Assembly: GCA_018873225.1 (NCBI GenBank)
Contig: JAEILZ010000002.1
Span: 4,526,001 to 4,590,000 of the forward strand
DNA from: [Phialemoniopsis] sp. UDSM-2020
Lineage: Eukaryota; Ascomycota; Sordariomycetes; Thyridiales; Thyridiaceae
Length of the DNA: 64,000 nt
Direction: 5' to 3'
Positions within the stretch are counted from its first letter, which is position 1. The number at the start of each line of letters is the position of its first letter. Position numbers and translations under genes: made by a program. The notes beneath the pieces are model-generated. The model saw nothing but the letters and a program-made list of their open reading frames with translations, was not told where the DNA came from and searched no databases. Shown piece by piece: positions 1 to 64,000 of the stretch.

Positions 1-732
1 AACAGGTCTAAGGTTGTTCGCTATGGCAGCACTCAGGGCTGCACCTGTCAGACCCATTCCCATCTGGAAGACGAACAGCCAGGCCAAAAACATGTTTACT
101 GGCGCACATATCAGCAATATGACCAAACCAGCCTTGAAGTCACCCTGTGCTTGAAGGAACCGTTTGCCTGCCTCAAAGGCAGCGTAGCCGGGAAGTCCGA
201 TCAGGCTCGTCTGTAGGAATGAGCCGGCTTTGACGGCTAGATCGTACTGCGGGACAAGGGCCGGGAGAAGAGAAGGCGATAATATCCAAATGACACCGAT
301 CGGGATGGACGTCATGAACATGAGAAGTAGCATTCGTTGGACGTGGAGGCCGACGCCTACCAGGTTTCCAGATCCGTAGGCCTGGGCGCAAAGTGTATCA
401 AGTGCGGTCGCCATGCCCTCGAAGATGGACAGACCCACAATGTTCATGGTCGTGACGCCGATGCTGGCCGCGGCCAAGTCGCTTGCGCCGATGTGTCCGG
501 CCACGAACGTCGTAATAACCGCGAAGGAGTACTGCAAAAGATAGGTGGCGATGAGAGGAAGGGAGTACTCCGAGAGTAGCCATATTTCCGACCACCAGCT
601 GTTGACCGGAGACTTTGAGGCACGGTCCTCTGGATTTGACAGAAGGGGCGCGGCTTCATCATACTCGTCGTCGTTGACCTCGACTGAATGGGCAATGAAT
701 GGGGATGCATCCGTGACGGGTGAGTCAGACAT
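1..732 (-). CDS. MATE family multidrug/toxin efflux transporter, N-terminal part (runs off window)
   Basis: An open frame runs from the ATG at 732 to the window edge, giving 244 codons without a stop; the C-terminal half lies outside the window. The first 50 residues are polar and acidic, as is usual for the cytosolic tail of fungal MATE proteins. A membrane domain follows that starts near a WWSEIW segment. Around residues 103-118 lies the family hallmark FEGMATALDTLCAQAYG, and further hydrophobic helices follow, including a LPGYAAFEAGKRFLQAQG stretch. MATE proteins export organic cations, drugs or metabolites in exchange for H+ or Na+ across plasma or vacuolar membranes; the substrate cannot be told from this sequence. 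No intron is needed in the visible part. The family call is firm; gene completeness is unknown. Confidence 0.9.
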   Translation of the reverse strand, partial: MSDSPVTDASPFIAHSVEVNDDEYDEAAPLLSNPEDRASKSPVNSWWSEIWLLSEYSLPLIATYLLQYSFAVITTFVAGHIGASDLAAASIGVTTMNIVGLSIFEGMATALDTLCAQAYGSGNLVGVGLHVQRMLLLMFMTSIPIGVIWILSPSLLPALVPQYDLAVKAGSFLQTSLIGLPGYAAFEAGKRFLQAQGDFKAGLVILLICAPVNMFLAWLFVFQMGMGLTGAALSAAIANNLRPV

Positions 733-1686
733 GATACACAACACCTTGTTTCCAGATAAGTCAGTCGTCTTACTAACATCAGCGTTCGTTCAGGACGAAC
801 GCATTGCAAGTTACAGTCAACTTACGACTAGGAGAGTGTCTGTCTGTTTGCAGCACCGTCCAGTTTCAGAGTCCAGTTTCTCATGCAAGAGCGCAATTGC
901 TGCATGGCGCGGCAATTCCCAGGAAATAAGAGAAGAAATTACAATGTGCCATCACAGGATCCGACACAACACACTATTGCTTACGGAAAGCTACCCCTGC
1001 TCCGGGTCTCGGAACAGTAGCGTCAGGATGAGGCGAAAAGTTCTCTCCGAGTACTGGAAGTATGGTAGTACTCGGGACTACCATAACCGGACATTCGGTT
1101 CCAACGCATTCTGCATGACGGAGTGTGAAGCGTTACTTCGTCAAGGGGTTGATGCTTAGGGCCGTCAGCTTAAGGATTCCGAAGGTCTGCTATTCCAACT
1201 TGAACAGGGGCAGAGTCGAGATGCCTAGCCCACTTTGCGATGCCAGGTTTTCTGTGTCCAGGCATGATGGCCCCTGGATAGCGCTAGAGGGCTACCTTGA
1301 CGCGGATTATATGCCGATTGGCTCGATGTAACAGCAATCGTCAGCTAGAGTTGTATTGCGAAATGTTAGTTGCGACCTGCTGCGGAGTAGGGGTCCAACC
1401 AGGGTCATCATCCTTGCACTTCAACCTTGCACACATCAATTGCAGCTGGTGGGCTATGATGAGATTCCTGACATGCGTGTGAAGTACAGTACCATTTCAC
1501 CCCCTGAGCAATGGTTATCCGTGAAGCACGGAAAGGGCTGTTTCTTTGAGGGCTTCTCTGATGCAAAACATGCGGAATTCATGATGGAAGACTTGAGTGA
1601 TTGAATGGCATGAAGCCTCCTAGATGTGGGCGTAATTGCACGCCGCCTAGTACAGCACCATGGCATCTCTACATCGAGATTGTAAC
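733..1686. other. Intergenic, no supported gene
   Basis: This 954-base stretch is the upstream side of the leftward MATE gene and the downstream side of the leftward rhodopsin-domain gene. Open frames in it are short, lack domain motifs and overlap one another. Nothing else was recognised. Confidence 0.6.
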
Positions 1687-2995
1687 CTAAACATGGTGGT
1701 AACCAGCAATTGAAGCCCCTTGTTCACCGTCCCGAGAGGTGGATGTTCTTTTGTCATCGAAGTGAATCTCAAATTCGTCACGAACAACAATGACTCCGTC
1801 TGTGAGGCCACGAACGCTCTCCCCTCCCCCAGGGCTCTCCTTCCCGGTGCGCTTGATAGAAACGTCCCGATCCGCAGTCCAGATAGAATGATTGACAGAC
1901 CTCTTTGGAGCGAGCTTGAAGTTGCCTCGGCTACCAGACGCGTTGGATGCCTGCTTTGACCCAGATTGCTTGAGGGCTGTCGCGACGAACCCAGAGTTGT
2001 TGCCACTGTCTCGAAGTTCATATGGCGCCTGGATGGCTGCTACTGCAGTTGAGCCCATGAGACTGTCGATGATGCCCTTCATACTTGGGATGCAGGCAGT
2101 GAGCACAGACAGGCCGAGCGAGATCTGGGTCCAGATTGCACTGGGAACCGCATTCCAGGTCGAGTCAGAGTAGTCGTTGAATAGATATGAGGCGTTGGAA
2201 AGGCTCGGGACTGTAATGATCGGCACGCTAAGACCTTGGTTAGCTGTTGTCAGATCGATCTTCAGTAATGAAGAACCCACATAATTCGAGAGCTGAACAG
2301 GGCGATGACGATCAGCTTTTTCTGGGGTGTAGTCTGCACGGTCCACATCATGGCGATCGGAAGAGAACACAGAGCAATGTCGGTCAAGATGTTCATCACT
2401 CCATTGTACATGAAGATGGGCCCGCGACTGGGACATGTCTCTTCGCTGAGGGCGAGCCATGGCGTCGGTAGATGACACTGGAACAGGACTGCAAAGAGCC
2501 CGCTGACAGCCCAGACCAGTATGACCGCCCCGATGACTGTGTTTGCAATATTGAGTGGCCCTTGGTTGCTGATTTGACGGATAAGGAGACATAATGAGAG
2601 CTTGGTACAGGCTTGGACAAGTATTGCCAGAGCTTGCGATGCGTACATCAACTAATAACGTCTTAGCATCACTGTAAGGAGGTCGAAAAGAGATACCGCC
2701 CACTTACCTTGCTGTATATGGCAAAGGTTTCCAAAGAGACGGTGCTCCTGTGCTGGCCGAGCCCACGATTACATGCAACGATGATGCAAATAGTCTCTGC
2801 GAAATAAAGAGCAGCCCCGGCCAGCAGCACACTATCGTGGCCCTTCAAAGAGGCAATATTGAGGCGAATGAGAAGCTTTGCAACGATTCCCAGAGTGGCG
2901 TAGATCAGAAAGGTCACAGCTGCTACAACCACCACGGCGGCATGATTGTCATCCGTGAGGGAGTAGAATGGAGGCGAGGCAGTGTCTACCGACAT
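1687..2995 (-). CDS. Fungal rhodopsin-domain (7-TM) integral membrane protein
   Basis: Three exons on the minus strand: 2995-2708, 2651-2281 and 2227-1687, encoding 399 residues. The introns (2652-2707 and 2228-2280) have GT-AG ends and restore one frame. Seven hydrophobic segments cover about the first 290 residues; motifs typical of the fungal rhodopsin-like domain are visible, such as NIASLKGHDSVLLAG in the first loop, VQACTKLSLCLLIRQ in TM3 and WTQISLGLSVLTACIPSMK at the end of the last helix. The polar C-terminal tail of about 130 residues is serine- and lysine-rich and presumably cytosolic. This family includes PTH11-like candidate receptors, but no CFEM domain is present, so ligand and signalling role are unknown. 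The middle intron uses a weaker GTGGGT donor, so that junction is the least certain. Confidence 0.82.
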
Positions 2996-4853
2996 CTCGA
3001 TCGAGTCATCCAGTTTGTCCTAGGAGTCTGGTATTCGACAGCACAGAGAGATAGAAGCTCATTCAGGTCCATCACATCTGGGTAGCCGACCTTCTTTAAC
3101 ACGAGGATGGGAAGATGTGCTTCGCTTGCTTTCATATGGATCACACCCTAACCAGACAACTTGGTCGTGATGGTTAAGCTATCATGGCAGAGCTTACCGT
3201 TCACGAGACGTGGATCCCCTTCTGAAGCGATACATCGTGCAAAACCGGGAAAGCTTCAATAAGGAATGTTATTTGACGCCCAACGCCCCGATTCGAGTGA
3301 CATTATGATGGACCCCTACGCTTATCGGGCGCATGAGCCAACAGGTCTGCCGCATGGCACCAGACTCTTGGCGCAGTACATCCGACTCCCACCCTGCCAA
3401 AAGCCTTCCTTAGCCATCAAGCTTTGAGCGTCCTCTCTGTTCCGGCTTAGATACCGGCTTTAATCTTGTAGTCGCAGATCGTGAAAATGTTCGGATCAGT
3501 TTTACACATAGATCTTGATGATTATTTGGAGCCCAGGACATATGTTTACGAGATCACGGTAGTGCTGATCTGTAAGAGGCTTTCAAAGCCATCAGAACTT
3601 TGAAAGGAAGGAACCCAAATCAACATGAAATGCCAGGGGTCCGACTGGGATCATCTCAGGGGCAAGGAGAATTCTCACGGGGTCGGCCCCGAGCGGACTT
3701 CCAGACATCAACAAGCATTCATGGTGTAGAGTCCCATTCATCAGGGAAAGTGCCTTTATTTCATGGACATGAATTGTGCTACCTATTTCCAGGAGTCCTT
3801 TTTTTTCAATTCTCTCGATGCAACTGACAAACCTCACTGACAGTGTCATTTAGTGGCGGCTAGAAATTCTTCAAAAACGTGGGAGACATAACCCGCAGAT
3901 AGTGAGTATCGCAAAGAAAAGAGAGAAAAAAACAGTAGTTGTCTGCATCTCGGACTTCTATCGTTTGTCTCGGTATAACCACTGTCACTGTCTGGCGGGC
4001 GCGGGTAGAGGGCCAATGCAGGCACCGTTACACTGGGAAGGATCCATGAAAACTCCGACTTCTGCACGAGAAGAAAGCAAGGATTACAATGCCACACCTG
4101 AAGATAGCTAGTGTTTCTTAAATTTGTCATCAGAAAACGGCTGCTGCTGCTGGGCGATGGCCGATTGAACACTGGACGGGAAACCAGCATCAGTGCAAGG
4201 CCTCTCATCTTTCAAGCGCTATTCTTGGAGTCCAGTGCCTTGACCGGCTCTTGATGGCACATACCATGTAGCTCATGAGGGTGCTCTCACCGAGAGACTC
4301 CTCCAGCTTTCATGGGGGTCCCGGTGGGTACCGCTCAGCGCTTGAGCGAACAGGTCTTCACGTAGTTCGTCCTATCGGCTTGTGGCTGAGATGGGACCGC
4401 TCAGGGTCTGGTACCCTGGTTACATGGTTCAAGTAGGATTGATATGGCTGGCTAACGGGGCCTGCCAAGTTGACCCCAGCCGATGTAACACTGGACGTTA
4501 CTCCGGTGTCGCCAGACCAAGTTTTTCTGTAACTGCGTAGATCCCTTGTCATAAAAGCCAATCTCATCGAACGATTTGAATGTAATGCGACCGGTATTCT
4601 CCGGTCCCACTCCGACGAGAATGTCGGACCTTGGCCGGCTTGGCTTCTGCGAGAGGCCGGGTTGTACCCCTTATCCCTCGTGACAATACAAAGTCTTAAA
4701 TACCAGCGCCCTCCGAGACAGGATAAGATACAATCTGCACGGCAGATTCACAGAGGCCCATTCCAATCGCAACTTTCCCGCGCGTGCCTTTGACCAGCAC
4801 CACTATTTCTGATTTCACTCATTTTCTTGTTCCCCAGAATCTGCACGATCACG
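2996..4853. other. Long divergent intergenic region
   Basis: This 1.86-kb stretch separates the leftward rhodopsin-domain gene from the rightward amino-acid permease and should hold both promoters. It has only short, unconvincing open frames. An imperfect inverted repeat CGCTCA-N5-TGAGCG lies at 4332-4348. No gene, RNA or transposon was recognised. Confidence 0.6.
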
Positions 4854-6533
4854 ATGGCTCAAGCAGAAAGCATCGAATTACAGCCCACCAAGGGCACACC
4901 CAAATTGGAGGTCTCAACTAACCCAGAAGATGGAGGGTCAGAGTTGTACAACCAGACGCGGACGCGGAGAGTGTTTTCTTTCTCCCAGTTGTTCGCCTTC
5001 TCCCTGACCTACATGTCACTGTGGGAGGGTATGTGCACGTAAGTCGGCCAGCGAGAGATCTCGTAGTGAAGGCCGCTGGATGTTGCTCGCATGCTAACAC
5101 TGGGGAGACAGGAACATGTTCTTCGCCCTTTACAACGGTGGCCCCCAAACCTTTGTCTTCAGCTTCATAATAGTCTTCTGTGGCGCCATCTCTCAGGCTG
5201 CATCGTTAGGTGAAATGGCATCCATTCAACCTGTCGCCGGCGCCCAGTACCACTGGACTTATCATCTAGCCCCGGCTCGAATCAAGAGATTCGCCACATA
5301 CGTTCAAGGCTGGTCGACCTGGTTCGGCTACATCTCCCTGCTCGCCGGCATCGCCAACGTCACCATCATCCTGCTCGAGTCGATGATCCAGCTTAACCAC
5401 GAGAGCTACGTGCCCGGCGGTTGGCATACCTCTGTGTTGGTCATCGCCATGTCGGTGCTGCAGGGCCTGATGAACACGTACGCCTTCTGGCTCATCCCAT
5501 GGGTCGAAATGATTGCAGGTGTTCTTCACGTGTGCCTTTTCGTCGTCTTTGTCGTTGTGCTCTGCGTCATGGGGACCAGGCACGACTCGAGCTTCTGGCT
5601 ACAGTCCAACATTTCCTCTGGCTGGGAGGACAAGTACGTTGCATGGAACTTGGGCATGCTTACATGTGTTTGGAGCTTCACTGGTACATGCTCGCTTCGA
5701 GTCCAAAAATGCAATTGATCGACTTGCTAACCTGACTAATAGGATTCGACAGCGCAATTCACATGAGTGAGGAAACCCGGAAGGCCAAATCGGCTGTTCC
5801 TCGAGCCATGTTCTGGTCTATTTTCATGAACGGCTGCCTCGGTTTCATCATGGTCAACGTCATTCTCGTATCCATGGGCTCGGTCGAGGATGCACTGAAC
5901 TCAGCGAGTCCCATCCTTGCCATTCTTCTCAGCGTGACGGGCTCCAAAGCCGCCACGACAGCCATGGTTACCGGACTCTTCGTCATCTCATTCAGCGTCA
6001 ATCTCGCCAACATTGCATCGGTCTCCCGTCTGACATGGGCATGGGCAAGAGATGGCGGTATGCCTTCGTACTTCGCCTACGTCAGCCCGAAGCGCCACGT
6101 CCCCATCCGATCCATCGTCTTCACAGTCTTCCTCGTCTGCGCTCTTTGTCTCCTTAACATCGGCAGCTCGAGCTACATCGCGTTCGGCGCGATCACTTCA
6201 CTGTCCTCGATGGCGCTCTATCTAAGCTACGCCATTGCCATCGGCAGCATTCTCTACATCAGATTCAAGGCCGATGCTCTCAAGCTAGGCGAGTGGAACC
6301 TCGGACGTTTTGGAGTTTACATCAACGCCTTTGCTCTCATCTATACACTCTACATCATGGTCTTCTTGCCCTTCCCCTCGACTCTACCGGTGGACGCTGC
6401 CAACATGAACTACTGCGGTCCAGTAATGGTGTTTGTACTCGCAGTCACTCTTGCACTTTGGTTCATCTGGGCTAGGAAGAACTGGAGTGGGCCAAACCTC
6501 ACTATCCTAGACTTTGTCATTGCCAACTCATAG
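4854..6533 (+). CDS. Amino-acid / GABA permease (APC superfamily)
   Basis: Three exons (4854-5038, 5112-5683, 5743-6533) encode 515 residues. The introns are 5039-5111 and 5684-5742, both GT-AG. The ATG at 4854 is the first in frame and precedes a polar N-terminus of about 40 residues. The exon 1/2 junction rebuilds the family signature LTYMSLWEGMCTNMFFALYNGGP, followed by GEMASIQPVAGAQYHWTYHLAP. The exon 2/3 junction rebuilds FTGFDSAIHMSEETRKA. These are hallmarks of the fungal choline/GABA/amino-acid permease branch of the APC family, with about 12 membrane helices acting as proton-coupled uptake at the plasma membrane. Substrate is not predictable. The gene is convergent with the TLC-domain gene downstream. 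Confidence 0.92.
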
Positions 6534-6733
6534 TGTAGAATCATCAAACATGCTAAAGTGCAAGGCACGCCTTGAAATCTTGGCTTTATGTACAAAAGAT
6601 TGACAGTAGACAACGAAGCAGGATGGAGAAAGCACTGAAGGATGTTGCAGGATCCAAGAGTCAAGTCATCAACCTGTAGCATTCCTGATCGGTTCTCCAA
6701 CGGACCACTAAACTAATTTCGTTCGACCATGCT

Positions 6734-7742
6734 CTATTTTGTCTTTCTTCCTTTTCCATCTGATGTCTTCCGTGACGTGACTTTCCTTCTGGTAGTCCGC
6801 ACAATGAGAATGAACCAAAAGTAGTTCAGTGTGGCGAGAATGATTCCGCATGTTGTACACCACACAAGAACCAGCGTCCGAACAGAACTAGGCTCCAGTC
6901 CCTTGGCTCGTAAGCGCTCAACTTGCGCATAGTCGTAGTTTCCGAGAGCTTCAGGTGTCATAGAGACCTTGTATAGACTGAATAGATCAGACAAGTACAA
7001 GAAAGTTGCGTATGTGCCCCAGACGACACGGAGCACGAAGAATGACACAATCCACACCACCGCGTTGGCGATAGACAAGGGAGATACACCCTTGCCGAGA
7101 GGGATGAGAAACTTGTAAATGTTGTGCGGAATGTTTGTCAACTCGTAGACGAGGAACCAGGCCGTCATATTGGTTGTGAATGGGTACTGTTGCCACACAA
7201 GTCAGCCAAGAGACACATGCAGCTCCGTCAGATGACAAGTAACATACATAGACCCCTCCTAAGAATACCACCCCAATGACGGCGTGGGCAACCATTTGGA
7301 CTCCATGCTTGTCGTACTCAATGACCATCATGGCAAAGTGCCACAAGAAATATCCAATCGCAACGTTTGTGATTTGCGTTTCCGGCCCATAGTACTCGTA
7401 GACGCGCTGTATCAGGGACCGTTCTTCCCAGTGCGTCCATTGTAGCCAGATGATATATAACGAAACCGGGCCCAGCATCAAGCTCTGCGCCAGAGACACT
7501 ACGCGCAGTTTCCAGTCTTTCTTCTGCTTCTCTGTGAAAAGTGCCCATTGTTTAGGAATGAAGAGCTTAGTGATAGGCTCTGCCAGGAACGAATACAATA
7601 TCGTGAAGAAAGTCAAGGAAACGATGACCCAGTCAATGTGTATGGGCAAGGTCTTCAGGCGCAGAGTGGTAGAAACATTCTGTACAATCCATGACGAGCC
7701 CAAGGAAGATAGCTCCCCGGTGTAGCTAAAGTCTCTGGACAT
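6734..7742 (-). CDS. TLC (TRAM-LAG1-CLN8) domain membrane protein
   Basis: Two exons, 7742-7248 and 7186-6734, encode 315 residues. The intron 7187-7247 begins GTATGT and ends CAG and joins LGGVY to YPFTTN. The ATG at 7742 is the first genuine one; the frame is open a little further upstream but only through a TTG. The protein has seven or so hydrophobic helices, and the layout (PLHIHE-like start, WKLRVVSLAQSL, IGYFLWHFAMMVIEY, FLVYELTNIPHNIYKFL, LRVVWGTY) follows the fungal TLC-domain family related to TMEM56/TLCD proteins. It ends in a lysine/arginine-rich cytosolic tail. Members act in ER or plasma-membrane lipid handling; ceramide synthase activity should not be assumed, because I do not see the Lag1 motif with its paired histidines. 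Confidence 0.8.
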
Positions 7743-8184
7743 TGTGCTTTGCAATGAGGAAATCTCTGGAAACTTGGTAGATTCAATTCTATGATGTCGT
7801 CAGTAGACAAAAAGGGTGGCAATGTTTTGTTCAAGTCGAGCTCCAATCTTGCTGTGGACTTGGCTTCATCTCATGGCACGGACCCCAAGAGTTGCTGGTC
7901 TGGGAGCTCGTATCTCCAGGGGATAATAGCCTATCGTGCTATTTTAATGGCCGCGATACACATTATTCGTTGAGTCCCGAGTTCTTTGATTACTCACTAA
8001 CCCAAGGAGGAGCATTAAGGTGTCAGCACTAGGTGCTGACGGGTCGCGCAATGTTACGGGGACCAGGGACGATCCGCACTTGCTTTTAACGGGGGTTTGC
8101 ACTACACACCACGAGGTAGGTTGTGGATGCAGATTTGCTGCATCGAGGGCGGCATGACTTGTGCTGCACTCGAACAACCACTCT
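7743..8184. other. Divergent promoter region between TLC gene and PGS1
   Basis: This 442-base stretch lies between two divergent start codons, both of membrane-lipid genes. It contains an almost perfect short palindrome, GTCAGCACTAGGTGCTGAC, at 8022-8040. No coding sequence was supported, although a short upstream leader exon for the rightward gene cannot be excluded. Confidence 0.5.
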
Positions 8185-9900
8185 ATGCTTGATAATCGAA
8201 TTATGGCAGCCGATAGTGTTTTCGAGGAGTTTGAACGAGCCCTTCCAAGATTCGAGGTCGCTGGCTCAAACATCAAAATACTTGATACCCCAAGCGCCTT
8301 TCACCACACGCTGTTGTCCAAGATATTGCAAGCTAGACGACAGATCGTGCTCACAAGCCTATACGTGGGGGCAGATGCCCAACTTCTTGTAAGTGACCTT
8401 CGGCAAGATTAACTTGCACTTGCAGTAATCTCACATGATGTATACCTAGCATAATATCCGACTTGCTCTGGAACGACAAAGCGATCTCAAAGTATACTTC
8501 CTTCTCGACAAACTTCGAGGAACGAGACCAGATCCCGGACACGACTCGAAAGAGGAGACCTCGGCAACACTATTAGCGACTCTTGTGAGAGATTTTGGGA
8601 CACGAAGGGTTCAGGTCCGCTTATATCACACACCGAATCTGAGGGGCTTTTGGAAATATGTTATGCCGCAACGCCTGAACGAAGGCTTTGGACTACAGCA
8701 CACCAAGATCTGCGCATTCGATGAGGAGGTCATTATAACAGGGTATGATGGCCTCGGACTATCTCTCCATGCCAAAAGGTCTGATTTTGTCACAGGGCGA
8801 ATCTAGCACCCGAGTATTTCACCAGTCGCCAGGACCGCTACTACGTGTTCGAGTCGCCTGAACTGACTAAATATTGTTGTTCGCTGGCTTTCGCTCTAGG
8901 AGGCTTCTGCTATGTATTGCTGCCCACGAAATCTGGGGCTCCAACTAGTCGTCATTGGATAAATTACACACTTTGCTGGCCAGAGTCAAACTTTCTTCCA
9001 CGACCACTTGAAGATACCACCGTAGCGGAAATCCATGATGCAACAACTTCCCATCTTCTTCCCTTTCTATGGAAGAGGCCGTCCGGGGCTCGGTCACAGA
9101 AAGGTGGACCACTGAGCATACACGATTATAAGGGAGACAGAGTAAAGTCCGACACGGTCGTCTATCCTCTCGCACAATTGGCACCACTCCTGACGAAGTC
9201 GACGCATGAATGGGCGACCTTTCGTCTCCTCACGCTTCTGCCCCAATGCCGGTCTTGGACGCTCGCCACACCATATTTAAGACTTCCTGAAAAGCTTACA
9301 AGGGTCTTAACCTTGCAGATGTCCAGACAGACTAACGAGAGGTCAACGGAGAATGAGGAATCAGATGGGGGTCGAATTATTGTGGCGTCTCCGGAGGCAA
9401 TGAGTTTCTATGGGGCAAAAGGCCTTGCTGGATACATACCGACTGCCTTCGAGAGAGAAGCACAGAGTCTGCTTAGTACTATGCAAAAGCATGCCGCTTT
9501 TGTGTCATCGCCAAGCCATCCAAAGCTGTTACAGTGGCGGCGGGGGATCGCACATCAAGCCGGAGGTTGGACGTTTCATGCAAAAGGGTGGTGGATCCGA
9601 GGTCTGAAACCGGGCTTGCACGATACAAGCCAACAACCATCACCCCAGAAACATGTCACTGCCACTTTGGTGGGCTCGTCCAACTATGGCGAACGCTCTT
9701 TCAAGCTGGACTTGGAGGTAGACGTGCTGATTCTGACGACTGACCCGGAGCTGAAGAAACGAATTCACGATGAGGAACGGAGAGTGTTATCACACGGAAC
9801 AATCATCAAGAAAGAAAACGGCTGGACTATCAACATGATAGACGGGATCATTGTTATGGTCTTGATGTGGATTATATGGGCCACGGGGCTGAGTATATGA
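8185..9900 (+). CDS. PGS1: CDP-diacylglycerol--glycerol-3-phosphate 3-phosphatidyltransferase, mitochondrial
   Basis: Three exons (8185-8388, 8450-8742, 8796-9900) encode about 533 residues. The introns are 8389-8449 and 8743-8795. The protein is a phospholipase-D-superfamily enzyme that makes phosphatidylglycerophosphate, the committed step toward cardiolipin, in mitochondria. The first catalytic motif HTKICAFD is followed, across the second intron, by GANLAPEYFTSRQDRYYVF, a PGS1 signature. The second motif is HAKGWWIRG followed by GSSNYGERSFKLDLEVD. The start is uncertain: ATGs occur at 8185 and 8203, and neither gives a clear mitochondrial presequence, so a short upstream exon may be missing. 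The last 23 residues form a hydrophobic tail, which may anchor the protein in the membrane. Confidence 0.88.
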
Positions 9901-10060
9901 GGCTCAGTGCGGGCCGTCCTCCTGTATTATTGTCGACTAAGACACCAGTATGCACTGCTCTGTCTACATATGATGCTTCATGCCGTGCTCTACGATAGTT
10001 ACATGAGACTTATGAAAGATTGATGCCCCCAGCGACTCGACTTCTTTCCCTTCAAGCCAT

Positions 10061-11146
10061 TCAGCTAGTTCTTCCCCAAGCAACCTCAAACATGCCAAAC
10101 ATACCGTGACAGCCAGCCAAGGCGGATATCGCAGTAGCCACATGCCAGATGTTGTGACTGCACCCTATAAAGTCAAACCGCCCCGGCCAGAGCCTTTCTG
10201 GAAACTTGCTCCCATATATGAGCGACCCAAGGAAGATCGGGACCACAACAGGAATAGCGTAACGATAGATTGCGCCTGTATACTGCCATCCGTTGACGAA
10301 GCCCGAGTGAAGTGCTGGGATGATCTGGCCCTGACCACCAAGGCCGCAAAAGAAGAGCACTCGGTTCCACCCGCGAGTTATCGGCCACACCGTAGTACCA
10401 GGAATCACGAGCGGAGCAGTCTCGATCGGACGGAAAAGATTCGTCCACGGTAAGATGATGCCAGCAACGCACCACACAAAGCTCGAGTAAAGGTAAGCTT
10501 GTCGGAGCTCTGGTAAAGCGTAGAATAGTGTGTGGATGACCAGGACGTTGAAAGCAGTGAGGATCAAAGAGACCGACATGATATCGACACACACAAACGC
10601 TGCCATCACATTTAGGCGAGCGTTGCATCTAAAAGTGTGCCATGCTGTACTACAGAGCAGGGACAGCGCCGCCGTGGAGCAGTATGTGATGGCGACGAGT
10701 GCGTCGGTCCGCTGGCCGAGACCACCGTCTTGGAACGTCTCGAATGGAGGATACAGGTAAAGCGGATACCGAAGAATCAGAAACACAGGAAAGAAATGTG
10801 TCCAGATATTGACGAGCTCGTTGGATAAGCACAATGGTGACAGTGCTGTTGTGAAGACTGAGGGCGTAAAGCGGTATCCGGTGCGAATGTAGTCGTTGAT
10901 CCGCCACGGCATTGGGAGGTCATCGTAGTTGATGAGGCCGTTCTGCTTTGCGAGAAGCGCGGCTGTTGTCACCGCTTGCTTGAATTCCGGACTGTGAATC
11001 TTCCATCCACCTTTGATAGCTGTACCATTCTCTGGTGAGCCTATCGATGGTGGACACTGCTTTTCATGGACTGATGCACCATCGGATTTCGCCCCATTAG
11101 CCTTGATTGCTGTGGTGGCATTCCGGTGCCTCGAAGTCTTTCCCAT
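10061..11146 (-). CDS. PAQR / hemolysin-III family 7-TM protein (adiponectin-receptor-like)
   Basis: A single exon encodes 361 residues from the ATG at 11146; an in-frame ATG at 11233 would add 29 residues. After a polar N-terminus of about 65 residues come the PAQR elements: PMPWRINDYIRTGYRF, then LSNELVNIWTHFFP, CSTAWHTFRC at the end of TM2, and CSHNIWHVATAISAL near the C-terminus. The histidine in AWHTF and the HxxxH of HNIWH match the three zinc ligands of this family. The usual HNE of the TM1 entry motif is SNE here. Fungal PAQR proteins (Izh-type) affect zinc and sterol metabolism; ceramidase-like activity is known for animal relatives. The gene is convergent with PGS1 and divergent from the MFS gene. 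Confidence 0.88.
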   Translation of the reverse strand: MGKTSRHRNATTAIKANGAKSDGASVHEKQCPPSIGSPENGTAIKGGWKIHSPEFKQAVTTAALLAKQNGLINYDDLPMPWRINDYIRTGYRFTPSVFTTALSPLCLSNELVNIWTHFFPVFLILRYPLYLYPPFETFQDGGLGQRTDALVAITYCSTAALSLLCSTAWHTFRCNARLNVMAAFVCVDIMSVSLILTAFNVLVIHTLFYALPELRQAYLYSSFVWCVAGIILPWTNLFRPIETAPLVIPGTTVWPITRGWNRVLFFCGLGGQGQIIPALHSGFVNGWQYTGAIYRYAIPVVVPIFLGSLIYGSKFPERLWPGRFDFIGCSHNIWHVATAISALAGCHGMFGMFEVAWGRTS

Positions 11147-11552
11147 CTTAACAAATCGTCCAAAGCTAGTGGTTGATTTACCTGGAGCCAAGTGAGGCCA
11201 TGAACCAGATATACACCATTTCAAACCCATCTCATATTTGCCGAGAGCTAATGAAGATATGCATCTAAACCCTTGCACCACCTGTCCTCAGTCAGCCCCG
11301 AAGCTGTCCCGTATTGCAACCATAAGCTGACTCTCAATAATCTTGGCGCGTACCAATCGAGGCCCTCGCCCCTCTATTACGACGGCTAGATCGGCGGGCT
11401 CTCCCGCACCCATGTGTAAGCCGCTCGTCACAAGGACGCCACGTCGTCTCCGGGTTGTCGGGTTATGCATCACCCAAAATGAGGAAGATGTCCAGATGAG
11501 GCACGCGACATAAATCTTTCATCATTTGGCCAGTGGACTTTGGTGACAGAAT
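11147..11552. other. Divergent promoter region (PAQR / MFS)
   Basis: This 406-base stretch lies between divergent start codons. The PAQR open frame extends into it without a better start. No separate gene was seen. Confidence 0.5.
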
Positions 11553-13373
11553 ATGAGTGACAGTACAGCCCCCAACGCGGAGCAGAGCAAGTCCGACATC
11601 GAGCAGCAGGCGGTCGACAAGCCAAACGAAAAGACTACGAAACCCCGATCCTTCTACATCACCGTAATCTCAATTTGCATGTGCGTGTTCATCTCGACCG
11701 TCAACACCATCAACTTTGCCTCTGCCTTGCCGGCAGTCGCGTCTTCGCTGTCGGCAACGACCACGCAAGCCTTCTGGTGCGGTACAGTGCTCCTCTTCGC
11801 CCAATGCATTGCGCAGCCCGTCTACGGTGCGGCTACCGAGGCGTTCGGGCGCAAGATTTGCATGCTGGTGGCGCTGGTGATCTTTGCGATTGGTAGCCTC
11901 CTCGCGGCCTTGGCGCAGAACATTCAGTGGCTGATAGCCGTGCGGGCAATCCAGGGTCTTGGAGGGGGCGGTATCAATGTTTGTGTCAATGTGATCATCG
12001 TCGACTTGGTACCAAGGAGAGAGAGGGCTAAGTTGAGCGGCATTGTGTCCTTGTCCGGGGCGCTCGGGCTAGTGGTAGGCGTGCTCTCTGGATCAGCCCT
12101 CGTCCAGAAGAGTTGGCGATTGTAAGTCCTACGCTTTATATAGCTTCTTGACACCTTCGACTAACCGAGTCTGTGTAGGATGTTTTGGATCAATCTTCCT
12201 ATCGCAGGCGTAGCCTTTGCTCTGTTTGTCTTCTTCCTATCCCTGGAAGAAGGGCAGAAGGATCCGCTATCAGAACTCAAGGGCCTCGACTGGACGGGTA
12301 TTGTCATTTGCGCCGGCTCCATTGCTGGCATCTTATTTGCTCTGGTCAATGGAGGAACTGAGTACTCCTGGTCATCACCCAATGTGCTGGCGCCGCTCAT
12401 CATAGGAGCCTTTGGCATCGCCGGCTTCTTCGCATTCGAGGGCTGCCTGGCAGGCAAACATGGACTAGGCCCAGCTTTTATCCCTCTGTGGCTGTTTACT
12501 AGCCGAACAGCAGCCCTGGGTTATCTCATCACCTTTCTACAGGCCATGGTCCTGTGGGCCATTCCATACTACTTCCTTCTTTATGTAAGTCACGTACACC
12601 TTAGCCCCTGGTAATGAAAGACACTGACTGGTGCATACTAGCTGCACGTTAGCGCCTCCAAAAGTCTTGTCCAGTCTTCCGTGCTTTTGCTACCTAGCAC
12701 TCTGATTCTCCCACCAGCAGCTGCCGTGGCTGGAATACTGATGTCAAAGTTGAGCCGCTTCAAATACTTCAACGTTGCAGCTTTTGTCCTGATGACCGGC
12801 GGATGTGTCGGTCTGTCCACACTCCGTGCAAATCCTACCACAGGACAGATCATAGGATATCAAGTGCTGTTCAGTCTCGGTGGCGGCATCCTCTTCCCGG
12901 GCCGTTTGGTGGCTGTACAGGCAGCTCAGCAAGAGCTTAGTTCGGGAAGGCCAGATGACAGGGCCGACGTGCGCATAGCTACCAGCTTGGTCAGTTTCAC
13001 GACAAGTCTGGGCCAGGCCTTTGGTATTGCTATGGGAAGTACGACACTGCAGAGTAGATGGAATCCCTTGGTAGATCAAGCGATCGCGATGGGAAAGCTA
13101 CCAGGCAATAGCACGTATTTCGTGCCAGGGTCGCAGGCGGCGAGGAGCGCCGACATCATCGTCCATTTTCCTGGTGACATCTCCGCTATCTACCGCGACA
13201 TCGCGGCCGAGAGCGTGGCCAAGGTGTGGTATATTTGCATTGGACTGTCTGCGGCGGGTATTCTGGCAGCACTGGGGTCGCGGAATTTGGATCTGAATAA
13301 CAAGGAGGACCATCAAGAAGTCCAGAAACAACGACATCAAATGACAGCTAATCAGATAAAAAGCGAGCCATAG
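11553..13373 (+). CDS. MFS drug:H+ antiporter, DHA2 (14-TM) type
   Basis: Three exons (11553-12121, 12179-12584, 12642-13373) encode 568 residues. The introns are 12122-12178 and 12585-12641. A polar, charged N-terminus of about 35 residues leads into TM1. Motif A-like sequence AFGRKICMLVAL and the RAIQGLGGGGI segment of TM4 are visible, followed by motif C, LSGALGLVVGVLSGSALV. The splice joins WRL to MFWINLPIAG, the classical DHA2 signature. About 14 membrane helices are expected. Relatives export toxins, mycotoxins and drugs at the plasma membrane. No biosynthetic gene lies next to it, so the substrate is open. The C-terminus is rich in lysine and glutamine. Confidence 0.92.
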
Positions 13374-14115
13374 TCCAAAGTCAAGGTTTCGTGGCTAGTC
13401 ATGAAGGCTGCCAATCGCTCACTACCTTCCGCCCATAGACCATGTATCTAATTAGAAGCAACCTGCGTCGTATAGAAGGCGGCATTAAAAGCTTTTCGGA
13501 CCTATACAGGCTAGTAAGCGCGGATCTTAGCATCGCACGTAGAAAGCACGAGCGTCCCTTATCACGTTCGGCCAAGACTACGGATGAAATGGGCAGTGAG
13601 AGACCATTCGCTCCACCACCGCTGGTTGCATTAGCCCAAAAGCCGAGCTCTTGAAGTTTCGCTTGTCAGGCCTTGAGTTGATCGGCCACTTCTTCAATAC
13701 CTCGCCAACATCTTTGAACCCGGCTGCCGTTGGTGGTTCTTAGTGCGACCAAGCTTCCGACTGGCGTACAGACATAGCCAGCTTACCCTAACGATAGGAA
13801 AGGTGACTGACCTCCCCTGGCCATAGTCAATGGCCCACGATCAAGTAAGAAACAAGAGCATGACGGATATCCAAATCAAAAGCTTTGAACACATAAAGGT
13901 CATTTGAACATGCGCAAACAGGGAACAGAAATTCGCTGTGGCATTGTCACGTGGTGGGGTCTGTGTTGGTTGACCAAGTCCTGCATGAAAAGTCCTGGGC
14001 TGTGCTGGAAGGCGGAGCAAGCGGCCACTTCATTGCAACAACCAACGTCTCCGTCCGTCAACTGACTACTTCCGACCTTCCACACAAAGTCGCCCACAGA
14101 TATTCAGTCCGAATC
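13374..14115. other. Intergenic, no supported gene
   Basis: A 742-base stretch between two rightward genes. Only short open frames without domain features are present. It presumably holds the terminator of the MFS gene and the promoter of the DUF7730 gene. Confidence 0.55.
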
Positions 14116-15224
14116 ATGGACCACCTCGCCCCCTCAAGGCGATACCGTGTGATGCAAGCTCTTGGCATGCGCAGGAAGCGGAGCGAGCAGCTTCAATCTG
14201 CCTTCTGTGCATTGCCTACTGAGATCCGTGAGGCCATCTACCTCGAGATGTGGAGGGTCTCGGGGCTCAGGCAGCACATCCTTCTGCAGGACCACATCGA
14301 CATACAAAGCCCCAAGTTCTACCACCGTTCGTGCCACGTTGAGTTCAGCGTCGTAGACGACCGCCAAGCCGCATTACAAGCATGGGCGGACGATGCTCGC
14401 CCGGAGCCAATCCCACCGTCAACATACGTGGCAATCAAGGGTTTGGGCAACTGGTACGCACGTCTGAGGTCGCCGTGGTACAACCACTGGAGGTGCGAGG
14501 AGGAATGCCGTCCGTCGCTCAGCTTGTACTTGCCGATGTTGCTTTCGTGCAAGAGAATGTGAGTCTCGCACCCTGTCTGGGTTGACACGCTTCCATAGTA
14601 CTGACAAGGCGTGGCCTGCGGATAAGCTATTCAGAATGCATCAAGTCGATTTATGAGCATACGACATTCGTGTTCACCAATACATACACAATCCAGCAGT
14701 TCCTAGGATTCTGCGGTCAGCCCCAGCAGCCGCATCGTCCCCCGTCGCCGTTCCTGCAATATGTCAGGCATCTCGAGCTATCTCTATCAATTGCCTTTCC
14801 ACTGCTCGTCCCGTGCTGCGCAGGGCAGAATAGCGAGCACACCGCGTACGATTTTCACTGGCTTGAATTAGACTTGATGAAGAATCTCAGGACGCTCAAC
14901 ATATGGATTGATCATAGCTTGACGGAACGACGTCACCTGGCCAGCAATCACTGGCTGCCAATTACGGAATACGACGCTGACACGGTGAGAAGCGCCCTGA
15001 TGCGTTTCGATCCGGATGACCGAGTCGAAGTCACGATTAGCATGCCACTGAGAGATCAGATCATACCGAACTTTGGTTTTGTGCAAGGTCTCTCTCGACA
15101 GGGCGTTCGGATATGGCATAGAGGTTCCGGCACCAAGTTCATACCGTCAACAGAATACGAATCTGATGAAATTATTTATACAACTGAGCTGTGGGTGCAC
15201 CCAAGTACTCTTCGAACGACGTAG
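14116..15224 (+). CDS. DUF7730-like fungal protein of unknown function
   Basis: Two exons, 14116-14558 and 14627-15224, encode 346 residues. The intron 14559-14626 has a GTGAGT donor, and its removal joins LLSCKR to IYSECIKSIYEHTTFVF. Near residues 37-50 lies ALPTEIREAIYLEMWR, an F-box-like opening typical of the DUF7730 family, and the CKRIYSECI segment after the splice matches the same family layout. A central region with W and C residues (WYNHWRCEEEC) and a beta-rich C-terminal half follow. No catalytic residues, signal peptide or membrane helix are seen. Such genes are numerous in Pezizomycotina genomes and vary between strains. The role is unknown; a part in substrate recognition is only suggested by the F-box-like start. 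Confidence 0.72.
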
Positions 15225-15326
15225 CATGATTATTGCTGACTATTCGAAAGCGACCTCGACACCAATGTAACGCGAAGTCACGCTCACCGAAGAAGAGGGA
15301 GCCGGAAAAAATGGTGGAACCTTTCC

Positions 15327-15358
15327 AGATAGATAAATAGATAGATATATAGATAGAC
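15327..15358. repeat. GATA tetranucleotide microsatellite
   Basis: An imperfect (AGAT)n tract in the short gap between two convergent genes. It is a simple repeat prone to length change, and no function is implied. Confidence 0.85.
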
Positions 15359-15376
15359 AATTAGTTATTTAATTAG

Positions 15377-16616
15377 CTATGGTGGACGGATTTTCCCCTT
15401 AGGGTCAACAGTATGTCCTCTCTCTACTGTGACCTGGATGGCAAGGGCAAGAATGGCATAATTCTCTGGGTTATCTGTCCGCTGGTGCTTTCGGTTCCAC
15501 CGCCACCCGTAAGCTTCATCCGGATTTGGCACGTCCCACCAATTGCCAAAATGCCCGAGGTGAAAAAACTGCCAAGGATGCGAATATCAGTGAATCAAGT
15601 ATGCAAGTTGGTGCGGCAACCCGTAGTAAAGTTACCTCGTGATGGATTGTTGCGTCTAGACCGAGCAAGCTATCCAAGGGTGTGCAGTCGTCAGACTTCC
15701 CCCAGCGCATCTTGCACCAGGTCTTGACGAACCTCCAAGCCGAAGGATGCGCCACCTGCCTCAGTCTGTCATCGGTGAACAAATTGTAGTCACGATCCTC
15801 AATCTCTCGAAGCCAGTTCGGATGAAAATTGATCGTCTCGGCGATTTTCCGTCGAGCAGTGCCCCTTGGCTTTCCCCCCTCTTTCGGAGTGTCGATCTGG
15901 GTCAAGGCTAGGGTCGTCCATTTAGTGCCGGTCCTGGATTCTTCGTACATGTCCCAAAGCGCCTGGCCTGGGTCCACGTCCCTCTTTCTTGTCTTGTCGT
16001 GCAAGGTTCTACGGCCCGCCTCGTCCGTCTTATCGTCGATGTGGAATCCGCAGTAGAATACCTTGGCCAGCCCGTCAGCGATGTCGTCTTCACTACAAAA
16101 AGACCCCCGTAACTCACCACATTGCGCCAGTGTGTATCAGTCTGTGCCAGGTCTTTCCACGCATTCGATTCCAAAAGCGGCGGGCTTGCCCCATCTCCGA
16201 CAGGGCCTCGGAGGTCTGCGAAATAGCCGTAGAGATCTAAGTGACTTAGCCACGGCACAACGGTAGGATGTTGTTAGTATTACTTACCAGCCGCCGTTCT
16301 GGCATTCTTTTGCCAGTCACCATTGCTCATCAGGAGCTTGACAAGTGCCTCTACGCGCGGGTCGAGAGGCGTCCTCGCCAGCTCCTGGCTTGCCAGGGCT
16401 GAGCGGGCCTTCACGGTCTCCACCGATGTCTTGATGGCTTCCTGGATCTTTGGGGTATCTACAAAATATCAGAACACCACGAAAGGCATGTTTAGATAGG
16501 TAGGATATGTACTAACTGCATGTTTCCGTGTCAATGGTCCAGTACCAAGTATCGATGGCAGCCGCAAGTAAGGGCAGGTAGACAAAGATGAAACAAAGGC
16601 CTTGCACTCGCAACAT
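15377..16616 (-). CDS. Secreted HExxH zinc-metalloprotease-like protein
   Basis: Five exons on the minus strand: 16616-16517, 16458-16288, 16236-16118, 16061-15636 and 15568-15377, encoding 335 residues. All four introns (51-67 nt) have GT-AG ends and fit in phase. The first 21 residues form a signal peptide (MLRVQGLCFIFVYLPLLAAA). The last splice, after CATCACGAG, creates HEFFH at residues 271-275; unspliced, this motif is invisible. Seventeen residues later comes EAYGW, resembling the AYG element that follows HExxH in aspzincin and lysine-specific metalloendopeptidases. Cysteines at the mature N-terminus and mid-protein could form disulfides. Protease activity is inferred, not shown. An in-frame ATG at 16664 exists, but starting there would bury the signal peptide. 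The gene is divergent from another secreted protein gene. Confidence 0.72.
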
Positions 16617-17527
16617 GGTTTGATAGATTATGTGTTGTGTAGTAGCCGGCCAGACTCGTGTCATGATCTACGAAAGTGTGTCTGCAATTGTCGTCTGACG
16701 CCGACCTTTTAACTTCCTCGCTATCAGCTTGGTACAACGATAGAACTGGTGTTGCGCTTGGCCCCCAGTGCCAAGGCTTTGCTGTTGGTTGTACGTCGCC
16801 ATGACAAATGTCCAGATCATACGATTAGTGTTGTTGGGTGAGATGAATACACAGCCATTTGACTGTTATTTCTAGTCCGGCAAGGGAGGCCTTTCAAGCG
16901 GCCAGAACAAGAACTAAAAATCGACATCTTCTGTTGAGCTCAAAAAAGTCGAAAGTTACATTGCCATTAGGTTGCCAGCCTACCAGAAGGGATGGAAAGC
17001 GCACAAATCCACTCTTTACGCGCCGAGGCCGCGCTTTGGGGTCCAAACCCGCAACCACCGCCCCCAAAGACATGCATCGTAGTCGCTTGCCAAGTATGCA
17101 CTTCGCCGTAATGTTGGCTTGTTGGCCATCAAGTTTCACCATTCAGCCTCGCCTTGCACCGTTTCAACAAGAGAATTGTGGTTTAGTTTCGCAACCAACC
17201 TTCAGGGCCGGGTCTTGGTGCGCCGCCAACACGAACTTCTGGTTTCATCTTCACCAACAGAGAAAACCGCCCGCATCGCCCCCAATCCTAGCTGTGGTAA
17301 CATTCATCCCACCTACCTAGGGTCATCGATGTCCATCTGAGATCGAGTCCATCTGAATTATATAAGTTGATGCGTGTTCGCGGAGGGGCACAATGCTTTG
17401 CCAAAACCTCAAGCACCTTTAATTGAGTTCAGATCTCATCCAGCCCTCAACAGATTCTCACATTTTTTACATATATCAAAGTACTGTGTGATAGCGTGCT
17501 ATTTTGTCTATTAAGCCCTTCTATATC
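16617..17527. other. Shared upstream region of two secreted-protein genes
   Basis: A 911-base stretch between divergent starts. A TATA-like TATATAA lies at 17359-17365, about 163 bases before the rightward ATG. An open frame of about 150 codons inside it (16859-17320) has a composition unlike coding sequence here and no domain, so I do not call it. Confidence 0.5.
17359..17365 (+). promoter_or_regulatory. TATA-like box of the secreted protein gene at 17528
   Basis: The sequence TATATAA lies 163 bases upstream of the ATG, a plausible distance for a fungal core promoter with a long leader. Confidence 0.35.
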
Positions 17528-19879
17528 ATGTTATTTTGGAGCCTATCACTCTTTCTGCAAATAGGCATCCCTTTTGCCTTTGCCCAAACTCCTCCCGATG
17601 ACACTCGGCGAGAGCACCAAGAGTTAATTTTGCCAAGGCACGTAACGGTTTTCCATGAGCTGAAGGGAAACGGCTAACCCCCGCTCCAGTCCTGTTATCA
17701 ACGCCGTCGTGCCTACAGAAACAGGCCAGGTTGGCATCAACCCCGTCGATGTCACTGTCCCGCCCCTGTCCGAGATGTAAACATATTCCACACCAGAGCA
17801 CGCCACTGCATGAGTTGACAACTTCTTTTCAGAAAGGGAAGCATCGGCGTCAACACCCAATATCTCACAGAAGAAGCTGGCAACACCCAGGCACGCATCA
17901 AGTTACCCTCCCCCATAGTAGCTGTCCTTCCTAACCTGGCATCTGCAGTGGATCGGGCCGGACCCCTCCCATATCACTGTGGCGACTGTGACTAAGACGA
18001 ACTCCGGCGCACCGGTGGTTACGATAGCCTTCGATGTGCAAGCCTCGAAAGCCGACAATGGAGATATTTCCATCGTACTAAGCCCCTTCGCAATATCTAG
18101 ACTGAAAGCAATTGCCGGACAAGTGACACCATGTGGAGGCGGTAGGAAGCGCCGCAGATTCAAGCGCCAAGCCGTCGCCTGCGGCCGCGTAGATTTTGCC
18201 AACAGGGTCCAGGCCGATCCCGAACTGAGCAGTTTCAATCGCCAGCTGCCCAAGGAGATATCGGGCATTGTCGATGAGGGCTACGTCGGGGCGCCGGGAG
18301 AGCAGACTGGCTGGCAAGGTCCGCACGTTTATGCCGGGGATGATCAAGGATATGCATCTGGAGGAGAGGAAGGTTGGTCCGATGCGGGAGACCCGGATCT
18401 CGTGGAGGCCCCAGTCTTCGCGTCGCCAGAGGAGGCTGCCGGCTTCGTGTTCGCCGGTAGTGGGGCAGGTACCGCAGTCGGTGCCGCGGCTGTGCCCCCG
18501 ACACTGTTGTCCTTCCTTGCCTATGTCTACAAGACGTTGAACGAGGATGAGAAGACTGTCTTGCCTGTGTACAAGATTCCTGCGTCCAAGGTCCAAAAGG
18601 TGACCAAGACAAAGACAGCCCCGTCTAGTACCTCTACATCGGCCGAGAACTGCCCGACGAAAACAGTATGTGAAATCACTTTGGTTCTGAACAGGTTTGC
18701 CAGACTAATTTGAACGACACAGCCTGAATGCGATGATGAGTGCAATCCCGAGGAGGATGGTGACTACTACAAGTGTTCGGAAGTCAGTCTAGCAACGCAC
18801 CAGCATCGGAACTGTTTCGGCCCACTGCTAACGCGAAGTGTTCATTAGGGAAGTCACCGCGGCTGTCGATGTGTACCAGCAACCCGAGAGTTTCCATACC
18901 GCGCAAATCCAGTCCTACTCTCAGCACTATCGGATGCTCTAGATGCAATCGATACAGTTCCGGCCCCGAATGGCATCATCCAGTGCGATCAGAAAAGGCT
19001 TTCGGAATACCCCGCCAAATTGTTTCAAGGGATCTGGAACGGCTTCTGCGCTGAGGCAAATGCTCCGCCACACACAGTTTCGTGGACAACAGACATCGAT
19101 GGCAACAGGATTGGTCCCAGATCCCTCTTTCGGTCCGCCAGGCTTGACGTTCGCAGTCCACCCACCGACAAGACGCGGTTTAAGGACTACCGCATCACCC
19201 TCCAGTGGGAGCAAGGTGACCCGGATGAAGAGTGCTGGGCGAGCTGTCCGGATGCAATGGCGAATGTAGCTGGTGATTGTGCGTATGTCCCTGTTTGACT
19301 TCGTTGACTTGTGGTGCTGACCTCACGCAGGTGCCTTTGGGACTTATGATAAACACATGCCCCTCGATGGCTCGATTGATGTGGGCTGCGGAACCTATTC
19401 TTACCACATAGAGCCTCCCTCCCAGTCTCACTCTTCCCCCCTGGCGCTAGCAGAGCAGAAATGCAACGATAAAGATAGTGTGCCTGGGCACAAGGACACA
19501 TCACCCTACTGGCAGGAGTACTGGGTCAAATGGCTCTGCGACACCAAGAGGATTACTGCCAATGACTTGGCCCCCGGGTCGTCAGCGATCGAATGGGCTC
19601 CCACCGGAGTTCCTGGCGCCACGCCTCATTATCGAGTCAGCTGGGTCTCCGGTTGTACGACCGATGTTGCGAAGCAGTCCCCGAGCAAGCCTGTGGAAGG
19701 GTCTACGTGCTACACCCTGCTGCACGATGACTTCACTCAGTGTAAGCAATGGTCTCACATCCTGGACTGTCTTGTCGTAGAACGGCTCACTAACAACGTT
19801 TACGCTTACAGGCAATAATGGGGGTGTTGGAGGGAGTCGACAGGCAGGTTGCGTCTTGTATGAGTTCTGGATATCTTAA
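17528..19879 (+). CDS. Large secreted Cys-rich protein of unknown function
   Basis: Proposed exons are 17528-17622, 17690-17776, 17833-17917, 17949-18665, 18723-18782, 18849-19278, 19331-19741 and 19812-19879, giving about 650 residues. A signal peptide is clear (MLFWSLSLFL then AFAQ). A basic stretch RKRRRFKRQ near residue 155-165 looks like a Kex2-type processing site. A threonine/lysine/serine linker follows, then a C-terminal domain rich in cysteine and tryptophan (for example CRCVPATREFPYRA, DVGCGTYSYHI, VSGCTTDV). Splices from 18665 onward are firm. The change of frame near 17918-17948 needs either a very short 31-nt intron, a longer intron that removes more sequence, or an assembly indel. 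An alternative last intron starting at the GTATGA near 19858 would change the final residues. I do not recognise the family. Confidence 0.62.
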
Positions 19880-20673
19880 CACATTACCTGAACAACTTGG
19901 ATAGTCAGCGTTGTTCATGGTAGGTTGATGAAGACTTTGCTCAAGTAGAGAGTGCCTCATTTAATATTACATACATAGCTTTTGATCATTTGTCGACTTT
20001 GCACGTATGCTACAAACACTCCCTACTGATTCCCCCCCCCCCCCCCCCCGGGCAACATCTCTATGACGAAAGTCGAGCTATCTGTGGTTTACCTACTAGT
20101 GTCCCCTATATGTGCTGCTTGAGAGCCTGGAAGCAGCCGCCACCAGAGTCAATGGGATCTTGAATATTGCTCAAGAGGCCAAGGCACCTCATTTCGTTGT
20201 GTAGTATCGATGTCACCATATACAAAGGGGCTTGAAGGCCAAGTCGTATGATGTGGATAACTAATCTTTTTATCCGTGATCGCCTGTCGGCCGCATCAAG
20301 AACAGACGGCCATCATCGTTATCCTGAACGAGAAGGTTAGACAAGCGAGATCGACAATGAATGTCCAGGATAAAACCCTGACCTTCGCCTACCAGATCAG
20401 TTAACTTCTTGTATATGCTCATGGGCAACAACTTGTATCCCTCTCCAGTGCAAGAACGGGAGAGGGGTGTGAATGCCGTCGCTGGTGATGAAACGGTCCT
20501 TGTATCCCTGCCAGGTACCGTGATGGTGTGGGGTAGCCGTCGAGCCCTGCGCTGCGACCGCCGGTGGAGTGACAAGGGCCTTGACCCCCGCCATTTGACT
20601 TCTTGCCCAGCCCTCAAGTGCTTCCAACACACGTCGGTCAGGCACCCAGCCCAGCGAAGAGAGTCAAAAAAAG
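19880..20673. other. Intergenic with a poly-C run
   Basis: A 794-base stretch between two rightward genes. It contains an 18-base C homopolymer at 20032-20049. Open frames on the minus strand at 20270-20698 lack any domain signature and are not called. Confidence 0.5.
20032..20049. repeat. C18 homopolymer
   Basis: Eighteen consecutive C residues followed by GGG. Such a run is a likely slippage and sequencing-error site, so its exact length is not reliable. Confidence 0.9.
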
Positions 20674-22568
20674 ATGACCAGTGAACGAGGTGCGTCAACA
20701 GGCCTGCTGTGCGACGTATTCGAGCGTCTCAGTCGGCTTCCGGGGCTTGCCATGGGAGCAGGACTGCTCGGATGTGCGGTGCTTTTCGCTTTGGTCGCCA
20801 CGCTGCGCTCCTGGCACCGCTTATCGCATGTGCCCGGTCCCTTCTGGGCAGCTCTCTCGAAAGTTTGGATGGTCCAACAGTCTCTCCAAGGGCAACAGCC
20901 CTACGCCATTCAAGAAGCGAACGAGAAATACGGTGAGTTGCAATGCTTGTTGGAGTACCGAACCTACTGATGCTGACCAACTGGTGACAACGTAGGGTCG
21001 CTTGTGCGCATCGGGCCTAACGAGCTGGCAACAGATGATCCTGAAGTGTTGCGTCGAATGATGGCCATTCGTTCAAAGTATTCTAGGGGACCATGTAGGT
21101 AGCCATAATTAATTCCTAGCTTACGTTGCTCACATCAGCCTTCGGGATGGCAGGGTACAATGCGCTTCGGTTCGAACCCGGCAAAGATAATCTGTTCTCT
21201 ATGCGAGACGATGACACCCATATGAAGCTACGTAGCAAGATGGCTGCAGGTGTGAGTCTATGCTCTCAAATAAGTGATTGGGTGACAATCATGGCTAACC
21301 TGGCTACGTAGTACTCGGGGAAAGAGAACGAGTCAATGGAGCGGACTGTTGATGAACACATTGGCAGACTAATCGGCCTGATACAACGCAAATATCTCTC
21401 TACAGATCGAGACTTTTGTCCAGTAGACTTTGCTGAGAAGATTCAGTTCTTTACTCTCGATGTCGTCAGTGATCTAGCGTTTGGTCAGCCGTTCGGCTAC
21501 ATAGAGCAAGATTGTGACGTCTTCGACTTCATCAAGATCACAAGATCCTTCTTCCCGGTAACCCTAGTCATGGCCAACATACCATCGCTTGTGGCTTTGC
21601 TGCACTCCCGTCTTTTTCGAGGCCTCTTGCCTGAAGAAAGTGACAAGTTTGGGTTCGGGGCCTTCATTGGGTATGCCCTTCGACGTCCTTCCAAAAGCAG
21701 ACGAGGCTGACATTCATTTCCAGAGTGGCTAATAGGAAGGTTGCCGAGCGGTTCGGTCCCAACGCTGTATCCCAGCCTGACATGCTCGGCTCCTTCATTC
21801 GCCATGGACTTGATCAGGACGAAGCGTCTCGAGAGTCGCTGCTCAATGTTGTCGCCGGAAGCGACACCACCGCTACTACCATCCGGGTCATGATGCTGAG
21901 TCTTCTCAGCAATTCAATAGCCTATAGGAAACTGCAGAAAGAGATTGATGATGGCATCGAGGCTGGTGAAATATCGTCGCCAATCACCGACGCCGAGGCC
22001 CGTCGACTACCATACCTCCAAGCCGCGATAAAGGAGGGGCTTCGAATCAAGGCTCCGGCAGCGGGGCCGCTGTTCAAGACAGTTCCTCCAGAAGGCGATA
22101 TCATAGACGGAAAGTTTATTCCGGGAGGCACACAGATTGGCACGTCACCCTTCGGCATCTACCACTCCAAGAAAATATTCGGTAGCGATGCAAGCCTCTT
22201 CTTGCCAGAACGGTGGTTGAACGCGGATGCTACGAAAGCAGCAGAAATGGCTAACGTGGTCGATCTCGTCTTTTCAGTGGGGAAGTACCAGTGTCTGGGG
22301 AAGCCGGTGGCTTTCATGGAACTGAACAAGATCTTTGTCGAGGTGGGTAAACATGTCAAGCCTCAATGGGAGCCTACACTAACTGATCTAGCTGATGAGG
22401 CGATTCGACTTTGCCATGGTTCGTCCAGAGAGACCGTTGCACATTGTCAATGCTGTAAGTAGAACCAGCTGTCAACACCCCCGACAGTGAGTTGACGCTA
22501 GTTGCTAGGGTATCTGGCTCATCGAGGACTTCCCATTGCGAATCACGCGGCGCGAGAGGGGGCCGTAG
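20674..22568 (+). CDS. Cytochrome P450 monooxygenase (pisatin-demethylase-like)
   Basis: Seven exons (20674-20932, 20996-21094, 21139-21251, 21312-21670, 21724-22342, 22392-22454, 22509-22568) encode 523 residues. An N-terminal membrane anchor lies at about residues 25-45, followed by the SHVPGPFWA hinge. The I-helix oxygen-binding motif AGSDTTATT, the K-helix EGLR (ExxR), the PERW motif and the heme loop FSVGKYQCLG with the ligand Cys467 are all present. The last two introns restore the C-terminus LMRRFDFAMVRPERP and then WLIEDFPLRITRRERG, typical of the pisatin-demethylase-like branch; without them the frame ends early in unrelated sequence. The enzyme should be ER-bound and need a P450 reductase. 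Substrate is unknown. The flavin thiol oxidoreductase gene lies 516 bases downstream on the same strand. Confidence 0.93.
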
Positions 22569-23084
22569 CTGCCTCTTTCAGGATTACCTTGAAGATGCGT
22601 TGCTCTAGAACTATTCTTGCTCTAGCACTTTTCTGCTTGAAGAATATGAATCATCATGACACCTACGCTCGTTGGAGATTCTGGGGTGGCAGTGTTTGAC
22701 ATGGTAGGGCTGGATTGGGCCGACCGGGTATCTAGGGGAAGGACAAATCTCCAGCCAGAATGTTCTCGAAACTTGGCAGAAACTCTACTACGTAATCTCA
22801 TTTGGAATACTAACTCTCTGAAATTCCATCTATCAAAGGATTTAGTCGTCGCTATTTCCGGATCCGTGTCATAATGGCTAGGGGTCCTGTCTCGGGTCGC
22901 CCATAAGTCTCCGAAAAGGTCCCGAAGAGGCTGACTCGGCGGGCCCCACCCCCGGACACATATGCCGTCGTTTACTCTCCGGGCCGCCGTTAAGTAACGG
23001 ACCGGTGCTGTCCAACTTCCTATTTAAACCTGCAACGCTTCCGTCGATCGCTTGTCTTGCCCCTGAATATTCTCCTCCATTGAC
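22569..23084. other. Promoter region of the FAD oxidoreductase gene
   Basis: A 516-base stretch with a GC-rich segment (22920-22995) followed by a TATA-like TATTTAAA at 23021-23028, which is 57-64 bases upstream of the ATG. No other feature was seen. Confidence 0.5.
23021..23028 (+). promoter_or_regulatory. TATA-like box of the FAD thiol oxidoreductase gene
   Basis: TATTTAAA lies 64 bases before the ATG at 23085, at a typical core-promoter distance. Confidence 0.4.
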
Positions 23085-24360
23085 ATGAAGCCACAACAGA
23101 TTCTAAGGTACCAACGCCCACTCTTGAACACAATTACACGCACCAGCACCACTGCCCATCTCCACACGACACTACAGAAACCTTTCCTAACCGCCCGTCA
23201 TTCCTCCCACAGAGCCGCCCAAACCGCAGCGGTAAACATATTCGGTCTGCAAGGCCTCCACACAATGTCACCAGCATCATCACAACAGTACGACGTCCTC
23301 GTCGTCGGCGGCGGGCCCGCGGGCCTCTCGGCAGCGGCTGGCCTCGCGCGGCAGCTGCACACGGCACTCGTCATCGACTCGGGCGTCTACCGCAACGCCC
23401 GCACGAAGCACATGCACAACGTCATCGGCTACGACCACGTCGACCCGGCCACGCTGCGCGCCAAGGCGCGGGCGGACCTCGAGGCGCGGTACCCGAGCGT
23501 GAGCTTCCAGAACGCGACGATAACGAAGGCGCAGAAGCTCGAGGACGGCAGCTTTGCGCTGACGGCCGAGGACGGCGCCGAGTATCGCGGCAAGAAGCTC
23601 GTCGTTGCGGCAGGTATTACAGATCTTCCACTTGACATCGAGGGGTATGCGGATTGCTGGGGGTATAGCATGTAAGTCACCGCCACCTGTGGCCCTAATG
23701 GACACCTTTAGAATAATGTACTGATGCTCTTTTAGTTTCCACTGTTTGTTTTGCCATGGCTATGAGGAGGCTGGCGCCGACACCGTCGGTGTCTTGGCCA
23801 TCGGCATGATGTCGAACCCCCAGATTGCCATGCACATCATCCCCATGGCGGCTCGTCTGAGCAAAAAGGTTAAGGTGTACACGAATGGTGACCAAGCAGC
23901 GGCCGATGGCCTGCGCGAGCTGCTCAAGGCCACGAATCTCCCTGTGACGGTGGAGAGCAGGAAGATCACCAAGTTCAACCTGGTGTCGCCCAGCTCGTCA
24001 ACGAGCGTGGCCGTCACTCTGGAGGGCGGCGAACAGAACAATGAAGGCTTCTTGGTATGTATAGTCCCGCCTGCAACTTGCATTTACCATCAGGTTCACA
24101 CATTTACTAACTCCATCAAGGTTCACGTACCCAACGCCCAGCTAAATGGTCCCTTTGTCAAGGATCTGTCACTCGAACTAGGCCCTGCTGGCGAGATCGC
24201 TCTCAAGAGTCCGATGGGCGAGACTAGTGTCTCTGGATGCTTTGCTGGTGGCGACATTGCTGTGGCCATGCGCGCGGTGCCTCTTGCCATGTCTACCGGA
24301 ATGGCCGCGGGAGCTGGCGCGGTATCATCAGTACAACACGATGCAGCCTACAAGCTTTAG
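23085..24360 (+). CDS. FAD-dependent CxxC thiol oxidoreductase (thioredoxin-reductase-like, GliT type)
   Basis: Three exons (23085-23671, 23736-24054, 24121-24360) encode 381 residues. The core begins with the FAD-binding Rossmann motif DVLVVGGGPAGLSAA at about residues 70-84. The redox pair C199-LF-C202 sits in CLFCHGYE, rebuilt by the first splice, and the C-terminal FAD motif CFAGGDIAVAMRAVPLA is present. This layout fits the fungal flavin thiol oxidases related to GliT rather than canonical thioredoxin reductase. Unusually, about 60 residues precede the core; they are rich in R, T, H and Q with almost no acids, like a mitochondrial presequence. An internal ATG at codon 61 (23265) would give the usual cytosolic length, so dual targeting by alternative starts is possible. 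The substrate disulfide is unknown. Confidence 0.88.
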
Positions 24361-25431
24361 AAGGATGGTGTAATGAAAGTTGAAGACCATAAGATATAAG
24401 GGCAGCGTAACTCTACACATTGGAAGATTGTATGCATAAGATAGAGCCAGTATAGAAAGTTATCGTTTTAATGTCAATCAAATGATCAAATGATGAAAAC
24501 CTACGCAGTGCATTTGGTTTCCCCCTCCCCAACATGAATCCTTCGCTTGTTCTAAGAGACCACTGATTTTTGACTCGTTTAAAGCGTTACAAGCGAGGCT
24601 CTTACGAAAGCTTGCATCTGTTAATTCGACCAGATAGAACAACCTAAGATGAACCACTCAAGTTTACAGGTTCCAGGCATTGGTGCCATGCTTCGACTTT
24701 GACGGCCCGTGCCGTACGGTGAGCAATGCTTCGTTGACAGATTGGTCGACCAGGAAAGGTTAGCGCTGTAGGGGCCTTTCTCGCTTGAAAGGGACCCTGA
24801 AACTGGATCAGCGGTCTAGACCGTCCAGTGGGCCAATCCGCAGCTGGTGCGGCTGGCCAATATTGTCTGCAAGTCGGCCCAAGAAGTCATGGTATTTGTG
24901 CCTGTCAGTCATTGTGCTCGCCATTCTGGAAAGTCCGAGAAACCAGTAAAGTGGGAACAGCTCTTCAGAACCAGAACAATATACAAGACTTTGAGCCCTT
25001 CGATGCGAACTCATGGATTCTGGTCATTTAGCGGTTGGAGGCCTAAGCATTTTTCAGATGGAGCCAGTCCGTTCTAGAGTAAAAGTCCCTCCCGACAGCA
25101 AGGCAGAATCCACACTTCACGATTTCCGCTTTGGGCCAGAGCTGAAAACTCGCCAGCCATTTACAACCTAGCCCGAACGCCAAACGGCAGGGATATCGTG
25201 GTTAGACAATGCGGCATTGGCCTGCTTAAAAGCACTCTCGTGTCCAGCGAGGATCGGTGGCGTTTGGTTCTTGGCTTCTTCGTCTTTAACAGCCGGCCGC
25301 CTGCGATTCTCTTCTTATCACGACGCCACCAGAGAGTAGGTTACTTGGCAGTCCTTTGCCTACTCGTGCAACGACTGCTCTGAAGAACAGCATTCATTCA
25401 CAACCTCGAAGTCTCCCGCCCTTTGGCTAGC
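24361..25431. other. Intergenic with a two-arm palindrome
   Basis: A 1.07-kb stretch between two rightward genes, with no convincing gene. It holds a striking interrupted palindrome at 24802-24829 (listed separately) and ends in a pyrimidine-rich leader before the WW-protein start. Confidence 0.5.
24802..24829. promoter_or_regulatory. Interrupted palindrome ACTGGA..CGGTCTAGACCG..TCCAGT
   Basis: A perfect 12-base palindrome (CGGTCTAGACCG, 24812-24823) is flanked by a second inverted pair, ACTGGA and TCCAGT, with a 4-base insert on the left arm. The core is also CGG-N6-CCG, a spacing possible for a dimeric Zn2Cys6 regulator. It lies about 600 bases upstream of the WW-protein start. The binding role is inference. 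Confidence 0.35.
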
Positions 25432-28400
25432 ATGGACGGGCCATTCCCCGCCCGGAAGCCCGTCGGCCGAAAGCCGGTGGGCTTTGCGCCTCCAGCAGCG
25501 CAGGCACCATACCCTCAATACGCCGGCGCCCAAGGCGCTCCTCCGGCAGCCGACCCGGCAGCCCAATTCCACGCGACGATGGCGCAGTACCGCCTGCAAC
25601 CTCCAACAGCCGCCTCTGGAGCAGCACAGCAACAGTTCGCCGCGGCCATGGCCCAGTACGGAGCACAGCTGCCTTCCTCCGCTCCCATGACCCAAGAGCA
25701 GGCTCAACAGCAGCTGTCGGCCACGATGGCCAAGTACGGCGTCACGCTCCCTCCAGCGAACTCGGACCCAATGCAACAGTACGCGGCTACTATGGCGAAG
25801 TACGGTGTGAATCTTCCGGCGCCGACGACACCAGGCGCACCAGACCCGACGCAGCAAGTCGCGGCAGCCATCGGCCAATATCACACTGGAGTATCGGACT
25901 ATGCCAGCATGCAGAATGCCGCAAGCGCCGCTGCGCAGTCCTACATCGCCGATCAGCTCAGCAACACACACATTCAAGCGCCCTATCAGCAAAGGGCTGC
26001 ATCGGTGCCGCCGCCGTCGCCCGGACACCAAGCTGGACCGGGCCAGGCCCCTACCCCCATTGGCGTGCCGAACCAGAGTCCGGCTTCTCAGCAGAGACAA
26101 TCCATCTACCAAGCCAACGCTGTTCCTGGCGCGCAGACACCAGTCGCGACGAGACCTAGCCCCGGGCCAACATCCCAACAACCCTTGACCGGCTACCCAC
26201 CTGCGACGCAGTATGGTCCACCTCCCGTCCCTACAGCGAGCCGCCCCGGAGTCTCGCGCGTGGCCTCGCCGTCCTCCGTCAACAGCAACTCAACAGGCTC
26301 TTATTTCGCCCCCGCACCAAACGGCCTCCAATCCCCGACCGATGCCTACAGCCGACGGACGAGTGTGGCCAGCAGCATCGGGATGAACACCCCCGCGACG
26401 ACTGTTGGCACACCGGAGCCAGTCCAGCAGCCTCCCATGAACAACATACCCAGCAGCGGCAAGACCTGCGCTTCCTGCAAGAAGGGTATGTAATGCACCG
26501 GTACTCAATCGTCCCAAACTTCTCCTCACTAACATTTTCAAATAGCCATCGCCCAAAACGTCTCCATCTACGACTGCCTCGTCTGCAGCACCGCCCAGGT
26601 CGCCACGCACATCTGCGTCTGGTGCCTCACCGCCGGCGCCGCGGGCCGCAACCACCCGCACGACGCCTCGTACATGGCGACCGAGTCGGACCCACGCATG
26701 CGCGACCCGGCCGGCGGCCTGCCCGCCGACTGGACCGTGCGCAAGAACGCCTCGTCGCGCCTGTGGTACACGCACAACGCGACCGGGTTCAAGACGCATC
26801 TGCGCCCCTTCCTCGACGAGGACGCCGAGGCCGGCGCGCCCCTGCCAGACGGCTGGCAGGAGATCAGGACCGCTGACGGCAAGGTGTTTTACTTCCATGC
26901 CGCGACCAACGAGTCGACGTGGACGCGGCCGAGGAGGCAGTTGCCTGCTGGCTGGAGGATGATCAAGACACCCGACGGCGCGCCGTTTTACATGCACGAC
27001 GCGCTGCGGCTGTCGACGTGGGACAGGCCTGGGGAGCAGCCAAAGATCGTGAGGAGGGCTGGTAAGCCGCCCACGGGCGCAGCAGGTGGTGCCCCCGCTA
27101 CGCAGCGGCAGGTCATCGCCGGAATACCTACCTCGGTACCCGTGAACGGCGGTGGCAGCAATGCTCTCGTGCAGCAGCAGCAGGGCCAGGCGCAGCCCAA
27201 CGGCACGTCCAAGACAGCGACGGCCGTCAGTATCGCCAACAACGTAGCCCGCCTGTCGGCCGCCACAGACGGCTCGGCGCAGGGGATTCTGACCGCCACA
27301 GCGGCTGCCGCGCGGTTGACGGGGCTCGGCGTGAAGGTCGCCGGCAAGAAGCTCGGCAAGCTGGGCAAGGGCAAGCGGATGTCGACCCTGGCTGGGGCCA
27401 CGGGCCTCTTGACCACCGCCGCCGTCGTGGCCAACGTCGCTTCCGGCGACGGCGATGGCTTGGACTTCGGAGGTTTCGGCGGCGGCGACGACAGCACGGG
27501 CTTTGTCGTAGAAGAGGTCGGCCAGAGCGAGACGCAGTACGTGCAGGAGACGACGACCACAACATTTACGATGGACAGCTACCCGGACTACAGCGCGGGT
27601 GCGGTGGACATGTCTATGGGCAACGTGCAGCAAGACTCCTTTGTGCCTCCGTTGGCGCAGATGAGCGCGGACCAACAAACTGCCTGGTTTGCGGAGCAGA
27701 GCGGTCTCTCGCAGCAGGATGCCTCTGTGCCTCCACTAGCTCAGATGAACGCAGAACAGCAGACGGCTTGGTTTGCTGAGCAAAGTGGTCTCTCGCAGCA
27801 GGCTGTGCCTCCACTGGCGCAGATGACCGCCGACCAACAGACCGCCTGGTTCGCCGAGCAGAGTGGCTTGACGCAGCAGCAGTTGGGAGGCCCCGCGCTC
27901 TCGGGGATGCCGCCGGCTGAGACGTACAGTGTCCCGTATGACCAACCTGCCGTCGTGCAGGAGACGACGTACTCTTACACGCAACCAGAGTACAACTACG
28001 CGCCCGCCGCGGCTGAGCAGACATACACATACCAGGAGCAGGCTCAGCAGCAACAGCCTGTGACGGCAGAAAGCTACACCGTTACAGTCGACCAGACAGT
28101 AGTGAATGACCAGGGTGCGACGGCGAGCTACGCCCAACCCGACGCTTACTATCAGCAACAGAACGCGGCGAGCGAGTACACCCAGGCCCTCCAGCAGCAG
28201 GCCATCATCAACCAGATCGTGGACCTCGCAACATCGTCGCCGGCAGACAACTCCTCGCCCATGGATCAGGCTCCACCACCACAGAATGAACCACCGCAAG
28301 GTACTCCGCCGCTGCAGTCCAACCCACAGGAGTACACGCAACCTCCTCCTGACGCGGAATCGCCGCCGCCGAACCCTTCGCCCATGCATGACCCGCCGCC

Positions 28401-28662
28401 CACGAGCAGCCCGCCAGTCCACGAGACCCAGCCGATGCAGAACCCGAGCGCTACGCCTCCACCAGCCGTGACGTCGCCGCCGGCCCCGTCCATCATCGAG
28501 CAGGCCCTGTCTGTGATACCTTCGCAGCCAATACCACCCGTTGACCAGGTACAACCAATGAGCTCACCGCCGGCAACGACTGAGCCGTGTGCAGCTGCTC
28601 CTCCACCTAGTACCGCTTCGGCATCCACCAAGGTTCACGAGGCCTGCAATGATCTCATTTGA
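25432..28662 (+). CDS. WW-domain, Cys-motif, Pro/Gln-rich scaffold-like protein
   Basis: Two exons (25432-26485, 26546-28662) encode 1056 residues; the intron joins the CASCKK motif to AIAQNVSIYDCLVC. Order of parts: a Pro/Ala/Gln-rich N-terminus with about five imperfect repeats built on ATMAKYGVxLPP; a Ser/Pro linker; a Cys motif starting C346xxC349 with further CxxC pairs and a His, possibly a zinc ribbon; three WW-type domains at about residues 410-440, 451-481 (LPDGWQEIRTADGKVFYFH, STWTRP) and 485-513 (LPAGWRMI, STWDRP); an Ala/Gly/Lys segment; three tandem copies of VPPLAQM..DQQTAWFAEQSGL; and a Tyr/Gln-rich then Pro-rich disordered tail. WW domains bind proline motifs, and the protein carries many such motifs itself, so self-association is possible. 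Cellular role is unknown. Confidence 0.85.
25570..25905 (+). repeat. Degenerate coding repeats (A-T-M-A-K-Y-G-V type)
   Basis: About five copies of a motif reading A-[TA]-M-A-[QK]-Y-[GR]-x-x-L/Q-P-P, separated by Gln/Ala-rich spacers, inside the first exon of the WW-domain protein. The last copy is reduced to AAAIGQYHTGVS. Confidence 0.75.
27643..27885 (+). repeat. Three tandem 26-28-residue coding repeats
   Basis: Units begin at 27643, 27727 and 27805, each reading VPPLAQM followed by [SNT]A[DE]QQTAWFAEQSGL[ST]QQ. They are nearly identical in protein but differ at third codon positions, so the repeat has been kept under protein-level selection rather than being a fresh duplication. Confidence 0.9.
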
Positions 28663-28739
28663 TTATGAATTTACTCGAAGATATCTGGACTGAAATACAA
28701 GAGCCTGTCGACTTTTCAAGATGATCATCAATGAGGATA

Positions 28740-30617
28740 TTAGGAAACGCCCCAGACACCCAACACGTCGCAACGGATCGCGCGGCGATCCTGTGCAGCA
28801 CCTTGCTCCAACTTCTTGACCCTTTTCACCGTCAACCCAACAGCCAGCGGCCCTAGAATCGTGCAGAGGACTATGGCCCAGGTGACGACCAGAAAAATGT
28901 TCGAGTTGGCCTGACCGTTGTCAGAGGCGCCGGCAAAGATGCCATTGCTCTCGGCAATGGAGGAGATCAGGAAGCCGATCTCTCCGCGGGCAGTCATCGC
29001 GCAACCGATAATTGTTGCGGGATAGATAGACTTGGGCTTCACGCTGGCAGGATCTCTGCTTGTTGCGATAGCAGGAGCCGTGTCCTGAGCAGGCGGTGAT
29101 GGACGCGAAGCTTGGGCCTGGGGTTCTTGTGCCGGCGAAGTCGCAGCCGGCTCAGATGATTCACCGGGGGCAGCATTGCTGGCACACGCAGTGGCGGCAG
29201 TGGCGGCGGTCGTTTGCCGCTCGGGGCTTTTGCCCCAGAAGTGCTTCGAGCCGGATCGAAGCAGCTTGAGGGTTGAAGCTTTTACCCTGCCGAGGAATGG
29301 CAGTCTCCAAGACACCATCCACGCTCCACACGCAAGCTTTCCTAGTATCATGAGCACCGTATATACCAGTCCCTTCCAGACGATCTGCCCAGAAAACATC
29401 TTGGTTATCGGTATCGAGAATCCTATTGATGCCTATATAGTCCTGTTAGTACATGTCGGGTATCTTGGCTTGGAAGGAATAGCATACGAAAAATAGTGGT
29501 CGCAATACACGATTCACAGGTGCAGCATAGTAGTGCTCGTAAATATCCACTCCAGAACTTTTTGAAGTCGTTTCTCCATCTTGTGATGCGCCAGAGCTGA
29601 CATTGACACCTCCATTGGTATCTGCGCTGTCCGCACCCGCCCTGGTAGATGTCTCCGGTTCGGCAGAAGGACTTGGAACTGGCGAATGCGGGACTTCGGA
29701 ATCCCACCAGCTGATGGCTGCGCCAGCGATGTACGCTGCAAACAAATTGGATGTTCCAGCGTAGCTAGATGCAGCCACGCAGCCTATCAAGATCAGCGTG
29801 TGAGACGTGAAAGGTGTGTAATGGGAACCGAGAAGACGATTCAGAGCCCCTTTCGGCTGCACCTCCCGCCGAGCATTGGACCAAGCGGTCAGAGGTCGGA
29901 CGACGAAGGTGCACAGCAGAGGGGCGACAACGGCAAAAGCCACAGACACCAACAGAGGCCGAACGATGATGGTGGCGTTGATGGAAGCTGTGCTGGCGCC
30001 CAGATTAGAGATGACCTGCACCATGACCAGTCCGACAACATCGTCCATCATCGCAGCGCTGGTAAGCACCACGCCGAGTCTGGACTTGGTCAGTCCGCTT
30101 GTACCAAGGACGGTAAAGGTGGTCCCCAAGCTCGTGGAGCATAGTGCTGCGCCTGCTGCGAAACATTGCAGGGGCGCGGCATCGATTAGACGAGCCAGCA
30201 CAAACGAAAGCCCGATAGGTAGGGCGATGCCGGTGATGGCCACGCCGGAAGAGAGCAGAATATTTGACTTTAGCGAGCGGAACGAGGTCGAGAGACCACC
30301 TAGACACTCTGTTAGCAAGATGATGGTTTTGTGGGATGGAGGCATCTTCGCTGACCTTCATAAACGAGCAGCAACAGTCCAAGGTACCCAAGCTGGACCA
30401 CGACGCGCTCAACCTCGACACCGAGCCATTTCGCGCCAGGCGTGCCCCAAGCCACTCCTAGAAAAACTTGACCGAGAAGTCCGCAATACAGAGCCTTGTC
30501 CAAGACCAGATTGACAACATTCAGAAGGAGGAGAAACGAGGACTGGACGAGGATAGTCGTGATATCGGGCTCGTGATATGGCAAGGAAATCGCGCTTCCA
30601 TCAGCAGTCGACACCAT
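28740..30617 (-). CDS. CPA2-type Na+(K+)/H+ antiporter
   Basis: Three exons (30617-30356, 30299-29488, 29432-28740) encode 588 residues; the introns are 30300-30355 and 29433-29487. A dozen or so hydrophobic helices form a sodium/hydrogen exchanger domain. Family cues include VVQLGYLGLLLLVYEGGLST, TSLGTTFTVLGTSGL, and the paired acids in AAMMDDVVGLVMVQVI, which correspond to the ion-binding site of CPA antiporters. A hydrophilic insert rich in Ser, Thr, Glu and Pro lies between helices near residue 310-350, and a second Ala/Pro/Ser/Gln-rich insert lies near 430-475 before TARGEIGFLISSIAES. The protein probably exchanges monovalent cations for protons at the plasma membrane or an endomembrane. 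It is convergent with the WW gene, with about 80 bases between stops. Confidence 0.9.
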
Positions 30618-31563
30618 TTTCGCACTACTCTATCCAATTCTTGACAAAGATTACATTGAAGCACTCTTTTTGGTTGCAATGGGTTTGCTCACTACACGAG
30701 CGTTGCGAAAGCATGAGTCCTTGGTTCAATGATTCATGCTGTTGATATCAAAATCGCGCGACGCATTGCGATGTCGTGCTGAGGATGCCTTGGCGGACCC
30801 ACCTTTTGCGTCACCTGGGTGCGCCGTGACAAAAGTTACAGGACGGGTGTTCCTTCCCTGCTCGCATGCTGATGAGCATCCTCAATGCAGTCGAGAATGG
30901 AATATGAACATGACCCTTCATAACAATTTAATGTACTCATCATAACTACTCAAAATATTGATTTTGAATCATTGCGCCATGCTGTCACGGCCCAGCAAGT
31001 TCTTCACGGCCAGCAATTGCTCACGAGCACCACCGCGCAAACGGCCTGCCCAGGGCAAGATGCTCGCTGGAAGATAGGAGAGACAAAATGAAGGCCGAGA
31101 TGATAGAGTGTACCGATTCCCATGCCTTGCAAGAGAAAATCAATCTCATGTTCAAGCCTGTTTCGGCATCTAGACAAAGATGTATCGCCGCGGTACATGT
31201 AGTGCCCGAGATCCCAGTCCGGACTTCTCTCCGAGGGGCGGATCTGCGCCAAGATTTCGGCTTTCAGTGCGGCAATCCCTGTGTTAGGGGCGGGCACACC
31301 ACACACCAAGCACTTTGCCTCTCTGCAATTTGTCCGCTTCGGTCTCCTTGCCGTAAAGCATGTACGTAGATATGGCCGGCACTCGCTCTTTAGTTGTAGA
31401 TGTAGTAGATCAGAGGCTGCAGGGCCTAAAAGAGTAGAATAACAGAACCTGTCCTTCTTTGGTCCATGTATCATTCAAGCTAGCTTCGCTAGACTCCCTC
31501 TGTAGTACTCAACCTCGTCCAACACTTCCCTTCCCACGGCACACCCAGAACACCCAAACAATC
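30618..31563. other. Divergent intergenic region
   Basis: A 946-base stretch between the leftward antiporter and the rightward SDR gene. Overlapping open frames at 31004-31474 (minus) and 31088-31369 (plus) have no domain features and are not called. A pyrimidine-rich segment precedes the SDR ATG. Confidence 0.5.
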
Positions 31564-32550
31564 ATGGGCAGCCAGGGCCCTTCAGAGCACATCCTCATCA
31601 CGGGCGGCGCCGGCTTCATCGGCCAGAACCTCGCCGCCGCCCTCGCCGCCTCGAGCCCAGACGCCTTCCTCACCCTGACCGACGTCGTCCAGCCCCCCGT
31701 CCCCGAGGGCGCAAAGCAGCACACCCACCGCATCGAGACGATAAAGAGCGACCTGACCGACCCCTCCGCCGTCGCCTCGCTCCTCGCGCCACGCCACTCG
31801 GCCGTCTACCTCCTGCACGGCCTCATGTCGGGCGGCGCCGAGGCCGACCTCGAGCTCGGCTGGCGCGTCAACTGGGACTCGCACCGCGCCGTGCTCGACC
31901 ACCTGCGCCGGCGCCACCCGGGCACGGTCGTCGTCTTCCCCTCCAGCCTCGCCGTGTACGGGCCGGCCGCCGCGGGCCAGACGACGAGCGAGGCGACGAG
32001 CCCGCAGCCGCAGTCGAGCTACGGCGCGCAGAAGCTCATGGTCGAGACGTATCTCGGCGACATGTCGCGCCGGGGCCTGCTCGACGGGCGCGTCGTGCGC
32101 CTGCCCACCATCATCGTGCGGCCGGGCGCCCCCTCGGCGGCGGCGAGCTCGTTCGCGAGCGGGATCGTGCGGGAGCCGCTCAAGGGGCTGGAGGGCGTGC
32201 TGCCCGTGGCGCGGGACCTCAAGATGTGGGTGTGCAGCCAGGACACCGTCGTGCGGAACCTGGTCTATGTCAAGGACGTGCCGGCGAGTAGATTCGGCAT
32301 TAGCCGCGTCGTGAACTTGCCGGGTATCACGGTCACGGTGCAGGAGATCCTCGACGCGCTCGAGACGGTCGGCGGCAAGGAAGCGCTGGCCCTGGTGAGG
32401 GAGCAACGCGATCCCAAGGTGGAGGCGATTGTGGGGAGCTGGCCCGCGCAGTTCGACATCAGCCTGGCAGAGTCCCTGGGAATGCAGTCGGATGTTGACC
32501 TGGCCACGAATGTCAGGCTATTTGCCGAGCGACAGGGTCTGCAGGTTTAG
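31564..32550 (+). CDS. NAD-dependent epimerase/dehydratase-fold dehydrogenase, D-erythronate-dehydrogenase-like
   Basis: A single exon of 328 residues from the ATG at 31564. The extended-SDR cofactor motif TGGAGFIG lies near residues 13-20, and the catalytic pair Y153xxxK157 is in SSYGAQKLM, preceded by FPSSLAVYG. The overall order (HILITGGAGFIGQNL, LHGLMSGGAE, RLPTIIVRPGAPSAAASSFASGI) resembles DenD, the bacterial D-erythronate 2-dehydrogenase that oxidises D-erythronate to 2-oxo-erythronate. Third codon positions are almost all G or C, much more so than in neighbouring genes, which suggests high expression or a distinct origin. Function is supported by the nearby four-carbon acid sugar kinase, but a different hydroxy-acid substrate is possible. 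Confidence 0.82.
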   Translation: MGSQGPSEHILITGGAGFIGQNLAAALAASSPDAFLTLTDVVQPPVPEGAKQHTHRIETIKSDLTDPSAVASLLAPRHSAVYLLHGLMSGGAEADLELGWRVNWDSHRAVLDHLRRRHPGTVVVFPSSLAVYGPAAAGQTTSEATSPQPQSSYGAQKLMVETYLGDMSRRGLLDGRVVRLPTIIVRPGAPSAAASSFASGIVREPLKGLEGVLPVARDLKMWVCSQDTVVRNLVYVKDVPASRFGISRVVNLPGITVTVQEILDALETVGGKEALALVREQRDPKVEAIVGSWPAQFDISLAESLGMQSDVDLATNVRLFAERQGLQV

Positions 32551-32640
32551 GCATGCGTTGCATAGATAACGGCGTTAGCGGGTCATGCTTTTTTATATGT
32601 AAAATTACTGTCGTCCCCAGAATTTAAATCGTGATGTGGC

Positions 32641-34766
32641 TCATAGCATTCCGTTTGGTGACTCGTCAAACCCAAGGCCATCTCCGCCAAAGTAGACGTG
32701 CTGCGGTACCCCGAAGCCCATGCCGTGGTCCATAAGTAGGTTGACGTCGGGATTGAGCATCGACATGTCTAGCTGGCCGCTCATGTCTCCGAACCCGAGC
32801 GACAGTCCGGCCTGGTCAGCCGCGTTCGTCATGTCAGGTCGAGGGAGCTGAGGGTAGTTGTCCTGCCGGGGCGGCCGCTGGAGCACGCGCAGTATTCTGT
32901 CCAAGCCGTTGGCCATGTGATGCACTAGATGCCACTTGCCAACTTGGGTTGCGCGATAAACAGTCGCCAATTGCGAGAGGAGATCGATGACCATTCCCTT
33001 GTCGACAAGTTCGTTGCCATGTATTGAAGCAAGGCGCGCGAGAAACATACAGGCGAATCCGATCATGGAAAGAGCATAGCAAGGTAGTCCGACAAGGGCG
33101 GCTCTGACGTCCGAGTCTGAAAGGATCATGTTGATGATGGAGAGCGCTGCTGTTGCCGCCCCATCAGCGGCTTCGAGGAAGGCAGGAGGGACGGCCGAGT
33201 CTCGGAGTCCTCGGAAGACGTGGGAGAAGAGATACAGTTTGGCGAATTGACAGTGGAAAAGAGCGCCTTTGCGGGGGAAGTGCCCAAAATTCTCTTGGAT
33301 TTCTGGGAGTGATGTGATGTTAGTTCTGCGAGTGTGCTCATCTTGGTTTCTGAAATGGCTGATAGGAGACACTAACCTGGGAACATGGTGGACCAGTGGC
33401 GAAGCCACTGATCAAGCTGACGAGAAAAGCTTTTGATCTGTGGCAGGAAAACGACAGGAATGGGTTTGTCGGAATCAGGTCCAAAAAGGTCGCGGATGTT
33501 GTGATGAATGGTCAACAGCGCGACCTGGCTGGCCAAGCGTTGATCTCCCACGGTGGCAGTCGGAGCCTCAATGAGTACGTTGTATTGCTGAATTGCGGCA
33601 TCCTCGCGGGTTTCGCTCAGTCTGCCGTAAAGAGTAGATAAGTGTTGATCGCATATGTAGATCAGATACCAGATTCGTAGGTAATCGGCAGCATCTTCGC
33701 TGCCCTCGGTCTGGAGACGATGGAACTGGGCAGAGATGTTCAGTGTCGCGGCCCGGCGAGATGCTACGCCCGCCAACATCCACGATGAGTCATTTAGCCA
33801 GTACGAGGCGATGCACAGCGCGCGCAAATGGTCTCGATCAATGTGTCGGTCAAAGAGCGATTGCGTCATGAGCCTGCGGAACTCGCGATTGCAGATGAGG
33901 TAGATGTTGTTGCTCCTGAACTCGTGCATCGCCGAGACGGCGAGGATTGCCGCGGTGAGGATGGAGCTCTTTTGTCGCAACGCTGCCAATGAGCTATACC
34001 GGGCGCCGACACCGTACATGTAGTGATCCAAACTGTCGGTGTACAGGTGAAAGAGGCGTTCGGCATCTTCGGGAGACACGAGCCCCTGCGAGATCAGGTC
34101 CGAGGGAGCGCCATCTCGGGCGGGCTCGCTTGCCGACTCGTCGCCCGCCTCTAACGACCTCAGGGAGCTTAACTTTGTAAGGTGGTAGACGGATTGAATT
34201 GGCACCCTGGGCAAGTCTCGCTCGTCCTCGGGGGACATCTTGGGCGAGTTGTCGCACGATGGTCCGGCTTCTTCCACGAACGTCGGATCGCTGTGACCGG
34301 CGGAGACGGGCGTATTGGAAGCACCCTTAACGCTCTGCAGTGGGCCCATTTCGGGGAGATTGAGTGCCTTGAGAATGGCCTGGACATTCGAAGAGACCAT
34401 TTCGAGGTCTTGTATCAGAGCATCCGTTTGGGGGAGTCGCTCGTTGATCAGTGTCTGCAGGCTCTTGTTGAGCACACAAGGCAGGCCCTTTTCCGTGCAG
34501 CGGCGACAAGGCGGGCCAGTCTCGTCCATGAGGCAGCGAACCTTTTGCTTCCGGCACGCAGCACAGGCTTTCACTTTGCGCGAAATGACTGGGAGCGTCT
34601 GCAGAGCTGTCAGGTCGACACCTCTCGGTAAGCCCGGAGCAGCCGCACCGTGTGGCACGGCCGCAGCAGCACCGGAGCCAAGCCGGGAGGACGGGTGAGC
34701 CGGCGATTGAGATGAGCCGGGGCTGCCTTCCCCGAGGTCCGCGTCCGCCCATGATCGTTTCGCCAT
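32641..34766 (-). CDS. Zn2Cys6 transcription factor
   Basis: Two exons (34766-33377, 33302-32641) encode 683 residues; the intron 33303-33376 joins STMFP to EIQENFGHFP. The DNA-binding cluster is C68, C71, C78, C87, C90 and C97, spacing CX2CX6CX8CX2CX6C, preceded by ISRKVKA. A fungal transcription-factor middle homology region follows, with YSSLAALRQKSSILTAAILAVSA and LRALCIASYWLNDSSWMLAGVASRRAATLNIS. The C-terminus is acidic and hydrophobic, as in activation domains. The frame is open upstream to 35099, but the ATG at 34766 (MAKRSW) gives a normal N-terminus. It sits between the D-erythronate-dehydrogenase-like gene (3-prime end facing, 90 bases away) and the four-carbon acid sugar kinase, so it is the obvious candidate regulator of both. 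Confidence 0.9.
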
Positions 34767-36881
34767 GGTGGTCGGATGATCTGCTGTGTCGAGTCCCGTG
34801 TGGGCCGGGGCCAGTCCTGCTGCAAGTTGAGAGTTCGGCGCCGACTGCGGGCAGTAAGCCGGTCGGAGCTCTGGAGCGACAGGCAGCGGGAGTGGGATCC
34901 TTAATGCAAGAGAACCTGCTTGGCTACCCGGAGGCTTAGCTAGAGAAAGGGACGTTACCCGCCTCTGCACGTCTAATGGGATCGACGCGATTCCACTTTG
35001 CCTAAGCTCGGAGATTGACCGAGTTCTCCAGGTGTCAATTGAAGAAAGCCACGGAATAGACTGGAGAGAGCTTTTCGGGCAATGGCAGAGAAATTGCACA
35101 TTCTCCGACCTTGCTAAGTGAGGAGAATGCGCGATAGCGGCTTTGATCCACGTGATTACAGGCGGGGGAAGCGCTAACGCACGCTAAATCAGGAACCTGA
35201 ACAAGTGACGCCGCCCTGTAAGTCATCCCCAAAACACCCCAGCCGGCATCATTCCGGAACGGGCTTAATGGGTGCCTACAAACGTCTGGGCCATCACAGC
35301 AGGTCACTTCTAGATACGCAACGGGCATATTGGATCATACATTTTGAGTTGTTAGTGTTGAATTCAAGCCAGGACGGAGGGAAAAGGCCACCCTTGGGAA
35401 CTTGGCATCCACCATGCTGCTGTCGTTTATTAGGCGATGAGGTGTGGAGCCAGCCCGGACAGAATGCCGAGTCGCTTCCAGAGTTCCCAAGGGTTAGTCA
35501 TCCCGTTATCCCACACAACTACTGAAGGCGGGTGCATGTTAAGATAACAGATTTACAAACACAGCGCAGACATCAGACGCAGTGATGTTAGCACGATTAT
35601 CAATTGTCAAGCATGGCTGGTGCGTCTGTGCCAGATTGTCTGATTTCTACAGTTGATTGGTTGAGTGACAACAAGTCCAAGTTTGTAACTACGTTCACTC
35701 CTGGTTCAGTCTTCTATTTTATAAAACAACAATCTTTTAAAGGCTACTTGTTCAACGGTGTGTAAATAAATGACAGTTCAGTTCCCCGTGAAGCTCGTGG
35801 TTAGAGTGTGCACCACCCATATCTCTCCCAAAATTCCTTTACCATAATCAATTATCTTGTCAAGAGCACTGGACCCAGCTTTGGTCCCGAGTCCTCTTTT
35901 AAGGTTTAAGTGGGAGCTGTTGTAAGTTTTTCGTTGTCTAGACTAAGGGAACCATTTAGTAGTGCTATATGCTAATTGGATCATTAGATATGCAAATCAA
36001 GGACAAGTGATTGATGCCAGTATCGACCTTGTGCTGCCGCTTGGGATCCACCTGGTGACCCCAGTCAGCCCATGGAGAACCCCAGAGCACTCATCGCCGC
36101 GTACGAGGACGGTTGCCCGGTCTGGTCTTTCAACTGTATCTGCATCCATAACTCAGGTTGCTTGTCCTCGCGTTGTCTACCAAGGATCTCAGTTATTCAC
36201 TTCGTCATTCCAGTCTAACTTCGGCTCACAATCAACACGGACTCATCCTCCGTACATTAGATGTTCAGCCCAGGTATCATTAGTTATAAACACAAACCAA
36301 AAATCACAAGTACTCAATAGCCTTCCTTATCATTGCTAGTTTAAATAAACTCGGAAATTTACACAACTCTACTATTATTCTGAATTTATCAAGATCTGAA
36401 TGGTGTCCTTATGTAGATCGTCTTGAAGGTGTCCACTGCAGCTTCAGGCGCTTTAGCGGCTACCTAGCATAGCCCGGACTTGTTAGTGTGCTCGGCCTGG
36501 GCTACTCCAATAGTCGAAGTTGTGGAGGCGGACTGGGGCAGCCATCGGACTTGACGGCGATCTCTCCGAGCCACACCACTAAATGAATCCAACTGGCAAC
36601 GCTATCCCGGACAATGGTCGGGTTATCGGTCTTTCTCCAGGGCACATCCGCCTTGTCGGATGAGATCCATAGCATTCTAAGATATCTTCTAGAATATCAT
36701 CTAACGAAAGTCCTCGCTGCTTACTCTCATGACAATTCCGGCTTGCCATCAAACTCCATAAGATCTCTCATTCTCTAAGCCATAATTATTTGCAATATTC
36801 CAGAGAGTGTACTGAAGTCATTACCAAAACTGCATTCGACCTCCTTGAATTTGCAAATACTGGTCTCCATCGACGTCAACC
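34767..36881. other. 2.1-kb AT-rich divergent intergenic region
   Basis: This is the longest gap in the window. From about 35520 to 36780 the sequence is AT-rich, with a GC-richer island at about 36000-36270. The island contains a short frame starting MENPRALIAAYEDG at 36072, of fewer than 60 codons. No transposon ends, terminal repeats or domain were recognised, so this may be a long regulatory region or decayed sequence. Confidence 0.5.
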
Positions 36882-38309
36882 ATGGCGCTTGACCTCGCCT
36901 CGACCCTCGCGGGCCTCCCGCAGAATAGCACCAAGAATGCCCAAGCACAAGTACAGAGTATCCTCCGGGATTCCAGCTCACAAGTGCCTGTCCTGGTCGC
37001 TCTCGATGACGACCCCACCGGCACACAGACCTGCAATGGCATTCCGGTTTTGATGACGTGGGAGGCCGATACTTTGGCACAAGAGCTACAACGGACACCA
37101 AAGGGCAGCGGCTTCTTCATTCTCACCAATTCGCGCGCCCTGCTGCCCGGCCCGGCCGAGGAGCTGATTGGCGAGATCATCACTAACCTGAAGGCCGCTT
37201 CGGCGACGACCGGCGTGCCCTTTGAGATCGTCCTGCGCAGCGACTCAACCCTCAGAGGTCACTTCCCGCTAGAGGCAGACGTGGCCCAGCGCATCCTCGG
37301 CCCTGCCGATGCATGTCTGCTCTGCCCCTTCTTCTTCCAGGGCGGCCGCTACACCATTGACGACACGCACTATGTCATCGAGGGCGACAAGCTGGTCCCC
37401 GCGGCGGAGACCCCCTTCGCCAAAGACGCCACGTTCGGCTACCGAAACTCCAACCTCCGCGCCTACGTTGAGGAGAAGAGCCAGGGCCGCATCAAGGCCA
37501 GTGACGTCGCCTCATTGAGCCTGGACACTATCCGCACGGGTGGCCCTGACGCTGTTCTGAAGCAGCTGCTCGCAGTCCCCAAGGGCTCGGTAGTGGTTGT
37601 GAACGCCACGACAGACGAGGACGTCGACGTCGTCATCCTCGCGGTCTTGGCCGCGAGCAAGCAAGGGAAGCGCTACCTCTACCGGACGGGCGCCGCCTTT
37701 GTATCTTCCAGACTCGGCATCGCGCAGATCCCGCCCATCTCGGCCGCCCAGCTCAATTTCCACCCTAACGTTGGCGGTCTCGTCATTGCTGGCTCCTACG
37801 TACCCAAGACGACTGCGCAGCTGACCAAGCTCATCGAGGCAAGCGGCGACCGCCTGACTGTTGCCGAACTTCAGGTCGAGCAGCTATTAAAGTCGCCAGC
37901 AGACGCCGACAAGGCCGTCGCAGACGCCATTTCCTTAGCCGAGAAGGAGATCACGAGAGGACAGGACGTGCTCGTCATGACGAGCCGCAAGCTTATCGTA
38001 GGGGCTGACGAGGCCAAAAGTCTCGAGATCGGATCTGTGGTGGCCAAGGCGCTCGTCAAGTTCCTCGTAGAGCTCAAGACGAAGCCGCGCTACGTGATTG
38101 CCAAGGGCGGCATCACTTCGTCCGACATGGCTTCCAAGGGGCTTCGCATGAAGCGGGCAGATATCGTGGGCCAGGCGGCGGCAGGCGTGCCCCTGTGGAG
38201 ATGCGACGAGCCTACTTCCAAGTGGCCCGGTCTGCCCTATGTTGTTTTCCCTGGCAACGTGGGCGCGGTAGATACGTTGTACCAGGTCGTGAATGACTGG
38301 AGAGCTTAG
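36882..38309 (+). CDS. Four-carbon acid sugar kinase (OtnK/DenK-like, DUF1537 family)
   Basis: A single exon encodes 475 residues. The N-terminal substrate-binding domain opens with VPVLVALDDDPTGTQTCNG, the family hallmark with its acidic DDDPTGT motif, followed by FFILTNSRALLP and FEIVLRSDSTLRGHFP. The C-terminal nucleotide-binding domain contains RYVIAKGGITSSDMASKGL and YVVFPGNVG. In bacteria these kinases phosphorylate 3-oxo-tetronate, D-threonate, L-threonate or D-erythronate at O-4, feeding an aldolase or decarboxylase that gives DHAP. Together with the D-erythronate-dehydrogenase-like gene 4 kb away it suggests four-carbon sugar-acid use. No isomerase (OtnI) or decarboxylase (OtnC) gene is present in the window. 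No targeting signal is seen, so a cytosolic location is likely. Confidence 0.92.
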   Translation: MALDLASTLAGLPQNSTKNAQAQVQSILRDSSSQVPVLVALDDDPTGTQTCNGIPVLMTWEADTLAQELQRTPKGSGFFILTNSRALLPGPAEELIGEIITNLKAASATTGVPFEIVLRSDSTLRGHFPLEADVAQRILGPADACLLCPFFFQGGRYTIDDTHYVIEGDKLVPAAETPFAKDATFGYRNSNLRAYVEEKSQGRIKASDVASLSLDTIRTGGPDAVLKQLLAVPKGSVVVVNATTDEDVDVVILAVLAASKQGKRYLYRTGAAFVSSRLGIAQIPPISAAQLNFHPNVGGLVIAGSYVPKTTAQLTKLIEASGDRLTVAELQVEQLLKSPADADKAVADAISLAEKEITRGQDVLVMTSRKLIVGADEAKSLEIGSVVAKALVKFLVELKTKPRYVIAKGGITSSDMASKGLRMKRADIVGQAAAGVPLWRCDEPTSKWPGLPYVVFPGNVGAVDTLYQVVNDWRA

Positions 38310-39402
38310 ACAAAGTATACCAAATAATAGACACGCATTTACAATGCCTTGTATAAGGATAAAGTGTTGAGTTGATTGTTCCTGACACGGGAAACAAATA
38401 CAGGGTACTCTGGTTATGTCGATGTCCTTATAAGCCTCGGTCCTTCACGCAAGAAAAACAATTCAGCTCAAGGTACAAACGCCATGGACGACTGAGCACG
38501 AGATGGAACAGTACGTTTCGTATTAGACTCTCACTTCCGCTGAAAAGCAGTTCGGCCCATTGGGCGACTTTGTCGTTTCTGTGCGAGACCAAAGTCTGGG
38601 CCTGATCGCGTGCGAGTGACGGCGAATGGCGGAAAGCTTTAATGTCGTTTTGAGCTGTCGTATCTGTCATGTTAGCGCCGCGACACGGGGTATCAAATCG
38701 GCTGCTACTTGTCGTCCGGCGCGGGCACCAACACATCCTCCTGGTTGGCTACTGGAGCAGCGTATCTTACTTTCTTAGATGTTGATGGGTAGAACAATGA
38801 TGATACTTCTCTTATAATATCTTTTTATTGAATATCTTTTCATAGAACTTCGATGTAGAGGTGGAACCAAGGTGCTTGAATACAAGCGGTTTGCGAGACG
38901 ACCAAGTGGCATACTGTCAGTGACCTCGGCTCGTAGTAAATAACTCTTGAGAATCACCTTGAACCAATAAAAGTATGTTTGATACCTACTCGCCTTGACG
39001 TCCATTTCGAGTTTCTTTCGATATTGACACGGCATATCCGCGCGGCCGGGACTGTGGAGTGTCTGCCATGTTCCCTCGGTTCCCTCGATCCCTCGAAAAA
39101 GTGTGGCACCATTGTTGCTGGTCTAGTAAGTGGGCGGTGATTGCGTGCTACACCAGAAAATGTTACAATCAGCCCAAAGCGATCAAATCTGTCATGTTAG
39201 CATGGTGAATGGTCCCAAAATCATCTGCAGAGATATCTCAAAGATCTCTGGTTTGGCATAGCGTCCATCGCGTGCCAGATGCACAAGCAATTTAAAATCG
39301 TTACAATGCCTGCCAATTGATCAGGATGCAGAGTGCAACCTCTTGTACCAGCATCACCCGTTCATTCTTCTTGTTATTTCAAGTCCAAAGATTCAACGCA
39401 CA
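38310..39402. other. Intergenic, no supported gene
   Basis: A 1.09-kb stretch between two rightward genes. A 14-base word TCTGTCATGTTAGC occurs at 38663-38676 and again at 39188-39201; nothing around the two copies matches. The part at 38780-38860 is AT-rich. No gene is supported. Confidence 0.5.
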
Positions 39403-41413
39403 ATGACCGAGAAACGAGAAGATACCACCGTGGTGGGCACACCCGCCAGTTCTTTCGAAGCTTCACCCGAATGGACTGCCGAGGAGGAGAAAAGCCTCGT
39501 GCGCAGGTTTGTGGTCCGGATACCTCTTGACAAATCAGCAAGTACTGACTGATAGATGCCAGAATTGACCTCACGGTCATGCCTTTGTTGATAATAGGGT
39601 TCTTTGCCCTCCAGATCGATCGCTCCAACATGTACGTCAGAACGAAACCCCACAAGCTCTTGTCTCAGAATGTCGATTAACGTATGGCAGAGGCAACGCA
39701 ATGACCGACAATCTCCTCCAAGAAGTGGGTATCAACCAATTTCAGTACAACGTGGGAAACCAACTCATGTACTTGGGCATCGTGCTGTTTGAGGTGTGCA
39801 CCAGACCCTTTAATGCGTCGACCTGTAGGTCGACTTCAACTGACAAATTCCCAGATCCCGTCCAATTTAGTTCTGTATCGTTTGGGACCAGCGCTATGGA
39901 TTGGATTCCAGATTCTTGCTTGGTTAGTGAGGCCATGTTGTTCTTCCATCAAAGTCAAGGGACTGACCTTCTGAGTCCCTAGGGGATTCGTCGCTACTTT
40001 CCAAGCTTTCATCAAAGGCCACGGCTATGGTCCGTATTTGGCAACGAGATTTCTGTTGGGGGTGTGCGAATGTGGATACATCCCGGCGGCCCTCTTTACA
40101 ATCACAAGGTTTTATAAGAGGGAGGAGACGAGCAAGAGGTTTGCAATCTTCTTTCTTGGCAACATGACCGCCAATGGGGCGGCTGGCCTTCTTGCCTTCG
40201 GCATGTAAGTTGCACAACCCCGTGCCCGTTCTTCAGGCTGCTGACATGATGTAGTCTCCGCATGCGCGGAGTTGCAGGGCTTTCTGGATGGCAATGGCTG
40301 TTTCTCGTATGTCATAATCTATGAGACTGAGTAATTTCATGCTGGCTGACTCCAAAATAGATTGAGGGAATCTTGACTCTCGTCGTTGCTGTTTCTTTCA
40401 TTGCATTCTTCCCTCGGTCCACTCGCCAGCCCGTGTCGCTGGTTGGGCTTCGATACTTCAACGATCGCGAGGCCGAGATTCTTACTGCTCGGGTTCTCAG
40501 GGATGATCCCAGCAAACTTCAGGCGAAGACCAAAGTCACGAAGGAAGAGCTCAAAGCAGTAGTAAGTCACTGTCACAACTATCGTATCTCAGTCTCTTCG
40601 CGTCGCTGACGACCGCTAGCTGACCAACTGGACACTGATTGGCCATGTCCTGACAACCATCTGCTGTCTATCAGCCACTTCGTCCCTGTTCGCCTTTGCG
40701 CCATCTATCGTCGCAACATATGGTTACGAGAAGCTTCAAGCTAATGCTATGACTTCTATTGGGTACTGGCTTCTCTTGGTGACAACCGTTGCTTGGGGCT
40801 GGCTCGCGTAAGTCTTGGCTTCCGCGCGTCTTTCTTGTTGAATCTATCTTCGACTCACATGTCTAACTAGTGATCGATGGGGTCGACGGGGTCCGATGGT
40901 TTTCCTTGGTGTTTTTATCGGCTGGGTGCTCATTGTAAGTCTATATCTCATTGAGGTTGATATGTTCGAAAACATACTAACAAGTGGCTGCAGATTGCCA
41001 ACAAGGCGATCTCTAAGGGCGACGATATGAATGGCAAGTTCGCCCTCTTGACACTCATCATTGCGTTCAGCTTCAATTGGCGTAAGTAGACGCACCATAT
41101 CCCAATTTCATCGTCCGTACACTGACGACGCTTAGATCCAATCAACGGTTCCTGGCTAGCATTGAATGCCAAGAGTGATGGGCAAAGATCCATCACTATG
41201 GCGATTTTCATCATGGCCGCAAATACCTCTGGTATCGTCAGTGGCCAAATCTTTCAAGCCAAAGACGCTCCACGGTATGAGACGGCGTGGTCAGTGACCG
41301 TTGCTCTTGCGTGCCTCGGATTGGTCATTTCCGTCTGGACAAACTTCCAGTACCATTGGCTCAATCGCCGGAACGCGAAGAAGGGAGACTCAACTTTTGT
41401 GTATTCACCCTAA
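39403..41413 (+). CDS. MFS anion:cation symporter, Dal5/allantoate-permease-like
   Basis: Eleven exons: 39403-39506, 39563-39631, 39691-39793, 39855-39922, 39983-40204, 40255-40306, 40361-40561, 40620-40807, 40871-40934, 40994-41081 and 41136-41413, encoding 478 residues. All ten introns are GT-AG, 49-63 nt long, and fit in phase. The reconstructed sequence reads SLVRRIDLTVMPLL, ALQIDRSNIGNA, LFEIPSNLVLYR, RFLLGVCECGYIPAALFTITRFYKREE, SGWQWLF and ADRWGRRGPMVF, the signature string of the fungal ACS (Dal5-like) transporters for organic anions, vitamins and ureides. About 12 membrane helices are expected at the plasma membrane. It lies between the sugar-acid kinase and the bZIP gene; whether it carries a sugar acid is an open question. 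Confidence 0.9.
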
Positions 41414-41912
41414 AGAAGTGGCAATTCGAAAAGAGACGGCATATGTGATCACAGATTTGAGTACATCGTAGTAGTAGCTAGTGGCGAGTCCTTGAGAGTC
41501 GTTCTGAAGATCTTAGGACCATGTCAACTGTTGGCAGCACGAGAGTTGCGAGAAGCTACTCTGCAATAAAGCTAAAGAGCGAAAGTTTTTCGGCCCTTCC
41601 AGAAATAACTTAGACAATCTCTTGATCACGTCTAAAGCACCCCGGTTAGACGAGGACTGGTAAGGTTCTGAATCATCGCAAGCCGATGCATAGCACAAGC
41701 AGATTTCTCCTTGCAATCTCAGCTGATGTCCACCATATACGATCTTGGCCGAATGTACACTGTCGCACTTTGATTTTGACCCCAAGCATCTTGCGAGCGG
41801 CGTGAACATGCTCTGTTCACAGGCCGCGATGATGGTGTCATTGTGGGGCTTCAGCTCGCAATATTGAAGGAGGCCGAGATGGGCCTTTATATCCACGGGC
41901 GAAACCCACCAA
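41414..41912. other. Intergenic, promoter of bZIP gene
   Basis: A 499-base stretch between two rightward genes. A minus-strand open frame spanning 41513-42049 runs into the bZIP gene and has no domain, so it is a shadow frame. Confidence 0.5.
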
Positions 41913-43166
41913 ATGCGCCAACATGACATATTTCCCTCGTCTATGGCTGCTAATATGAAGCAAGGAAACAAAGACTCAAACGCGAGCCGGCGTGTAAGCA
42001 GGCTCACGGCCGAACAGGCCGAGAAGAAGCGGGCGATCGACCGGGACAATCAGCGCCATCACCGCGCCAAGACCAAGGCATACATCCGCACGCTCGAGCA
42101 AAAGGTGGCCGAGCTGACGGCCAGCCTAGAAAGGGTCCAAGACGTACTCGGAAGCTATCGAAAAGGGGCCGACGCGTCTCGCGCAGCAGCATTGTCGCTC
42201 TCCTCGACTTCCACTGAGCAGGGTAACTACCATGCGGTCAAACCTAGCACATCACCAGACTCACAGCCGCCAGAAAGTAGTACTTTGGCGCATATAGAGT
42301 CATTGCCTCTGGACTTTGGACCGGCTATACCGACTCTGAATATCAGCGCTGAACAGGACTTCACCTTTTTTGACTGGGATGTCTTTGGTCTTGTCGACAG
42401 CACACCGACCTCGGCGGACACCATTCATGCAGATCATGCCGCTCCCTTGAAGACAGCTGCCATATCCCTGGAGGAAAGCAATGGGCAGGATCATCTTCCA
42501 GACTGGCAGCAGATGCCTCTCTATCTTGAACCCACCACCAAACTTGACGAGGTCATCATCAACACCACAACAGCATGGCGTGCTCGCCTACAGCGCGGCC
42601 TGCAGGACGAGGAGTTTGACAATCCGGTCTTTCCGAGTATATCGTCGCTGCTAAACCGTCCCATCAAACGCGAGCAGGTGTTGTTCAGCTCCTTCACGGC
42701 AACAATTGCTGCACAGGTGTGGAGGTCTCCAGTCAGCGCCCTCGCAGAGCGCATCAGCTTCATGTACAACCTTTCGCACCTTGTACGTTGGCTTGTATGT
42801 CGATCCAAGGAAACGTACGAGCAGATGCCGCCCTTCCTGCGACCCACGGAGTTGCAACGGACAGTGCCGCACGCGGCGTGGGTCAGCATGGTGCCGTTCC
42901 CCGCGGCGCGGGACGCGCTGATCAGGAACATGGACCTGAGCAGGTTCGAGGAGTACAGACAACTCACGGGGCTGTCTCTCTCTGTCAATTGGCCGTACCA
43001 TCCCTGGACAGCATTTGTCGAATCTCCCGACAAGCGTGATTTGATGTTGCATCCCGTGTTCGAAGCACATATTAGAAAGCAGTCAAATCTAACGGTGGGC
43101 AGAGAAGTTTGCAATGCCTTTCCGTTCTTGGAGACGGTGTGCAACTGGTCAGACAAGGAAACATAG
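41913..43166 (+). CDS. bZIP transcription factor with DUF3425 domain
   Basis: A single exon of 417 residues. The basic region EKKRAIDRDNQRHHRAKTK occupies about residues 38-56, and the leucine heptads run from residue 58 to 80 (LEQKVAELTASLERVQDVL). The C-terminal half has the DUF3425 layout: RISFMYNLSHLVRWLV, PPFLRPTELQRTVPHAAWVSMVPFPAARDALI, and then SLSVNWPYHPW before a hydrophobic end. This pairing is restricted to filamentous fungi; members have been tied to stress or secondary metabolism, but most are uncharacterised. The target is unknown. An in-frame ATG at 41943 would shorten it by ten residues without touching the domains. Confidence 0.9.
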   Translation: MRQHDIFPSSMAANMKQGNKDSNASRRVSRLTAEQAEKKRAIDRDNQRHHRAKTKAYIRTLEQKVAELTASLERVQDVLGSYRKGADASRAAALSLSSTSTEQGNYHAVKPSTSPDSQPPESSTLAHIESLPLDFGPAIPTLNISAEQDFTFFDWDVFGLVDSTPTSADTIHADHAAPLKTAAISLEESNGQDHLPDWQQMPLYLEPTTKLDEVIINTTTAWRARLQRGLQDEEFDNPVFPSISSLLNRPIKREQVLFSSFTATIAAQVWRSPVSALAERISFMYNLSHLVRWLVCRSKETYEQMPPFLRPTELQRTVPHAAWVSMVPFPAARDALIRNMDLSRFEEYRQLTGLSLSVNWPYHPWTAFVESPDKRDLMLHPVFEAHIRKQSNLTVGREVCNAFPFLETVCNWSDKET

Positions 43167-43708
43167 GAAATGGGAACATAGTTCTGTTCAAATGCACTCG
43201 CCAATACTAGCCAAAAGAGAATGAGAAAGATGGCCATGGTCTCACACCCTTCTCCTGACTGATCAGTCACGGCTGTTGTATCGCAGGCCAATAGCAATTC
43301 CGCTCGTTCGGGCCTCAGCTCTCTCATGGCAGCCACTCTGCGTTCCCGAGGGCCGTCTGCCTTGGCCAGCTGCCAATTTCATTGGTGTCTTCGTACACTT
43401 TGCGCTTTGACGCAGTCATGCTTTGGGGGTCTCTGGCTCCCTCCGTGCTTTCAGGACCGCTGCAGCTGGTTGGTCGCGCGGGGATTCCGAGGTAGCCCAG
43501 CCAGCTTTGTTTCTTCATCCCCGTATCTTCTGTGCTCTTTATCGGCACCTAGAAACATAATAGATACCCAAAACTTTGGCGCGAAACATGCTGATAACAC
43601 ACCGCTTCGCCCCCTGACGCCCGTGACGGTGCTGACACGTGGATCCCCCAGTGGACCATGAGTGGTTTTTGATTCGGCAGTCCGAGCGGGGATCGCTTCC
43701 CTTCCAGG

Positions 43709-43716
43709 TATTTAAG
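43709..43716 (+). promoter_or_regulatory. TATA-like box with overlapping AGGGG word
   Basis: TATTTAAG lies 121 bases before the ATG at 43830, and AGGGG follows directly at 43715-43719. The position fits a core promoter of a stress-type gene. Confidence 0.4.
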
Positions 43717-43730
43717 GGGTCGCGCTTGGA

Positions 43731-43770
43731 AGTCTTGGCTTTCCTTGGCTTCTCTTGGCTTTTCCTTGGC
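43731..43770 (+). repeat. Four-copy 10-nt tandem repeat in the leader (CTTGGC units)
   Basis: CTTGGC recurs at 43734, 43744, 43754 and 43765 inside a T/C-rich tract. It lies between the TATA-like box and the start codon, so it probably falls at the transcription start or in the 5-prime UTR, where pyrimidine-rich tracts are common in strongly expressed fungal genes. Confidence 0.8.
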
Positions 43771-43829
43771 AGAGATCACTTACACCACGGTACAGAACTC
43801 TACGTACATCTTCTACCAGACTTTTCGCG

Positions 43830-44076
43830 ATGCCTTCTCCTCAGGAGCCCATGCAGCAGCAGCCCATGGCTGTCGAGCAGACCGACATTGTCTCCCAGCA
43901 GCCCGTAAGCGGTCTACTTCTCCCTCTCACTCCCGTGAAGAGCGATTGCTGACTACTTCCATCCTCATGCACAGAACGCCGAGCCCCAGCCCGAGATGAT
44001 GAACCTCCGTGGAGGAGAAGAAGCCGGATGCGAGCTCTGCTGTGGCATGTGCGGCTGCGAGGAGTCTTGTTGCTAA
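43830..44076 (+). CDS. Small cysteine-rich protein, 58 residues
   Basis: Two exons, 43830-43904 and 43975-44076. The intron has a GTAAGC donor and a CACAG acceptor and is phase 0, and the spliced frame ends at TAA. The N-terminal half is Gln/Met/Pro-rich and acidic (MPSPQEPMQQQPM). The last 17 residues are C-E-L-C-C-G-M-C-G-C-E-E-S-C-C, with seven cysteines in CxxCC, CxC and CC pairs. This resembles the short fungal Cys-tail proteins related to CYSTM peptides and also a metallothionein-like ligand set. There is no signal peptide. Metal binding or membrane association through the Cys tail are both possible. Support comes from clean splicing, the nearby promoter elements and the strong Cys pattern. 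The gene is too short to stand out as an unspliced open frame. Confidence 0.72.
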
Positions 44077-45305
44077 GATTGTGATGTGTATCGGGTGATG
44101 AAGCGGGGTAGCTGACACAGGGGAAGGGAACACAGACATGCGATGTTTACATCGATAGATCAAGCTCGTTTTATACCACGCCATTTTGGGACACTCTCCT
44201 TCCAGACCTCTGCATCTGAAAATAAGAATGTTGATTTCAAACATCCATAAATACGAAGCCGATGGGGGTGTTGAGCATAAACAGACGCAACACAATGAGG
44301 GCTCGAGTGTCAGATCGCGGTGTCGTCTGACAGTGGCTCGAGCCATCGCTTCCAGTGCTCGCGCCGTTCTGGTCGCCGGATTTCACCTTGTTCCTAATCC
44401 ACACAAAAGAGTAACTCTGTGCAAGAGTAAATTGAGTAAAGTCCAGTAGCTACACTGCATCCACACCATCGTCAATACAAATTGTCCCAGCATTTGACGA
44501 CACCTAGATGAAGGGGCATAACATACACCGTCCCCAAATAGATAATTGACACTGCATTGCTATCATTAACGCCTTCACTAGAAACGATAGGCTGGGATGT
44601 AGGTCCACATGTGCATATGATGCGCTTTCGCGCCTTTTGTGAACAACGACTAGCAGCTGAAGTATTACCTTCGCGTTTTGCAATTGGTCTACACCGTAGA
44701 AGGGAGTGTATTGACTCTAGTAAACATAGAAGATTTCCAGCTATATACCGTCTTAGCACATACTGGTTGGGTTGAAAGCAGGATCGGATGTTTATGCTAG
44801 GATCTTGTATGAAGACACTTAGTAAGTACCTTATGAACTTAAAAGTACATGCAACCCTGTAATCGAGCTTTCAAAATTACTTTAACTCTTGACAATCTGT
44901 TGTTGATGTCTACTAACAATGCGAGGATCATAAGTACAATGAGTTAGGACTCCGTGCTCTACAGTTCTTCGGTCTCTTGGACGGTATTGTCATGGTGGAG
45001 AATGACTACCAAAAACTCCTAGCCTGCCAAAAGCTCAGTAATACTTCAGGCTTTGAATTTCAAGCTGTCTATGACGCTTCCGAGACTTGCAAGTCGGTGT
45101 CATTCATTTTGCCGGGTAATGTCAGTGAACATGCGGGGCACCAGCACAAGAAACAGCCTGAGACGCACCGACGGTGTCTGATCTTCGGCCGATGTTACCG
45201 ACACAAGCACAGAGAGTATATAATATGAGCGCGCCGGCAATCGCGCACCTCACTCTGATTTCCTTGCCTTTCCCATCGGAAAACTAGTCGTTACAGCCAT
45301 CCACC
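44077..45305. other. Intergenic, no supported gene
   Basis: A 1.23-kb stretch, AT-rich from about 44700 to 44960. Open frames are short and featureless. A TATA box at 45217 belongs to the aldo-keto reductase gene. Confidence 0.5.
45217..45223 (+). promoter_or_regulatory. TATA box of the aldo-keto reductase gene
   Basis: TATATAA lies 83-89 bases before the ATG at 45306, followed by a CT-rich leader. Confidence 0.5.
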
Positions 45306-46513
45306 ATGAATCCCGCAAAGGCACACACAGATCTGGCCAAGTACCGCGTGCTTTCGCCAAAATGCGGCCTGCGTGTGTCGCCCCTGCAGCTCGGAGCCAT
45401 GTCCATTGGCGATGCCTGGTCCGACCAGCTGGGCTCTACGACCAAAGAAAAATGCTTCGAGCTGCTAGATGCCTTCTTTGAGGCCGGTGGGAATATGATA
45501 GATACTTCTAGTAACTACCAAGACGAACAGAGCGAGAAGTGGATCGGAGAGTGGATGGCTGCACGGGGGAACCGCGATAGTATGGTCATTGCGACCAAGG
45601 TAAGAGGTGGCGGGAAGCGCCAAGCAATTGATGGGAGCGAATCGTGGCTAATCACAACATCTATCCACGGCAGTATACGACCGACTACCGCACCCACGCG
45701 CTGGGCAAGAACAAAGCCCCCAATGCCGTCGGCAGCCACAAGCGCAACATGTTCCTCAGCCTGCGCGACTCGCTGGCCAAGCTGCAGACCGACTGGGTCG
45801 ACATTCTGTACGTCCACTGGTGGGACTGGACGACGAGCATCGAGGAGGTCATGGACGGCCTCGACATCCTGGTCAAGCAGGGCAAGGTTCTCTACCTCGG
45901 CATATCCGACACACCAGCCTGGATCGTCGCGGCGGCCAACACGTACGCCACAGCCCACGGCAAGACCCCCTTTGTCATCTATCAGGGGCGCTGGAACGTG
46001 ATGCGGCGCGACCTTGAGCGTGACGTGCTGCCCATGGCGCGCCAGTTTGGCATGGCCATCGCGCCGTGGGACGTGCTCGGAGGAGGGAAATTCAAGACCA
46101 AGGAACAGATCGAGCAGCGGAAACAAGAAGATGGCGGTACGCTGCGCAGGGTTTTTGGGGGTCCCGGTACCATGAGTGCCGACGAGGAAGAATACAGCGC
46201 CGCTCTCGAAAAAGTGGCGGGCGAGGTTGGTGCGCCCAGTCTGACGGCCGTCGCCCTGGCCTACGTGATGGCCAAGGCGCCGAATGTTTTCCCCATTATT
46301 GGTGGCCGCAAGGTGTCTTATCTGCAAGACAATATCAAGGCGCTTTCTATCAGGCTTAGCCCGGACCAGATCAAGTTTCTGGAAGGCGTGCGGCCTTTTG
46401 ACTTGGGATTCCCCGTCAACTTTCTTGGGACCGACGTCGGGCAGACCTTCTTCATCACCACTGCTGCAGATCTAGAATACGTCAAAGGGCCGAGGCCAAT
46501 TGGATATGAGTAG
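45306..46513 (+). CDS. Aldo-keto reductase (aryl-alcohol / norsolorinic-acid reductase type)
   Basis: Two exons (45306-45599, 45674-46513) encode 377 residues. The intron 45600-45673 joins MVIATK to [11 protein letters not shown]. The AKR barrel is complete: [17 protein letters not shown] holds the catalytic Asp and Tyr, VIATK the catalytic Lys, and ILYVHWWDW the catalytic His. The NADPH-binding part [17 protein letters not shown] follows. The sequence is closest in layout to fungal AAD/norsolorinic acid reductase-like proteins of about 380 residues. It probably reduces aldehydes or ketones with NADPH in the cytosol. A good TATA box precedes it, so regulation by stress or carbon source is plausible. 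No polyketide synthase lies nearby. Confidence 0.93.
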
Positions 46514-47198
46514 TGGTTGCTAGCTCAAGGCATCTGGAAAGAGTGGCTGTGGTTCCAATTGAGTTTGCGGGCGGCTGTCAGATTCGGTTGCGACACGCTT
46601 TGAAGCAACAGCTGGTCCTGAGACGAGACATGATTGTAATGAGCTGATACTCATCTCAGATATCTTGCTCTTGCGCCATGCTAAATTCTAGAAATTTCGC
46701 AGTCTCAAACGCGCGCGCCGCGCACCACGTGCCTGTTGAGTTGCAACCATGGTCGTAGTTTTTGGAAGAACTGCCCCTAATCAGCTCACCGGTGGCCATA
46801 GGCTGATAGAGAAAGGGCTTCCTTCCGAGCTCAATGCATCCAAACATTGATGGAATGTCCGTGAACGCATTAGTGCCGATACCAAGGGTGGGTTATCATT
46901 GCGAAGCTCAATTTGGTTGAAGAGGCCATTTCAAGCTCTTTTGATAGCTAGAGCGCCGTCTTAGTGCACACAGCACTTGATCATCTTGGTTCCTGTCCCG
47001 GCCCTTGCAGGAGGTCTAGTGTCGGGCTCCCCTTACCCAACAAATGAATCTGCTCTCGAAGAGAACCAACGCTACCCGTCTGAACGGTCAACAATCTGAA
47101 CACGTATAATTCCACCCAAGTTCCCCGAATTCTGTTCAAGGGGTCTGTCACTACTCAAACTTCCCTGCTCGCCACAGGAAGAGAGAAAAGATCTCAAA
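46514..47198. other. Intergenic, promoter of the nucleoside transporter
   Basis: A 685-base stretch. A CCG-N6-CGG pair occurs near 47078-47089, and a TTATCA (GATA-type) word lies near 46893. No gene is supported. Confidence 0.5.
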
Positions 47199-49214
47199 AT
47201 GGCACCCATAATACCGAATCATGGGTATTCGGACTCTAGCACTGACATTGAGGCAACTTCGAAGCCTTCAGAGTGGAAGTATGGCCCAGGGCCATCGAAG
47301 TCCAAGGTGGGCACCAGCATCCCGCTGCATCATGTTGCACACAGTACCTGACTACAGAACCGAGTAGACTGGCAATGATGTCGAAGGTGCAGGATTGCCA
47401 GAAAGTCTCCTAGCGTCACAGGTGCAAAGTCCCGGATGGATGGGAAAGATTGGGCATTTTGTCAAGCGTCATCCCATCCTGATCCATCTGACGATTGGGT
47501 CGCTGATGACAGCGTGAGTTTCACCTTTCGGTGTCTATGAGGACCGCCTTGCCTGCGCAATTGCTAATTATTTATCACAACAGATGGTGGGTGTACGGCC
47601 TTGTCTCTCACCGAGAAGACAACTGGCTCATTCCCTTCCTCGTATGGTTTGGCCTAATGGTCCGCCTAATCACCTGGAACACACCCTCACCATCTCGTCT
47701 CCTTCGCCCCATATCCGGACCAGTATCTACCTGGATCACCAAGTCCACTGCGACGATGGGGAAGTGGCGTCTTGCGGCAGGCATATTTGTGACTTTGGGT
47801 GTAATCGCGGCGGGCACATTTGTGCCGGGCGATAACGAGATGGGGACGAGGGGACAGCGGGCACTCAGCGGACTAGGCCTCTTCGCCATACTCGGCGGGC
47901 TGACATTGACTTCGAGGAACTTCAAGATGATCAATTGGCAAGCGGTAGTTGTAGGCACACTCGCTCAGTTCTTGCTGGGCATGTTCGTACTCAAGACGTC
48001 GGTCGGTGTAAGTATTTTCTCCTTCAAACACAAGACCATGACTTTGCGCCAGGCTCGATACTGACGATGCGAATTCGCCTCTTTCTAGTACGACATTTTC
48101 AAATTCATCGCCGACATGGCTATCAAGCTCCTCGGCTCCTCTTCCGAAGGCGTCGTCTTCCTGACCGACGCTGACGTCGCCAAGCTACCCTGGTTCCTCA
48201 TTGGCGTCGCCCCGCCCATCATCTTCTTCGTCGCCTTCATCCAGCTGCTGACCCACTGGGGTGCGACACAGTGGCTCGTCAAGAAGTTCGCCGCCATCTT
48301 CTTCACGACAATGCGCGTCTCGGGCGCCGAGGCTGTCGTCGCGGCGGCTTCGCCCTTCCTTGGCCAGGGCGAATCGGTTCTGCTGATCCGACCCTATCTG
48401 CCCTTGCTCACGGCTGCCGAGATACATCAGGTCATGGCTTCGGGCTTCTCCACGGTGGCGGGGAGCGTATTCTATGCATACGTCTCAATGGGTGTAGACG
48501 GCACGGCGATCCTCAGCTCGTGCATCATGAGCATCCCAGCCTCGCTTGTCGTCTCCAAGCTGCGGTACCCCGAGATTGATGAGCCCCTCACGGCTGGAAA
48601 GCTGGAGATACCGGAGGAAGATGTGGCGGATAAGGCACACAACTCCCTCGACGCATTCTCCAGAGGCGCTTGGCTGGGACTCCGGCTGGCAGGTATGATC
48701 ATCGCAGGTCTGCTTTGTGTCCTGTCCCTCCTTGCTCTTGTCAACGGTCTTCTCGGCTGGTGGGGCGAGTACATCAATATCACCGACCCGGTCCTCAGTG
48801 TCCAGATGATTGTCGGCTATATCTTCTTCCCCATCGCTGCAATTCTGGGAATACAGAAGGAAGACATGCTGCCGATTGCCCAGTTAATTGGCACCAAAGT
48901 TGTTGCTAACGAGTTTGTTGCGGTAAGTGATTCCCACAGTTCTTGACCCTGTCCGCAGTTGCTAAATGGCGATGCAGTATGCTTCGATGATGCAGGATGC
49001 GGCTTATGCCGACCTTACAGAACGTTCCAAACTTATTGGAACGTATGCCCTATGCGGTTTCGGCAATCTCGGCGCCCTAGGTATTCAGATTGGTATTCTG
49101 TCCCAGCTTGCACCTCCTAGTACGAAGAAGGTGACAGAGGTCGCCGTCTCGGCCTTGCTGGCGGGTATCATGGCGACTTTGACCAGTGCGTGTGTGGCAG
49201 GAATGCTAGCGTAG
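47199..49214 (+). CDS. Concentrative nucleoside transporter (CNT family)
   Basis: Five exons (47199-47306, 47368-47513, 47584-48007, 48089-48922, 48978-49214) encode 582 residues. The polar N-terminus (about 60 residues) is followed by a membrane domain with MVRLITWNTPSP, AQFLLGMFVLKTSVG, the gate region EAVVAAASPFLGQGESVLLIRPY, MASGFSTVAGSVFYAYVSMGVDG, NEFVAYASM and GFGNLGALGIQIG. These are the conserved CNT (SLC28/NupC) substrate- and cation-binding hairpins. The protein should take up purine or pyrimidine nucleosides with H+ or Na+. It stands directly before the carbamoylase/D-amino-acid-oxidase block and is convergent with the carbamoylase, so a link through pyrimidine breakdown products is conceivable but unproven. 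Confidence 0.93.
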
Positions 49215-49462
49215 AACTGCCCTGGCCATTCCAAAGGGAACTTGAAGTTTGGATATGGCCGCTGCTTAGGTATGTGATTGTTGGTGACCTGAAAAGAAAA
49301 CATGAAAAGGGGTTGCCAAAAGACTTAGGTGATAGAAAGACAAAAGTTGATGCAGTTGATTTCTATGAGGCTTGATTCGAGCAGCATTCCTTTGATACGA
49401 TCGCTCGAGGGTCGGATTGCACTGCCATGACTGTGAAACTACAGACAAGTTAAGCACCCCGA

Positions 49463-50601
49463 CTACTCGCTCAGCAAAGGTGGTTCCTCCATACCGACTT
49501 GATCTATCAGCCGTGAGTAATGCTCAACCCTTCTGTGCTTCTCAAATGCGAATACCCGCTCTTTACCCTTCCGACACTTGGTGAGATCTATCGTCGCAAC
49601 GACGAGCTCATCCTCCTTGGTCTTGGACTCGGCAATGATGTGTCCGTTAGGGTCAACAATAGAAGATCCAGCAATCAGCGAGCCGTGGTCCTCTTTGCCC
49701 GCCTTGCCGGCGTGAATGCTGTAGCATGCATTCTGGTAGCTTCCCGCCTGGCAGGACAGCCGATGGTGAAACAAGGCTTCTTGTTCTTGCTCCTCATTAG
49801 ACCCGTCATATTGAGGCGCGAAAGCTGTAGTGTTGTATCCTTCCTGCGCGGTCATTAGTTCTCACCCCATCCGAATACTTAGGGAACAACAATTACCAGT
49901 AGAAGCTCTATGCCCTGCAGACCGTAACATCTCCAACCTTCAGCCCACCGACGATCGTTGCAGATCAACATGCCCAGGATTGGGTCGCCTTTACCCTCGG
50001 AATCCTTGGGGTCAGACAGCGATTGGGCGTCACCAGACTTCAATGCCCCCTTTACTAGCCCTGGTACGCGGAATGCCTGGAAGCCCAGGTTTCCCGGTGT
50101 GAAGTAACGCTTCTCCAGTTGTTGGGTAACTCCTGGGCGCGTGTCCGGTTCATATCTTCCAGGCAGGTGGATCTTTCTGTACTTGGCGATGCACTGTCGC
50201 TGAGTGGCAGAGTAATACACAGCCGTATTGTAATCGGTCACCTTGCCATCCTCGGCAGTCCACCGTTCTCCATAGCCAAAAGAGATATCGATGCCGAGCT
50301 CATTGGCCTTGTCGATGAGGGCTTTGGCATTTGGGGACGTGGTGATGGCATAAGGTTCTGAGGGCGACGCCGGCTCAAAGAAGGAAGCCAGTTGCTCGCT
50401 ATTTGTTATAACATAGCCCGGGAAGAACGTGGTGAACGTAAGCTCTGGGAAAAGCACCAGTCTGACTTTCTTCGCGGCTGCATCATCCAGCAGTTTGATC
50501 ATCCGATCCAGCACTTCCGCACGCGGGGTATCTAAGCTGGTAATTGCCCCGAGCTGGGCAGCTGCCACCGTTAGTAGTCTGGGCTCCCGCGTTGCTGCCA
50601 T
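49463..50601 (-). CDS. N-carbamoyl-D-amino-acid hydrolase-like enzyme (nitrilase superfamily)
   Basis: Two exons, 50601-49897 and 49843-49463, encode 361 residues; the intron 49844-49896 is phase 0. The nitrilase triad is E53 (FPELTFT), K143 (KYRKIHLPG) and C214 (LICNDRRW). Several stretches (EKRYFTPGNLGFQ, ICNDRRWAEGWR, EGYNTTAFAP, CQAGSYQNA, AGKAGKEDHGSLIAGSSIV) match the D-carbamoylase branch, which turns N-carbamoyl-D-amino acids into D-amino acid, ammonia and CO2. Compared with the roughly 304-residue bacterial enzymes it is longer, with an insert around residues 180-208 just before the active-site Cys. A CCG-N5-CGG site and a GATA site lie upstream. The D-amino-acid oxidase gene is its upstream neighbour on the same strand, which supports the D-specific call. 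No signal peptide is seen; the protein is probably cytosolic. Confidence 0.9.
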
Positions 50602-51058
50602 GGTTTCGGATGACTATGGCCCAATGATCACCGGTGGTAGAAGATGAACCAATCAGATGAAGTAAGCTTTAAACGCACAGTGACCCTACGTGCTTCGTTA
50701 TATTTCTATGAGGCAAGCTTATGAATGAAACGTCCAGTGTGCTCCACTCCGCCGACAGCGGATGGCGCAACCGACCATCGGCTTCGTTGTACCGACTGAT
50801 CTGCCACCTGCGTGAGCGTGACAAATGTACCCACCCAGCTGCCAGTTCGATACTGTCGACAGATAAGGTTGTGCAGAATATTAGGTATACAGCTGCCAAT
50901 TTTCAGACGTGATTGTTGTATGAGAATGAAACATATCAGAATGCACAACATCAATCGTGGTATGTAGACAACCAGACATATACGGAAAAGACTAGGTGTA
51001 GCAACGCAAGTTGAACAAGAGAATGCATTGTATTAAGATAGCTGGCCCGTCTAGATAC
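50602..51058. promoter_or_regulatory. Upstream region of the D-carbamoylase gene
   Basis: A 457-base stretch between the carbamoylase start and the 3-prime end of the oxidase gene. It contains CCGACCATCGG at 50771-50781 and a GATAAG at 50862-50867, matching sites for a Zn2Cys6 dimer and an AreA-type GATA factor. Short open frames here are not supported. Confidence 0.5.
50771..50781 (+). promoter_or_regulatory. CCG-N5-CGG site 1 (carbamoylase promoter)
   Basis: CCGACCATCGG lies about 170 bases upstream of the D-carbamoylase ATG. Near-identical 11-mers are found at 52516 and 58792, each in a promoter of the same block. Confidence 0.55.
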
Positions 51059-52369
51059 TTAAATGCGTGCTTGGGCTGGAAGCAAATCGGCTGCGTATGT
51101 TGCAAATCCCCTGTGATGAAGGTCAGCGCATGTCGCGATGTGATGAATCGAAGATAGACGTACCATGATGCCTGGAAACCTGTTCCTCCAGCACCGTAAT
51201 TGTGTATCACCAGTTTGCCATCGATCATTTCTGATTCAACTCGAGCGCCATCCTCCCGTCCAGCTGTTGAATTGGTCAGTTGAAGTCTCGAAAGATTAAA
51301 GTTTTGCTCAATGCACTTACGTCGGAGACCAACACCGTGCTTGATGATTTTTAGATCCTCTGGCTTCCCTAGCTCTGGCACCAAAGCACAGCAGCGCTTC
51401 TTGATGACCTCTGCAAACTCGGGGTCAACCTCGCCATTCCAGTCGTCCTTCTGGCGACAACCACCAAGAATTACACCTCCTCGCTCACCGCGAGGGAAGA
51501 TGTGAGTTGCTTCGCCAGCCCGGTGCGGTGCACGGAAGGCCATCTTGCGGATAGGCTTCTCAGGACCTTGTACCAGCATGATTTGACCCTATGCAATGGT
51601 CAGCTTGTTCAACGACTGGAATCGAAGATCTTACTCTTGCTGGGTACATTGTTTTATCTTCTACTCCACCCAGAGTGAGGGCACCCAGTCCGGTGCAGTT
51701 GAAAACCGCTGTTGCTTCGGGATAAACCTCGAAAGCCTCCTTGATGTGGCCAAAGATCCGTCGGTGTATCTCAATACCAAGTCTTGTTGCTTCCGTTTGC
51801 AGCCTGGGTCACTGGTTAGCTTAGTTGCATGCCGACAGAGAAAATATCCCCTACCAGGGCAGATATCTCTGGACATCGATCACAAAGCTAGCCATCTCGA
51901 AGCCGAATGCAGTGCCATCTGGTAGGTCCTTCTCCTCGATCTTCTTCAGACCACCCACAAGCTTCTCGAACCAGAGCTTGCCGGTTGCTTCCGTCTTGAT
52001 ACCGACCTCATCGATTGGATGCTCATAGTGCCAGCGAATGTTCATCGGTTTGACACCAGATTCTGGCCGGGATGACGAGATTTGCTTCAGCTTCCGATAT
52101 GTAATCGCCTCCCAGTCCTCCTGAGGGCCGTTGTCATTTGCTGCAGGAAACCAGTTTGCTCCGCCCCATGCGGAGGCGTACTCTGCGGCTGTGTCGCCGG
52201 GCAGGTACTTGGCGGCGATGACAATCGTGGCGTTGCGGTACCTGGCCCGGAGCTCCAGCGCCATGGTCAGTCCGACCACGCCGGCACCGATGACGACGAA
52301 GAAAGCTGGTGACAGGTTTTAGCTGTGATCTTGATTCTCAATCCCTTCCATGAAGTAAGACTTACGCAT
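51059..52369 (-). CDS. D-amino-acid oxidase (FAD)
   Basis: Six exons: 52369-52366, 52305-51855, 51803-51635, 51588-51321, 51263-51164 and 51110-51059, encoding 347 residues. The first coding exon is only ATG plus one base; the splice yields MPFFVVIGAGVVGLTMALEL, with the FAD GxGxxG at residues 8-13. Later hallmarks are YASAWGGANWFP, VFNCTGLGAL, YPARGQIMLV, HIFPRGERGGVILGG, GLRPGRE and HNYGAGGTGFQASWG, all typical of D-amino-acid oxidase. The enzyme converts D-amino acids to 2-oxo acids, ammonia and H2O2. The C-terminus is ARI, a weak variant of the peroxisomal PTS1 tripeptide, so peroxisomal location is possible but not secure. It lies between the carbamoylase and the hydroxyacid dehydrogenase, all on the minus strand. 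Confidence 0.93.
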
Positions 52370-52515
52370 ATTGGTTGATGAAAGACACTGAAAACAATTG
52401 TCAATATGTCGCTTTCATCACAATAGAGTGCACACATTTCCCACGCATTTAACAGGCACCTTGAAAGGTAATTCCGACGGTGGCGCCCGACGCAGGATCG
52501 GCGGGAGTGGACCGG

Positions 52516-52526
52516 CCGATGATCGG
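52516..52526 (+). promoter_or_regulatory. CCG-N5-CGG site 2 (D-amino-acid oxidase promoter)
   Basis: CCGATGATCGG lies about 147 bases upstream of the oxidase ATG, in the 299-base gap before the dehydrogenase 3-prime end. A TTATCA (GATA-type) word follows at 52529-52534. Confidence 0.55.
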
Positions 52527-52668
52527 CGTTATCAGTGAGCCCACCACATACCATCTTGATGGTTCGACTAGCACGTACAATCAGCCCATGCCTTTGATAT
52601 ACGATATGTTCATGAGATCTTAAACGCCTAGTGCAAAGAATATTCATTCAATGATATCTTGAAGTCTA

Positions 52669-53715
52669 TTATTCAGTGTTTTTGCTGATCTTATTTACAG
52701 GTGTCAGTGGAGCCCCTGTGTTGAAGAAGGCCTCAAAATTATCCCAGTTCGTCTTCTCAAAGTTTGCCCAACTAGAGTAGGAGCAGACGCCAATATGCGG
52801 AAGTAGAGTGACACGCCAGTTGTCTTTCAACTTGGGGTTGACGCCTGGCTCATTTGCGTGGACGTCAAGGCCAGCACCGGGTACTCGCCCGTCTTCTAAG
52901 GCTTCAATTAAGGCATCCTCATCGATCATTTGCCCTCTTGCAATATTGACGACCCGAAGGCCCTCATTTTTAGCCAACGAGAATTGCTTCTTGCCCAGAA
53001 GGTGATGTGTCTCCTTTGTATAAGGGGCGGCGAGAACAATGCAGTCCACGTGAGGAATCATGCCATCCACAGTCTGATGATATGTCGCTCCGTTCTTGAA
53101 CGTCCTCTCCTTATCAGGTTTTCGCCGCGGTCCCTGATAATGTATCTTCATGTTGAATGCGGCCTCTGCCTTCTGAGCGAGAGCCAGGCCGATATCACCC
53201 AGCCCAACCACCCCTAGCGACTTGAAAGTTGGATCGACACTCAGCGAACCCAACTCACGGCTCTTCATCCAGTCGTAACGAGCACACCATTGCGCGTAGC
53301 TGAAGAGTCGGAAAGTCTCCAGAATCAGGAACAAGGCGCTGTTCGCAACCGCCTCTGTGCACGCATCAGGTGTGTTACAGTACCAGATCCCTCGGGCCGA
53401 GATGGCGTCTACATCCGCCGCGTCGTGCCCGTGTCCGCTGCAGCAGATGATTTTGAGCGACGGCGGATAGTGAGGCACGACATTCGTGGCGAACGGCCGT
53501 ATGTACGCGAGTGGCCCGGCCTTGTGCCAACCGTTGCGGACGATGGCCACGAGATTCGCGTACGGCCCACCTGGCTTCATGCGCTCTTTGAACTCCTCGA
53601 TTGACTGGCAGTCATAGTAGATGAGATTGAACTTCTTTGAGAGCTTTTCTCTGCGAGGGCCATCGGCGACCTGGACTGTTGATTCTATCAACAAGACATC
53701 TGGTTTGCTCGTCAT
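52669..53715 (-). CDS. NAD(P)-dependent D-2-hydroxyacid dehydrogenase
   Basis: A single exon of 348 residues from the ATG at 53715 (MTSKPDVLL). The frame is open upstream to 53853, but those residues are unlike the family. The nucleotide-binding motif GVVGLGDIGLALA lies at about residues 171-183. The catalytic Arg is in VNIARGQMIDEDAL, the Glu in ANEPGVNP and the His in LLPHIGVCSYSS, so the active site is complete. The sequence follows the fungal D-mandelate/2-ketoacid reductase branch. The enzyme reduces 2-oxo acids to D-2-hydroxy acids or the reverse. Next to a D-amino-acid oxidase it could remove the 2-oxo acid produced there. It is head-on with no overlapping gene; its promoter is the 53716-54408 gap. 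Confidence 0.92.
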   Translation of the reverse strand: MTSKPDVLLIESTVQVADGPRREKLSKKFNLIYYDCQSIEEFKERMKPGGPYANLVAIVRNGWHKAGPLAYIRPFATNVVPHYPPSLKIICCSGHGHDAADVDAISARGIWYCNTPDACTEAVANSALFLILETFRLFSYAQWCARYDWMKSRELGSLSVDPTFKSLGVVGLGDIGLALAQKAEAAFNMKIHYQGPRRKPDKERTFKNGATYHQTVDGMIPHVDCIVLAAPYTKETHHLLGKKQFSLAKNEGLRVVNIARGQMIDEDALIEALEDGRVPGAGLDVHANEPGVNPKLKDNWRVTLLPHIGVCSYSSWANFEKTNWDNFEAFFNTGAPLTPVNKISKNTE

Positions 53716-54408
53716 GATGAGGGGCTTTTCGTGTGTTGAACGGTGATGCTTCCTGTGGCAACGAGTTGGATCCAACACGCTCGTCTTCGATTTCGAAACT
53801 ATCGTTCTCCGAATAGCATCAATTACCCCTCCAAGCAAGCATCTACTCGTCAAGCAAACACTATGCGTTGCCGACAGCAGGTGTCTACCGGCGGAGATGC
53901 ATCGGCAATAGCGAGCCGGTCATTCTCCAAGATCGACACCCTTATCGGCCCCGCTTTCTTGGCTGACATGTATCTCCCAGACATCGGCAGTGAACACCGA
54001 CCCGTTGCCGAGCTTCCGCGTCCACCGCTGATAAACATCATCATTAGGTACATGAAATCGGTCAACGAAGCCGTCAAACCACGCCGTCTTGGTTTACCCC
54101 AGCTTATCAATGAACTAGTCAATCTATTGAAACAAGGGACCCGGGAATCGGCACCCTGGAATGCGGGGGAGGCAATTATGTGATGACTTGATCGTCGGTG
54201 GTTATCCGGTTTCCTGGTAGCAAATTTGTCCTGGGTGGGCAAGTGGCTGGCCGGAGGTCAGCCCTGGCACAAGTGCTCACTTCCCAACCTGCTCGTGGTG
54301 AATGCTTGGTCTGTCAACAATGTTCTCTTGCGTACTGTTTCGATGTTGCAATATGCCTTATTTCATTAATGTCAAATAATATCTGTAATACAATGCAAAA
54401 TGCTTCGC
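53716..54408. other. Intergenic with an unassigned open frame
   Basis: A 693-base stretch. A plus-strand frame from the ATG at 53746 to 54183 (about 145 codons) begins only 30 bases from the divergent dehydrogenase start; it has no recognised domain and the middle part is only mildly protein-like. It could be a relic or chance. No CCG-N5-CGG site was found here. Confidence 0.4.
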
Positions 54409-57400
54409 CTAATTCTGTGTTGCCGTAGCCTCCCTTTGAGCAACGCTGCCATTGCCCCTTGTTACTGCGTTCGCAAACTTGTCACCGATCTTGAACGCTC
54501 CGAACAGCTCCTTCTTCTCGACCTTGCCAGGAGCAGGTCCATAGCCACCGCCACCGGGAGTGAGAACAATGATCCTGTCTCCAGCATTCATGGGAGCAGT
54601 TGCCTTGCCGCCCAGGTTGATTGTCCGCACCGACCCATCTTCTTGATCACGTCGGATCCACAGGTTGAGGCCTCTCTTTCCCTCATCACCGCCCGCCATG
54701 CCGTAGGGCGGAATCACCCTGCGCTCTGATAGAATTGACACTTGCAGAGGCCTGCGGAACTCAATGTCCCTCACACAACCATCGCCTCCCCTGTTCAGTC
54801 CATCGCCACCACTGCCATGCCGGATGGAGAACTCGTGTAGGAGCACTGGGTACCGGCGCTCAAAGATCTCAGGATCAGATATTCTCGTGTTAGTGACGTG
54901 CGTGTGCACACCACTCTCGCCCTCCCAATCGGCGCCAGCTCCTGAGCCTCCGGCAATTGTCTCGTAGTACCCAAAGCCTTTGGTGACCTTGCCAGTCTCT
55001 GGGTCTGTGCCACCATAGCCGAAGGTAAGGTTGTTGCAGGTTCCTTGCGAAGCGGCACATGCCTGGAAAGCCTTGAAGATCAAGTCAACAATTCTTTGTG
55101 AGGTCTCCACGTTGGATCCGACGGTTGCTGCCTTCAATGATGGTGACAGAATTGAGTCAGCAGGAAGCTTGAGCTTGATGGGTGCAAGACAACCCTGGTT
55201 AAGAGGGGTATCGGTGGCAATCATCGATCTCAAGCAGTACTGAGAAGTCGTTAGTGATCAAATCATCAATTCTTTGGTGGTGATCAACTTACCATGATTC
55301 CTGAGAGCATGACTGCCGGAGGGCAATTCAAGTTACCGAACTGCTCATGGCCTGTTCCCTCAAAATCAAAGGTTGCATCGCCGGTCTCGCTGTCGATATG
55401 GACCTTCAGAGACAAAGGTGTACCATCATCAAGATAGTCGGTGGCTTGCAGATCCTGGCCCTCGAATCGTTTCGAGAAGATCTTCAGTAACTCCCGTACA
55501 GATTGAGCGGCGTTGTTCTGAATCTGTTGCATATAGAACTCAACCACCGGCCAAGTGTACTCTCGCACCAGAGCTGTGATGAGCTGGATACCACGGTTGT
55601 TTGCGGCAATGGCTGCTTTCAAATCCGCAACGTTGTCCCGGAATGTCCTTGTGCCACTGCAGCCAGGGTATGACTCGGGAATGTCGACCAGGATCTCCTT
55701 CAAGCCGGCGTCATCGAAGTTGCCCTCCTTGACAATCTTGAACGTCTCCACGGCGACACCCTCCTGCCACAATTCCGTGGAGTTGGGAGGCATAGACCCA
55801 GGCTGAATACCACCAATGTCTGCATGATGACCACGGTTCGCAACGAAAAACAGAATCTTTGATGAGTCATTCTCGTCGAACACTGGCGTGGTCACAGTCA
55901 GATCGGGCAAGTGCGTGCCTCCCGCGCGCGGGTGGTTGCTCAACAGAACATCACCGGGCTTGAGCTCTCCAGGGCCGTACAGCCTAGCCTGGTAGGCGAC
56001 TGCATAGCTCATTGAGCCTAGATGGCCCGGAATGTGCGGGGCGTTGGCAACAAGTCCTCCGTCTGCCGAGAAGACGGCGCAGGAAAAGTCCAGGCGTTCC
56101 TTGATGTTGACCGAGATTGACGTCTTTTGCATGGTCTGGCCCATCTGCTCCGCGACGCTCATGAAGCGGTTGCCGAAGATGCTGAGCTGCACAGGATCGA
56201 CGGCGTTGGTGGCGATCTCTGCCCGTTCGACATCCAGGATCTCGAGAATCAAATGCTCCGATAGGATAACTGCAGCACTTGACGGGTCGACAACGATAGT
56301 TTGAGTCTTGTCGACAACCATAGCAGGGCCCTTGATGCGAGCTCCGACAGGGATGGCCCCGAGGAAGAACAGACCAGTCTCAGTCCAGCCCTGGCCTTCA
56401 AAGTAGACCTTCCTCATTGCCTCTGGCTGAACTGGAGTCACGGGTGGGCTTTCTTGTACCCTCTTCAACTCCTCGAACGGGCTCGTCAAGTTGAAGTCTG
56501 TGCCCTTTCCAACGCTTCGTACTCTGACATCATCCACAATAATGCTTCGAGGCTGGGTGAAGCCGAACTCCTGGTGGTGTCGGGCAGTGAAAGCATCAGC
56601 GAAGCCCGACAAGGAGCCGGGATCTTGAATCATCAAGGCGGTGTCACTACCCTGATACCTCATGTTCAAGAAGCATTCATGCCGAATGTCAACGTCGGTG
56701 AAGCCTTGTGAAACCAGGCCTTCTCGACCTTTGGCGCAGAGTCGATCGAAACGACCTTGCAGGATCTTTAGCGCATCCTCGGCAAAGATTTGTGACTCGG
56801 GTTCTTGATTCTCAACAACGACATCCGCAAGAGCCATTCCGTACGCGGACAGGATGCTTGAGTAGCGAGGGATGACAACATGTCGGATGCCGAGATCCCG
56901 AGCCACTGCCACGGCGTGTTGGCCACCTGCACCGCCGAAACAGCCCAAGTTATGAGCGGCAGTCTCGAATCCACGGCCTTCGCTGAGAGTCCTGATTGGC
57001 CGGGTCATCGTGGTATTCGCAACCATCAAGAATCCCATGGCCACTTCTTCCGGCGTGAATTCCTTGCTACCCTGTTTGTCGAGATTGATGGTCTTGGTCA
57101 GCTCGGCAAACTTCTGCTGTACGATCGTGTGATCCAGAGGCCGAGGGAACAGGTCAGGCACAATCCTGCCAAGGAAGAAGTTCGCGTCGGTGACTGTCAG
57201 GGGTCCGCCTTTGCCGTAGCATGCCGGGCCCGGGTTGGCTCCAGCACTTCCTGGGCCGACCTTGAACAGGCCACTCTCCCAGGTCAGGATTGAGCCGCCG
57301 CCGGCCGCCACTGTGTTGATGTCCAGCTGCGGCGTTTGGATCGTGACTTCCGCAATGGTGCTCTCAAAGATGTGTTCCAGAGAGCCAGCGTACCGTGCAA

Positions 57401-58451
57401 CATCGGTACTCGTACCGCCCACTGGTGAAAGGTTAGTAAGGTTAGATGCAGGAGGAATTCAGTGCAGCTTACTGTCGAATCCCAGGACGGGTCTCTTGTC
57501 GTTCACATCATAGCAGGTCTTGGACAGACCGATCACACCACCTGCAGGGCCACTCAAGACTCCACGAAGTCCGGTGAAGTTGGTGTATGATGTCAAGCCA
57601 CCATCTGACTGGTTCAAAAACAGCTTGTTCGCATGTTCGTCTTCAAGCTGGCCCTTGAAGCCTTTCCGGAAGCTCTCAAGATATTTCTGAGTGATTGGGG
57701 AGAGATAGGCATCCGCTACCGCTGACTGACTCCGAGGTACAATCTTGGTCATCTTGTTCAGTTCTGAAGAGACTGCGACCTCGAACCCGAGATCTCGGGC
57801 TACTTTTGCCACGCCGAGCTCGTGATCTTGATAAGTGTAGGAATGAAGCATGGCAACCGCAACACTTCGATAGCCCTGGGACCACAAGTCGGTAAGATCG
57901 CGACGGACCTGGTCGTAATCCGGAACTTTGATGATGCGCACGGCTTCGCCGGCCAATCCTTTCGTCAACTGGGGATCAGAGTCGACATCTATGGGCTGCG
58001 GCTCCGGATCTTCTGCAAACCCCTCAATCGTCACTCGCTCATCGACCTCAAGTACAGTTTTGTACAGCTTGGCCATTCGGCGAACAGAGAGATCAAAGAT
58101 GTGAGGCCGAGCCTGGTTGCCGATTTCCAGGATGTCCCGGAAGCCCTTGGTGATGACCAGCGCGGTGCGCTCTCCTTTCCGTTCCAAGAGAGCATTTGTC
58201 GCTACTGTCGTGCCCATGCGAATGCTCTCGACTTGGGCGAGGTCGAGTAACGTACCCCTGGGAATAGGCTCATTGGTGGCGATTTCTAATATTTGCCGGA
58301 TGCACTCCGTAGGAGCATCATCATACTCCTCGGGACATTGCGACAGAACCTTGATAACAAGCTCCTGTGGTTGCCTGTTTGGGATCCAAGCCCAGGCATC
58401 TGTGAAGGTACCGCCTCTGTCAATGGCGATGCGAATGCCAGCGTTCTCCAT
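54409..58451 (-). CDS. 5-oxoprolinase / ATP-dependent hydantoinase (HyuA-HyuB fusion)
   Basis: Three exons (58451-57473, 57421-55293, 55239-54409) encode 1312 residues. The introns are 57422-57472 and 55240-55292. The ATG at 58451 starts [20 protein letters not shown], the HydA N-terminal ATPase opening. HyuA elements [14 protein letters not shown], then (across intron 1) [11 protein letters not shown] and [15 protein letters not shown] follow. From about residue 740 the HyuB half begins, with [35 protein letters not shown] and, at the end, [10 protein letters not shown]. The length is that of eukaryotic 5-oxoprolinase. Family members cleave 5-oxoproline, or in bacteria hydantoin and N-methylhydantoin, with ATP. 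Next to a D-carbamoylase and D-amino-acid oxidase, a hydantoin substrate is attractive; 5-oxoproline remains the default. Confidence 0.94.
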
Positions 58452-59189
58452 GTCGGCTATGATGGGAGTGAGTCGTCTACTTTGCGATCTCACAATGTTG
58501 GCATGGACGGTATGTCAGTGATGATGAACTAAGTGCTAGCCAACTCTTATTCCCAGGCACCGATAGAGAAAAGAAGCCTCAGCCGGGGTGATAATCACTA
58601 GCTGGTTTTATTTAGCGTTCTTGATACCGATCTTTGTAAAGGTGGCAAGGGTGAGGACTGCATACATATCAAGTACCTAGTTGCACCGAACTGCGTGGTG
58701 GGATAAGCATTTACTTAGACGCCGATACTGTCGTGGACATGCCGAGCCCCTTGACTGGTGAAAAAGGACCGACCGGTTCGAGGAAACCGATCCGACGATC
58801 GGTCAAAATCGCCGACCCGGCTCCTGGCTCCGTTGTTACCCCGCAAGATAACCACTAGCTCTGACACTAAAGTACCCCAGATGACGAGGCGATTTACCAT
58901 ATTAGGTCAAGTAATCCCTTATCTTGACCGTTTGTCAAGCGTGTTTTATCTCTTGTGTTATCACTGGGTCTTCTCGGTTGCCTGACTAGCTTCCCTGATC
59001 CATTTTGATAGCGAAAGTGGCCCAGATCCCCAGCCAAGGGATTTGCACTTTTGCTCACAAGAGTTAAAACCCCTTAACACAGCCCGCCCTCATCTCTCAT
59101 TGAGGTGACAGTGGCAATAGTGTCTTTGTTGACATTGATATATATTTGATACTCCCAACTTGTTTTTTGCCTCGTGTGCATTGGCAACA
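58452..59189. promoter_or_regulatory. Bidirectional promoter of hydantoinase/5-oxoprolinase and MFS transporter
   Basis: A 738-base gap between divergent start codons. It holds the CCGACGATCGG site at 58792 and at least five GATA-type words (GATAAG 58702, AGATAA 58847, TTATCT 58919 and 58946, TTATCA 58958). A CCACTG-rich and TATATTTGA segment precedes the transporter ATG. This fits joint control by a pathway-specific Zn2Cys6 factor and nitrogen catabolite repression through an AreA/NIT2-type GATA factor; both are inference. Confidence 0.55.
58792..58802 (+). promoter_or_regulatory. CCG-N5-CGG site 3 (hydantoinase/transporter promoter)
   Basis: CCGACGATCGG lies 341 bases from the hydantoinase ATG and 388 bases from the transporter ATG. 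It shares nine fixed positions with sites 1 and 2. Confidence 0.55.
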
Positions 59190-60904
59190 ATGACAATGTC
59201 CGAGCAAATTCCCGCCTCCAAAGAAGCAGGCATGGTCGCCGAACAACCTTCCACTGGCTCTGGAGACTTTGAAAATGGCTCCTCGGCGTGTTACATCGAT
59301 CCTGTCAAGGAGAGACGGATGATGAGAAAGTTTGATGTTAGTACATTAACTCAATGGTGATTCAATATGCATACATGACTGATGTGCCTCTCTTCCAGAT
59401 CTATGCCGTGACTGCGATGGGTATCCTATACATGATGTCGAACTTGGACCGAAGCAACTTGGGAAATGCCAATATCGCAGGCTTGCCAGAGGACCTCAAG
59501 CTGGTCGGTAACCAGTTCGGAACCGCCACAACATTGCTGTAAAAGCTTCCACCCTTTGCAATTACCAATGACACTTCCTAACGTTGCCTTCTCTAGCTTT
59601 GCCACCTATGTTCCTCTCGAAGGACCTGCTGCAGTTCTTCTGAAGGTCGTTGGCCCGAAACCCCTCATGGCCATCAGTGCCTTTTGTTGGGCCTCTTGCA
59701 CCCTTGGAATGTGTAGGTAACCCCGATCATCGGCACCAATGGACCTGATCTGACCTGTACCAGCCTTCGTAAAGGACTACCGAGGCCTGTACGCCTGTCG
59801 CCTGATGATCGGCCTGTTCGAAGCCGGACTTATCCCTTGCATCAACGTATATATCGGATGGATCTACAAGCAGTCGGAGAGAGGAAAACGCTCTTCCCTC
59901 ATCTTCGCTTTCAGTGCTTTCTCCAGCGCCTTCGGCGGCATCCTGGCTTATGGCCTTACTCAGATTCGCACTGCCCACTTCTCTGGCTGGCAATGGCTCT
60001 TTGCCATTGAGGGCGCTATCACCTTCCTAGTCGTGCCCTTGTTCTGGTTCCTCTTCCCCAAGTCGCCGACCGAGGCATGGTTCCTGAATGAGGAAGAAAG
60101 GCACATGATGCGTCTGCGATATGACCAGAACCCCAACTGGGGCCACGACGACAAGTTCTCGTGGAGTGAGTGTCTCAAGGCGTTCGTTGACCCCAAATGG
60201 TATGCTTTCTTCATGTACCAGTTCTCGGTCAACGTGTCGCTTTATGCCTTGACGACCTTTATGCCTGCCATCGTCCGCGGCCTGGGCTACACCTCTGTCA
60301 ACGCGAACCTGATGACGGTCCCCATCTACATCTGCGCACTCGTCTTCTTCCTCACCATTGCCTACTTCTCGGATAAGACTGGATACCGCGGTCCCTACAT
60401 CTGCATCTGTCTTGTCTGCTTGATCATTGGCTACGCGCTCCTGATCAGCGTTGAGAACCTGAAGGTCCGATTCTTCGCATGTTTTGGTAAGCTTTGCATG
60501 CCCTCCCTGGCCGTGAGTTGACCGAGCTAATCTGAATAATAGTTGCGGCTCTTGGTATCTATCCCACGACGGGACTGTCCATCATGTGGGTGCAGGATAA
60601 CGTTTCAAGGCACTACAAGCGAGCGACCATGGTCGGCTTCACGCTTTGTCTCGGAAACACGGCGGGTGTTGCCGTTGGTCAGATCTTCACTGCGCAACAG
60701 TCACCGCGGTATATCACTGGACTGTCCATTGCCCTGGGCCTAGCTGGCTTCGCTCTTTTTATTGTTCTTGGACTCATGGGCAGCTTCTACTGGGTCAACA
60801 AGAGGCGGGCCGCCAAGCTTCTGGCAGCAGAGCAGGCGGGGAGACCAATTGCTCCCAACCCTGACCTAGGTGACTATTGTGCTCACTTTCGATACTCGCT
60901 GTAG
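59190..60904 (+). CDS. MFS anion:cation symporter, Dal5/allantoate-permease-like
   Basis: Five exons (59190-59336, 59399-59538, 59597-59712, 59764-60486, 60543-60904) encode 495 residues. The spliced sequence contains KFDIYAVTAMGILYMMSNLDRSNLGNANI, FATYVPLEGPAAVLLK, CRLMIGLFEAGLIPCINVYIGWIYKQSERGKR, SGWQWLFAIEGAIT and, late, NVSRHYKRATMVGFTLCLGNTAGVAVGQIF, all typical of ACS-family (Dal5-like) transporters. Such proteins carry ureides, allantoate, nicotinate and other organic acids. The shared bidirectional promoter with the hydantoinase gene makes it the likely importer of that pathway, for a hydantoin or an N-carbamoyl amino acid. The exon 2 donor (GTAAAA) is weak. The last few residues are uncertain because a 37-nt intron near 60869 could change the end. 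Confidence 0.9.
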
Positions 60905-61448
60905 ATGAATGTCTCGTGTACTAGGAGCATCTATCATACGCCGCCAGCATGGTGCTCCAAAGTTGATAGCTACGGTGATCAAGCTTAAGAAAGTAGATCG
61001 ATTCGCGTTAGTTACATGACCTCAATGATACAATGGCTTGTTCCATACACTCTCTACGCTATTCGTGCTTCATCATTACCATTTTAGGACGTGATTTTCT
61101 AAATATTCCCCTTGTGTTCAATGTGGGATGAATCATTCGCAGAATCTACACAATGTAGGCGGCCCATATTCTACGGGATGGTCATTTTTTCGTGGTCCCC
61201 TGGAAGAAGTCATCCAGTAGCCCCCTTGCTCCCTGCATGACTGATCGGATCAGCGTGCCGACTGGTTCCCGCTTATCACCGGCTCACTTGAATATCACCG
61301 ATGAGGAGCTGATAGTGTCCACTCCGCAATCGGGAAAGTTGATAATGGCATTACCAAGTAATAGTCATTCGTCTACTAAAAGCCATCTACCAGGTTACTG
61401 GTAATGCTATGAGATCTAGATGCTTATCAGATCCCATCACTATCCGAT
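60905..61448. other. Promoter region of the aminotransferase gene
   Basis: A 544-base stretch between two rightward genes. CCGCAATCGG at 61324-61333 is a CCG-N4-CGG variant, one base shorter in spacing than the three cluster sites. No gene is supported. Confidence 0.45.
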
Positions 61449-62778
61449 ATGCCTTCCCAACTGTCTCAAATTGCTGAAATCCCAAGAGATGAGGTATTCG
61501 CGCTAACGACCGACTTCAAAGCCGACAAACGCCCACACAAAGTTAGCCTGGGGGCAGGTGTCTACAGGGACGAAAACCTAGAGCCATGGGTCCTCCCAAG
61601 CGTTAAAGAAGTATGTAGCGCTCGGTGTAAGACGCAGCACCCGTATTCACATGATACGCTAACTTCTCTCACAGGCAAGAAACGTTCTTCATGGAAACAG
61701 TGGTTGGAATCACGAGTACCTGCCCATCCATGGACTGGAAGAGTTTTTGGATGTAGCAAGAGACTTGATCTTGGGCCAGGATGACGCGCTTGAGAATCCT
61801 GTAGTGTCCATTCAGACAATCTCAGGCACAGGAGCGAACCATCTAGGTGCCGCGTTCTTGGCACAGCAACTCAAACCTCGACATGTGTTCATCTCGGCTC
61901 CGACCTGGGGCAACCATCATCTCATCTGGGACTTTGCGGCTCCAGATGTTGTCCAGAGGACCTATCCGTACTACCATGCACCGACTCGGTCTCTGAATTT
62001 CGAAGGCATGATGTCCACCTTGGAGGCCGAAGCCACGGAGGATGACGTTGTGATATTGCATGCTTGTGCCCACAATCCCACGGGCATTGACCCAACTCGT
62101 GAGCAATGGAAGGCTCTAGCAGAGCTGTTCAAGCGCAAGAAGCTATTCGCACTCTTCGACTCGGCGTACCAAGGCTTTGCAACAGGAGATCTTGATGTGG
62201 ACGCATGGGCTGTCCGACATTTCCGCCAGGTTCTATTTCAGTCGGGCTCTACTTCAGGAGGACCTCAGGGCATGTGCATCGCACAGTCGTTCGCTAAGAA
62301 TTTTGGCCTCTACGGAGAACGTGTGGGCGCACTTCATCTCGTGCTAGCTCCTGGAACTCCAGAAGCGGGAGCGCGGACTCAGTTGCTTCGGCTGGTCCGA
62401 GGGGAGATCTCGAATCCTCCTGCTTTCGGGGCACGGGTCGTCCACACTGTCCTGTCCAACACGCAATTGCTGGACATGTGGCACAAGGACATACAAACGA
62501 TGTCCGGTCGTATCAAGAGAATGAGATCTCTACTAAGGCAGGCGATCGAAAAGCACCCCGGCGTGGGTGACTGGAGTAACCTGGAGTCTGAGATCGGCAT
62601 GTTCACGTTCACGGGCCTGAGCCCGGCCCATGTGCTCCGGCTGAAGGAGGTGCACCACATCTATCTGATGAACAGCGGAAGGGCTAGCCTTAGCGGACTG
62701 AACCAGAGGAACGTCAAGTATGTTGCAGATGCGATTTATGAAGTAATCAAGCACGAGGGACCACGGCAGTATAATTAG
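61449..62778 (+). CDS. Class I PLP aminotransferase (aspartate/aromatic type)
   Basis: Two exons (61449-61610, 61675-62778) encode 421 residues; the intron 61611-61674 is phase 0. The N-terminus VSLGAGVYRDENLEPWVLPSVKEA is typical of aspartate-aminotransferase family members. ISGTGANHLGAAFL, HACAHNPTGIDPT, FDSAYQGFATGD and the PLP lysine in AQSFAKNFGLYGERVG follow. RASLSGLN near the end contains the substrate-binding Arg/Ser region, although the usual GRIN-like motif reads NSGRASLSG. It would move amino groups between amino acids and 2-oxo acids, and so could turn the oxo acid from the D-amino-acid oxidase into the L-amino acid. No mitochondrial leader is obvious. It is convergent with the transcription factor gene, with about 80 bases between stops. 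Confidence 0.93.
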
Positions 62779-62859
62779 AAAGCGAACTTCTTCATGAGAC
62801 AGCTCAATCATTGTACATAGTGATGACACTTCTTGCTTTCTGCTATCTACCAGGAACAA

Positions 62860-64000
62860 TCAAGATGATGAAGTCTGGAATTGCTGTAGTACATATCCCA
62901 TTTCCTCGATGTTCAGACTTGGGTTCTCTTCTCTGCTAGCATCCGTATGATCGAGGAAGGCTTGGAGCGAGGGGTTATCCAGAGGATCAGCAGTCATGGT
63001 CTCAGGCTCTTCACCATCGTAGCTCGGATAGAATGAGTTCGGCATGAAGAAGTTGCTCCAGTCATAATTGTCCAAACCCAGCATGCCTGGCGGCGGTGGG
63101 TTAGACGGCGTGAGGTGCGTGCCCAGTGCAGCCGGTTCCTCGTTAGCAGGAGCCGAAGTCTCGATGGCAGGTGTTGTTCGAGAGTACAACCGGCTGACGC
63201 TCCACTGAATCTGGACGAGCCGAGAGAAGTACTGGCCAGCAGCTATGTTGCCATTGTCTCGCATCACCATGAGCAACTGGAACGCGGTCTGAACAGCGTC
63301 AGAGTCACCCGAATTTGGGGAGGTTATCGCCGATATGATAAGAACTAGTGTGGAGGCGAACAAATGATGGGCGTCAAAGTATCCGCATGTCGCAAGCGAG
63401 TTGTCCACAAAGAGTTGCGAGAGGATACTGTTCGAGGTACGTGCCGCAGATATGCATGAATCGGCCAATGATCTTGTGGTGTCCGAGATCGGTCTGGTGC
63501 TGGCGTCGCCCGGGTTGAAGGGGTTCTTGACCTTCAGCACGTACAGCAAGATCGGGCGAGTGGTCAGAATGATGCATTGGTTGAAATGCAGCTGTAGTGA
63601 TGCCACCGATCGTGGGACTCCTCCCTCTGGCTTCCACCGGAGGTTGGCCGGTAGGGTTGCGTCCCACGTCCTCAACTTTTGCAAGATCGCTCGTACATGT
63701 TGTACGAACTTCCCGCTGCTGGATTTTGAGGGAGGCTTGTAAATATCTGACATGATGAGACCAGTGATTTGCGACAAGCTAATGTGAGCGATCAAATTGT
63801 CAGGATCGCCGAGTTTTGACGGCTCATTTGCTGCAATGCCCTCCGACGACGGTATTTCCACGTCGATGTCCGAGTCTTGTATGGTCAAAGGCTGTCCCAG
63901 CTTTGAGCAGGTTGACCTGTCAAAAACATAGACGGTCCACCAGAGACGTATTCGATGTTCCCGTTCGATCGGAGAGAGGCAGGTGCTCGCTGAGGTACTT
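62860..64000 (-). CDS. Fungal-specific transcription factor, C-terminal part (runs off window)
   Basis: An open frame continues from the window edge at 64000 to the stop at 62860, about 380 residues. The first visible part is LSPIEREHRIRLWWTVYVFDR followed by GQPLTIQDSDIDVEIP, the signature of the fungal transcription-factor middle homology region (PF04082). The N-terminal zinc cluster must lie outside the window, so the Zn2Cys6 class is inferred. The C-terminus is acidic and rich in N, P, D and E (residues around DNYDWSNFFMPNSFYPSYDGEEPE), as in activation domains. It stands at the end of the hydantoinase/carbamoylase/D-amino-acid-oxidase block, so it is the best candidate to bind the shared CCG-N5-CGG sites. 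Confidence 0.88.
   Translation of the reverse strand, partial: STSASTCLSPIEREHRIRLWWTVYVFDRSTCSKLGQPLTIQDSDIDVEIPSSEGIAANEPSKLGDPDNLIAHISLSQITGLIMSDIYKPPSKSSSGKFVQHVRAILQKLRTWDATLPANLRWKPEGGVPRSVASLQLHFNQCIILTTRPILLYVLKVKNPFNPGDASTRPISDTTRSLADSCISAARTSNSILSQLFVDNSLATCGYFDAHHLFASTLVLIISAITSPNSGDSDAVQTAFQLLMVMRDNGNIAAGQYFSRLVQIQWSVSRLYSRTTPAIETSAPANEEPAALGTHLTPSNPPPPGMLGLDNYDWSNFFMPNSFYPSYDGEEPETMTADPLDNPSLQAFLDHTDASREENPSLNIEEMGYVLQQFQTSSS

What the first reader, a model, noticed from the sequence alone, without database searches (positions are those of the whole stretch)
49463..64000. Candidate fungal hydantoin / N-carbamoyl-D-amino-acid catabolic gene cluster
Seen: seven neighbouring genes encode a D-carbamoylase-type nitrilase, a D-amino-acid oxidase, a D-2-hydroxyacid dehydrogenase, a HyuA-HyuB (5-oxoprolinase/hydantoinase) fusion, a Dal5-like importer, a class I aminotransferase and a transcription factor. 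Known: in bacteria hydantoinase plus carbamoylase open 5-substituted hydantoins to amino acids, and D-amino-acid oxidase makes the 2-oxo acid. Inferred: together they form a route that salvages nitrogen and carbon from hydantoins or N-carbamoyl-D-amino acids. I know of no described fungal cluster that combines these parts.
Basis: partly seen in the sequence, partly recalled or inferred. Interest (0 to 1): 0.88.

Follow-up and report, generated by a model that had tools for sequence, protein, structure and literature searches.

The report
Fungal N-carbamoyl-D-amino-acid catabolic gene cluster
A fungus carries side by side genes that look fit to import, ring-open, de-carbamoylate and oxidise D-form amino-acid derivatives; the set shares a control signal, recurs in part in unrelated fungi and seems to have moved between them, but what it feeds on has not been tested.

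Summary
In detail: six intact genes and part of a regulator lie at 49463-64000: D-carbamoylase-type nitrilase (A), D-amino-acid-oxidase homologue (B), D-2-hydroxyacid dehydrogenase (C), HyuA-HyuB fusion (D), importer (E), aspartate aminotransferase (F), regulator (G). It is a real cluster. CCGAYSRTCGG has 84 sites in 44.2 Mb, four within 9 kb here, at A, B, D/E and in E. Of 15 A relatives with at least 70% identity, 8 share a contig with a B or D relative. Gene trees cross fungal classes: A shares such groupings with D and with B, suggesting joint transfer. Both carbamoylase loci of this genome have an oxidase homologue within 5 kb. HyuA/HyuB lie near 8 of 80 bacterial carbamoylases. Refinements: the oxidase active site is unusual, the aminotransferase is aspartate-type, hinting at acidic substrates; the carbamoylase has Gln at a substrate-contact His in all 120 listed fungal relatives. 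D may be a 5-oxoprolinase or lactamase instead, and D-hydantoinase-type genes lie elsewhere. N-carbamoyl-D-amino-acid catabolism is likely; hydantoin opening is plausible, unproven.

The parts
49463..50601 (-). Gene A: D-carbamoylase-type nitrilase, 361 aa, intron 49844-49896
   Evidence: E-K-C triad, CNDRRW and GYNT present; 46% identical to a bacterial carbamoylase
51059..52369 (-). Gene B: D-amino-acid-oxidase family flavoenzyme, 347 aa, 5 introns, C-terminal ARI (possible peroxisomal signal)
52669..53715 (-). Gene C: D-2-hydroxyacid dehydrogenase, D-mandelate-dehydrogenase-like, 348 aa, no intron
   Evidence: same C-then-B order in Curvularia kusanoi model P0255
54409..58451 (-). Gene D: HyuA-HyuB fusion, ATP-dependent cyclic-amide hydrolase family, 1312 aa, 2 introns
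   Evidence: phosphate, adenosine and metal motifs present
59196..60904 (+). Gene E: MFS importer, 493 aa, 4 introns, divergent from D
61449..62778 (+). Gene F: aspartate aminotransferase, 421 aa, 1 intron
   Evidence: yeast 1yaa, 1.8e-114
62860..64000 (-). Gene G: fungal transcription factor, C-terminal part; continues past the window (L009), Zn2Cys6-like motif about 1 kb outside
   Evidence: motif read by eye
50771..50781 (.). Promoter motif CCGACCATCGG, 170 bp upstream of A
52516..52526 (.). Promoter motif CCGATGATCGG, 147 bp upstream of B
54141..54151 (.). CCG-N5-CGG (CCGGGAATCGG), 426 bp upstream of C; weaker form of the motif
58792..58802 (.). Promoter motif CCGACGATCGG between divergent D and E
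59723..59733 (.). Motif CCGATCATCGG inside intron 3 of E (59713-59763)

Best explanation
The block is a locally regulated fungal nutrient-scavenging cluster for N-carbamoyl-D-amino acids and probably a cyclic precursor. Inferred route: E imports the carboxylate; D spends ATP to open a cyclic amide or imide (hydantoin-type); A hydrolyses the N-carbamoyl group to CO2, NH3 and a free D-amino acid; B, probably peroxisomal, oxidises it to the 2-oxo acid, NH3 and H2O2; F, an aspartate aminotransferase, links an acidic 2-oxo acid (oxaloacetate or 2-oxoglutarate) to L-Asp/L-Glu; C reduces a 2-oxo acid or feeds one in from a D-2-hydroxy acid; G switches the set on through CCG-N5-CGG sites. Shown here: gene content, intact catalytic motifs of A and D, shared motif, linkage of A with B or D in other fungi, cross-class gene trees. 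Inferred: every reaction in this organism, the acidic preference, the link between G and the motif.
For: A is nearest to N-carbamoyl-D-amino-acid hydrolases (6.4e-67 to 1.2e-63 against 6.5e-9 for the next family) and keeps the E47/K127/C172, N173, R175/R176 positions (numbering by my count). A and B have adjacent gene numbers in Phialemonium thermophilum (VTK73DRAFT_9903/9902), two apart in Clonostachys chloroleuca (V2G26_007724/007726; that B model is a 194-aa fragment), four apart in Penicillium hispanicum (N7459_000163/000167; A there only 56% identical). 8 of 15 A clusters with at least 70% identity and 90% coverage share a contig with a B or D homologue. Both of the 2 carbamoylase loci in this genome have an oxidase homologue within 5 kb; the second also has an MFS gene and two regulators. 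In P. hispanicum the B gene model also holds a Ribonuc_L-PSP (RidA-type) domain. Motif: 4 of 84 genomic sites in 8,963 bp, Poisson 3.5e-9, 0 of 20000 random placements. A shares two cross-class groupings with D and one with B. In 3 of 80 bacterial carbamoylase loci HyuA follows the carbamoylase directly on the same strand.
Against: No expression or activity data. Position 144 of the carbamoylase, a substrate contact in a simulation (PMC11503299), is Gln in all 120 listed fungal relatives (of 2710 found) versus His in 60 and Asn in 8 of 68 readable bacterial loci. B has His where the carboxylate-binding Tyr sits, and Asn where D-aspartate oxidases have His, so acidic preference is uncertain; Foldseek and sequence put it nearer to a D-amino-acid oxidase. 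D could be a 5-oxoprolinase or lactamase. D is not on the A/B contig in Phialemonium thermophilum; Thyridium curvatum, with a D 94% identical, has no A or B among the 120 listed of each. Several shared contigs are megabases long, where sharing alone is weak evidence. F and G show no exact motif in front; with one mismatch allowed CCGANNNTCGG is not enriched in the window (28 found, 27.17 expected). Linkage of C rests on one genome, of E, F, G on none outside this one. Homologues of B, C, F near 80 bacterial carbamoylases: 0, 0, 0; of E: 1.
Confidence: 0.55

Rival explanations
1. The cluster degrades D-amino-acid lactams or peptides rather than hydantoins: D is a 5-oxoprolinase or lactamase acting on 5-oxo-proline-like rings, B oxidises the D-amino acid, and A removes another amide or carbamoyl group. 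The M19 dipeptidase gene beyond the regulator would fit peptide-derived D-amino acids.
For: HyuAB family includes 5-oxoprolinase and caprolactamase (PMC8453981; NCBIfam best hit caprolactamase, far below its cut-off); position 144 changed in fungal A; M19 dipeptidase at L009 2931-3878; D-hydantoinase-type genes elsewhere could make N-carbamoyl-D-amino acids without D.
Against: A keeps the carbamoylase core and no other solved family is close; the best solved match of D is named N-methylhydantoinase; no exact promoter motif at the dipeptidase.
Confidence: 0.2
2. Core module is only A plus B (carbamoylase and oxidase, with importer and regulator); D, C and F are accessory genes recruited in some lineages, and no ring opening is needed because N-carbamoyl-D-amino acids are taken up directly.
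For: Second carbamoylase-oxidase neighbourhood without a HyuAB match in the fetched 18 kb; A and B adjacent with D on another contig in Phialemonium thermophilum; more distant A and B relatives on one contig in Pleurostoma richardsiae, Aspergillus steynii, Aspergillus ellipticus and Geosmithia morbida.
Against: D shares the cluster motif and two of the A tree's cross-class groupings; D shares the contig with A in 5 of the 15 clusters.
Confidence: 0.15
3. Chance or loose neighbourhood of common catabolic genes; Hydantoinase_B, oxidase, aminotransferase and MFS genes are numerous in this genome.
For: About 18 Hydantoinase_B loci and about 15 oxidase-homologue loci, counted by eye; E, F and G could not be tested in other fungi.
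Against: Motif concentration, linkage of A with B or D in other fungi, shared groupings in trees.
Confidence: 0.07

Closest known systems
Bacterial hydantoinase process (D-hydantoinase plus D-carbamoylase)
   Same: N-carbamoyl-D-amino-acid hydrolase of the Glu-Lys-Cys nitrilase type; ring opening then carbamoyl removal
   Different: Here an ATP-dependent HyuAB fusion stands beside the carbamoylase instead of a zinc D-hydantoinase, and an oxidase, an aminotransferase and a dehydrogenase follow; with these fungal queries at E 1e-5 no homologue of those three was found near 80 bacterial carbamoylases
Bacterial ATP-dependent HyuA-HyuB hydantoinases and caprolactamase CapAB
   Same: Same domains and the same phosphate, adenosine and metal motifs (PMC8453981); HyuA directly beside a D-carbamoylase in 3 of 80 bacterial loci
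   Different: Fused in one chain, like the 1288-aa solved N-methylhydantoinase and, as recalled, eukaryotic 5-oxoprolinases; substrate unknown
Fungal D-amino-acid oxidase (Rasamsonia, 7ct4) and D-aspartate oxidase (Cryptococcus humicola, 9vpf)
   Different: Arg at two side-chain positions as in human D-aspartate oxidase, His in place of the carboxylate-binding Tyr
Inducible fungal catabolic clusters, e.g. the nicotinate hxn cluster of Aspergillus nidulans (PMC5746545, abstract in a search listing only)
   Same: Co-located enzymes and regulator for one nitrogen source
   Different: Different chemistry; expression not tested here
Horizontal transfer of D-amino-acid enzymes in fungi (PMC5169069, passages)
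   Same: That paper reports transfer of racemases and of the oxidase family among fungi and from bacteria
   Different: The word carbamoyl does not occur in its main text and the passages seen describe single families, not a gene cluster

Membership tests
N-carbamoyl-D-amino-acid hydrolase (D-carbamoylase) | Glu-Lys-Cys catalytic triad | tested here: met
   FPEL, KIH and ICNDRRW motifs aligned to the bacterial enzyme
N-carbamoyl-D-amino-acid hydrolase (D-carbamoylase) | Asn173 and Arg175/Arg176 around the substrate | tested here: met
   CNDRRW in A; roles from passages of PMC11503299 and PMC11151596
N-carbamoyl-D-amino-acid hydrolase (D-carbamoylase) | His144 (substrate contact; not invariant even in bacteria) | tested here: not met
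   Gln in 120 of 120 listed fungal relatives; bacteria His 60, Asn 8 of 68 readable of 80 loci. Therefore called D-carbamoylase-type
N-carbamoyl-D-amino-acid hydrolase (D-carbamoylase) | Activity on N-carbamoyl-D-, not L-amino acids | not testable with these tools
   Needs enzyme assay
D-aspartate oxidase | Arg237 and Arg278 (human numbering) | tested here: met
   R253 and R297, each in 15 of 15 close homologues (64-81% identical) (roles from PMC8260693)
D-aspartate oxidase | Arg216, the side-chain carboxylate residue | tested here: inconclusive
   R227 pairs with it in the HMMER alignment and is Arg in 13 of 15 close homologues, but the MAFFT column puts another residue there
D-aspartate oxidase | Tyr223 and the active-site His | tested here: not met
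   His237 at the Tyr position in 15 of 15; Asn52, the fungal D-amino-acid-oxidase residue, in 15 of 15 (PMC6697736). Not filed as D-aspartate oxidase
Fungal D-amino-acid oxidase | Asn near the amino group, carboxylate-binding Tyr and Arg | tested here: not met
   Asn52 and Arg297 met, Tyr replaced by His237. Filed only as D-amino-acid-oxidase family
HyuAB / 5-oxoprolinase ATP-dependent hydrolases | DxGGTxTD, DxGGT, GxxPGP and HxxD...H metal site | tested here: met
   All found in D; motif roles from PMC8453981
HyuAB / 5-oxoprolinase ATP-dependent hydrolases | Which ring is opened | not testable with these tools
   I found no sequence feature here that separates hydantoinase from 5-oxoprolinase or lactamase
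Aspartate aminotransferase | PLP Lys and dicarboxylate-binding Arg (recalled roles) | tested here: met
   SFAKN and VRGEISNPP align with yeast SFAKN and IRSEVSNPP
Co-regulated fungal catabolic cluster | Conserved co-location in other fungi | tested here: met
   A with B or D: 8 of 15 clusters; C with B: one genome; E, F, G not testable
Co-regulated fungal catabolic cluster | Local regulator with shared promoter sites | tested here: inconclusive
   Motif at A, B, D/E, weaker at C, none at F or G; binding by G not shown
Co-regulated fungal catabolic cluster | Co-expression | not testable with these tools
   No expression data

The most novel reading that the evidence does not exclude
A horizontally moving fungal catabolic cluster that salvages acidic N-carbamoyl-D-amino acids (N-carbamoyl-D-aspartate or -glutamate) and their cyclic hydantoin forms, in which an ATP-dependent HyuAB replaces the zinc D-hydantoinase and a new D-amino-acid-oxidase subfamily with an unusually cationic active site hands its oxo acid to a dedicated aspartate aminotransferase.
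Probability: 0.25. Interest if true: 0.78.

Novelty: new variant of a known kind. Interest (0 to 1): 0.6.

Why it matters
If true, fungi own a complete, regulated and transferable route from carbamoylated (perhaps cyclic) D-amino acids to central metabolism, a nutrient niche that I know only from bacteria. It would give functions to many fungal genes now named 'CN hydrolase', 'FAD oxidoreductase' or '5-oxoprolinase', and supply new eukaryotic enzymes for D-amino-acid chemistry. It also raises a clear question: what natural source of N-carbamoyl-D-amino acids is worth a dedicated, shared gene set?

Tried and rejected

Considered and rejected: B as a plain D-amino-acid oxidase (two extra Arg, Tyr to His) and B as a true D-aspartate oxidase (His and Tyr features missing). 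F as an aromatic aminotransferase: it scores above the cut-off of the NCBIfam subfamily so named (389.1 against 377), but the 60 solved matches shown, of 83, are all named as aspartate aminotransferases. My first idea that Fusarium carbamoylases keep His144 was wrong: by my count their His is at 143. The oxidase-family gene beside HyuAB at C1:8.08 Mb looked by eye like a different FAD oxidoreductase.

Limits: other fungal genomes could not be fetched, so linkage was read by eye from contig lengths and gene numbers in the protein lists, each cut to the best 120; clusters pool strains, so a missing match is not evidence of absence, and a shared contig of several megabases is weak evidence. Trees used a hand-picked subset: 15 close and 4 distant relatives for A, 14 and 3 for B, 22 and 2 for D, each with the window's protein. 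The D tree is a quick one without bootstrap, and no clade test was run on it. In the distance comparison (12 species for A-D, 8 for the others) some rows pair congeneric species or strains (Ilyonectria, Fusarium, Clonostachys, Stachybotrys, Paecilomyces), and shared species history alone would also give a correlation. Motif and spacing were chosen after looking at the sequence. Clade tests used taxon groups named after the trees had been seen.
Full report
What is there. The window is C4:4526001-4590000 of an unnamed 44.2 Mb fungal genome in 11 contigs. G continues to the right and a Zn2Cys6-like motif was read by eye about 1 kb outside the window. D is 94% identical to a protein of Thyridium curvatum, so the host is probably a relative (Sordariomycetes, Thyridiales).

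Is it a cluster? First, regulation. The palindrome-like CCGAYSRTCGG (two CCG half-sites 5 bases apart, as Zn2Cys6 regulators often bind; recalled) lies 170 bp before A, 147 bp before B, between the divergent D and E, and inside an intron of E. It has 84 sites in the whole genome; the same pattern read backwards, as a control, has 117. Four sites in 8,963 bp are far from chance: Poisson 3.5e-9, and 0 of 20000 random placements of 84 sites had any such group. The looser CCG-N5-CGG occurs 19 times in the window, 4 of them in the 2,734 bp between the cluster genes, one of these (54141) before C. Against: F has none, G has no exact site in front, and with one mismatch allowed CCGANNNTCGG is not enriched in the window (28 found, 27.17 expected). 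The motif was noticed by eye, so these numbers are not corrected for motif choice. Binding by G is a guess.

Second, conservation. From the protein lists (120 shown of 2710, 7998 and 1250) I compared contig lengths and gene numbers by eye. Of 15 A clusters with at least 70% identity and 90% coverage, 8 share the contig with a B or D homologue: Stachybotrys elegans (A, B and D), Thelonectria olida, Ilyonectria destructans, Neonectria ditissima and Apiospora phragmitis (A and D), Phialemonium thermophilum, Clonostachys chloroleuca and Periconia digitata (A and B). These contigs run from 55 kb to 37 Mb, so for the largest only the gene numbers count. The other 7 show no match, which the pooling of strains can explain. 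Gene numbers, where readable in one strain, are 1 apart (Phialemonium), 2 (Clonostachys, where the B model is a 194-residue fragment), 4 (Penicillium hispanicum, with a more distant A), and 6 for D and B in Paecilomyces lecythidis. Against: in Phialemonium D is on another contig, and no A or B of Thyridium is listed. In Curvularia kusanoi one gene model joins a C homologue (62% identical over 198 residues) to a B homologue (77%), in the same order as here. Links of E, F and G outside this genome could not be tested.

Third, repetition in the same genome. There are two carbamoylase loci; the second, at C1:5.39 Mb, is just under 5 kb from another oxidase homologue and has an MFS gene, a POT peptide transporter, an alpha/beta hydrolase and two fungal regulators around it (the oxidase piece itself reached no Pfam family). 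An aspartate aminotransferase paralogue lies beside an oxidase paralogue at C4:3.68 Mb.

Fourth, history. Trees of A, B and D break up the fungal classes. A joins Fusarium (Sordariomycetes) with Periconia and Exserohilum (Dothideomycetes) at 100/99, and Parastagonospora (Dothideomycetes) with Apiospora (Sordariomycetes) at 100/100. B joins Fusarium with Periconia at 100/99. D joins Parastagonospora with Apiospora, Colletotrichum and Microdochium at 100, and Paecilomyces (Eurotiomycetes) with Stachybotrys chartarum at 99; A shows that last pair too, at 83/89. Not shared: in B the places of Paecilomyces and Parastagonospora are unresolved, in D Fusarium stands alone on a long branch and several Eurotiomycetes branch off first. 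Holding Dothideomycetes together is rejected for A (p 3.6e-6) and B (3.0e-10), Sordariomycetes for A (4.1e-6) and B (5.5e-65); D was not tested. Class placements were looked up for eight species, the rest are recalled. Pairwise distances of A and D, B and D, A and B correlate (0.68, 0.71, 0.58; permutation 0.0002, 0.0002, 0.0054), as shared history of any kind would give. The simplest reading of the cross-class groups is movement of the genes together between fungi; hidden duplication and loss is not excluded. Transfer of single D-amino-acid enzymes among fungi has been reported (PMC5169069, passages).

What the enzymes do. A is 46% identical to a bacterial N-carbamoyl-D-amino-acid hydrolase, with a loop of some 30 residues that the HMMER alignment leaves out, and keeps the catalytic Glu-Lys-Cys and the Asn/Arg residues near the substrate (PMC11503299 and PMC11151596, passages read). 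Position 144 (by my count), near the catalytic Cys and a substrate contact in a simulation there, is Gln in all 120 listed fungal relatives; in bacteria it is His in 60 and Asn in 8 of the 68 loci in which the motif was readable, out of 80. So the fungal enzymes are a distinct subgroup and may have a shifted substrate range.

D keeps the ATP and metal motifs, so it should be active, but its family opens hydantoins, 5-oxoproline and caprolactam (PMC8453981, passages and outline). An aspartate aminotransferase and an importer next to B point to an acidic oxo acid, hence N-carbamoyl-D-Asp or -Glu and perhaps their cyclic forms; this is inference. A bacterial precedent exists: of 80 bacterial carbamoylase loci (the best of 582 found), 8 hold HyuA or HyuB homologues within the fetched flanks, and in L048, L074 and L094 the HyuA match starts within 400 bases downstream of the carbamoylase on the same strand; homologues of B, C and F were found in 0 of 80 and of E in 1.

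Verdict. The cluster is real and its core chemistry, carbamoyl removal from a D-amino acid followed by oxidation, is well supported by family and linkage. Hydantoin opening by D and the acidic preference are testable guesses. I know of no report of such a fungal cluster; the searches named in Tried and rejected found none, in a library limited to open-access papers.

Noticed in passing
whole genome G000; e.g. C4:3112533, C5:1493547, C1:6644729, C8:3593419: About 18 Hydantoinase_B loci (counted by eye, one a short piece), a large expansion of HyuAB/5-oxoprolinase genes in one fungus.
   Followed up: partly
L031-L032 (C1:5386001-5404000): Second carbamoylase neighbourhood: regulator, MFS, carbamoylase, POT transporter, alpha/beta hydrolase, oxidase homologue, regulator.
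   Followed up: partly
L033 (C4:3674001-3684000): Regulator-like frame (by eye), aspartate aminotransferase and D-amino-acid-oxidase homologue side by side, on the same contig 0.9 Mb away.
   Followed up: partly
L009 2625-3878: M19 membrane dipeptidase gene just beyond regulator G; could feed D-amino acids from peptides, but has no exact cluster motif.
   Followed up: no
C4:3491122-3492579, C8:25633-26802, C6:326373-327897: D-hydantoinase/dihydropyrimidinase-type genes unlinked to the cluster, the first above the NCBIfam cut-off.
   Followed up: no
window 47510-49213 and 45303-46513: CNT-type nucleoside transporter and aldo-keto reductase genes left of the cluster; no exact cluster motif there.
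   Followed up: no
window 36885-38306: Gene with the SBD_N and NBD_C domains, recalled as those of four-carbon acid sugar kinases better known from bacteria.
   Followed up: no
P0252 (Penicillium hispanicum): B homologue joined in one gene model to a RidA-type domain, which would fit clearing of the imine product; may be a model fusion.
   Followed up: partly
L008 (C1:8083888-8087997): MFS exon, FAD oxidoreductase and HyuAB side by side, another possible catabolic group.
   Followed up: no
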